From: Branchiostoma floridae
Taxonomy: Eukaryota > Chordata > Leptocardii > Amphioxiformes > Branchiostomatidae
DNA: 64,000 nt
Reading direction: 5' to 3'
Assembly (NCBI RefSeq): GCF_000003815.2
Contig: NC_049980.1
Location: 13,208,020 to 13,272,019 of the forward strand
The notes beneath the pieces were generated by a model. It was not told the origin of the DNA and did not search any database. It saw nothing but the letters and a program-made list of their open reading frames with translations. Positions 1 through 64,000 of the stretch are shown here, one piece after another (the stretch's first letter is position 1; every line of letters begins with the position of its first letter). The position numbers and the translations under genes are program-made.

Positions 1-102
1 TTGCTGTTATTCTAAAATTATTCTAGGCATAGGAGACACCTCAGCTGTAAAAACCTAGAACATACACTTCTTATTTCATTCAGTAATATGAAATTAGAAT
101 AC

Positions 103-7739
<7,637 letters not shown>

Positions 7740-10700
7740 GGTTTTAAAAGGAGGGGAAATGCAGCGCACTTTTTTATGCAATCAGAAAATATACTACTCG
7801 ATTCATTCAGAAACGTTTACCTTTCTACAACTACTCTATTCCTGTCCCACGGAACAGTCTCCAGAAAACAGCGCGACCAAGTCACCTCGAATAATCGAGT
7901 CACCTCAATCAAGTTTTGTCTCAACCTGAGTGTGCCTTGATCCCTTCTTTTCCGTCCATTTTACTGTCCAGCCATGTTCAGCACGACCACTCCCAGCGAT
8001 ACGCACAAACAGCCTGTGGGCGAAAAATGCGTCAATCGAGACTAATTTTCCTCCCGACTCATGACTATTCAATGTTTAATCACCTCGCAGTGCTTGGGAA
8101 AACTAGTAGTCGCAGCTTTGCTGTCTCATATTTCTCAGAATATAATCAGTCTTTCCTAGAATATAATCATTGAACACAATGATTTTATCTAACATTCTAT
8201 TTGTCACTTGGACGATCTATTTTTTTACCTAAATTGAGTGTGTCTGTGTGTGTATACATTCAACAACAGGTCTTCGAATGTTTTTGTTTGTGTTGATCTT
8301 TCACCTTTCTATGGGTAAAAGGTCAATCTAGGTTCAAAAATATTTACAACATGTTGTAATCGCAGGCAGGATGGAAAGGTTGGCTTTTCCAGGGTCAATT
8401 TTTGTCCCGCAGACTAGAAGAAAAGTACACAGATCAGAACTAGCGAGAAATTCACAATTTTGAATAAAAAAAGAAATTCACAAATATTCTACTGATCGTA
8501 AGGTATCAAAGGTGAAGAAATAAATTATTGCTTTTGGTTATGTTTATATCTGTATAAAAGTAGTCTTTTGCGTGATTATATACTCTGAATGGTTTAAAAG
8601 ATCCTACTTCAAAATCAAAGTCCATAATATCAGTCATTGAAAAAATATTAGACTCTGAAACACAAACATGTCAGGAGTTAAAACGACAAAACCTCTTAAA
8701 ATAGATTTGTCTTAAACCAGGCAGTCTGCTATCAAAGCATTCGTTTTTCAGTCATTGCATAATAATTTCCATGGCTGCAATCAACTTCAAATTGAAAAAA
8801 GAATTCACAGATTTTACTCCTGCGTGAATTAAGTAGAGTTCTTGTATGTGCTGTGTGATTATAGCTCATCAACTATGCAACTAATTATGTACAGTAGTCA
8901 ATCCATCCCTTCCTGTCTACGGCAAAAGTGAATAGCATAGAAAATATGGTACTTGCGAAAGCACAGACAAACAAACGAAAAACAATACCTCCTCTTCCTG
9001 ACCCCATCACTGATGTACTGATACTTCCTGTTACCCTGCAAGTTTGACTTTGTGGTGATCCCATTTTCCTATCCATTTCCTACTTCTCTACTGACTGTGT
9101 ACTCAAACTACCCACACAGCCGAACATACCCATGTATTAAACAAACACAGCAAAAGCACTCTTATACAGAAGCAAAAAAATCTAACGCGGACACAAGACT
9201 TAAGAATACGTCCAGTCTGACTGTACATAATGTAATCCTTCTCTAGGTTATACTGCAAACCTCGCGCATTCTCCCGTCCCCATGAAAGATATGTGCTGGA
9301 GTAAAAGTTAGCACTATCGGAAATTTGCGGCAAGCATGGACGTCTCATGAAGGATATACGCCTGACAATAACGCCAAGTGACCTAACTACCCAGATGGGA
9401 TATAAATGATCGGTACTTAGCAACTCAAGCATCGGCTGGCCTCTTTTCACTTCCGCTTGGGAACATGCACGTACTCAGGAGACACCTACGTGCTCGCCAT
9501 CACGTTTAGACTCATCCCGTTTCTTATATGGTTGTAGGATAACACTGAACACTGTAAACTTAAAAAAGTAAAATATAGAGAAAAACAACAATGTACTTTT
9601 CTTTTCAGAGGGAAATAATGAAAACAAAATAATGAATAAAAAAACATCCATAAACATCAAATTGCTCGATACATCATAAAAAAAGCTAAGCTAGCTAAAC
9701 ATAAGAACTTGCATTCAGTCTCCCGCTATGTGGTAGAGAGCAGTTCTTTTATAGAGGAAGCTTTGTAGAAAACATATACTTATCCACGTAAGAAAACATA
9801 TCGTGAATCTCAGAGAGACAAAAATCATTTAGAAATTGACCAAATTTTATAGACGTTACATATTGACGTACTTCCCACTCGTTAGCCTTGAAAGATAAGA
9901 TATGCAGCCACGGCTCTATCGTGTCGTTAAGATCTAAATCTCTATTTCTTACCACATGTCAAGGTCCAGGAACGTCTTTGTATCTTTACAGTATCTCCAA
10001 GGATTTCCGTTTATATCAAGACGCGTCCTTAAATTGGGTCGGGTTTAATGGCCGTGTGATTAATTTTATCATCTCAACTTAGTGTAGCAGTTTGAAACAG
10101 AGAAAAGATGAAGAAAGGATCATTCATTTCTTTCGAAGAGGATTATTTTTGTAGAAATTATATTCTTTTATCGTTAGATATATTGATAAACTTATGATTG
10201 ACCATGAATGCTGCAGAATTGTTATGTCCAGTTCAGCATAAACTTTCCCTTTGTCATTATGCCACCATGTAACAGTGGTACAAGTGATCAATGGACAAGG
10301 CATCTTGTATCAACGCAGATAAGCCTATTTACGCCATAAACCAACTGTTTCATATCTCCACTTTCCTACCTGTCGATTATAGCATGATAACAGCCACGTC
10401 CATAACGTCATGCCAATAACATTTAGAATCAGGTGAAATGTCATCTTAAAACAGTAGTTATTTTGTCTTTATAATGCATTTATCAATTTGTCTTAATAGC
10501 ACGGTGTTTAAAGCGATACCTGGCGTTTTATGGTGGACGCAAATTTCGACGATCCCAATGGTATTCGTATTTACCCTTTGACGGCATCCAAACGTTTAAA
10601 ACTTCCTTGATCAAACTAAACGTTTACATGTCCCCGGAGATCGACCAGAGGACGTGCTGGGACAATGAAAGTTGCCATTAAAAAGATTGCCTCCTTTATA

Positions 10701-11052
10701 ATTTTCTGAAACAGACTACAATAGACATAGTCACATGATCGGAAGTAAACCAACGTAAATTGAAGCCGACTGTGCAATGCCTGCTTGGCTTTGAATCACC
10801 TTTGCTACGAGGTTCTGAGAACGCCTGGGGAACGATTGGTGCACAAACAATGTGTGGAGTTCTGAAAGACGGTTCAAACTAGGGACAGCGATAGACTTCA
10901 TGCGTCATGGGAAGTCTAAAAAAGCGACAGCTGACACTCAAGACTGAAGATGTGCACTGGATGTGGGTGGAGCGCGGAGGTCTGACTACTGACGCAAACA
11001 CGCCTGGCTAAAAAGCAGCTACGGTTACAAGAGTTCGCTACTTCTTGTCAAG
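7740..11052. other. Intergenic region between the kinase and prokineticin-like genes
   Basis: No exon of a recognisable family was seen on either strand. The first part must hold the kinase 5'UTR and promoter, which I could not delimit. The last few hundred bases are the likely promoter of the gene starting at 11053. Open frames such as 9103-9450 (-) have no recognisable domain and are treated as chance. Confidence 0.5.
11008..11015 (+). promoter_or_regulatory. Possible TATA-like box of the prokineticin-like gene
   Basis: CTAAAAAG lies 38-45 bases before the ATG at 11053. The spacing suits a short 5'UTR, but the match to TATAAA is weak. Confidence 0.3.
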
Positions 11053-14000
11053 ATGATCACGAAGACTCTTCTTCTACTGCTGCTGTATTTCATTCTGTAT
11101 GGTGCAGGACAAGGCATTGTCTTTACAGGGGTAGGTCACTTCAGTCGTTTGAAGACAATTAGTTATTTGCTGTAATATGTTTTTTTAATGATTTTAATCT
11201 CATTTCTTATTAATGTAATCAAGCGTTGGAAAAAGAAAGCACGGTAGGTACTTGTCTGCATTTATAGGGACAAATTAATTTTCAGTCCGGGAAGTTGCCA
11301 AAAAATTGTCCTATTTGTTTACTTTCCGTACATAAGAATCTAGTATTTTTCTTTTGTTAATGCTGTATGTTCGAGATTTAAACCTGTAGAATTTTCTTTT
11401 AATTTCGACACGTTAGCAATAAATTGATGTTCCGCTGTGTTTCTGCAACCTGTAAGATTTTATATTGCCTGCTATGGTGTTCTAGTACTTTTTCAAGACT
11501 AAAAGTTGTACATTGCATAATCTGTCAGACTTCCAGACAAGCAAAAATTACCGTATCATTGTTGAGCTTCCAAGCATAATAACCTAACGTAGGCAGAAGT
11601 GCGTATACATGATGACTGTACTGGTCGTTTTGTATAAGCTTCGAAGCAAACTGTCTTACTGTCGCGCGAGTTGACGCAACTTAAGGTTTTTACCACACAA
11701 TTGCTTCAGCCTTCCTGAAGATAACATCGAAGAACCTGGGGCTCAAAAAATTGGTTTCTACGTGGTCTATTGTAATGTGATTTTCCACAAGATCCAATTT
11801 TCATATGTTTTCTCCATTTCCACTTTCGCAAAGTAGTATGACATATGTCTTGCTTTTACGACCCTCGCTTCTCTTCAGCAGTATCTTTGACTTCAAAATC
11901 CAAGGCCTGACATGACGCATACCGAAGAGAAGAAACATTTCTCAATGGATGAGCTAAACGACAGTTTAATAGGCGCCTTGGGCCTGCCTCGCGGCGACTT
12001 GCACAGTCATGCTTCTGCCCCGGCAGATAGGGTGGCTAGCTGAACTGCCACATGATTCTGACATCACAAGCACCAGAGTCCCGTACAGTTTACTAGCCAA
12101 AACTTTTCTCTTGCTTCACTCTGGACTAGTAATTTTCTTCAATCATTGTACAGTACATACCTCCCAAATTTTCGATGTCTATCAGCACATCTTCGTCAGG
12201 GGGAATGACCTAGTCTCAGTTCTCTGGACTAAACTTGTATTTTGCAAATCTCAAACAAGTGAAGGAAAGTGTTAAATAGTCTTTACAAGTCGCATGTGAA
12301 GCCCCTGTCACACATACGACCATGTGGCCTCCCGACCTTCTCCAGACCACGCGAGTAAGTCGCAAGCAAGATCATCTGCGGTTGGGAGTTGGTCAGCGAA
12401 GTTTTTAAAACTTGGCTGGCAAATTTTATAAAATCAAAGCTGGAAAAGTCATATTCTACTTGGATGCCATTAGAGGGGTAAACTGAAGGTAGCTAGAACA
12501 GGATGGGTTCCAGTTAACTCCCAATCCAAAGCTGACGAGGTTGCGGAGTCGTCGGAAGCACAGATGTGGCATTAGGTTCTGAAATCTGAATGTCTGACGA
12601 GCTACAGGCTGATCAGCCTCTCATGCTAACATCAGACTTAAAGCTAACGATTTCAAGCTGAATACTTCAAGCTAAACAAATGGATATTGTTTAATCGTTA
12701 TCTGAAGTTGTAGGGTAGATTTTAGGACGGTCGGCATATATCTGAGAGATGACAAACACGTGTGTCTAATGTTTTCAAATTTTCAAGGCAACTCATGACC
12801 TCTGGACAGTCTGGTGCTTTTAACACGTGTACAAGTAGTTCAGGTATGCCAAACGATTAACATACGTCATGCTGTGTAACGAGTCTAACGACTAGCCTAT
12901 TTAGGAGATTTAGATTTCATTGTGCATTCACTAATGCACGACATGATTGCAGCAGAATACATCTGTAGTAATTTTTCCTTTGTTGGAATATTGGTTATCT
13001 CGCTGTAATGCATTCCTCTGTCAACTGAATTGCCATACCTAGTTGAGCTAATTTCATGGAATTTCGAATGTCCAATAGATGCCACGTTATATTTACAGTT
13101 ATTTGTGTTGGTTGGTCGATAGCAGTAGGCTTAACAAAAGCTATTTTCAGACCTTACTTTAACCGTATTGCAGCACTGGGTAAATGAGAGTAAGCCTACA
13201 CGTTATTGGGGTCTTGGGTAGCAGCATGGTATCTATCTGTATCCAGTAGGACAAAGGACGTTATATTACGTCCAAGGTAGGACGAGTTTTTACAAAATAA
13301 GAGACCTTTGGTGGGTAGTTTCATCAACTACCTCGAGTGTTAAAGATAGAAAGTTACAAGTAAACGTTGTCATTAATGCACAAATTGTGCCCATACAAGT
13401 GCAGTTCCATCCATGGTGCCTTCTACAACATAGCGAGAGTCTGAACGAATGTGACGGTAGCCTGTAGTTTAAACCGCGTAACGTTGTCATTAATGCACAA
13501 TTTGTGCCCAAATACAAGTACACTTCCGTCCATGGTGCCTTTTACCACACAGCGAGAGTCTGAATGACGGTAGTTTATGCTTTTAAACCGAGTTTTAAAC
13601 GTTGTCATTCATGCACAATTTGTGCCAAAATATAGCCCCATCCATGATGCTTTCTACCAAATAGCGGGAGTCTGAATGCATGTTCATTTCTGACTGTAGC
13701 CTGTAGTCCTACCTTTTGCTCCCAACTATCGCCACCCCAGGTAACATTTGACATTGTAAAGATTCTATATACTATTGTAATTGACATTGTAAAGATTCTA
13801 TATGCTATTGTTATTGACATTGTAAAGATTCTATATACTATTGTAATTGACATTGTAAAGATTCTATATGCTATTGTAATTGGCATTGTAAAGATTCTAT
13901 ATGCTATGTTCGTACACAAATTAAAGTAAAACACGTAACAACAAGCTTTCGATCAGTCCTCTGATACTTCTGACCCATTCCTCAACCAAGACAGGGCCCG

Positions 14001-14476
14001 GGCCGATACTGACAGCCGGGCAACTTTGATTCGTTGCTAACGTCACGTGACATACATGTACAGCTGTAGGCTTTGGGTCGTTTCAACTTGAGAACGATCA
14101 AAGGATTGGTCGACAGCTTCTCGGTAAGCGCTTCGAGTTGTGTATGGAAATAGAGTGTGAAGTCTTACCAACATATGGCAAAATTCAAAGAGCTGTGAAA
14201 ATTCCGTTCTGTGTTTCCTTGCAGGAATGTCAAAGCGACGATCACTGCTTACGTCACGTGTCTCCTGACACCTGCTGTGCGTTCTGGGACCCAAAGGGGG
14301 CACTGAACGTCTGCAAGAAGCTAGGAGAGTGGCAACAACTCTGCCAGGTCACCCCACAAGACATCCCCTACCCGTTCGGCGGTAGGAAACTCACGTGGGT
14401 GTGCCCGTGTGGAGTCGACCTCACCTGCCGACCACTGCTCCCAGGCGCAAAGTTTGGAACATGCCAGCTCATTTAA
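11053..14476 (+). CDS. Secreted prokineticin-like peptide
   Basis: Two exons, 11053-11130 and 14225-14476, joined in phase 0 (GGG|GTAGGT donor, TTGCAG acceptor), give 109 residues. Residues 1-20 form a leucine-rich signal peptide. The predicted mature protein starts near IVFTGEC, which lines up position for position with the AVITGAC start that activates vertebrate prokineticin receptors. Ten cysteines follow with spacing C-x5-C-x8-CC-x11-C-x9-C, then CPC, x5-C and a final C, as in prokineticin, colipase and Dickkopf-C folds. In vertebrate PROK genes, as I recall, the first coding exon also ends right after AVITG. The product is expected to be a small secreted ligand for a G-protein-coupled receptor. 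Both introns and cysteines argue against a pseudogene. Confidence 0.85.
13363..13705. repeat. Minisatellite, three units of about 108-127 bp
   Basis: AACGTTGTCATTAATGCACA starts at 13363 and recurs at 13490. A slightly changed form starts at 13598. Each unit includes the CCATCCATGGTGCCTT-type segment and an AGCGAGAGTCTGAA-type segment. Confidence 0.85.
13749..13907. repeat. 33 bp tandem repeat, five units
   Basis: TGACATTGTAAAGATTCTAT begins at 13749, 13782, 13815 and 13848, and a TGGCATT variant begins at 13881. The units end in ACTATTGTAAT or GCTATTGTTAT alternately. Confidence 0.92.
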
Positions 14477-16760
14477 TCATCAAGGTAACGAATCGGGCCG
14501 TCAACTCTCAACGCGGTAAAAGCTCATCATAAGGATTAGTCTTGGACATTTCACTTTGAATAGGAGCCTCCACAAGCAGACAAAGTCTTGCCGGACAAGA
14601 TAGAATATGCTAGCTCTAAGACCAGTATCACCCGGATTGGAACAAAGGTGGGGCAAGCACACCTAGATAGGCTAAGTGTTACATGTGTTATACTTCAGTT
14701 CAGTTCATACTAAAGGGCCTGGTCCACTCGTCAAAGGATCGTCGTTCGATTGCAAACTGTTGTCATTCTTAGGACAGTAACGCATATATGTCCTACATAT
14801 AGATCCTACAAGATTCAAAAGTTCGTCATGATTATGGATCATTATCGGTGGTTTGTTCTGTCATGGCCTGTTTGAAATTCATTTGACATCAACAAAGTTG
14901 CACGACGGCGTTTGATGAATGTGACCACGCCGTTGTTGTCACATTGCCCAGATATGTCTGTGAAACTTCAGATGTGAAAAAAAGGCATTCGTATTAGAAA
15001 TTGGTGCTATGCTTCAAATTACAAGCATTAGTATATAGCAACACGTTTGCAGGAGTTATCAGGGGTCCATTCCAATGCCTGGGGGGGGGGGGACTAAGCA
15101 TTCCATTTTGCCACACTTGAGAGCACGTCCACCACCACTTCACTGGGATTACTTGAAGGCCGTCATTACATAGGGCACAGTTGACATAAGAAGTGAAGGG
15201 CAACGTTTCATGACGTGATACGTAAGTTATTTTGCTGATCAGATGATCAGGCGAATTCACTGTTTTCAAAATTCCTTACCGAAGTGAAATATGTACAAGA
15301 TGAAGAAAGTCAACTGTTACAATACCTCCAATGGTAAATCTTAATAAATAAAAGATATTAAAACAAGAACATAACATAGATTGACCTGTTACTTTTTACT
15401 ATACCATGTTACGAGTGGACTCAAGAGTGTTGAACAACAGCTTTTATTTTCAAAAGCATTCCCAACATTTCTCTTTGATCATGTCCCATTGATTCCTGGC
15501 ACAAAACGTGCCTAAATGAAAGGGCCTATGTGTAATCAAAGTATTTTGAGGAAACAGAAGTTTGAAAATCTTACCTACGTACGAAAATCTCTTGTGGCTA
15601 AACTGGTGTACTGTCAATTGTGTGGAGCAACATGTACAAGTACAATTATAGAAATTGCACCTGGCAAACAGGGGAAAATGTCAAAACAAATAAAATCATC
15701 TGTATAGAATATACATCTGTATTTGTATTCATATTTCTGGAAGATATTCACAACCAAACCATGACAGTCTACATAAGCTGTTGGAAATCAATGTCTGGGG
15801 CTTGCTGTTACCAGGTTTGCCATAGCATTTTCACAAACATTAAATGCGTACCAATATGATGTACTGGAATACAGACGAATCACTATGTGAAAACGTACGC
15901 ATTTTATACACACGTCACTATTCGAAAATGGACATTATAGGATATGCATGAATCACTTTATGAAATGCATCAATCTTATGTGATACGTACAAACCTTATG
16001 CAAAACAGGGCAAACACCACAGGGTCATATGACATTGTATCATTTAGGCAGGGAGTCTACAGGTTTTCTTCATGTTTCTGTCTATGATATTTTGATTTTA
16101 GACCATTGAACAAGGTTATACCAATCCCATACAATACATAAATACAAAAATGTGAGCTTTGTACCAACAAAGTCAACATTTTATGGATAGAAGTGACAGA
16201 ACCAGGGCTGATGGTGGTTGGCTGGTTTTGCCAGTTCATGAGAATCACATAAGAGGCAACCCTGAAGTTACATCATCAATTGAAAAAAAAGTCATATCTG
16301 AATGCAGATCTATATTCCAAAACGTAACCTTTTACATAGAAGAGTTACATCATGTATCCAATAACAGCATAATTTGTAAGAATTCAGGAAGAACATGAAG
16401 AGTATGTATCAGTCTCCTTTATCAAATTCATTTCATTCTTCTAAACATCTTTAATGTTATAAGTTACACGATGCATTTCTTTTTTTGCCATTGATGCTTA
16501 TCTGCCTCATCTTTAATATGTATTTTTTCTATCAAGCTGTTTAAAAGCCTTATATCTAATATCAGAAATGTACATGTAAGCACAGCCAGCTTGTGCAGAA
16601 TCTACATTACCCAACCATCGCCTCCTAACCAATCCCAACCTTCTGCAGTCCATGTTGGGGTAAAATTGGTCACACTACTCCCGACTAACTTCCAGTTGGG
16701 CAGTGGTCAGAGAGGCCAGGATGGGGAAAGGTCCTAAATGTGTCCTCATCTTTTCTGCCT
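14477..16760. other. Convergent intergenic region (3' ends of two genes)
   Basis: The prokineticin-like gene ends at 14476 and the minus-strand protease at 16761, so this segment holds both 3'UTRs. Overlapping AATAAA signals at 15343-15354 could serve the plus-strand gene, about 870 bases after its stop. No coding region was recognised. Confidence 0.5.
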
Positions 16761-19700
16761 TTACTGACTGAGCCAGTCTTGGATGTGAACCTTTATGGTT
16801 TCCCTTGCTTGTGTCAGCTCAGGAGGGTCCCCAAACCTGGCTGGGTACATGTTGGCACAGTGTGCAGTTCCTGTTGGAAGTCAAGAAAAAGAATCATATA
16901 TATATATATATATATTTTGTCTTTTCTATAAATTTGCATACAAGTAGAAACTCTGATAAATATGATTTTCTTTAAAAAAAAAGAAGGAAAACCTAATGAT
17001 GAAAGGACTAAAAGATTAATGAAAAACACACAGTTTAGTTTTCTTTTTAAGTTCTTGCCATTTACCTTTTATGTAGACAGCATGTAGGTCTGTGCCTTTG
17101 GGATCCTCAGTTATTCCCAGAGCATGCCACGGATCAATCGACCCATTTGGGAAGACGATCTTTGTTCCTGCGATCTTCAGAGCACCATAGTTGGTGTTTG
17201 TTCTCCGTATGCCTTCCATGAGTGTAGACTGGTTGAACTGAGGTCCATAGATATCCGAACATTGCTGTAATGAAAAACTGGGAAGGGAAATAAGATGTTA
17301 CCAAATTTACTTCATGTGGATGGATTTCTTGACATCATTTCACAACTTTATAACTATGTAAATGGTACATTTTTCATGTTTTTAGGATGGTTTGCAATGA
17401 GACACTAGGAAGATATCAACCAAAATTCCTTCAACATCAGTTCAAATGCATTTAACTTTTAAGTCCCACCTCAGGGAAATCAAAATTCATCCATCACAGT
17501 AATTACGTTAGTCTCGCATCAATTTGACATCTGATGATAAAGATAATTTCTGATATTTATTTAACTTATTGCTTGATACTTTGGAAAAAAAGAAGTTGAT
17601 ATCATAGAGAAATGGCATTAATATAGAAAAGCTCCTGTGCATTAAGTGTGAAGATGAAACACATTACAAGCCCATTAGAGAAAAGGCAGGATCAATGGGA
17701 TGAGACCTTGTCAGTGACAGAACATATGTTTGCTGTAATTCCCACTGGAACTGCCAGGAGGCAGGATAGTAAGGGATGGTCATAAAGCCCATTGAGTTTT
17801 ATTGAATGTACATCTACAGCATTGATGTAAACTTTCATAGGCAATATTTCCAGGATTATTCACAGAAGTTGGGTGGCATTTCTTTGATATCAGTATAACC
17901 AGTAAGTCAGTCCATTTTTTCTGGTAGGTAAATAGTAATACATCCCACTGGTATATCCTTTAACATATCTTTTTCTCATATTTCAATATTTACACAGAAT
18001 ACTAATAAAGGTATAAGCAATGACAACAAAAAATTATATTTGAGATCCTGAAGTCAGATGATTAATGTGATTCAAGTGGGATCTTTTGACAAAAAGAGGT
18101 AGTGACACACTTGACATCAAAGCTTCCTCCCAATCATTTTGTGACATACACCCATTAGGGAATCCCTTTGTTGGAGGTAAGTGCACCAACAGCAGCCATG
18201 ATAACTGCACACTTGGGGAATGGGACACCAGAAACACATGAGTCATCCCCGTCCCTCTCCATAAACTCAGCTCATGGGATGTTTATACGAGTATCAAAAG
18301 CAATTTTCTGGATCAGAGTTCATGTAATCAATGATCAAGGCCCAAGAAGTAGCATTCTATATACTAGTACACTTTGAACAACGAAACAGAAAACCTGTTT
18401 ATAGCATCGTGGCTTAAATGACCTTTATAGAATAATGCCGTATGTATAGCACATTATTTCAGAAAAACTTGACATGTGGTCATGACTTACCAGTATATTA
18501 CATTGATGACATTAAGTATTTATTTATCTATTAGGAATAATAATTTGGTTCACTGATTGAACTGTACATGCAAAGAAAGACACACTATGAAAAAAATTTC
18601 CAGTTGAAGGCCCCTGAGATATAAAAAAAAAAATCTGGACATGTATGTCGCTTCTGTATCCTGTTATAGATTTTGAAGCGTCCAAGCTTTTCACTTTGAG
18701 GTCCTTAACCATGTAAATCCTTATAGGGGAAACACTGTGTTTTGCTACCTTGCACGTACAGTCTCTGAGGGGAATTTTAATTTTAATTCTGATGAATATG
18801 GCAGATGATTTTAAAACCAGGTGTACAATTGATCAACATCTTGCTTTTGATGACAGTTTTGGTATATTATGATGTTTGATTTAGTTACTATAATTCAATG
18901 ATTCAAAGAACGCAGAGTTGTACTAACCTGAGGGGAAATCCATCCCCAAAAGGCTGGTTTGGTGAGTCTGAAGTCTGGTAAAAACCAAACTCTGTACAGG
19001 TCTGATAGATCCACTGGCGACCTACAAAACAACATGTACGAGTCATTAGCACAGGTTTGATAATTTTCTCAACTTCTGGTACATTTTGCATCAAATTTCT
19101 GTTTTCTTGGGTGGGTTGACTTAAGTTAAGTTATAGCACTGTAGTTATGTAGATGCCATACTTTGTACCTCGTACAATTGTTGCGCAATTAAGTTATTTG
19201 TGTATTCTTAAAAAATTACCACACAATGTACTCCGAATCACCGTCTGTCTCACCCCCACCCGACTGCTATATGGCCACAGTCAAGCTAGTACGTATACCT
19301 TAATAGGTGATACAGAACACACTGTGACTCACAGTCTCTATATAAAAGTTAACTAGTTCCAACCTCCTTCTGAAGCTGCACTCTCCCAAGACGTCTCGCG
19401 GAGCTCCTTAATCATGGCTGAATAGGAGACATCCAGACATTTCTGTTTGTAAGTTTCCATCATCAGGTAGTTGACAGCTGCATACCTTTCCTCAACTGGC
19501 ATGTGCTTGGAGTTGTCATTCATGATGTTACACAGGACATCCAGGGTGATGTTTGTGCCCACTGCACCCTGGAAACACAGCAGGAAATACATGTCACTAT
19601 AGAATTATTACCTCCATGTATGAAGGTATTGTTTTCAGTATGTCTGTCTGTGTTTCATGACTCAGAAAGGTTGCAGAGTGATGGAAAGTATATATATGGG

Positions 19701-22700
19701 ATTTATGGAAGGTATTGTTTTACGTCTGCATTTTTACAGTTACAATTGCAATTTCCATGTTCGGGTCACGTTCATGGTAGAGAGTGAAGAAGTGATGATG
19801 GGCACACGTAATGTTAAAGAAACCTCATTTGCAAATATATATACTTGCTCAGCTCGATTAAACAAGACATATCTTACAAACTTAAGGTATGCCAGTCATG
19901 CATAGGGAAAGTCCACTAGGACTAGGGGGGTTACATGTCTCAAGAGTGTTTGTTTTTCTCTGCAATCATGCTATCACCCTATGAAACAAGACTCACAAAC
20001 TACTAAGTATATTGTGTCTTAACTCAAAGCTCACTATACAACCTTTTTAGTTCATGTCTTTAACCAAAATAATATTACTACCAGAAAAAAAATCACATAC
20101 ATCACAATGATTCAGAAGGTATTGAAAGAATGTCACCTCAAACTCCCTGTTGTCCTTGTTGTACTGTACCACGCCCATGAAGTTACCAGATATTGTACTC
20201 CAGAAGTTTGCCACGTCATTCGCAACATTCACGTCCAGGGGAGAGCAGAGGCTATAGGACATAAATCATAATTATCCATTTAGGAAGGAGAAAAGGCATT
20301 CAGTAGTTTTAGTACAGTCAAACCTGTATAAGTGAGCACCTCTACAAAAGGATCAAATGACCAATCCCTTACATACTTTTCCCAGTGACACAAGAATTAA
20401 GTATATGCTGACCACCTGTACACATGGACCAGATAATTTTGGTCCCCTGGGCCCTGACTGAGTCGTCTTCTTGGGCAGTTTAAATAATGACTGTATTAAG
20501 ATTGCCAACGGGACAAACATTGTCAAACAAGCTTATAGCAAACATACTTAAAGAGCTTGTTGAGTTTCTCGACTCCCTCCTGTGTTTCCAGCATCTGTTT
20601 TACGGCATCAGTGGCTTCTTGGATGTTCTTGTTACACTCGGGGCCAGTGGTAGCCAGGGAGTCCCGAACCACCTCTACGTACTCTGGGAAATTAAACATT
20701 GGTCTACTGTAAAGTAATGTACTGAGGGTAACAAAACTATTGATCAGTAGGATTGAGGAAGTATCACTGAGAGTGAGTGGGTGGGTTTTGTTTGTTTGTT
20801 TGTTTGTTTGTTTGTTTGTTTGTTTGTTTGGTTGTTTGGTTGGTTGGTTGGTTGGTTGGTTGGTTGGTTGGTTGGTTGGTTGGTTGGTTGGTTGGTTGAG
20901 TGAGTGAGTGAGTGAGTGTGAGTGAGTGCATGATTGAGTGAACGAGTAAATGAGCAAGTGAATCAGTGATGCAAATTGTGTTGATGAAGCACCTCTTTCT
21001 TAGGAAAATGAATCACAGTTAACCTAAGTGTCATATTCATCCTAGGTTGTTCTACAATTTTGATATCGTAGACTTTTCAACTAGGCTGTGACAGAACCAA
21101 CTATTAACAAAGATCTAAGACTGCCTCTTTGATAACATTAGACAGCTGAAATGTGTACAACACATGCACGAGTATCCCAATAATGTGCTCGGTTTCTGAT
21201 CATGGGGAAATTGAAGGACAAATGTGACTGACCTCTTGAATGTGAATGGTCAGTAGTAAACCTACCCACAAAGTCCAGCTCAGCCAGTAAAGGCCCACTA
21301 GTGGCCACTGCTCCTGCCACCAGGTGAGGGTACTTCAGACGGAACCAGGCAGACAGGGAACCTGAAGATTATCCCATACAATAATCATTTTCATAATAAT
21401 GGTAATTCAACCACATCCATATAAGTACCACTCATATCATTCCAGCATCACTACATGATTTCCATTTTCTAAAAATTTACAACTAATTAATAATCATTCA
21501 GAGATTTGTATTCTCTATCTTGCTGCACTTACAAGTTACATATGCATGTTTCTTAACAAATGTTAAATTAGAAATTGGACTTAGACTCCTAAAAAGCAAG
21601 GTGATCCATAGCACCAAAATATGATATCTAAGTAGGATACAATGTATTACAATGTACTCTAATTAATCTGTTTAGTTGGTGTGTTCATTCATTCATTCGT
21701 CCTATAGCCTTTAATCAGCTGTAGGCTGATTAATCAGCCGTAAGAGCAGCACAACATGTTATTTTGTATCAATACTAGTAGGCATTTTAGTCCCCTGGCG
21801 GCGCCTATCTCCTCTCCGGGGCATGGTGAATGATGTAAATCACCGTATGGCTGATACGTCACGAAGGTTTGGTGTGTTAAGGGCATTCAAACTGGCTAAG
21901 ATACAGTTATGTGCTCATAACTGTTTATTTATATACATACCTGGGTAGGAGCCGCCAAATGTGATCCACTTGTTATCAGTTAAGCTCATCTTCTCTGCCA
22001 TGTAGTTGCGGAAGTATGCCAGGTCAGCCAGGGCCTGATCACTGCTGAGGTACTGGAGATTTTCTACACTTGTGTCTCTGCAATAAGAAACATAACTTAC
22101 CAATAACTTAAGTCAGAAAAAAAAGTTTGGGTGACACTTTTATCAAGAACATCAACAGACATTTTACAGGCAGAGACAGAGAAATAAATCTAAAGCAATA
22201 ATAAAGCAATTGAACTATCCTAGATTGGTTAATTATGCCCCCTTTGCAACACTTCAAAAAGACTTCTCTTAAGACAAATGCAAAAAAAACAACTTCTGAA
22301 ACACTGGGCTCTACAATGTGTTTTCCATAACAGCTCCAATACACACTCTAGAGTGCGTTCAGCTCCCAACCTAGCCATGTTGTGCAAAATCTTGGCAAGG
22401 TGTATGTAAAGATACAAACTCTTTTATTTTGAAGTTTTAACCCTTGTCCTGCTGGCAAATTTTTGTCCAATTTAACTTCCCAAAGCCCTTGGCAAAAATT
22501 GAACACAACCTGACCAAGACAAACAGACTGAAAACAATACATGTACCAGCGTCATGTACAACTACAAGGATGTCACACAGGTAATAAATAAACATTGCTT
22601 ACTCTGTCGGGTGGCTCTTGCCATAGTACCTATGCTCCAGCATGAGACATAGAGCATGGAACTCTTTTGCATATTCAATCCAAGAACCAGTGACCATCCA

Positions 22701-23679
22701 GATAGGGTCAGCTGTGCCCTCCCCTCCTATCATCAGGAACACAGGTCCTCCTGGCTTGTAGAATGTGTCATTCACAAAGTACCTCTGCAAGGCAAAAACA
22801 GTATAAAGGTACATGATGTTAAGATATGAACTATCTAGAGGTAAGGCCACACCAATTTATTTTCTTGGTGCACAGGTTTTTATCCTAAAAAGTATGGAGC
22901 GACAGGGCGAAAAAAATAATAATAATAAAAATTGTAAAAGGGTTGGGGTAAAAGATAAGGACTAATCCAAAACATAAACAATACAAAGTTTTCAGCTTGA
23001 AAAAAGTACAAAAACACTATTACTGTACAGTAACAGCACCTGTTTGTTGAAAATCACAAAAGCAGTGTCAGTCTTTATGTGCCATTCTTCACGAATGAAA
23101 AATATAACTGCAATAATACCATAGTAGAGTACACATTTTTAGGAGCTTATACACACACATTAACGCACGCACACACATGTAAAGCACACACAAAAACACA
23201 CACAAACACACACACATACACACACACCCCCCCCCCCCCCCACACACACACACACACACAGACATAAACACATATTTGTGGCAAACACAAATTAATAAAG
23301 ACGCCATTCATATGATATTGCATTCATCTTTTCCTTAATTTTTTTTCCTTCAAATATCACACCTGCCACATTGAGTTATGATGACACTGAAAATTGATAA
23401 TGCTGCATGGTGTGCACATGACGATCATGTGCTTTTGTAGGAAGTGTGTGTGTGGGGGGGGGGGGCACTAACCTGTTGCCAAGTCCTGAGATCCGCGTCG
23501 TTATAATGGTCCAGCCGCTGTGTTACCCATTGGTCTGGCGGTAGCGGACCTTCCCCCGCCCGCCCGGGACTGCCCAGCATCCCCCCGCGCGGTCTGCCGT
23601 GTAGAAACCACGGCAGAGCCGCTGTGTAGCCCACAACACACGCTAGCAACAGCGCCAGGCGAGTACACATGGCCGCCAT
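16761..23679 (-). CDS. PRSS16: Thymus-specific-serine-protease-like S28 peptidase
   Basis: Ten exons in order: 23473-23679, 22603-22784, 21941-22077, 21266-21361, 20548-20683, 20137-20251, 19364-19568, 18928-19021, 17066-17277, 16761-16870. Phases fit throughout and give 497 residues (human PRSS16 is about 514). Residues 1-20 are a signal peptide ([10 protein letters not shown]). The S28 triad is visible: Ser173 in GGSYPG, split by an intron after its last Gly begins; Asp439 in NGSIDPW; His465 in [23 protein letters not shown] and [11 protein letters not shown] are close to PRSS16 rather than PRCP or DPP7. Family members are lysosomal or endosomal prolyl-type peptidases; PRSS16 acts in peptide processing in mammalian thymus. 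The start ATG at 23679 has a good context (AACATGG); two further in-frame ATGs flank it. Confidence 0.95.
20313..20465. repeat. Diverged member of the TACAGTCAAACCTGT MITE family
   Basis: It begins TACAGTCAAACCTGTATAAG, then GAGCACCTCTAC and GACCACCTGTACA, matching the ends and spacing of the copies at 24448 and 24910 with many changes. The right boundary is approximate. Confidence 0.5.
20786..20935. repeat. Compound microsatellite (GTTT)n-(GGTT)n-(GAGT)n
   Basis: Within protease intron 20684-21265. Tetranucleotide units change stepwise from GTTT to GGTT to GAGT. Read on the minus strand this gives a false NQPT-repeat open frame. Confidence 0.95.
23200..23270. repeat. (CA)n with poly-C tract
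   Basis: A simple repeat in protease intron 22785-23472, with a run of C in the middle. Confidence 0.95.
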
Positions 23680-24119
23680 GTTCTGTACATCACATGACAT
23701 GTGGGCGGGGCTAAACACTATCCGGGTCACGCGCGGACACATACTTGTATCTCTCAACGGGAGGTCAAACTTGAGGAGAAACCCTTATCATGCCAGATAA
23801 TTTTCAGGGTGGCCTTCGGTACCTACGTACCTCCGCAACTTCGAAATTCAAAATCTCCGCAATATCGTTCCGAACTCAGAAAAGTTATTGACGTTATCGA
23901 TATTGAAACGTCTTTCTGTTCCTAGTACCCCTCTACTTTCTACAATATTATAACTCATCCTACTCCAAGTATAAACTTCCTGGCCCTTGCAAGGGCTGTT
24001 GCTCAAATTTGAAAAATATCAATATGTTTTCAAAGCGTCCATTGATCAAGTAAATTCGATTAAAAAAGAACATCGCCCTGCACACCCTTAAAAAAGTGGA
24101 GCCCCCTGTCATACGTGGT

Positions 24120-24219
24120 NNNNNNNNNNNNNNNNNNNNNNNNNNNNNNNNNNNNNNNNNNNNNNNNNNNNNNNNNNNNNNNNNNNNNNNNNNNNNNNNN
24201 NNNNNNNNNNNNNNNNNNN
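24120..24219. other. Assembly gap (100 N)
   Basis: A run of N. The uniform length of 100 suggests a gap of unknown size. Confidence 1.
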
Positions 24220-24447
24220 GTCTAAAATGACAGTCGACGTCCACGTCTACTTAACGTGTCATCCTCTGCGCATCATTCACAACTCAAAATATCCACCAAT
24301 CCAATTGGTTTTCGATTCTTTAAAGATTTTCAAAGCGCGAGAAAACAACTGCATTTAAATTTTAGTTTCGCACTCCACGTGAGTTGATTTTTTTATCACT
24401 TTATAGAAAATGATAAATAATGTTGACAATAGATAATGTTGACAATG

Positions 24448-24629
24448 TACAGTCAAACCTGTCTATAGCGGCCACTCAAGGGACCGGACAAATTTGGCCA
24501 CTATAGACAGGTGGCCTCTGTATAGAGGTGGTAACTTGTAGATAAAATACCCAAGGGAACGACAAAAAGTGGCCACTATGGACAGGTGGCCCCTCTGTAG
24601 AGGTGGCCCCTAATACAGGTTTGACTGTA
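24448..24629. mobile_element. 182 bp MITE with terminal inverted repeats, copy 1
   Basis: The ends are TACAGTCAAACCTGT and ACAGGTTTGACTGTA. The interior repeats GTGGCC-type and ACAGGTGGCC blocks in both orientations, so the element can fold on itself. An inverted copy lies at 24910-25088. The superfamily is not assigned. Confidence 0.85.
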
Positions 24630-24809
24630 TATTTCTTGTCAACGAATCTTTGCAATATTTTGCAAAATGTAGGTAGGCCTGTCACGAGAAAAGGTAGAAT
24701 GAAAGAGAAAATAAAATATATTTCAACATACACCACTACCCAATGTTCATTATACAATTCTGGTACTTTCAAACCAGATCTTCCGTTGACAAGGCAGTAA
24801 CATGGCCCG

Positions 24810-24909
24810 NNNNNNNNNNNNNNNNNNNNNNNNNNNNNNNNNNNNNNNNNNNNNNNNNNNNNNNNNNNNNNNNNNNNNNNNNNNNNNNNNNNNNNNNNNN
24901 NNNNNNNNN
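24810..24909. other. Assembly gap (100 N)
   Basis: A run of N directly beside the second MITE copy. The inverted pair probably broke the assembly. Confidence 1.
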
Positions 24910-25088
24910 TTTCAAACCTGTATTAGGGGCCACCTCTACAGAGGGCCCCCTGTCCATAGTGGCCACTTTTTGTCGTTCCCCTTGGGTATTTTATCTACAA
25001 GTTACCACCTCTATACAGAGGCCACCTGTCTATAGTGGCCAAATTTGTCCGGTCCCTTGAGTGGCCGCTATAGACAGGTTTGACTGTA
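24910..25088. mobile_element. MITE copy 2, inverted relative to 24448-24629
   Basis: Nearly identical to the reverse complement of copy 1. Its left end abuts the N gap at 24810-24909, so a few terminal bases may be missing. Confidence 0.85.
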
Positions 25089-25592
25089 CTTTCTACATTA
25101 CAATATTACGGCGCTACTGACAAATCTACCAAGGTCTACTAGCAAGTCTTTAAATATCCCATACAACTGATGAAGCTTTTGACATGAAGATTGACAACTT
25201 GGCAGAGATATAATACATTAACATGAACATGAATTAGGACGAATTAACTGTCATATCATTTAAATCATTTTTTCAATAAACTTTTTAACGTTATATACTA
25301 ATCAAGTATAGATAAGATCTTTAACTGAACATGCTGGACACAAGTTGCATGATGAGACGATATTGCAGACAGAGTTACTGAAAGCGGTTTGGACAGATAC
25401 TATCGGCACATAAGAAAATAGTGGAACAGTGGAATGCCTTTATGACGAGGGAGAAGAAACTGGCTAGCTGAAAATTCGATCTGATGATCTATACCACCTT
25501 CATCTACAAGTGGAAGAGCTCCAATCAGAAGACATATGGATCATAATCATGTGTTGATGCTATCTTTAGACGTGTCCGTGATGACACAGCTG

Positions 25593-26485
25593 TCATTGAT
25601 GACGCTCAGCAACACGTCTAGTGGTGGGCTGTCTGTGGGTCTGTAGCCAAACACAGCAGGAACAGAACACATGATGTAAGCATATTGCCAGGTTAGACCT
25701 TGATAGAGTTGCTGCTGTTTGGGGCTTTGGGCAGCAAAGATAAGTGAACATCGGCAGATTTCAATGAACTTTCCAAACTTATAATTACTCCTATATGTTC
25801 TTGGTCGGATTCGACCAAGAGATCGTATTCACGACTTACAGAATCAAAGCAAACAGTCTGCTCACTCCTCAATAACACCAGTCTCCATAGGATTGAATGT
25901 TTCATTTACCGTACACTTACCATGCGGCTGTCCTGCAGTCTCCTTCTGATCTCCAGGGTCTCCACTCTGTCCTGCATACCCTGCAGTCGCTCCTCCCTCC
26001 CTTTGACGTCACTGGACACAGTTCTGAGGACGTGCATCTGACGCTGGAGCAACTGTCTCGCAACATTGACGCCTGGGGTTTCAAAGGACGCACAGTTAAT
26101 GTATTCCCGATGTAATTACAGGTTTGCGATTGCAAAAACTCTATTAGTTGTTGGTATGATTTTTTAAAGCTAGGGGTTTTGCATTCAATCTTCTTTCAGT
26201 CATATTAAATGGTGATATATAGAAACAGAGATTGGTATCTGGAAAAGCTTTCTATCACTCGGAGAGAAAAGGTTCAAACATGAAGCTACGAGTACTGTTG
26301 TTCTTGCATTCCCTTGAGTAAGGTTACTGAAATGTAACATGGAATTCAATATGAAACCATCTTTAAGACCTTGAAAATGCCCACCTGCCGATATGTAGAT
26401 CGACTACACGCAAACGTATCACTTTGAAAATGTATTTCAATGAAGGAAAGTAAAAGTACTCACTCAGTGGGCCCATTGTGAACAT
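25593..26485 (-). CDS. R-SNARE-like miniprotein, paralogue 1
   Basis: Three exons, 26464-26485, 25921-26072 and 25593-25640 (phases 1 and 0), give 73 residues, or 70 from the second ATG at 26476. The 51-residue exon 2 has LRTVSSDVKGREERL then QDRVETL. This aligns without gaps to the VAMP core from the zero-layer arginine to DRADAL (memory comparison: ERDQKL, DDRADAL). Exon 3 encodes a basic tail (THRQPTTRRVAERHQ) and no membrane segment. A TATA box sits 98 bases upstream. The gene is near-identical to paralogue 2 at 29183-30054 and lies in a duplicated block. Function is unknown; a soluble SNARE-like or plain coiled-coil protein is inferred. The exon 3 splice choice is supported by the same phase and basic character in all four paralogues. 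Confidence 0.65.
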
Positions 26486-26582
26486 CAGTCAATCAAACAA
26501 CGATTCCTTCAAATACAGTTCTCTCTGCCCTGGTAGGATTTTCTTCAAGCTGATAGTTTAATTTCAGACACAGCTCTCACAA

Positions 26583-26588
26583 TTTATA
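26583..26588 (-). promoter_or_regulatory. TATA box of miniprotein gene 1
   Basis: TATAAA on the minus strand, preceded by ACCGGAAG, an ETS-type site. The block is conserved before paralogue 2. Confidence 0.6.
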
Positions 26589-27589
26589 GATCTAGCCTTC
26601 CGGTTTGGGTGGAGCGTTTCTATGATTAGACTGCACATTGACGCAAACATGACGTATGTCCTCGAAGGAATTAGAAATATTGAAAAACAGAGAGGCCTTC
26701 TTGGAAAGAACTGGCATGGCCCATGACGTAATATTGTTTATGATGTCCGCCAATACAGTACACGAGACTGCTAAAAAAGGCACCTCTAATTATATATCCA
26801 CAATAAGAACTGCACACGTCGATGAATTAGGATACACGTAGACACCCAGGTAAACATGTGCTAGAAAACATAGAGAACTATATAGAGTTTCACGAACACA
26901 TATCTTCGCTAAAAAACGAATTATTGTGCCCGTATTTTTTGACACTACAAATCGTTCAAATGTTCTGATGATCTTGTCCTATGTTAGATTAGCCTGGTAC
27001 CCAGTCGCACTAGCTCCCTAACCTCTTCCGTATTTGCAGAAAGGACAAAAGAGACTCGAGAACTATAGGATGACCGGATACCAAGCTAATTGTAGATTTA
27101 ACTGGATTATAGACTTTTCTATTTAATATGTAAATGAAGTTTTGATTATAGTATGTAGCAAGATATTAATTGCTGAAGTTAAGGTTACATGAGTATAGTT
27201 CAGTTGGTAGACATAAATGTGTTGAACATTTTATTTTAAATCATGTATCAATTGTTTTGATTGCATGTTCACAAGATCCTTCTTTGTAGGGAGGAGGCAA
27301 CTAAGTTTCAAAAGAAACATAAAGTAATTTCAAAATATTTTGCCGATATTCACTGTTCGACGTAATTAGTAAACATGGATGACATATCAATGCACAATTA
27401 CGCCCCCGATCTTCTTGTATACTTTGATGCTGTCGTAATAAAACACATTCATCAGGTTTTGCAATAGTTCGTTACAGCATTACGTTTTATGGGCATTATG
27501 AGTACTGAAGTCATGAGTCCCGAGCTAGGAGATTTTTAGGACAGCCGAAAATCAATGAACGCCTGGATGTCATCCATAAGATTAAGTTA

Positions 27590-28094
27590 GGCCACAGCAA
27601 GTAAATTTTATGGATGATATCCTCTGCAGACTGCAAAAATAATGAGATAGGGTGAAAAAAAAACAAGATGGGTAAAAAAAACAAGATGGCAAATTTTCAA
27701 AATAGACGTTGTAACAGGACTTGAAGTGACAAAATATGGCATCACAGCCAACAAGGCATTCATTCCTGTATTTAAGAAGTGCACCAGTGTAGTTAAAGTG
27801 ACACTAGTGTGGTAGACTGGTATCATTAACCATGTTGGCAACTACACTCGTAGCTTCCATAGTTCTGCCATTCTTACAACTATCTATAAAGTTTCACTTC
27901 TGCAACTACAGTCAATGCTACAGAGTCTCTAGTGTCAATTCTACATTCAATAATTTGGTTACCACACAACCTTTACCCATTTTCGTCTATCCGGCCTTCC
28001 TTGAAGAAGAAAAAAATTCTTGTTTTTTTTTCTGAAATCAGGCGAAAATTAATGAGCGCGCGGATGTCATCCATAAAATTTACTTACTGTGGCC
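27590..28094. mobile_element. 505 bp MITE, PIF/Harbinger-like
   Basis: Terminal inverted repeats start GGCCACAGCAAGTAAATTTT on the left and end in the mirror form CTGTGGCC on the right, with TATGGATGA-type matches further in (about 33 bp). TTA flanks both sides (27587-27589 and 28095-28097), the 3 bp target duplication typical of PIF/Harbinger. A partial right end of a related copy abuts it at about 27540-27586. Another diverged copy is at 55332-55764. There is no transposase, so it is non-autonomous. Confidence 0.75.
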
Positions 28095-28428
28095 TTAGTA
28101 CCGGCGTGGTCTCAGTGATCATTGCACGCGACGATTACATGTCAATGAACTTGTCATGATCTATCATGCCTAACCGATTTTTTCCAGTTCTCATGTACTA
28201 GTATTGACCAGATCATTCTGGTGACGCCGAAGAACAGTGATGAATACATCCCGACAATATGGTGATTGGGGAATGGTGTTTATCCGTCCAGTCTTAGTTT
28301 GTTTCGAATGCACGGTTAAATTCAAACAACTATATATTCAATTGTAAGTCGTCTTTTCTTCGTTTAAGTATACTTGTGTAAGAAATAAAGCCATGACACA
28401 TGATACACATGAAACATCTGGGCATCTT

Positions 28429-28671
28429 TCAAAATCTTGTTTTATTGGAATTAACATATCTTGAATACATACAATCTATATATCTTGAATATCTACCATT
28501 TTGAGTCAAAAACTCTACAATAACTTTTAAATTGTCTTTGTATTTGTTCACTACGTTCCAATGTAAGCCCCTTTCCTTAGCAGCTCGAGTGGCATGTAGT
28601 ATTAGTTGTACCACTCGTCTTTGGATTTGCTCACTACGACTTTGTAAATTATCGACTGTGTTCCAATGCAC
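28429..28671 (-). other. Open frame built on an imperfect ~110 bp tandem duplication
   Basis: An 80-codon frame containing VVQLILHATRAAKERGLHWN. The neighbouring DNA at 28690-28745 repeats the same segment in diverged form and is not open. No known family was recognised; it may be a remnant of a dispersed element. Confidence 0.3.
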
Positions 28672-29182
28672 GCCTTTTTGTCGTAGCAGCTCTTGTAGGA
28701 TATAGTATTAGTTGTACTACGTTGTATAATTTTTATACAAGTACTCGTATATACCTTTGAATCAGAAATATATGTTACTGTTATCTCAAATACACATCAA
28801 TATACATCAAATAATTCACATATCAATCATCATAAAAGTGATATCAAGTATAGATAAGATCATCAATTGAACATGTTAAACACAAATATCGCATGCTGCT
28901 ACGACAGGGCATTCTAGTATAATAAAGTTCAAATAAAGATCATTCAATAATTTACAAAAATAATTACATAAGGAAATGGAACATTGGAATGCCAAAACCG
29001 TATTATGATGAGAAAATCGAAGGAGATGATTGCTGTAACTCAGGTCTGAAACCGTCTGATGATCTGTATCACCTCCATGTATGTGTACAAGTGGAATAAC
29101 CCCAATCAGAAGACATAATAAATACATGGATCATCATGATGTGTTGATGCTATCTTTAGACGTGTCCGTGATGACACAGCTG

Positions 29183-30054
29183 TCATTGATGACGATCAGT
29201 AGCACGTCGTTTGGTGGGCTGTCTGTGGGTCTGTAGCCAAACACAGCAGGAACAGAACACATGATGTAAGCATATTGCCAGGCTAGACCTTGATAGAGTT
29301 CTGGTACATGGTGGCAACAACAAAGAGGAGTGCACATCGGCAGCAGCTTCAAGGTTAACTTTCCAGACGTACCCCTATAGTCGTTCTCACATGCTCGTTC
29401 TCAGTGCTATACAAAGAAAGCATTGTATACAATTTTATAAGTATTTGGTATGACCAAGGCATCAAACTCAAGACCTACCGAATGCAAGGTTAACACCGCG
29501 CTCACTTGACACTTGCACCGGTGTACATAAAAGTCTAACGTTTGATCTACTCTTACCATGCGGTTATCCTGCAGTCTCCTTCTGATCTCCAGGGTCTCCA
29601 CTCTGTCCTGCATACCCTGCAGTCGCTCCTCCCTCCCTTTGACGTCATTGGACACAGTTCTGAGGACGTGCATCTGACGCTGGAGCAACTGTCTCGCAAC
29701 ATTGACGCCTGGGGGTTCAAAGAACACATTGTCAATGTTACAGTATTTTTTTATATCATATTTTACAACTATAAAACCTTTCCAGGCAGTCTTTTCGTTT
29801 TAAGTCAGATTGGTAGAAGTCAGAAACGGACATCGACATCTGGCAGAAAAAAGATGAAGATACGGCATACCATTGTTTTCTCATTCTGTGAGAACAACGA
29901 CAATCCATACAAAATGTAGTACACTGAAAAAAAAAAGAGTAAAAAAAAGTCGAAAATATGCCATTGCCGATTACATTGAAAAGGACGGACAACTTACCAC
30001 GAAGCATGCGTCAATTTAGAAAGTAAAAGGACTCACTTAGTGGGCGGCTCATCT
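29183..30054 (-). CDS. R-SNARE-like miniprotein, paralogue 2
   Basis: Exons 30039-30054, 29557-29708 and 29183-29230 give 71 residues starting MSRPLS. Exon 2 differs from paralogue 1 by only two residues (SSD to SND, DSR to DNR). The basic tail is THRQPTKRRATDRHQ. Donors GTGAGT and GTAAGA and acceptor CTACAG are canonical. The TATA box is about 124 bases upstream of the ATG. High identity extends through introns and both flanks, so this is a recent segmental duplicate of paralogue 1. Function as for paralogue 1: a short amphipathic helix with the R-SNARE residue pattern, no transmembrane anchor, probably cytosolic. Confidence 0.65.
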
Positions 30055-30177
30055 TTGTGAATCTCAGTTGATGAAAGAACAACTTCTTCAAATTACAGAT
30101 GCCTATTCAGCGACTGGTTCTTCTGCACCTATCAGCTGTCAGGTTTGACTGTCTGCTGCCCGAGGGGGATCTCACAA

Positions 30178-30183
30178 TTTATA
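30178..30183 (-). promoter_or_regulatory. TATA box of miniprotein gene 2
   Basis: TATAAA on the minus strand in the same duplicated promoter block as at 26583, again next to ACCGGAAG. Confidence 0.6.
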
Positions 30184-32160
30184 GATCTAGCCTTCCGGTT
30201 TGGGTGGAGCGCTTCTATGATTAGACGTCGCATTGACGCAAAAATGACGTGTCTACTCAAATGAATTGAAAATATTGGAAAAACACAAAGGCCTTCTGGG
30301 AAAGAACCGGGACGGGCCAGTGAAGGCCCATTGCGTAATTCTGTTTAAATTGTCCTTCAATGCAGTACACAACTTTGCTGAAAATAGCCACATCTAATAT
30401 GCATGACAACACAGGATTGTACACGTTTATGAAGGATAAACCCCCAAGTTATAGATAGTTAGTAATAGGAACCAGGTAACCCATCAACAGGGGGACAGTA
30501 ACAGTTCCTTGCATAGGAAAAATGTTAACATGATTTAATTTTCAACACCAGTTCTCTTCTTCACAAACAACGAAGAGAACTAATTTTTCCAACTTTTTCA
30601 CAGACAAGTGCACACGCCGTTAGGGTAGTGAGCTCAACGTCACGAATGATATTTACACACAACGATTAAGAGTCAGTGACTTTGAGATACTCAACCGGTT
30701 TTTCCAGTTTCATCTACCGTACTAGTATTGGCTCGTGCCAGCTCAGTCCAGTGACACTGAATAAGGCCTACGTCGTATTACCAAACCGGGGCTGACCAGG
30801 CAGCTTTCGAAAAAAAAAGTATGATGTAAAAGACACCAAACTACACAAGACGTAAAGAGAATAGTCGTGGGCATTATTTGTGCATATTTTACGTATACAT
30901 TTCTACTTTTCGTTTCCACAAACAGCCCGACCGGGCCCTGGTTTGGAAATCTGTGATGTTATCTTAACAGTGATGGGTGACAACAGACCCTGTGTCATAT
31001 CGAGAGATCCCCTTTTCATGACAGACTAAGTGTACAATATGGAAGTTAAAATTATAGGGTGTTTGCATTGTTTATCCGTCTGGCATTAATTTCATTGCAA
31101 CCCGCGGCAACTTTTGATGACTTCACTCAACAGTGGTAACGTCGTCCGGTTTTTGTAGCAGCATACTGGTGTTACAGTGAGATACTGGTGTTAGAAATGA
31201 CGTCATAACACATGATACACATCTGGAGTACGTGCAATGTGTGATAATCAATCACCTTTTTAGTGGCATTGGGAACATGTCGTCGTAACCAGATCTACTA
31301 TTAATAAACGTGATGTCCTTCTGCCTTGTGACACGCCCATGGTCATCACGTATTCAACGTGATCAATATGTTCAGTTCTGTGACAAATCGTCTCATGACA
31401 TCTTTACACATATACTACTTTTACTCTATTATAGTATCAATATAGATATCTTGCAATGATATATATATATATATATGTAGTCTTAGTTTGTAATGTGAGC
31501 TATCATTACAGAGTGTCACTAATTTGTAAATGATGGCATTAACATTCACTGGTTCAATTTTTTACCTAGTGGATTCTTCTTCAAACAACATAAATGTACT
31601 GGAATAGTTATTGTATACACCTCTTATTTTTTGTACGGATGCAGTTTAATTTATTGTGCATGCTTATCAGATGATGAGGAACGCCGTGGTCTGTTGAAAT
31701 GAAGCCTTAGTTCAATATATGAAATCTTTTTGACTAATGAACGTCAGCTGTTGATTATGCCAAATACCGTCACGTACAGACGTGCGCTCCTGATGGTTTG
31801 TGACAGCATACCGCGTGCATTTTTGTTTGCTGACGCAGAATCGTAGACGTCACAAGAATGTTTACATTATAAGGTGAAAAGCGCTTAACTCCAATCAGAA
31901 CGTTAAGAACATTTATGGTTAATACCCCACACATTGTACATAAAATGTCACCAAAAGCATATTGTGATGTAATGCCCACAGGTCAAAACATTGCTAATAT
32001 GTAGTTCGGAAATTGCAGATGGTAAACATTCTTGCCCAACGTCAATGCACCAACACGCCCTGTTTTTCACATACTTGTGAACTACTTGACGTCATTAAAC
32101 GTGACACACATCAAGTACCATCCTGTAACCTGAGATGAGACCGCCACACCCCAATAATCC
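30184..32160. other. Divergent spacer between miniprotein genes 2 (-) and 3 (+)
   Basis: No coding region was recognised. An (AT)n tract lies at about 31459-31476. The two promoters face outward from this segment. Confidence 0.5.
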
Positions 32161-32166
32161 TATAAA
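32161..32166 (+). promoter_or_regulatory. TATA box of miniprotein gene 3
   Basis: TATAAATATGG, 92 bases before the ATG at 32253. The distance is like those of paralogues 1 and 2. Confidence 0.6.
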
Positions 32167-32252
32167 TATGGCAAAATCAGGCAATTTTCTCAATAGAGAG
32201 CAACGAGCACAAACTTTTAACTGAAGCTGACATTCGAAGAGCGAAGCCAATC

Positions 32253-32972
32253 ATGGTTCTTTACGGTGAGTTGCACTGCATGAATACTTATACAATATTT
32301 TTGTCGTTAGCAATCAATCAATAAGATCCCTTATTTAGGTAATCTGTGGACCTAAAGGGCAACATTGATGGTTTAGCACAGCAGCATATATTTATAGAAT
32401 TTGTAGTACAATATCATGTCTAAAATGTCATTTCTTTTTTGCTCCGACTTCTTTTACATGTGACTACATGTCTTTTTCATAAATCTTATTCTACTTAACT
32501 CTGTAGTGAATGACTTGTCTAAGATGGATCTTCGTGACAACAAACGTCGTCTGAAGAATGTGATGGGGGAGCTGGAGACCCGGAATGGCCGCCTGACCGA
32601 AATGATGGTCAGGGTGGAAACTCTCAACGCCATGAAGACAGCAGCTGAACAGGTACGGTGAGGATAGCCAATGATTTGACAGACCGGTCGATTAATTTTA
32701 TATGTAACGTTAAATCTTAAATGTAAGTTTTCTACCGTCGCAAAAACCCATTTAGGTCGCTCTGCGATTGCCATCGATAGGAAAAATTGGCTTATATTAC
32801 TATCTGAATACCACGATGTGTTTTGTTGTCAAACATGGAATCAAGGTAGATCTGCTCCAACCTCTTGCTATCTATTCAATAGATACATATCGTACATCCT
32901 CAGACTACATATTGAGTTTAACTTTTAACGCTCTTTATCTATCAGCGGAGAAGGAGGGTGAGGTTGCACTAA
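32253..32972 (+). CDS. R-SNARE-like miniprotein, paralogue 3
   Basis: Exons 32253-32265, 32507-32652 and 32946-32972 (phases 1 and 0, as in the other paralogues) give 61 residues. Exon 2 carries ETRNGRLTEMMVRVETL, which lines up with the REERL and DRVETL core of paralogues 1 and 2. Lysine stands where the R-SNARE zero-layer arginine would be. The tail is RRRRVRLH. An alternative acceptor 5 bases downstream (CGGAG|AAG) would replace this tail with 53 acidic residues ending at 33106. A polyadenylation signal AATAAA is at 33424. It is the most diverged full-length member of the cluster. Confidence 0.6.
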
Positions 32973-33423
32973 CAGCAACTGCCGGTAGAGAGGTACTTGA
33001 AGAATGGAGTAAGCAGATTTCAGAAGAGGAAAGAAGTTTCCCTTGGACCTCAAGTGATGAATCAAGTGAACTGAAACTGCAACATTTAAGCTATAACATA
33101 GACTGATTCCAAGGGACGTGATGTAAAGAAGAAAATGTCATCTCATTACTTCGATGTATTTCAGTTTTTCACCGAATCGGATGTTGGATGTCGTATCACG
33201 TTTTCGTGTATGCCATGACAGAATGTGAATAATTGTAATATCAAAGATCTAATTACTATAATCACAATTGGCAGGGAAAATGTTGTTTAGAATCGAAGTA
33301 TACTGGTAATATATGATGTATAGAGATGTTGGTTTACTGCTGTACAATAGATATGGCGAATATGATTGTGATCTAATTGATATATTGTAAATGACTGGGT
33401 TGTGAAAAGTTTGATGAAAAGAA

Positions 33424-33429
33424 AATAAA
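33424..33429 (+). promoter_or_regulatory. Possible polyadenylation signal of miniprotein gene 3
   Basis: AATAAA, about 450 bases after the short-form stop and 318 after the long-form stop. Confidence 0.4.
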
Positions 33430-34919
33430 CCATTGACGCATCAAGATGCAATATCTGTGGTCTCGAGTCTCTGGCTTGCAATATAATTAATACATGGTAA
33501 GCTCCAAAAAGGAATTTGGCAATGGCAGATTGTGTAAAAAAATATTGAACTTAAACGCTCGCTGCCTTTAAAAATGATTTGTGCCTTGCTTGTATTTACA
33601 TTACAACGTTGATATTATTCTCTAGACCAAATTTTTAATATAATGTAACAGCAGCTACATGCGTGGTGACACAGAGCCAACTTAACAAGTTTTATGTGCG
33701 ATATTACCATTGGAGGGGTTATGCACTTGTCGATGTCTGGCACTACACATGCATATGCGGCTAACAACAAGAAGCTGACAACAAGGCATGACCCTTCCGT
33801 TGGATATATCATACGTCAAGCTTGTCTTGTTACCTTTGTGGCACAAGACACGTATTTACTTTAGTGCTATTGTAGTTTTGACATCAATGCTGTGTTTACG
33901 CAGATACAAGCAACCACCGGAATTAAGCACAAACCTTTCAGAAAAATAAATTGTTTATGGTCAATGTTTTAGTAGTTAAGACTTAAAGCCTGAACCGAAC
34001 GCACAACCATGACAAGCCTGACAAACGCGTTAAGGACGTTGGCGTGGTGTCGGTTACATATATTTCAGTCTGGTATTTTCGGTATTGCGGTTGTCTATGA
34101 CAGAGGGGTATGTAACGTATGTAAAGCTAGATACTTGTTTTCGCCCACACAGTCATAGTCATGTGATATGTTTGTAGATGCAAAATAGATTGGCATTGAT
34201 GATATCATTTAAAACTTTTTATTAAATACCCTAGTTTATTGTCACAGTAGGGTTGTTTGTAGTTCTTGTCCAAATTCTTCGCTCCACGGATGCTTTATTT
34301 GAGGTCAATGAGCCGTGTTCATTGTCAGTCAGTTGAGTTATGTTACACATGATTTACTGCTGTAACAGAGTAAGACAGTTTTATGACCACATTAGTAAAA
34401 TATACGTCACACAAGATATCTTTGGAACACTTAGGCTCCTCTTCACCGTGTGGTAGTTATAAAAATACTGCCCTTTAATGATATGATACTGTAGATTTTG
34501 AAATGTTTGCAGTGACATCAGCATCACGATGACATCTCCACAGCGAATTCATGACGCCGCAAATATGCCTTTCTATTGTATTGTTAATGCGCTACAAAAA
34601 TATTTCAATCTCAGACGTATAACAGGAACCAGATTTCGTTATCTACCGCAAAATTTAGTCCCAATGAAATGAAAGGCTATGGGGGTAGGGAGGGAGAGAT
34701 CATTGTACATTTGTGCAACCACCAGGACCAGATGATGATGATGAAAATAAATGATATTACAGTAACACGCAACATGTATACCGGGGTACATGATCGAGTA
34801 CTGAGCGCATGCGTGAGCTGCAGCGTGACGTCAGTTCCAATGTCATATTGAAGAAGATAAATTTAGAGGATATGTAGTTAAAAGAGGTGCGCATGTTGTG
34901 GGAGGCATACAACATTTTA

Positions 34920-35190
34920 NNNNNNNNNNNNNNNNNNNNNNNNNNNNNNNNNNNNNNNNNNNNNNNNNNNNNNNNNNNNNNNNNNNNNNNNNNNNNNNNN
35001 NNNNNNNNNNNNNNNNNNNNNNNNNNNNNNNNNNNNNNNNNNNNNNNNNNNNNNNNNNNNNNNNNNNNNNNNNNNNNNNNNNNNNNNNNNNNNNNNNNNN
35101 NNNNNNNNNNNNNNNNNNNNNNNNNNNNNNNNNNNNNNNNNNNNNNNNNNNNNNNNNNNNNNNNNNNNNNNNNNNNNNNNNNNNNNNNNN
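34920..35190. other. Assembly gap (271 N)
   Basis: A run of N that likely hides the first exon of miniprotein gene 4. Confidence 1.
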
Positions 35191-35376
35191 TGTGGTCTGC
35201 TTGGACATTTGACGTTTGAATATCTTCTTATAGGAAATCAAAAACGCAGTGCCACTGACTAAAGGCAACGAAAGCATCACCTACATGTAGGCCAATGTTG
35301 TATGACGTGTTGATTTCATTATGTTCATTATGCCGTGATTGGTTGAAAGTGATCAAGAGTTGATGTGTGTCCTCAG

Positions 35377-36843
35377 GCGTTGACGTAGCCCGCCAGATCC
35401 TGAGGAATGACAGGACCATCCTGCGTTCCGCCAGAAAGGAGACCATTGAACGAGAGGAGCGCCTGGCAGCTATGATGGACAGATGTGAAACGCTACACGT
35501 CAGGAGTGAGCTGATAGACCAAGGGGTTGGTATTAGCGTGTGATCTTAGCGGCTAGTTGAAAAAACATGTTAAAGTTTTATTTTTACAGACGATAGTACC
35601 GCAAAACAAAACCTTCAATAAGTGAAAAGCAGCTTCTGAAATCAATCCCGAAACTATCTTTTGATACATCGTTGCACGGCTGCAACGTGTTGAACTTCAA
35701 CTATAGATTCATAACTATAACATTTGACGCCAATCCGTTTCGATGCATAATAATTTTATCTTTCATAACCATGTTTATGGTTACCCGTTGTGCAGAGTGT
35801 ACCGACATGCCGATTTGAGCGAAAGTGTAAATGATCACCAGGCGGTTATTTTTTAGACATCACTCTTGAAGTCATGGTCAAATAAGATCTGATATGGGTA
35901 CATTGTATTTACAACCTAGGGACAAGGACATTAGAGTCAAGTGGTGTGGAGCAAAATCTCACGTAGCCGTTCAGAAAAAGAATTAGCTAAATCCCCTGTC
36001 TGTTGATTAAGGTGACTTCCATGAAACACGATCCGTCTACATTTCAAACACGCGTGCAACCCTTCATGTCATTCTGACCTTTCAATCTCTACCTGATGCG
36101 TCATGTTAACTTGATCCTGACATTGAGACAATAACGCGGGTGTATTGGGCTGCCAGACACATATATAACGATACGGGGCTATATTAGGGGTTTGGGGCAT
36201 GCAATAGGACATATGTTCAATAGATTTATTTTATGGGCGCAATAAGATTGAAGAAAACTTCTAATCCGATAATGAGTGAGGGAGAGAACGTTCTTATTGC
36301 CCGACAACTGGAACAGTTACAATGTGCGATGTATGGGAAATGTACACACAGGGCAGTTATGGCTATTATGGCTAATGTCCATACAACAATTAATGAACTA
36401 CGCATACTAAAACTTTACACATGTATTAGCATTTTTTATAACATTGTGCTGCGTCAAGAATGTCTTGTTGTTTTTGTTGTTTTGCAGAGAGCTGTCTATG
36501 AATCAGTCTACATAGGTGGATGTTTAAACATGGCATGATAATATTATATTCACTGTATGTGGTGATATCGTATATGCAATAGATTGAAAAATGTCTATAA
36601 GTCTTTGTCATTGTCTATTCATCAAAGACAATCATTATAATTGACTCATACTGCCTATAAGACATATTAAGTATATGCTTTCACTGGAAAGGGCTGCTAT
36701 TGAATTTATGTTCAATTAAACCGTTGTTTTACTGATTGAAAAGACCGAATAGATTTATCTTAATAACTGAAATGTTGTTTGTTTATTATTTGCAGCAAAC
36801 GTACCGTCGTCGCCAAATGAAAAAGAGACCGAAGAAGACCTGA
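35377..36843 (+). CDS. R-SNARE-like miniprotein, paralogue 4 (5' exon missing)
   Basis: Exons 35377-35525 and 36796-36843 encode 64 complete codons plus a split first one. Exon 2 starts VDVARQIL, like VNVARQLL of paralogues 1 and 2, and continues ILRSARKETIEREERL and MDRCETL. This keeps the zero-layer-type arginine and the ERxxxL and DRxxxL pattern of VAMPs. The tail QTYRRRQMKKRPKKT is strongly basic. A second donor 4 bases downstream (GTATTA) would switch exon 3 into a 38-residue acidic frame ending at 36909. The first exon is probably in the gap 34920-35190. The intron also has a 101-codon open frame at 36233-36538 of unknown meaning. Confidence 0.6.
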
Positions 36844-38277
36844 AAAGTGGAGGAAATAGCACACTAGAATCGCTAGATATATGTAGGACTTCATCGTGCA
36901 TAAATATCTAAACTTTGTGAAACTCAACAATATGAATTTGATGATGATGTATAAAATGGATACAGTATATAACGTTAAGTGTCAACAATAGATTGAGAAA
37001 TACTAGCACTAGTCGTCTTGTCGAGGTTTAGCATCATTCTCCTATGTACAGCTTGAATCACTAGTATCATTATTGGCTTTTGTCATGGGAAAGTTCTGCT
37101 TAAGAAAGAAAGAATCTTATAACGTTACCCCTTTTCACTGGAGGCTGTGACATCTGAGCATACACTCAGCGTCCAAAGATTTGTCTCATCACTCAAGAAA
37201 TTTCACAGATATTGTAAAGATCTTATTGTGTTTGTGTTTTTTGGGGCTCATGCTATCCCTTATTTTTAGTGTATTTGGACCACACCCATAAACTATGTGT
37301 GGACAAGTTTCTTCTGTTCTTGCAAATGGCGACTGCCATCGATTTACAAACTAGAAAGGTCGACATTTTCCCACGTGATTACGTGCAAATACTACACTCC
37401 GCCATAGCCCCAACACAAAAACATCGGACCTGAAGATGTCTTATGTAATACTATGTATTCTGTCTCTTTCTGTAATCTCTAAACTGTATTTTCCTGTATA
37501 TTTTGCATTAATGGTACCTATTTTAGATCGTGACATATGTACCCTCTTCGAAACAACAATGATAGCGTCTACCGTATCGCGTGACAATTTCAGCCAATCA
37601 GCTCCAGCTTTGAAAATTTGGTTGCGAAGCACCCACTTCTGTAGTTGCTGATTGGCCCAAAGTCTAATTGATTTACACTTAGCCTTTCCGCTGGCCACCT
37701 GGACGAGCCAGGTGCATGACTCAGGGACCTGTACCATATATGATGAAACGCTTCAGACCAACTTGTTCAATACATATGCACGTTGAACTACTAAAAGGTC
37801 ATTGCCATCCTCCCTGTGCTACATTTCATTTGATATCACGCGGCATTCATTATACGTTTTGGAAATAACGGGCTCTTCTAGCTTGTCGCATTATTTACTA
37901 AGCGTACGTAAGACACTGGCGTAGTACAATTCTTGGCCGTTGCTAAATGGTGGAGTCTGACGGGCCGAATTTTTCCATTGGTAAATTCACACAAGAATCT
38001 GATGTCTTCCTTCCGTAGCCAAGTCATCACCTATCAATTTGGTTTTATATAGAAAATACATCTATCTAAAATCGGTTCATAATTCATAATGAAATTTTCA
38101 AAATGCATAACGTTATTTACTTGATACAGTTTGTACCTATTTGCTTTCCGGACACCGGTGCCGTGACGTATGACTATGCATTTGCGTATAAGTATAACGT
38201 TGTCAGTGTTGCATGTAAGCAAACTCCACAGTACGTGTTTCCTGTTGTGACTTATCTGGAAAGTTCACAGAGACAAG
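36844..38277. other. Intergenic region before the second prokineticin-like gene
   Basis: No recognisable coding region. Open frames at 37436 (+) and 37441 (-) are opposite-strand shadows without a domain. Confidence 0.5.
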
Positions 38278-39776
38278 ATGGCACTCTCGCTGCTAGTGGT
38301 ACTACTCTGTACGCTGTTAAGCGTTACAAAGGTTTGTTAAAGTTTGGGGTTAGGAGGTTAGAACCCTCATATTGCCATTTTGACTCAGTTGATCTCAAAT
38401 CAATAATCAATTGCGCGAATGATTTAATGAAATTTCTAAAATAGTTTTTGTAGAATACAATCTCATTTTCAACTTAAGAGGCAAAATATGGTTGTATACT
38501 TAACTAAGAAAACATCATATTGAAGTGACATGCCAAATTAATAAGATCATTTCAGGAAATTTTGTGAGATAGTTCATGAAACGACTTGCGTTTCACAAGG
38601 CCAAACTATGTATGCTATTTGGGATATGTGATATTCCAGCTTCAATATCCGTAAGTAAAGCGTGATAGGGAAATTCCAGACTTTACTTTGTAGAATCTAT
38701 AAGTTCTGATTTGGGCAACAGGGTCAGACTATCACGGAAGAGAAGAGTTGCAGCTCCAACCGTGAGTGCGACAGTACACAGTGCTGCCGTGTGAATGGCT
38801 ATCCACTGACAGGACTCTACCCCATCATGGAGGGTGCTACCACTTCGCTGGGCACCTGTGGACCTAAACCCCAGGTAACTCACATATGCTGTATTCAAAT
38901 GGTTATTTAGGTTTCTGCTGCCTACTTGCTAGTATCTTAGATAGCTCATGCTAGTTTATGGAATGGTTTACATATCCCTTTAACACACAAGCGCACATTT
39001 CAAGTTTTATATGACATAATGATTTTCCATCTACCGTTGTGCCCAAAATCCATGTTTTGGGTGGAGCCATTTCTTAACTGTTCGCAACAGGTGCAGCGGC
39101 TCTCAGGGGGATCGTTCGGAAATAGAGGGGTATTTGTAGAAGGCAGGGAAAGGTTCAAAATTCTTGATTCTTATAGGTTTGCTGTTAAAATACTGAATAA
39201 TGATTTCCTATTATTACGATTATGTAATATCATGTGCTACAAAAATCGGAGGTCAATTCTTCATCAAGTGATTACTTTATTGAGATGTTTTAACGTTTTG
39301 CGACGGTGTCTGTTTTTTTGTTATTGTTCATGAAGATGTCTGTACTCGCGCTCTTGTGTACGTTCGTAGCTATTTTGACATACGCATGTTACTGTCAGCA
39401 GAGGGTAGGAAGTGAGTGTGAAGATAGTATCATCGCAAAGGTCAGAGTTCCAAGGGTGACAGGAAGTAGAGTTCAGAAGGTTTATAAGTCGGTTATCGGA
39501 CAAGACAGACATTCAGGGTCATGTAGTAAAATTAAGCAAGACACACAAGAAACTACGGATTGTTCCATAGGAGATCTTAAAACCCTTGCTCTGTTATGTT
39601 TTCAGGACGGAGAGGTGTGCAGCCTTATGTACGTGTCCGACAACTGTGCCTGTGCCGACGGGCTGAGGTGCTGGGGAGGAATAACGGGGATCCAGCCCAT
39701 CTCCGGTACATGCCGTACTCCGGAGTACATCCAACAGCAGTACGACAATAACCCCTTCTGGTTCCTCATTCCGTAA
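38278..39776 (+). CDS. Secreted ten-cysteine protein of prokineticin/colipase type
   Basis: Exons 38278-38331, 38722-38874 and 39606-39776, all phase 0, give 125 residues. Residues 1-18 are a signal peptide (LLVVLLCTLLSV). Spacing is C-x5-C-x4-CC, then single C, C-x9-C, CAC, C and C. The start C-x5-C-x4-CC matches vertebrate prokineticins exactly. The N-terminus GQTITEEKSC is not AVIT-like, so receptor activation as a prokineticin is doubtful. After the last cysteine there is an unusual tail ending PFWFLIP. An AATAAA signal lies 71 bases after the stop. A separate signal-peptide open frame runs through the second intron into exon 3. Colipase or Dickkopf-C relatives are alternatives. Confidence 0.75.
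39330..39404 (+). CDS. Possible alternative signal-peptide exon
   Basis: ATG at 39330 opens MKMSVLALLCTFVAIL, a good signal peptide. A GTAGGA donor at 39405 is in phase 0, so it could splice to 39606. The frame also stays open without splicing all the way into that exon (39306-39776). It could be an alternative first exon or the remnant of a tandem duplicate. Confidence 0.35.
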
Positions 39777-39846
39777 AGGGTACAGATGTTGAAGTAGTGC
39801 AAAAGAAGTTGTTAAATCATATACTAAATGTGTAAACATTGAATGA

Positions 39847-39852
39847 AATAAA
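39847..39852 (+). promoter_or_regulatory. Polyadenylation signal of the gene at 38278-39776
   Basis: AATAAA, 71 bases after the stop codon. Confidence 0.7.
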
Positions 39853-40291
39853 TGAGACAAGTCACTACTGATTGACGGTGTTTTCATCTCTGCATGTTTA
39901 TTCATCTTATACACTACAACATGCAACAAGTCACAACACGGCTTTTCAACATTGTATATTGTATCATATATCACTATATGTTTGTCAACATATTTTGTAC
40001 CCGCAGGCTACATGATCTAGAAAAAGAGCTCGTAGACTTCTAGAAGAATTATGCTGACAAATAAGCGGAAAAACAGACAGGTACACAGACACACAAGATA
40101 CACAATACAAAAGTGAACGGTCCGTCGTTTCAGTTGTAGCATCCGCTATCTTTCGTATCTGTATCTGTATCTATATAGCCGGTATAACCGCCGTTCGGCG
40201 TAACACACCAGCATCGTCAGTAGTAACTGGAGATAACCAAAACTATGAGTCGTCCACTATTTCCATAACAGTAAGACAGGCATATCTTAAG

Positions 40292-40297
40292 TTTATT
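40292..40297 (-). promoter_or_regulatory. Possible polyadenylation signal of the mosaic channel gene
   Basis: AATAAA on the minus strand, about 450 bases past the stop at 40750 and beyond the LINE fragment. Confidence 0.35.
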
Positions 40298-40373
40298 GAT
40301 ACAACAAAAGTACAGTGACTTTCCTAAGGTCTGCCACAACTATAAATGTGAACAAACAAGTGTATACAATGAA

Positions 40374-40721
40374 TTACCTATGTGTACGAATAAGTATCAA
40401 TGAATCAATATGTTGAGTATCATTTACACTATTGGTTCTAAAGTCTAAACATTCTTTAATATATTTACCTATTTGTACACTATAAGGGTTATTACCTTCT
40501 AGGATGTAGTTGAATTGGTCTAGCGAAAAGAATATATCAAATTCTTTCGAGCAGGCGGAAAGAAATATGAACAGCTTTGAGCGTTTATCATCATATCGTG
40601 AACATTTCATGATAAAGTTACTCTCATCCTCAATCTCATTAGGGCAGAATGAACAAAAACACTGGTCATGGGGAATCTTATGATATCTTCCGACTTTTAC
40701 GTTTAGTTTGTAACTGCACAT
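40374..40721 (-). mobile_element. LINE 3' fragment (C-terminal zinc-binding region of a non-LTR retrotransposon)
   Basis: A 115-codon frame with CFCSFCPNEIEDESNFIMKC then YDDKRSKLF. This is the CxxC, EDE, C-x-Y, R pattern found after the reverse transcriptase in many LINE ORF2 proteins. Only this end is present; no reverse transcriptase core was seen. It lies on the same strand as the channel gene and starts 28 bases past its stop, so it is probably part of the 3'UTR. Confidence 0.65.
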
Positions 40722-40749
40722 TTTTTACGATAACAACATATCTAACTCT

Positions 40750-43700
40750 TTACAGCAGTCTTCTATACCCAAAATGCAGGATGATAGGCACAGAGGCGAA
40801 AAGACCACCGAGGTAGAAGATCAAACACAGTCTATCCAGAACGAGTGCCAGCCGTTCCCAGTCGCTCTCTCCTTCATCACGGTCATCACTTGGCCCATCT
40901 TTCTTCCAGCCATCCAAGCTCTGCCTTAGGGCCTCTAGACTCTGCTGGGTGCTTCTCATGACCGTCTTCAGGCCTTTTAACACGGTAGCGACGTCGGCTT
41001 CTGGACTGCCCTGTGAATTGCCAGTGTCCTGGGTAATACCGATGTCGTCCCCATCGAGAACGATTCTGCTGTTGACCAACAGGATGTCCTTGTCCTCTTT
41101 TGGAACCCTGTAGTTGGCAACCGGCTAAATGATTGATTCATTAAAAGCACAACATGGGTTGTGCACTTGGGCCCTGTGTTATTTACATGCACATCGAGGG
41201 AAGTTCGTAAATATAAAGCTAAATTAATGTTCTACCATACAAGGCAGCATGGGTCGTAATAGATATCATGGACAACGTATCTACTTATCTTTATCTGATT
41301 TACCTACCTATATCTCTATTAGAATTCATATATTTGATTGTTTGCTAGTTTGAACTTTTATCTGTTCATGAAAAATATAAATCGGTCTGCTGACCACTTT
41401 TCATTGAAGTCATGAGTGAACAGAAAGATACAAGACTACATAACATGATCAGCACTTACATGAAAACACAAAGAAAGTTGGCTTAAGTTCACACATTTGG
41501 GTCGCTATCAATATCTATATATCTATATCAATATCAATATCTATCCATATATAGATATAGATATCTTATGTTTCATATATATTCATGTATCTATACGCAC
41601 CTTCTCATGTCACCGAGTAGTACCAGTCGTGCGCAGCATCCCAGGAAAAAGACTTTTGTACACTGAGACATTTCAGTCTCTCGCTGAGACAGTCTTACGA
41701 TCCAAGTCGTCACCAGCATGAAGACACTCATCATGACGATGGCCACAATATTCACTATACCTGCAAAAGAATTAGGCAGATATGCCATGTAAGACATTAC
41801 GAAATCGCGTGCAATTAGAATTAAAGATTAGAAATCAAAGATCTCAGAACTNNNNNNNNNNNNNNNNNNNNNNNNNNNNNNNNNNNNNNNNNNNNNNNNN
41901 NNNNNNNNNNNNNNNNNNNNNNNNNNNNNNNNNNNNNNNNNNNNNNNNNNNGGAAAAGGACTTGCTTATTCAGTAGGAAACGGAAGACGGTAAATAAGAT
42001 ACATATTCTGGAGCCTTTCTGGACCCTATGACCTACTTCTTGTCAGGGTTCCCTAAGTCGATCAGCTTGTTAGCACGTGGAAATCAAATAACACTGACCA
42101 CACAAGCAAACAGACAGACAGACACACGGAAAGTAAAGCCTCCGTCAGTACATGGAGGTAATTAATCTAAATTAGACATTTAAATTTCCACAATGAATCT
42201 CTCTGAATCGGTTCTAAGTTACGCTCTTATAAGAAGTAGTCTGACTTACCAATGAATGGGATATTTCCAGATCGCGGTAGGAAGTCTGTGATGACCACGA
42301 GGTTGACGAACATAGACAGGAGGATGGTCATGGCGTACCCGAGCCGTGCCCCACCGTCCGCAGGGAGGAAGAACGTCAGGCACATCAGCAGCGACAGGAC
42401 CATGAACGGGGTAACAGTCGTGCACATGTGATAGGTCGGGTTTCTCCGGAGGTGCAGGTTAAGACAGGCCTGCAACGATGCAGTAAGAGAACTTCAGAAA
42501 GACCACAAAAAAACATGAGTGTGTAATAAACTGGGATGGGGCCAAGGTGATGGACAGAGGGGACAACAGGACAAACACTCGTTGGATTAAACAGGCTGCA
42601 TGGATAACTAGAAAGGCCGACATTTGCTTGGGTGCAAATACAGCATATTTCAGCCATACCCATTCCCACGCAACATTGGACTGTTCCAAGTCACCCCTGC
42701 GCAAAAATTCAAAATTTTAACTGTAAGTTATCCCCAAAAGAGAAATAATATTGTGAATTGATTCCAGGTCAAAACAGAGCTTGTCCAATATGCCCCGGGC
42801 CCATATGGAAGAATATAATCTTCTACAGGAGCGCCTAGGCATAACTGATTGGTTTTTAGAATTGCGGCAACTCCTATTTTTCCGAGAGTGAAAAAAGAAC
42901 GCATCTTCCATTCAGAAAATTTTCATCATGAAATTACATGACGCCATTCAACAATTTCCACTTCGATAACTAGGTCTAAGTACCGTCATAATCTCTTTGT
43001 GATGTGGGTACATTTATTATTGCAATGAACTTTTTTTAAGCAAGTAGGGCATACGTTTTAATAATTGTCAGGTGCAGGTACTGTGTAGTAGGAGTGTTGT
43101 TTTTTTTTTTTCAAGCTAAAAACTTCAATCTTCTTCTTGTTTTGTATAAGTCATTACATAAACGGAGACGTCTCGAAATTTTACAAGAATTTTACCACTC
43201 TGTCGCTTCATTTCTTTTCTGAAAGATCCCAGGACCAACAAGTTAATTTGATTTTGCTTTATCTATATATTTCATTTTCCTTCGAATTCTTTGTTAAGTA
43301 TATGCCCCTGCATACCACTGTTAAATTGTTTTACTTTGTATGCAATCAGCCATCGGACGTAATCTTGTCTGAGTGTTATAATTTCCTGCTCGTAGCGTGC
43401 GAGACCTGGAGGATAGGTGTTTCTACTTTGTTCGGGGGTTTCTTTTCGGAGGTCAGTGGTGATACTCTGGTACTGAGAGTGTTTTATTGGGCTCAAACTC
43501 TGGCAGTTTAAAGTTACTTACAATTTGAATGTACAAAGTTTACGTCAAAAAAGAACAACAACAACACTAGAAGTACCTACATTTGTTCGGGAAAAAATAC
43601 ATGCATTCTCGCCACTGTCAAACTTACGTATCAAAACTAAACGCAAGCCGTCCAATTTTCCCTGTCCAAATCTGCCGAAAATGATTGATAGTGCTATGCG

Positions 43701-44360
43701 GAATGTTGGTAAATTCATCGACACTAACGTTCAATGCACGCGTACCGTCCGCTACCGCTCAAATGACCCTGTCTGAACTCCAAATCCTCGCAAACTACAA
43801 TTTCAAACCCGGCAAAGGGGACCATATGGCCACTGTAAGGCTGTAATATGCATCTGTTTGTGTATATACGGGATTGCAAGGCCCCGCTTATGAATATTAA
43901 CTAGCATTCGCCTTTCTCGTCGCTGATTGGCTGGCGTCCATAAAGTAATTATCTCTCGCTCTCCCCAGACCGCCGGCACCTGGCACGTGTGGGCTCTGGG
44001 GTCACTGGAGTTCACGGCAGGAAGCCGAAAGAAAACCAATTTCCCCTCAGAAAAGCGCTGAAATTAAGCATTTTAAAGTAGTTTATGCCCAAAATTTTAC
44101 TTGGATCATTTTACCAACTATCTAATGCCTATCTACACCAAATTTAAGGTCATTCCATTGTAATTCAAGGGAACAGGGGGCCACAATATACCGTTTTGGT
44201 CAAAACATGACCTTTAAACTTCAATAAAATCATTTTAGAGGCAGATATGAAAAAAATGAGAAAACAGCACCTCGGTATTGACCCACTCTACTCTTGTGCC
44301 AAATTTCAGGTCATTCGGTCACGGAACGACGGAGATGAATCGCTTTGAAGATTTGACAGG

Positions 44361-44419
<59 letters not shown>

Positions 44420-47400
44420 AACATTACGAATACAATATATTTCACCATACCATATATGGTATGGCTGAAATATAATAAAATCCACTCCAGTTATGAACCA
44501 ATGACGGGGGGGAGGGGATAGAATATAGACTCAGTCACGTTTGTTACTGCCTTCCCAAGAGGCTAATTAGAACATGTTTAGTTTAGCGTATTGTAGTTGG
44601 TAAAAAGTGTTACAGTAGGTTTCTAGTAATACTAAATAAAGTTGTGGTTTACAAAAAATATCACTGTTTTCTTTTTCTTAGCATCATTTGAATTTGGATC
44701 AGAGTTTGTCCTGGGACAGGTCGCAATCTGTACTGGTAGAATCGCTAATTGTTCTAGGACAGACTCCGATCGTGATCTGTCCTAGGACAATCGCCTATTG
44801 TCCTGAATCGCAATCTCTACTGTGACATATACATTATATGTATATACATATATAGTAAATGTATGTCAGAAAATGTACACTCTGGAAACTTAACGGTTCA
44901 ATACATGTAACTCGTAGACCTGTGTGCTTTAACATCTGCATTCCCTTACGCCAACCGGCATGCAAGCAGGCGACATGACATGAGCAAACGGAATTGTGAA
45001 TATCAAAATCACCTGGTTCCCACTGGCCTCCAGACTGACCGATACGCTCCACTCTCCTCCTGGCACCTCCCGAGTACCGCTGCAGTTCATCACATCCTCG
45101 GTAGAGTTCTCTTCTCGACAACGAATCTCGTCACCAGATCGGAACTTTCCTCCGACACATATCGGGCACGTCATGTTGTCAAACGGGAAGAAGTATTGAT
45201 CGAGATTACAGGTGGTCACGAGCAGATTTTCTGAGTGACAACAGAAAAAGGTATTACCTACAGATGCATGTGGATTTCTTTCAACGTCATTGGACCACCT
45301 TCGCAATTGGAAGTGCGGCATGATTGGTCAAGACTGGGCACATGACTAAACGTACCAATCAAACCGCATTTCCACGGTGGCATACATACTGGTCCTCCTA
45401 GCTGTGTGTGTCGCGTTGTGAAGCATTCAGGAGGATCTGAATATTGCAGCCCGGTCAACAAACTAAGAGTGCAGAGAACAACCAGAATAATACGGGAAAT
45501 AATACGGATTAGCGTCAAGCTAATGAGAAATGTCAGCTAGCATCAACTCATTTTCCCACCGGACTCTTGTGAGGGCTATATAAGGATACAAATTGAATAC
45601 GCCTCCAAGAGTCACCATGGCTATCTTATAAGATCAATTGTGTAATGAAATGTCTTATTTTCAGCCGTACCTTTTCTTGTCCAGTTTTTCGGAATCGATT
45701 GCGTCAGATGCTGCGTTACTATCTGCTTTTGATTCAGTCTGCTGTCCAAATTACTTATGTCCAACTGTCTATACCTGTTCATACATGTACTGAGATGTTC
45801 CAAGAAGAACGACTGACGTGCTCTTACCTAAGATCCAGAGAACCTCTCCGTCAGCTTTGACGACCACGTTAACTTCGGGAAAGCCTCTGTAGTCAGGATT
45901 GGCGCTTCAATGACAGAGTAAAACCAAAAGATTAATTATTAGAGAATACATCAGTATGCCAAACATCATTTGAAGATATCACGAAGAAATATTGATTAAT
46001 GTAGTCCAGTCATTACCAATAACAAAAGTGCCATCAAACTCTGCTCTCCATGTACGAAGGTTTTGTTTTCGGTGAGTCTGTTAACGTTAGTGTGTTCGAT
46101 TATGTGTCCGTAGTAATGTGAATAAAGTAGAGTGAAAAAAATTGAAGGGTAGTGTTGTCATCTCAGACATGCCGGAAGCTGAGGTTGAATGTGAAGTCAA
46201 AACGGTAACTCCAGACTGGTTTCCATGTACTAAACAAAAATGATGGGCCAAAGGTCCCAGAAAGGTTTCAGGATAGGTAGATCTGATTATTTATCACATT
46301 CATTTAGCTCTGAAAAGTATTTAAAATAAATAGCGTGATAACTCAGAAAGTTGTGATAATAGATGTTGGGTTTAATGTCTCATTAATTCACCAAATTGAG
46401 GGGTTAAAGTTGCTATCACATTAATTCTCCATATAAGAATCCTTGATCTCTCTATGGAGAATTAATGTGATAAGGGGGTTGCTATCACATTAATTCTCCA
46501 TATAAGAATCCTGGATCTCTATATGGAGAATTAATGTGATAAGGGGGTTGCTATCACATTAATTCTCCAGAAACCTGGATCTCTCTATGGAGAATTAATG
46601 TGATAAGGGGGTTTCTATCACATTAATTCTCCATATAAGAATTCTGGATCTTTCTATGGAGAATTAATGTGATAAAGGGGTTGCTATCACATTAATTCTC
46701 CATATAAGAATCCTGGATCTCTCTATGGAGAATTAATGTGATAAAGGGGTTGCTATCACATTAATTCTCCAGTAGAAGATTTCTGGATCTCTCTATGGAG
46801 AATTAATGTGATAAAGGGGTTGCTATCACATTAATTCTCCAGTAGAAGAATCCTGGATCTCTCTATGGAGAATTAATGTGATAAGGGGGTTGCTATCACA
46901 TTAATTCTCCAGTAGAAGATTGAAAATCCTTTGGCGAAAACATGAGACAAAGTTTTTACTTATCGCTATCACATATTTTTTAATTATCACGCTTTTCATG
47001 AGAAATACTTTTTTGAGATAAAAGAATGAGATAAATAGCTTCAGCTGGATAGGTTATCTCATATCCTGTCTTCAGTTTCCTTATATCTGTTGCCTTGTAA
47101 GAGTCAGTGGTAAAATGCATTAGCTAGAATCAGTGAGAAAACCGCAACAATGAATGAATAAAAAAATACAAATATTTTCAAGTTTTACATTGTATTTACT
47201 ACGTACTTCATTAACAGCTGGATGGTCGGTCTCCATACTTTGTTCGCGTCCAGCTCTATAAGCTGCAGGTCACCATAAGATGACGGCGTCCAGGCGAGCC
47301 GGGGGTCGTACCAATGCTGGTAAAATAAGCAGTACGAGGTCGTTACTTAGACAAATAATGTGGAGATTTCGGCAGTTGTTATTTTCTTTTTTAACAAACA

Positions 47401-50400
47401 GGTGTATCAGGGTGTTTAGAAAATCACCTGTAAGGTTGTGAAAGTTTACTTGTATTGTCTGCGACACAAGTTCTTTGTTTGGATGGCTGTAGTAAATATG
47501 AAGTCGAACATGGGTTATGGGGGGTGACACACAGATATACATGTATAGGACCACATTTTAAATCGTTTATCCTTACAAAGTACTGATCAGAACAAAATCA
47601 GATCGGAGCCTTACCAAGTAAAAGCTGGAGTCCGTAGTGATGGCCGGTATTGTTTCGTCCTGTACGGAGCAGTAGACAAGAGAATTAGAAGTAACATCGA
47701 CATCTGTATTTGTATGGTCAGTATAAACGCCCTTCAGTGAAACACACCAGCTTCTGTATCTATATATCTATGTTGCCGGTATATCATTACATTGGACGAC
47801 CTGCCATACCTAACCCATGCAACGCAGTCATGTATGCAAATCTATTCTTGTATGCAAATACGTTATTGTATATGCAAATACATGAATGAATCTGCATATA
47901 TGAATACATTTGCATAAATTTGGTATGCTCACCTCATCCTGATACAAAGGATGGTTTGACTTACAACATTGACAATACTGCTGACCAGGCCCTCAGCCGT
48001 AATGATAACGTCGCCTGTCGGGGGAAGAGAGGGCTTGACCAGCGCGACTTTCTCTTCCAGAAGCAGCGCTCTCTCATCAACTGGACGGATAAACGTATAA
48101 CAATATTAGAGAAAGACTGGGAACTACATCAGATACATTTTATCTTTGAATAAAAAGAAATAATGTTCCAACAAATTCCTAATATTCTTTATTGTCTTAT
48201 GAATGAATTGAGAGTTGCATAGCCACCGCCCCACTCCCACCCCAATGATGATGATAGCAAGAAATCGAAGATTTCATACTTCCGTGAAATGTTAGACTTT
48301 TGGGGAATTCCTTACTGCCATAGCTATCACTGGTATCAGCGATCCTTGTCTTTCCTTCTTCCCTTTAATTAATCCCAGCTATCTACTTCCCATAAAGTAT
48401 CATTCGTCGTCCCACATTTATGGATGTCGGCAGTCCATGTACTTCCAGGAAAGGGTGTTGGCCAGTAATTTTGCAGTACTTAAAATGCTGCTGGGGGAGA
48501 GGGGGTAATCTCCCACATACCAAAATTCGTACAATCCGTCATAAGGATCTTGACCTTTAAGGCGAACACACAAACACAGCCAAAACAGTACCCCCGCCGG
48601 AGGAGAACCTCCTTCCCGGAGGTATTAAAGATAAGATAGATGTGCAACCTTTACAAGTTGGTACTGCGGTGTCCCACGTGGCATCTCTTTGGCACTCTGA
48701 AATGACGGCTCCCTCCAGAATGAAGCCAGACTCGCAGGTGTAGTTCACCTTTTCTCCCGGCCAGTAGTGCGGCTTGACCGGACTGGGACGAACTCGCCGA
48801 GGTATGCCGCGATCTTTGCAAACAAGACCTTGTGGGACAAGGAATATACAACACGTTTATGAATTATAACGTCAAATCTTTGTATCGTTGTTGATCCTTA
48901 GAAGCTGTAAGAGCATGTCACTAAGCAACCGAGTTTCTGTTGAAGTCTGAGTTGCTTTGCAAGTACCACTCTTGAACTCTTTGCTGTATCATACACTCCG
49001 TGGATTAAACACATGCATGTAAACTCGATACGTTGAAAGATTCTCGCCAATCATATAAACTACTCGCTGTACAGCAAGATTCCCGCGATTCATACACATT
49101 GAACTCACACTGCGTATTCGGTCCCCAGAAAGACTTCCGAAAATCATACGCTAAACACGAGCACAAACTGTAAATTCGTTCCGTTCAAACACGATTCCAA
49201 AGGAATCGGAACACGAGTGGATACTGATGATTCCGAAAGATTCACGAAAGCCGAACAGCGATTCCCGAACACCCGAACAACGAGTTTTTATCTTACCACT
49301 ACAAGGTTGGATGTCGCAGTAGCCCCATTCACCGCCTTCCCCCGCGTAACACCACGGTCTCTCCGCTCCATCCGGGTTACGACAGTAGTTGTGCTCGAGA
49401 TTCGCCCATGGATATTTCTGTAGTTCGTACGTTCTGTTACCCCAGCCAATACAGGGTTCGCCGCTCACGGTGGCGCTTATGGTTCCCCTGTAGTTCTCAC
49501 CGTTACCATAGTAACACTCTGGTAAAGTAAGGAAATATAGTGAGAATCAGTGAGATGAAAGAAATAGTACGAAGATCTCACGAATTCTTGAAATGATAGA
49601 TTTTCTCGTATATCTTGTTGTTCAATGATCATGGCAGTTGATTAACATTACACGTGTTCATTCATCACTTTCTGTCATTCTACTGTAAACAGGATGACAT
49701 CTTTATATCACATGAAAATATGTTTATGTGAAAACACGGACAGACCGAAAACAAGCAACATCTCCCTTTGAATTAGTAGCTTCATTGACCCACCCTCTAT
49801 GACCTTCGAAAGTCTGTCATTCCGATAAACGACTAGTTCTTCCACCTCTGAACTCTAACTTTCTGTCACTCCGGTAAATCTGACCCTTGCAGTGACACCG
49901 TCTTCCAACTCCCTTCGTGTCACTCACATGGACACAAACATCCAGGCGAAGTAACATCCAGGCATGCCGAAAACAAACCGGTCAGGTGTCTTCAAGTTGA
50001 CATACACTACTCGTAAAATACCATGACAACTGGTTAACCACATATCTTTCAAAAGACACCCGTGGTAGTAATATGTACCTTTATTGGCATTTCCCTTCCA
50101 GCAGTTTTCATAAGGCAAGTTGTCACAGGGAATTAGTTCTAGCACAGATGCATTTAATTCCTCTCGGCACCTATCGCGGATCTCTATGCACCACGAGCGG
50201 CAGGGCAGCACACGCCGACCGCCGGAACAGCCCGGGAAGAAGCTGTAGCACATGAAGTACCAGCCCTGCAGTTGGAATGGAAATAGATGTCAATATACGC
50301 ATTCCTTAGTTTGTAATGTCTGCCGCCATTTTGTTTTCTAATGTGGCACCAATTGTGTTTCTAAGTCAATTGACTACAATAACTAGTTTACAAAATATGC

Positions 50401-53400
50401 ACAAACCCTTATCACGGGATTTCTATAGCTGAGCTCTTTCACACGCAGTTGAGGCTAAATCTCAACCCTTCCGTTTCAGGTATTGCCGGAATCATGACTA
50501 TGCAAAGCATACACGTCACTTCTTCGCAGTTATTATAACGATAGTCTGGCGCACATACTTACTTTAGGCCTGTTGGACGGTCGGCATCGGCTAACTACTA
50601 CTAAACTAGGAAAAAAAATTTATATGATTTTTATCTGTATTCAAACTGTATTACGTACCTGTAGGTGGCAGGGATATTGTGTTAACAAATTAGCGCTTTG
50701 AAATATCATATTCAGCTCCCTCGATTGCTGCAGTTCTGACAAGTTCCGATGGTTGAACAGGTTGGGAAACACCGTTGGCCACGGCTGCACATTGATCGGT
50801 GGACAAAATTCAAATTCCTCTGGGATCGGTTGGCACTCTGGGAAAATAAAGGTATCATCATGGTGATGTGTATTGTCTGTGATTGATTTTTCAGGATTTT
50901 TCGGTAACTTGTAGATTTATGAATCATCTGTCATCATGATTGTAAAAATAACGCTTTCATTCTGTACATGTCTGGGATGAGGCTGAAATGCTCTCTGACG
51001 ACCATAATATTACGACCATGATAATTACTAGAAGTGATACCCGCAGTAATTTGTCCACGTAATACTAGTATGCCAGTGTCACGTTTCCAAACCGGCGCTC
51101 AGCAGTTTACGGGAACGAAAAGTATGATTTATATACAAGACAACAAAAGCTAGAAAAATGAAGAAATGAGTCCTGTTGACCATGTATATACCCTGTGTAT
51201 ATTTCATGAGATGAGTTTATATTCCGAACCCCCGAATTGCCTGACCAGGCCTTGGTTATTAGTGTTTACATCTCATAATACGGATTGCCCGACATCAGGT
51301 ACTACATCCAAGAGTTTGACTAAATCACATTTCCAATCCGACACCAGTCTTATATAAATGGCAACAAAATACACAATACACTAACAACTGTGATGAATAT
51401 GAGTATGATTTGAGTATATTTCTTGATTCCGACAAAGTGCCGTAGCCAAGTTTTGAAATGTGACACGAGAATAACTAGTCCCCTGGGAGGTAGTGTTGGC
51501 TTTAGGGCACCTGCACAGCGATACTACTGGATGCACAACCTATGACGTACAGGGACATGTTTTGCAGTGCACAAAAGAGTAGAGTCTGATACTCACCACA
51601 GTTTTGCTCATCGCTTCTATCCCAGCAGTCAGTTTTGCCGTCGCAGAGACTATTTACCAAGACACATCTGGCTCCGTCCGCACATAGCCAGCTCCCTTCT
51701 TCACATCTCACAGGTTCTGTAAAATGATACACACAGAAAACAACATCAGTATTGAAATCAGAAACGGGTCGGGCAAGGCTCAGCTACATTCACAAAACTG
51801 AAAAAGATTTGGAAAGACAAACACATAGGTCTTGCAACAAAAATTCGGATCACAATGTGTGTACTGTTTACAGTTATGTATGGCGCTGAAGCCTGGCAAC
51901 TCACTTCTAAACAGGAAAAAAAATGGACGCTGCAGACCAGAGATGGCTATGTGTAATCTTAAGATCAGATGCCAACAACATATTAGTAATGACACAGGCA
52001 TAAACCGCACCGGCCATCCCAGACTATCTACACTCGTACAGTACAGGATGCACCTGGGGGGGGGGGGGTTGCTTTGACAGCGAAAATCTCTTTTCCATTC
52101 CTTGCGAAACTTAAATCCCAGCAGCTGAAATAAATGGATTTATACTAGTATACGTAACATTGGCAGTCTTTTTATTTGGCCTCGTAGACATATGGAGGTA
52201 GAGTGATAGTGTATATATACGTGTTTTAAATTTGTACATCTTAAAGCGTGAATGACATCATAAGTGCCTGTTGGACGAGATGTTTTCTAGCCATATGAAT
52301 GAAGTGGGAAGTTCATTACACCAAGAAAAATAACTCATCGACGTCTTCGTGTGGTGTGCTCACAAGGAGATCACAAAATATCGATCAGGGCAATGTTTTA
52401 GTGTAATAAAGGCTGTCTGACAGACACGCTTATGTTGATAGTTTCTACCATTCTACTGTTAGAACTCGTGTTTTTAATAAAGTCGTATTTTGGATTTGCT
52501 ACGGGCCGGAGTTTATAGATATACAAAAGGGACCATAAACAAACACACTTCACATTTTTGGTATATTAAAAACAGTGCATCCCGACGGTCTGTATGTTTG
52601 AGACAAAAACAAGTTCCCAGATTGTCAAACTGCAGTTTGATATTCCCTGCTATTCTTGAGTCAGTGATCCTAAAAGCTTGTTGACAAAAGCAATACAGAG
52701 AGGCAAAGAATAAAAGAAAGGAAGAATGTTACACATTAGACACTCATGTTGCCGCTATCTACGATCACCGCCATTCACAAGTAGCATGCGGAGGAAGGGA
52801 GGGCGGTTTGGAGAGGCCGGTTCATCTCAGGCTAATACAGTAATAGGGGCGTTTACAAGTCGTCAGCAATCATCAATTATCGTCGTGCCAAATTTCCCAT
52901 TATAGTTAAATTCGGCTTTTATTTGCCAAATCAGTACTATACAAGTCGAGTTCTCTAGACTAAATCTATTGTCTGTGACGAATTTGAAAAAGAACTAGAT
53001 GCCATTGTTTAACTCAATGGGAAACTTGTTCAAAGTCAGTGATGCTATGTTTGATTGATAACTATTGCATGTCTAACTCAATATACCGAGGTAGGAGGCT
53101 GATTTTTTTCTGTGATAACCTTAACAGCGTTCATACACAAACACACCTGTGCAGCGCTCACGCCCACGTGAGCTACAGCTAACATCGTGGGTTGCCATGG
53201 ATACCTCTATTCTTAAACAGGGACGTTGACGACAACTTTGATGCTATTGGTTAGTGTCGTATGCAAAACCCTCTCCCTTGCTGTGGATAGGATCGTGCCA
53301 GAAAGTGAGATTGTCCAGAACAGCTCCGAGACCTGAGGACAACTGACACAGTCCGGTCAACACGCCGCACAGGTCGACACATTCCAAATCTTCTCCAGCG

Positions 53401-56400
53401 ACTCTTCAGTCCTGGTGAAACAGTTGAACTGTTGACGCCACACATTGTACCACAGTGTATGCTATTTTCATCCTCAGTCCAGAAACTTCGAATTCGAAGC
53501 AATGGTGAGTTCTAATTCATTTCTAATGTAGTGAGTGGCAAGATCTTTACTAGTATACTGTAAACCTGAAAGGGTTTGTGCTCTTTTGCTCTCTACTTGT
53601 ACAAAGGTGTTGCCGTTGTTTGTAATAAAAATGAGATCACTTCATCCAGTGTCCAGCTTTAAACAGAGTTTTTCTAACCTAAACATAACGATCTGAGACC
53701 AGCTAAAACTGACCTGTACGAATCGACTGCTACTAGGTGCAGATAGTAATTTTGAATCTTATCGTCTTTTTCTGTCTCGTTAATTCCTCTTTATATCTAG
53801 CTTTTATCGAGTTCAGGCTACAGTCGTTCTCTGGACATTTATAACTAATTTTGGTTTGTTGATAACTGATTCTGGCCTACTCTGATGTCGGTATTACCCA
53901 ATAAGAAGGGAGGTCTGGTAAAAGAAATTTTTAAGGTCGAACCTCTGTATACTAGCACTTGAAGTTGTATGAAACATTACAATTTACTTCTTAGAGGTCC
54001 TGAATTTTGTTTTCAGATACAAATCACTCTACAACAATTAAAACTTTCCTGAGTTCTTATCATGATGTATCACGATCGCGTGCATATACTAGCGTGTTGC
54101 ATATAGTACTGTACGTATTCCAGTAGTTAGCGGCCCTGTTTCTGAAAATAGAAGCCGTGAGTTCGATTCCGGCTGTGTCGCCCAACCGACATGCACGCTA
54201 CCGGAAAGAGTTGCGGTCCTTAGAACGGGACGTTAAGCCGCGGTCCACTGTTCATTGTACTTGTCCATGAGAGCTAGGGTAATTTCCCCGGTACCTGTAC
54301 ATAGCATCTGTCCTCTCTGTCGTGACCAGTGGAAGACTAGCTCTTCACTGAGCTAAAACTGGATCGAGATGATCACTTTCCTTTTTTCTGGAGGGATAAA
54401 TGTACAGAACTCCAGAAGTATCTCTACCTTTGCCAACACAGATTTATTTAAAGGAGAAGCATACCTAGATGGCAGTAACTTGGTGAAAGGCTGTTAGAAT
54501 CTGTAGCATGACACTAAACTTGTTGAGTTACACAGTCGCCGTACACTAAGTAAAAGAGTAATTACATCAGTGTACGTGCAACTTTCAATGAACACATTAT
54601 GCGGTCTACACAAAGTTGTTTTCTTGTATTTTTGTGACTTATGTAGCTTTGTGCGTTACGTTACCAAGTCACGTTGGGCGCAGGTTCTCGGAGGCGTAGA
54701 AAACGAAGTGTATCATACTTGTTGCGGAAAAGTAATGTCGGGAGAACGATTACTGATTGTCGAATCGGGTATGGACAAAGTTGTCTTTCAACCCCAGCAA
54801 CAAGGGAAATCTGTATGTCCTGATTTGGCCCTAGTGCAATCCGAGACTGTAAGCCAATGCCCCGTGGATCGATCATACTTAGCCTATGGAAATGTATACC
54901 ATGCCTGACATGTTGTGACCTGCAAACAGGATGCTACTATATATATGTGTGTGTGCGTGTATTTATTCCTCAACATCAGGGAATACATTGTCGACCTGAT
55001 CTTATCTGCCTTCTAGAAAAGACTTATGATGCTTCAAGAACATATATTTTTCTTTACTTTAGCTCATATCAATACGTCGAATACGATCATATGATATAAC
55101 TGGTCTTCATGCTGATATTATTCCAGATGGGGAGGCAATTCCTATTTTTTCTGGTGCTCTTGGCAATACCAGCACTGACAACGCAAAGTAAGGTCGGATT
55201 CCTATAAACTTTAAACTGCATTTTCATACTAGATTTATGAGCTTAGGTGAATAAATTGTCTCCTTTCATGTTTCTTGCTCTTGTCTTCCTCCTTCTCAAA
55301 TATTGAATAAAAAATCCTTTACTAAGTCTAATGCCACACCGTCTTAATTATATGGATGACATCTCTGGAAACCTCAAAACTAAAGCGCGCGGGCGGAAAA
55401 AAATCCAGCAAAAGTTTCTGCTGCTAAATAAACCACAGGACTAAACATCCAGTCCATTCTTTCCCAGGCTTGGGTTGTCTTATGTTCACCTCAAGTAACA
55501 CTGTAAACTTGAACAATTGTCGCCATTTCAATTATGTTTATATTGCTAGTCTTGTTTAAAGATGGAACAAGGGCGTCGCGGCCCCTTGTGCCCTTTTACC
55601 CCGGAGAGCAGATCCTCTGGCAAGCATGAAATTCTGATTGACTAGAGATGCTACAGTGTAACACGTGGCCACAGTTTTTTTTTTTTTTGTTGTTGTTGTT
55701 GTTGAGAACAGGCGAAAATCAATGCGCACGCGGATGTAATCCATAAAATCAATTCAGTGTGGCCTAGCCTTGTCAGGGTTTCATTTTAATGCCAACTGAA
55801 ATGAAATGAAATTTACTATTCTCAGTACCAAAGTGTTCCTGTTAAATGATAGCTGAAAATTGGCATCCTCCTAACGCCCGGTCCCCAACGGCATTAGCCT
55901 GTGGGGCCCTGCTATCTCATGCCCTATCAGTGGTTATTATGATTGTCGCCACAAACCAGCTGTCAACCAATCAGAGAATAGGCTTTTCTTGGGCTTTTTG
56001 TTGTCGCAAGCTGTCTCGCAAAGGCCGCTGGGAAGCTATCAGCCAATCATGTTACGTATTACATGGCTCCATCCTCCTACGCCCGATCCCCAACGGCTGA
56101 CTGCCCATATAAGGGCAAAGCTCATTAATATTTATAGGTAGGGCGCTCCCTAACTGGTCTGAGTGCACAAGGTAGCAGAGGTAAACACAAGGAGGTTTGA
56201 CACGACTTTGGTTCCTCTGCGTAGGAGAATGAAAATTGGTAGCAGCATGGACCCTGGAACGTGTTACACTTGTATTGCAGTGTGCGCTGATGGGTACCAT
56301 GAGTCTGACGGGAGGTGCTTCTATATCTCCGACGTGGAGAGAAGCTTTGGCGACGCGATAGTCGACTGTCAGAGCAGAGGTGGAGAGTTGGCTGTGATCG

Positions 56401-59400
56401 ATACCGAGGAAGACAGAGATGCAGCAATGGCAGGAGTCAATAGAGTTGTGCCGTGAGTTTCCTCATGTCTTTTTTTTTACTACTCTGGTATAAACGTAAG
56501 TGTTTAAGTATCAAGACGAAAGAAAGAAACACATGCATTGAGAAGAAATGATATAGTGCAAACATGCATTGAGTTTGTGATGTGAATTTCTCAAATCTCC
56601 TGAATTGACGACATAACAGCTACTGCAGTTGAAAAAAAAGTATCAGTCATGTACCGATCGCTATCACGTCTGTTTTATTTTACAGATACTGGATCAGCCG
56701 GGCAAGTGAAGACTTGGATTACATCAGCGATGCTGAGTTGAGGACAAAATTTACTTCTATAGCACTTAAAGTATGTTATCATGCTTCAAATTTCCGCTAG
56801 CCGACGTCGGTACATCAAACTGATTAAAACTGTGTTTCTTTTCAGGGACTTGAACTGTTACATCTGTGAAGCCCCAAGTAAGTCGGCATTTTGTTATAGG
56901 AACGAACAAAGAAGTATTGTGCGTGCATAAGTATGTATGTAATTTATGCTTTCCAGCAGTCAATAACGGTTTGTTTTCTACAGTGGAACCAACCACAGTA
57001 AGTGAAACACACATCTCGTGTTTGTCATGTTCCCAACACCGTAACCTAAAATCATTTATACCGAAGAGGTCATGTGACTGAAACAAAAAGATTGAGATGT
57101 CTTTCTTGCTGTGACCCTTGAGCGGTCATTGAGCAATCGCTGTGCCCGTTGCAACTGAGCGCTCTTTTGGCTTTGTTGCTCACCACGCTCGTTGTGAGCT
57201 CATTTGGCGCTCGCCGCGCTCGCTGGCCGCTCTCTTGGCGCTCTCTCGGACATGGACGAAGTGAGAATCGACTAATCCGGTAAAAAGCTAATATTTGGAT
57301 CAACTTTAACTTCTGAGTTTTGGGAAATATGTAGGGCATAAGTGGGGTAGACGAGCACCCTAAAAAGAGTCACACCACCNNNNNNNNNNNNNNNNNNNNN
57401 NNNNNNNNNNNNNNNNNNNNNNNNNNNNNNNNNNNNNNNNNNNNNNNNNNNNNNNNNNNNNNNNNNNNNNNNNNNNNNNCAGTGGGTATTTGAAGACGGT
57501 CAGAACCTGGCGTCGCCCGGCTACAACAACTGGAGCCCCGGCGAACCGAACGATTTTCACGGTGGCGAAGACTGCGCCGTAGTTTACGATACCGGGCACG
57601 TCTGGGTTGACGTACAGTGCAGCCTCACCAGGGGATTCGTCTGTCAGTTAGGTATGTGTTTGACACTTCACATTCCTAACACTTTAAGGTGAACTAGAAC
57701 AGCTGGATTAAAATGTCAAGGACAAGCATGAAGGTTCAGTACCATGTATTGTCATTGTTGACCCAACCAACGGTTGAGCCCTAATAACGATGCCCAGTGC
57801 ACAATCATAATTTTAAGACTATAGTCATAATTGTAAGGCTATACAGTCATTTGCAGATTTTGCTGTGTGCCAGTGAGGTTGAGTAGGTTTCACTGCTGTA
57901 TCTATAATGAATTTCTATAATTAGCAACACCGCTATTTATCAACAATTCGGTGAAGCACATTGTATCAAATTTGTCTCTTTTTGTCCTAGTTTGATGGCG
58001 CAAGATTTGGACCGATACCACGGACACCGACTGCTCTAGAGCGCATACCGTCAGTGCTTTGCCGCTCGAATCATTATCATATAAGTTATTCTAATCTAAA
58101 GTTTGACCGGCGCCTGCAGTTCCAACAAAGCCACTAGGGGGGCCAAACTCAAGGGCTATCTACCACTCAAGAATCACGACCACAGCATATCCAGAACAAG
58201 ATTTATAAAAAATAGAAGTTCCGCTGCAGTAGGAAGCCTCTAGGGAGCCATTATTGAACTTGACCTTTGTTTTCCCGTTCCCTACCCACCTACCAAATAT
58301 CACCAGGATCCATGCAAGGCTTCTCGAGTTATGCTGGTGACAGACAGACAGACAGACAGCCAGACGTACAAGCCTAAAACATAACCTTGCCATTCTGACA
58401 AAGGTAATAATAAGAATTGAAGAAATCAATGGTAGAATCTGGCTTAAAATTACAGTTTTGGAGACTTTTCCTCATTTAAAGACCGGCATGGCAAACCCAT
58501 GGACAAAGTACATAAGCCAGCCAATAATGATGTATATCTGCAAGCTCAGTTTAAATGGGGAGTCTATTTGGAAATATCAATTGAAACGATTAAAAAAAGC
58601 AATAATACTACTTCATCCAACAAGACAGAATCACATTGTATCGCTCTGTAACTGAGTGATGTCCCCTTTTCAATTAATTGACGTTTATGTTCTCATTGCT
58701 AAAGACCTTGAAGATTTATTGGGGGGGGGGGGGGGGGCGGAGCAATGGAAGAGTTGCTAAGCCACAAATATACATGATTCTTAACGACTAACTAAGATCA
58801 CCGCGCTTTTGCGAAGATGCTTATTAAATCCATGTACCTGGGCCATTTGTTGGAAATGAGGTTAACTTAAGGTCAATTTTTGCCCCCCAAAACGGAGAAA
58901 TTAAGTACTTTTTCTTTATCTACAAAGACGATGCTAATTCCAGGTTATAGTCTATGGATATCGTAAAGGTTTCTCCATAAATTTCTTTCCGCGCATATAA
59001 TGGCTGCTACTAAGGAGGCTATATAGAATGTCGTCCTTGCTACTACTCAATAGCTTATGCCATGCAGCGAAGTGTGGCGAAATGACCGGTTACCCTCAAT
59101 AATTGCGAATCTCGCTGCACTTAACAATGCAAATGTTACTCAAGAAATATAAACTGCAAGCAAAAAGAAACACTTTAGTTTCAGCTTTTCAACAGCTGCT
59201 TCATCATAGTGTTTCTTAACTATTAACATATACTTACTTAATAATATTTTCTTATCTTAAGTCGAGCTCCCGCTCGAATATTAACATGATATTTGGAAAT
59301 CAATATCTGTAATCTATAAAATCTTATAGTTATATCAACGTTGAATAGACACTGTAAAAGCATAAGAAGTATTTGAAACATATAACATCGACAATGAGTA

Positions 59401-62400
59401 ACTTAGCTGCTTCTTAGATATGATATTTTGCGCTTTAGATATAGTCATGTCTTTTATAAACCTTATATGATTTAAAATGTACAAGCCCATGTCTGGTTGC
59501 TCAAGATAAAATATAAGACCTCCCTTAAGGGAAACATTACCACCATACGAAAAAAAGGATACAATGGGAACACATTTATTGAATATAAGAAATGTTATAA
59601 GATTACACATTATTCATCAGATATATATTAATGGAGCGATTGTTAGTTAGCACCAGAGATTACTTGCTTTGTCATATTGGTTAAAGGTTACATTTGCTTG
59701 TGCGCCACAGCTTGCTGCTTTTGGGGAACTTGCTTCTATCATCAATAAAAAAGTGTAGAAATAGATGGAATGTCGCATGTCATTCTTGTGTACTGTACTA
59801 ATTGATACAAGTGTTTCAACTGATATGACATTCACATGAGGGAATGGACTACCAAGTAATAGCTTTGATACATAGCACGCAAGGACTACCCCCTTCTGGT
59901 ATTGTTGGAATATGCCACTTTAATGCATGTAGATGACAACATTTTATGCAAAAATGGCAAAACTTCTTTCAGATAAATGATGAGATGTTTTTACTTGTGA
60001 CATGTGTAAGCTAGACAATACATCTCGAAAAGCTCTTAATAGTTCATTGACATATGGAGGTTGGAGCAATTTTTGGCTAATTTCTTCTAATGTATTGTCT
60101 TCAGTGGCTCTCATATAGCAGGCACTGGACAAGAAATGGGCTAAGTCGTTCTGAGACGTTTGGCCCAACTTTCTGTCAGTGTCCATAACTAGCTATAGCA
60201 TGCTACCACGGGGGACCATTTCAACCGCAAAGTTGGCACACCCTTCATGTCAGTCTGCGGTTACCAATAGCTCTTTCACTTCCTCTCACTCTACTATATT
60301 CACTACAGACACATAATACTAGTACATACATACATACATACATACATTCACTACAGACGCATAGACAAGTACACAAATGGACACACCGAAAACAAAACCT
60401 TCGCACACAAATAATACGATAACATAGAATATGCGAAGTTGTTGAAAAATGAAATATTACCTTGAGTCACAGAAGCATAGGAGGCGTTAAACCCTCGTGA
60501 ATTAGTCACATAATCGGTCGCCATCTTTACAGTTAGGATGTAACTAAATGTCTGCATGGTTGGCGGCGTATCATTGCCACAAAACACCCCTACAAAAAAA
60601 AGAAAAAGAGACAGATGTTATGGCATGAGACTAACTCTTCGATTTGTCTTTTGGCCCTAAAATTAGAAACCCCAATAATCATGGAACTTTTAAAAGATCT
60701 CTAGTCAACTAACAGTCGGGACCCAAACCGGTCCAACAACAACAAACTGTATCAAACTGTCAAAACCTAGGACCAATGCAGACAGGGAGCGCTTCCTCTA
60801 CCGAATGGCTTGCCACTGGAACACAGTTACTAAATGAACTTGCATTTTCTCTCAGCTGTATAGTTTGTAATGTACATATTATGTTATGTATGTATGTAAT
60901 GTTGTGCATGTATTTTATGTAGACCACTGGAAGAATAGCTGGCAACATAATGTTGTTAGATAAAAGTGGATCTGAATAAAGTCAAGTCAAAGTCAAGTCA
61001 AGTCAAGTATCTGCTAAGTATGAACGCATTAAACAAATATTTGATCATTAACCCCCAAATATTAGGCGATATGAATATATAGTATTCTACTCTTGACAAA
61101 ATGGCCAAAAGCTATGATCAGCCCCAACATTTGCACCTACCTAACGACGTGAAACTCCCGTCAGGCCAATCTCCATCAAACAGCTCCACCTTGTCGTACA
61201 GGCATCGCTTTTCAGACGCAGGCTGGAGCTCAAAGTCGGTGAATGATATCTCAATTGTAAACTCTGGCGCTACCTATGACATAGATGTGAACATCAGAAT
61301 TCAGTTGAAAGGTTCAACCTACTGCTAGTGGAAAATACGATCTGAGCATGCATGGATGCATGTATCAGAATATCAACATTAACACCTGATCAATAATAGA
61401 AGAAATGATGACGAAGTTGTTGATGGTGAAGATAATTATGATGATAAACATGATGGTGATGATGATGATGATGAAGTTGATGATGATGATGACAATGATG
61501 ATGATATTGAAAGGTTAATCACCAGCTAGAAAATAATTGAGATACAGAAGCAGGGTTGGTCTGAAGTAGGGTCACCAATGAAACCCAATCACGTGACAAG
61601 GGTGTGTAAATCTTACTCACAGTTACCTCCCACTTGCACTGCATCGCTGTGTCGTACGCCAGGGGGAATCCTGGACTAGCGAACCATCCACTGGCATTTG
61701 TATATCTGCTTCCGCAGTTGAACAGCCGATTTTCTGTGTTGAAGAGCAAAGTGAGATGCATTCAGTTTTGTGATGTTGTTTTTAAAAAAGTGAATTGTTT
61801 GGACGCTCATACCAATGAGAGACGACTCACACCGAGACTGGGAGTATATTCATATTTGTTTTGACCCCACTTAACTCGCACAAATGCTCAAACATGATGA
61901 AGACTTTCAAGCACGTTTTTTTAGTCGGATGTGAAATTCGTATATGTTGGTGTGATTTGGAATACGTGTACTATCAACCTAGCATTATGGCTTACAATAT
62001 CAAGCAGCAAAAGCAGAATAGCAATGTTTTCTGATTCTATACTCTATTGTCTAGCGTTAAGGTACTCAGGGGTGGTGGCTGATGAGTTTTGGGGGTATTA
62101 AGGTGTTTCAAAAATACCATTTTGATTGATGTATGGACCTTGCTTTTCTTCTGATAGTATCTTATTGGATAAAGATAATTTATGCAAAGTAGCAAGATGT
62201 CATGATGAAACAACACATTGGCGGTCGACCTAACGAATAACTCTATACAGGTCCAGGGCTTACCATCGCAGATTGATATGTCGCAAAACTTCGACTCGAT
62301 GTCCACAAATGAATCTTTCAGAACATAGCACCGCGGTCTGTCGGAGTTGAATGGGTTCCGGCAGTAGTTTTTCTCGAGATTGTATGGGTGGATTGCACTC

Positions 62401-63510
62401 TCTATAGACGTGTTCTGTGTAGAAATCAGACGTGTTTGACACATCCATACCACAATGATCTAAGGAAAAAGGCATTGGCATATCTTTTTTGGAAAGAAAA
62501 AAAGTAATTTGTTTTCACATAAACTTATGATGCTGTAATGTCAAGTTGCAATTCTTGAATATATTTGCCGTAAAATTGTTGGCAGAAAAGCTGTTGGCAG
62601 CGATAACAACAGACCAGTACTAGTGGTTCCAATTTTGGCTCCTTAGTAGCGTAGACGGAAGTAGTGTTCGCTAGTGGTACCCACAATGGTACACATTCTT
62701 ACTTCAGGGTAGACTCAGTTTGAAACATTCTACGTACTAATGTAACTTTTAAAGAAACCAACACTGGAACCTGTGACAATAAGGCAGTGAACATATTGCA
62801 TCATGTCAATTTTCTAACTTCCCTCCCACTAGTGCAACGGTTACACTCAGTAAAGAATACAACTTACAAATGGTACTGCAGTTATCCAATCCATACACTG
62901 CTGCTCCGACTCGGTGACGCTTTTAGTTCCTCTGTAATTCTGTCCCCTGCCGTAAAAACAACCTAGAGTGCACGAAAATGGTAACAATTGGTTGTGTAGC
63001 AAAACTTACAAAACATACTCTAATCTCCAAGCAGATGCCCGGCGGCATAAGATTATCGAAGCTGGCCATGGAGTATATCCGGCCAGAGGAGGTCAGCCGC
63101 CTCGCGGTAGGCGGGAATCTGCTTGGATATTATTATCTCACTGCACTTGGGGCACCAGTGCGGCACTGCGGGGTTCGTTCAAAACGTAAGACAAATCGTT
63201 CTTTATCGCTGAAATTCGTTGGGTAATCTTTCGAACCCCGCAGTGCCGCACCGGTGCCCCAGGTGCAGTGATATACAATATTTTTCTTGAGCACGGTAAC
63301 AATCCACGGTGTACAGATCATGGCAAGGTGGAAGTTAAGCGTTGCGAAATTAACTTGCCTTGGCGTTCTTTTACATTATAGCAGTCCGCATAAGGAAACG
63401 TGTCACAAGACGGGAACTGGTGCTGTGAGAAAAAGTCTCGGAGGGCGCACTTCGGGAGAACCAGAGATTCTTGCACCTCCTCACACCACGAGTAACAAGG
63501 AGGCTTGGTT
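40750..63510 (-). CDS. Mosaic Cys-loop ligand-gated ion channel with Fz-kringle-CUB-LDLa-Fz-kringle-sushi ectodomain (5' partial)
   Basis: Nineteen exons read in one continuous frame for 1002 residues: 63359-63510, 62868-62962, 62264-62459, 61621-61733, 61141-61273, 60461-60589, 51597-51716, 50659-50837, 50079-50265, 49297-49518, 48649-48828, 47965-48080, 47615-47659, 47207-47316, 45828-45904, 45013-45230, 42250-42469, 41601-41760, 40750-41107. Numbered from the window edge: Frizzled CRD C-terminus 1-50, kringle 51-147, CUB 148-272, LDLa 273-312, full ten-Cys Frizzled CRD 313-434, kringle 435-508, sushi 509-568. The channel part is 569-1002: Cys-loop CNLDQYFFPFDNMTC, M1-M2 (TFFLPADGG, LLSMFVNLV), M3 and M4 (DRLCLIFYLGG). 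Exons of 45 and 110 bases match nicotinic receptor genes. A plasma-membrane pentameric channel is expected. The 5' end is off the right edge. Confidence 0.85.
41505..41580. repeat. (TATC)n-like simple repeat
   Basis: ATATCTATAT and ATATCAATAT alternate, then invert to ATAGATATAG, just beyond the exon ending at 41601. Confidence 0.8.
41852..41951. other. Assembly gap (100 N)
   Basis: Within the channel intron 41761-42249. No coding exon is missing by phase. Confidence 1.
42610..44474 (-). repeat. ~2 kb interspersed repeat, copy B (inverted relative to copy A)
   Basis: It lies in channel intron 42470-45012. Reverse-complemented, it matches 1676-3741 end to end: the palindromic ATATTTCAGCCATACC end, the (TTTC)n tract (here GAAA at 44355-44420), the CCAAT-containing middle and the right part ending CTTTCTAGTT. 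It has a single copy of the block that is doubled in copy A. Flanking bases differ from copy A just outside these ends, which fixes the boundaries within a few bases. Confidence 0.75.
46410..46920. repeat. Palindromic minisatellite, about 7.5 units of ~69 bp
   Basis: Each unit starts TGCTATCACATTAATTCTCC and ends with its mirror GGAGAATTAATGTGATA, a stem of about 18-20 bp around a short variable loop, followed by a G-rich spacer AAGGGGGT. Unit starts are at about 46411, 46480, 46549, 46612, 46682, 46751, 46821 and 46891 (half unit). It lies in channel intron 45905-47206. Confidence 0.95.
47820..47925. promoter_or_regulatory. Cluster of ATGCAAAT-type octamers
   Basis: TATGCAAATCT, TATGCAAATAC and TATGCAAATAC are followed by the reverse form ATTTGCATAA within about 100 bases of channel intron 47660-47964. 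These match the POU-factor octamer core, though the stretch may simply be a diverged simple repeat. Confidence 0.3.
54118..54345 (+). mobile_element. tRNA-derived SINE
   Basis: TAGTTAGCGGCC (tRNA arm-like) precedes GAGTTCGATTCCGG, a good pol III B box, at about 54158. The body continues with GGGACGTTAAGCCGCGGTCC-type sequence. The 5' part looks truncated. Boundaries are approximate. Confidence 0.6.
54570..54908 (+). other. Cysteine-containing open frame, possibly galaxin-like fragment
   Basis: A 112-codon frame with NEVYHTCCGKV and, later, YGNVYHA. In another frame just beyond comes CLTCCDLQTGC. The recurring VYxxxCC spacing recalls galaxin repeats, but only two units are visible and the reading frame changes. 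It lies between the SINE and the first coding exon of the lectin gene, on the same strand. It could be a pseudo-exon. Confidence 0.25.
55127..57995 (+). CDS. Secreted single-domain C-type lectin
   Basis: Five exons, 55127-55187, 56281-56452, 56686-56770, 57483-57651 and 57991-57995, join in phases 1, 2, 0 and 1 and give 163 residues. Residues 1-20 are a signal peptide (LFFLVLLAIPALT). The rest is one long-form CTLD: CADGYHESDGRCFYIS, GGELAVI, YWIS, then EPN (mannose-type calcium site), EDC, WVDVQC and FVCQL. The last exon carries only the stop context (G|TT TGA). The N gap 57380-57479 falls in an intron. A further upstream exon ending near 53504 (ATG|GTGAGT) may be 5'UTR. The gene lies antisense within an intron of the mosaic channel gene. 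Confidence 0.85.
55332..55764. mobile_element. Diverged Harbinger-like MITE
   Basis: The left end GCCACACCGTCTTAATTA with TATGGATGACATC and the right end CATAAAATC...GTGTGGCC are inverted matches of each other and of the element at 27590-28094. Its target duplication is unclear because the left end is worn. Confidence 0.55.
55861..56150 (+). promoter_or_regulatory. Direct-repeat block with CCAAT and TATA-like motifs
   Basis: CATCCTCCTAACGCCCG and CATCCTCCTACGCCCGA lie about 205 bases apart, each followed by CCCCAACGGC. AACCAATCAG and AGCCAATCAT precede CATATAAGG and TATTTATAGG. An ATG at 56248 downstream is in frame with the CTLD exon, so an internal promoter giving a signal-less lectin form is conceivable. 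Confidence 0.3.
57380..57479. other. Assembly gap (100 N)
   Basis: A run of N immediately before the acceptor of lectin exon 57483-57651. Confidence 1.
58100..58420. repeat. Interspersed repeat with (ACAG)n tail
   Basis: A non-coding body (AGAACAAGATTTATAA, AAGTTCCGCTGCAGTAGG, ACCAAATATCACC) ends in GTGACAGACAGACAGACAG. A body with a tetranucleotide tail resembles SINE-like or mini-elements common in marine invertebrates. Only one full copy is in this window; a similar ACAG tract is at 42110. Confidence 0.5.
59944..60186 (-). other. Unassigned 80-codon open frame
   Basis: The frame contains LAHFLSSACYMRATED and YVNELLRAFRDVL, with protein-like composition. The upstream DNA continues protein-like (NFAVEMVPRGSM) but is interrupted by an in-frame stop. 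No family was recognised. It may be a broken gene, a retrocopy or part of a mobile element. It lies in the large channel intron next to the CUB exon at 60461. Confidence 0.25.
63139..63270. mobile_element. 132 bp foldback MITE
   Basis: Arms of about 39 bases, starting CACTGCACTTGGGGCACCAG and ending in the mirror GGTGCCCCAGGTGCAGTG, enclose a loop of about 54 bases. It sits in channel intron 62963-63358. Target duplication is not obvious. Confidence 0.85.
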
Positions 63511-64000
63511 CTGGACAAAATACACCGAATAGAAATCAACATATAGGTGGTTATTGATTGCGACTTATATTTGTATATGTCACAATAAGAAGGTTAAGGG
63601 TTTCAACTGTACGTGCGTATGCCAAAGATGAAGTCTGTTTCATTTGGTGAAGGTAGTTCCATATTAAGTAGTCTTAATCAAGCTGTAGGTCTAAGGGCAG
63701 TGGCCACTGTATTTAGGGAATGTACGGTATTGGAAGGCGGAACATATTCCTCTATTTCCTCAGCCTTTTGCCTTGAGTTCCCAACTGAAATCATATGGCA
63801 TTGCCCATTTTAACACTTGGCTGGACAGAAAAAAGTTGTGTTAAGTGTCTTTCCCACTGCCTTTGAGGGCACAACATCGGAGTCATGTCGAGGGATTCGA
63901 ACCTGGATGTTTTTTGTTGTGGACCAGACACCCTAAACGTTACACCAACACGGTACCATTTGACATTGGGTTTATACCTGAGGTCCCCCACCCCTCGCGC
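63511..64000 (-). other. Upstream intron of the mosaic channel gene
   Basis: The exon with the N-terminal half of the first Frizzled CRD must lie further right; I see none here. The segment contains only the SINE. Confidence 0.5.
63690..63965 (-). mobile_element. tRNA-derived SINE, possibly Deu-domain type
   Basis: On the minus strand TGGTGTAACGTTTAGGG (A-box-like) is followed by CAGGTTCGAATCCC, a strong B box, at about 63893-63906. Then come TTGTGCCCTCAAAGGCAG and AAGACACTTAACAC, which resemble the Deu core shared by vertebrate, amphioxus and echinoderm SINEs as I remember it. The 3' boundary is uncertain. Confidence 0.6.

What the first reader, a model, noticed from the sequence alone, without database searches (positions are those of the whole stretch)
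40750..63510. A Cys-loop ion channel fused to a Frizzled-kringle-CUB-LDLa-Frizzled-kringle-sushi ectodomain
Nineteen minus-strand exons keep one reading frame for 1002 residues. Seven extracellular modules, mostly on phase-1 introns, run straight into the start of a complete nicotinic-type subunit. The sushi exon ends in phase 1 and the first channel exon (VDERALLLEEKV...) starts with the matching two bases. No signal peptide or stop-bearing terminal exon is seen between them. Known Cys-loop subunits have no such N-terminal modules. Frizzled CRD plus kringle recalls ROR and MuSK, and MuSK organises nicotinic receptors at synapses, which makes the combination suggestive. Function is inference.
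Basis: partly seen in the sequence, partly recalled or inferred. Interest (0 to 1): 0.95.

Follow-up and report, generated by a model that had tools for sequence, protein, structure and literature searches.

The report
Nicotinic-type channel with fused modular ectodomain
In this lancelet-like genome a nerve-receptor-type ion channel appears to be encoded in one gene with a long extracellular arm of adhesion-type modules, and many more loci in the same genome look built the same way, which points to an undescribed family of receptors.

Summary
The finding holds and is larger than reported. The 19 window exons keep one frame (987 codons) and Pfam confirms the modules. Five upstream exons add signal peptide, CUB, LDLa and the first half of Fz 1: 24 exons, 1255 residues, SP-CUB-LDLa-Fz-Kr-CUB-LDLa-Fz-Kr-Sushi-LBD-4TM. 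The rest of the genome settles it. In nine channel paralogues opened, Fz modules lie upstream on the same strand; eight also show kringle then sushi, the ninth has an assembly gap there. Sushi-to-channel introns can be 136 bp. Of 63 close channel matches, this gene included, 60 have a kringle exon 5' on the same strand; of 62 other hits 2 do, both split-exon members. The fused channels sampled form one clade. The acetylcholine box is gone in the six members aligned. No transcript was seen. Function is inferred: a channel with built-in recognition or anchoring modules.

The parts
63359..63510 (-). Fz 1, second half (exon; GC-AG donor)
   Evidence: Fz 7.4e-10 together with the upstream half
62868..62962 (-). 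kringle 1, exon a
62264..62414 (-). kringle 1, exon b
61621..61733 (-). CUB 2, exon a
61141..61273 (-). CUB 2, exon b
60461..60589 (-). CUB 2, exon c
51597..51716 (-). LDLa 2
50659..50837 (-). Fz 2, exon a
50079..50265 (-). Fz 2, exon b
49297..49518 (-). kringle 2 (single exon)
48649..48828 (-). sushi (single exon, weak donor AAG|gttgca)
   Evidence: homologous exon end in the 7 paralogues modelled
47965..48080 (-). channel exon 1, start of the ligand-binding domain, phase 1 in, 0 out
   Evidence: counterparts in 5 of 6 paralogues by script, the sixth by eye
47615..47659 (-). channel exon 2 (45 bp); a 45-bp counterpart in 6 of 6 paralogues scanned
47207..47316 (-). channel exon 3 (110 bp)
45828..45904 (-). 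channel exon 4
45013..45230 (-). channel exon 5, Cys-loop (C-x13-C) plus extra CPxC cysteines; no loop-C Cys pair
42250..42469 (-). channel exon 6, M1 and M2 (GGAR: Ala at -1', 9' Leu)
41601..41760 (-). channel exon 7, M3
40750..41107 (-). channel exon 8, cytoplasmic loop, M4, stop

Best explanation
One gene encodes a Cys-loop subunit with the order signal peptide, CUB, LDLa, Fz, kringle, CUB, LDLa, Fz, kringle, sushi, ligand-binding domain, four membrane helices. It belongs to a large family in this genome (about 65 loci by channel match, 62 of them with a kringle exon found 5'), most simply descended from one fused ancestor. Supported by sequence: one frame, kringle-sushi-channel order in paralogues, fewer amino-acid than silent changes in both halves, loss of the acetylcholine box. 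Inferred: five such subunits form a channel (cation-type in the family) whose ligand-binding domain no longer takes acetylcholine at the classical site. The modules, sitting on top of the pore, bind an extracellular partner (matrix, neighbouring cell, secreted scaffold or environmental ligand) and so place the channel or help gate it: in cis what CUB/LDLa and sushi proteins (LEV-10, LEV-9) do in trans for nematode acetylcholine receptors. The -1' Ala of this copy, where sampled relatives have Asp, predicts weaker cation and calcium selectivity (from recalled mutagenesis). Odds: structural claim about 0.93; built-in anchoring about 0.35; built-in sensing about 0.35; rest unknown.
For: Frame, phases, domains. 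Kringle and sushi 5' of the channel in 8 of 9 paralogues opened, the ninth gapped there; also in L074. Junction: sushi exon end, phase-1 donor and phase-1 channel exon present in the 8 loci modelled, introns 136-1574 bp, no hydrophobic signal-like exon in 7 of 8. Census: kringle within 30 kb 5' on the same strand in 60 of 63 core matches (3' side 7, opposite strand 4), and in 2 of 62 other hits, both split-exon family members. One clade, 100/100, 29 core rows. pN below pS in 19 of 19 comparisons. Box residues absent in the 6 members aligned. Trans analogues: PMC9083331 (passages).
Against: No transcript or protein seen. This copy's sushi donor is very weak: it may splice poorly, skip sushi (kringle 2 to channel exon 1 is phase-compatible, kringle 2 donor 7.95 bits) or be decaying. 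A stop after 30 readthrough residues, ATTAAA at 48369 and AATAAA at 48193 would also fit a transcript ending behind sushi. One paralogue intron (C2:9.61, 1574 bp) does hold a hydrophobic signal-like exon. Some loci may be uncollapsed haplotypes. The function rests on analogy; in LEV-10 the LDLa domain is dispensable for clustering, and such modules are shuffled freely in lancelets.
Confidence: 0.9

Rival explanations
1. Two neighbouring genes: a secreted Fz/kringle/CUB/LDLa/sushi protein that ends after the sushi exon, and a plain channel with its own cryptic first exon.
For: Weak sushi donor; readthrough stop and poly(A)-like signals behind the sushi exon; a signal-like exon in the longest paralogue intron. 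Nested or alternative promoters cannot be excluded by sequence.
Against: Same adjacency in paralogous loci; introns of 136 and 172 bp; no signal-like exon between sushi and channel here or in 6 of 7 paralogues; a signal-like exon at the far 5' end.
Confidence: 0.06
2. Fused family used as environmental or immune recognition receptors: the ectodomain or the modified binding domain senses chemicals or microbial surfaces.
For: Expansion to about 65 loci; classical binding box lost in the members aligned; module types common in recognition proteins (recalled). Octopus chemotactile receptors are a recalled parallel.
Against: No expression data; the kept module order argues for a fixed partner rather than free diversification. 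Not tested.
Confidence: 0.35
3. Assembly chimaera or chance neighbours.
For: There are N gaps in the window (41852-41951 and near 57400), but none between sushi and channel.
Against: The arrangement recurs on 16 large and 3 small contigs, and the channels sampled are one clade.
Confidence: 0.01
4. The window copy is a decaying or weakly spliced member of a real fused family.
For: Two of 23 donors near 0.2 bits; -1' Ala where the 28 other core rows sampled have Asp.
Against: 24 exons open in one frame; domains score above their cut-offs; pN below pS against C16 and C2:14.71.
Confidence: 0.2

Closest known systems
Nicotinic acetylcholine receptor subunits (Cys-loop superfamily)
   Same: LBD and 4-TM domains by Pfam, C-x13-C loop, FPFD, M2 with 9' Leu; 45-bp and 110-bp channel exons as in nAChR genes (recalled)
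   Different: Nine-module N-terminal ectodomain; aromatic box and loop-C cysteine pair absent; loop C about 12 residues shorter; extra CPxC cysteines; -1' Asp in the family (Ala here) instead of Glu
Bacterial pentameric channels with extra N-terminal domains (PBP-I, MCP-N/Cache; PMC549065, passages)
   Same: Extra domains between signal peptide and LBD
   Different: Other domain types, no Cys-loop cysteines, prokaryotic
LEV-10 / NETO (CUB, LDLa) and LEV-9 / Hig / Hasp (sushi) synaptic proteins (PMC9083331, passages)
   Same: CUB, LDLa and sushi modules acting on ionotropic receptors from outside
   Different: Separate proteins in trans; here the modules are part of the channel. LEV-10's LDLa is dispensable
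ROR, MuSK, CAM-1 receptor kinases (recalled)
   Same: Fz followed by kringle
   Different: No Ig domain or kinase found here; CUB, LDLa, sushi and a channel instead
GABA-B R1a with N-terminal sushi domains (PMC9083331, passages)
   Same: Sushi modules built into a neurotransmitter receptor, affecting its location and surface stability
   Different: A GPCR with two sushi domains only
Amphioxus adhesion GPCRs with kringle, CUB, LDLa, lectin domains (PMC2246102, passages)
   Same: Same kind of modules added to membrane receptors in amphioxus
   Different: 7-TM receptors, not channels

Membership tests
Cys-loop receptor superfamily | Ligand-binding domain (PF02931) and 4-TM domain (PF02932) | tested here: met
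   7.9e-27 and 6.5e-14, both above the gathering score
Cys-loop receptor superfamily | Cys-x13-Cys loop with FPxD | tested here: met
   CNLDQYFFPFDNMTC, aligned with the nAChR loop
Cys-loop receptor superfamily | Pentamer, ligand-gated current | not testable with these tools
   needs expression
Nicotinic acetylcholine receptor (acetylcholine-binding) | Aromatic box and loop-C vicinal cysteines | tested here: not met
   Window: S, L, K, L, A, S, C at the seven sites; none of the classical residues at any of these sites in the 6 family members aligned, where a letter is present (sequences pieced together by eye)
Cation-type Cys-loop channel | Acidic residue at -1' of M2 | tested here: not met
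   Window copy Ala; 28 of 29 core rows have Asp
ROR/MuSK receptor kinases | Fz plus kringle with Ig and tyrosine kinase | tested here: not met
   Fz and kringle present, no Ig or kinase family listed for the model
Fused kringle/sushi Cys-loop family (named here) | Kringle and sushi directly 5' of the channel, one frame, one clade | tested here: met

The most novel reading that the evidence does not exclude
A lineage-expanded receptor system of dozens of pentameric channels whose gating or placement is driven by a built-in ectodomain made of the very modules that other animals supply in trans at cholinergic synapses: a natural 'Rosetta-stone' fusion of receptor and scaffold, with acetylcholine binding given up.
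Probability: 0.3. Interest if true: 0.95.

Novelty: new variant of a known kind. Interest (0 to 1): 0.88.

Why it matters
Animal Cys-loop receptors have been described as having a stereotyped layout of LBD plus four helices (PMC549065, passages). Here an expanded clade seems to break that rule. It gives a direct test of whether CUB, LDLa, sushi and Fz-kringle modules act on ionotropic receptors by direct physical coupling, and it offers a channel family with a lost transmitter site whose activating input is open to experiment.

Tried and rejected
Considered and rejected: a signal-peptide exon between sushi and channel (2 rows with a donor score of at least 2, one ATG, not hydrophobic); the hydrophobic ATG exon at 52001-51905 (it lies antisense to what looks by recall like a transposon fragment, which Pfam did not match, and it would only shorten the ectodomain); phase matching as proof; an exon hidden in the N gap of the CH6-CH7 intron (M2-M3 joins without a break). 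tblastn of the model in the window found no second channel copy (weak hits at E 0.8 and above only).

Led nowhere: of ten paper searches, seven asked for this kind of protein. Five returned no paper; two returned one each (PMC4795631, passages seen; PMC8584932, listing only). The other three were for context. PMC3927612 was seen in passages and not used. Structure prediction was not used: its rule admits proteins read unchanged from the DNA, and this one is spliced. Other animals' genomes are not held for search, so spread outside this genome is untested.

Limits of the counts: one search used 125 of the 134 rows (nine second or partial pieces of split exons dropped), 150 of 150 kringle rows, and only 26 of 150 sushi rows, picked by eye, so its sushi numbers are a lower bound and no control. 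The core cut (E up to 6.2e-17) was set at a gap seen in the list. Among the 62 other hits some short ones (C16:1676351, 74% over 38 residues; several on C6 near 15.6-15.7 Mb, C8, C18, C259 at 50-60%) may be family fragments without a kringle found. The kringle search scored 150 of 462 candidates, the sushi search 150 of 1484. One search looked only for phase-1 donors and acceptors near the peptides, so 8 of 8 means that one was present. C19 and C4:18.90 were not. The donor matrix is recalled. In one search many pS values are saturated, and the C4:18.90 kringle compared may be its first, since the second lies in the gap. The M1-M2 tree has 79 columns, a long stem and many open forks; it holds 29 of about 65 family loci. 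CUB was not detected in C4:3.96 at E 0.1. The upstream 19.8 kb hold 1755 Ns.

Full report
What is there. The window is C2:13208020-13272019 of a 513.4-Mb genome in 431 contigs. Size and content fit Branchiostoma floridae, but that is inference: no tool names it. The 19 minus-strand exons join in one frame of 987 codons, and Pfam finds kringle (two stretches), CUB, LDLa, Fz, sushi, LBD and 4-TM domains above their cut-offs. The nearest solved proteins are acetylcholine receptor alpha subunits, then neuronal subunits and 5-HT3A (252 distinct sequences at E up to 0.001, 60 shown).

The weak point of the original argument. The claim rested on the junction sushi to channel. That donor, AAG|gttgca, scores 0.16 bits against 4.9-9.5 for the other 17 window donors, and 38% of all GTs on the strand do as well. 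Reading on, a stop follows after 30 residues, and ATTAAA and AATAAA lie before the channel. From the window alone the case would stay open. Compatible phase adds little.

Where the gene begins. The upstream 19.8 kb hold CUB, LDLa and the first half of Fz 1. About 1.5 kb further up is an exon coding MLAICFSVMCGQQVTCGVLVVTAILLLMSTE with an 11.1-bit donor, the best of the candidates in the 10.8 kb scanned. Joined, the model has 24 exons, compatible phases and 1255 residues; Pfam gives CUB 2.6e-27, LDLa 2.3e-11 and Fz 7.4e-10 for the new part. So the likely signal peptide of the channel lies at the start of the ectodomain. One upstream donor (CUB1ab) is as weak as the sushi donor.

Comparative evidence. 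Six channel loci most like this one were opened (C4:3.96 Mb, C2:14.71, C16:11.37, C4:18.90, C2:9.61, C2:17.52). LDLa and Fz modules lie upstream on the same strand in 6 of 6 and CUB in 5 of 6 (none detected in C4:3.96), with kringle and sushi next to the channel in 5; in C4:18.90 an N gap covers that place. Three less similar loci (C19:1.37, C2:27.97, C11:19.77) show CUB-LDLa-Fz-kringle-sushi-channel, and a tenth (C16:2.04) shows kringle, sushi and channel. In the eight loci modelled at the junction (window and seven paralogues) the sushi exon ends one residue and one base after the last cysteine, with GTA donors of 2.3-10.8 bits in the seven paralogues, and a channel exon entered in phase 1 follows. 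Introns are 136, 172, 348, 378, 391, 432, 568 (window) and 1574 bp; only the longest holds a hydrophobic signal-like exon.

Census. Of 63 close M1-M2 matches (this gene is one of them), 60 have a kringle exon within 30 kb 5' on the same strand (nearest one at a median of 4.3 kb), against 7 with one on the 3' side and 4 with one on the opposite strand; chance is about 0.4% per locus. Of the other 62 channel hits used, two have one, and these are the split-exon family members C2:9.61 and C2:17.52. The three core exceptions are the gapped C4:18.90 and two loci with a sushi match upstream. The loci lie on 16 large and 3 small contigs. Some may be duplicate haplotypes, and some of the other hits may be family fragments, so 'about 65 loci' is not a gene count. 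In a tree of 51 M1-M2 pieces (29 core, 20 other, 2 references; 79 columns) the core is one clade at 100/100. pN is below pS in 19 of 19 comparisons over kringle, sushi, Cys-loop and M1-M2 (many pS saturated), which fits constraint on both halves.

What the channel keeps and loses. Kept: Cys-loop, FPFD, 9' Leu, four helices. Absent in the six members aligned, where a letter is present: the aromatic-box residues and the loop-C cysteines; loop C is about 12 residues shorter, and extra cysteines (CPxC and more) appear. At -1' of M2, 28 of 29 core rows have Asp; this copy has Ala. Tasneem et al. describe E-[RK] for cation and A-[RK] for anion channels (PMC549065, passages); a single Ala is not enough to call it an anion channel (recalled).

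How it may work. Inference. The LBD's N-terminus points away from the membrane (recalled), so five copies of the module chain would crown the pore. In nematodes the CUB/LDLa protein LEV-10 and the sushi protein LEV-9 cluster acetylcholine receptors from outside, although the LDLa of LEV-10 is dispensable; sushi modules built into GABA-B R1a affect its location and surface stability (PMC9083331, passages). Fz-kringle occurs in ROR, CAM-1 and MuSK, which act on acetylcholine receptors (recalled). Having these parts in cis suggests built-in anchoring or partner-driven gating. The large expansion and the loss of the transmitter site fit a sensory or recognition role about equally well.

Known or new. 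Amphioxus adhesion GPCRs gained kringle, CUB, LDLa and lectin domains (PMC2246102, passages), so such shuffling is known there. The passages I saw of a Cys-loop receptor survey (PMC4795631) and of a study of vertebrate nAChRs with amphioxus sequences (PMC6354393) do not mention this arrangement; the former discarded sequence outside the two core domains, the latter dropped sequences that group with 5-HT3. Searches found no paper describing it. The library is partial, and automatic gene models in public databases may already show it.

Noticed in passing
56163-57692, + strand: C-type lectin-like exons on the opposite strand inside the 8.7-kb CUB 2 to LDLa 2 intron; Lectin_C 1.3e-6 for the second piece, no Pfam match for the first, an N gap between them.
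   Followed up: partly
46420-46930: About eight head-to-tail copies of a unit of roughly 65 bp that is itself an inverted repeat (GAGAATTAATGTGATAGCAACCCC...TTATCACATTAATTCTC) in the CH3-CH4 intron.
   Followed up: no
63359 (donor of Fz 1b): A GC-AG intron with an otherwise strong donor (CAAG|gcaagt).
   Followed up: no
L028:3314-3788: In paralogue C2:9.61 the M1 coding piece is repeated several times in tandem between the M1 and M2 exons.
   Followed up: no
42250-42469: -1' of M2 is Ala in this copy; the 28 other family rows sampled have Asp.
   Followed up: partly
39294-39776, + strand: Open frame for a small, possibly secreted, cysteine-rich protein near the 3' end of the gene; no Pfam family above its cut-off.
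   Followed up: partly
L016, L020 (paralogues C2:14.71, C16:11.37): Paralogue ectodomains carry further CUB and LDLa modules upstream (in C16 also a further Fz and kringle), so module number seems to vary between members.
   Followed up: partly
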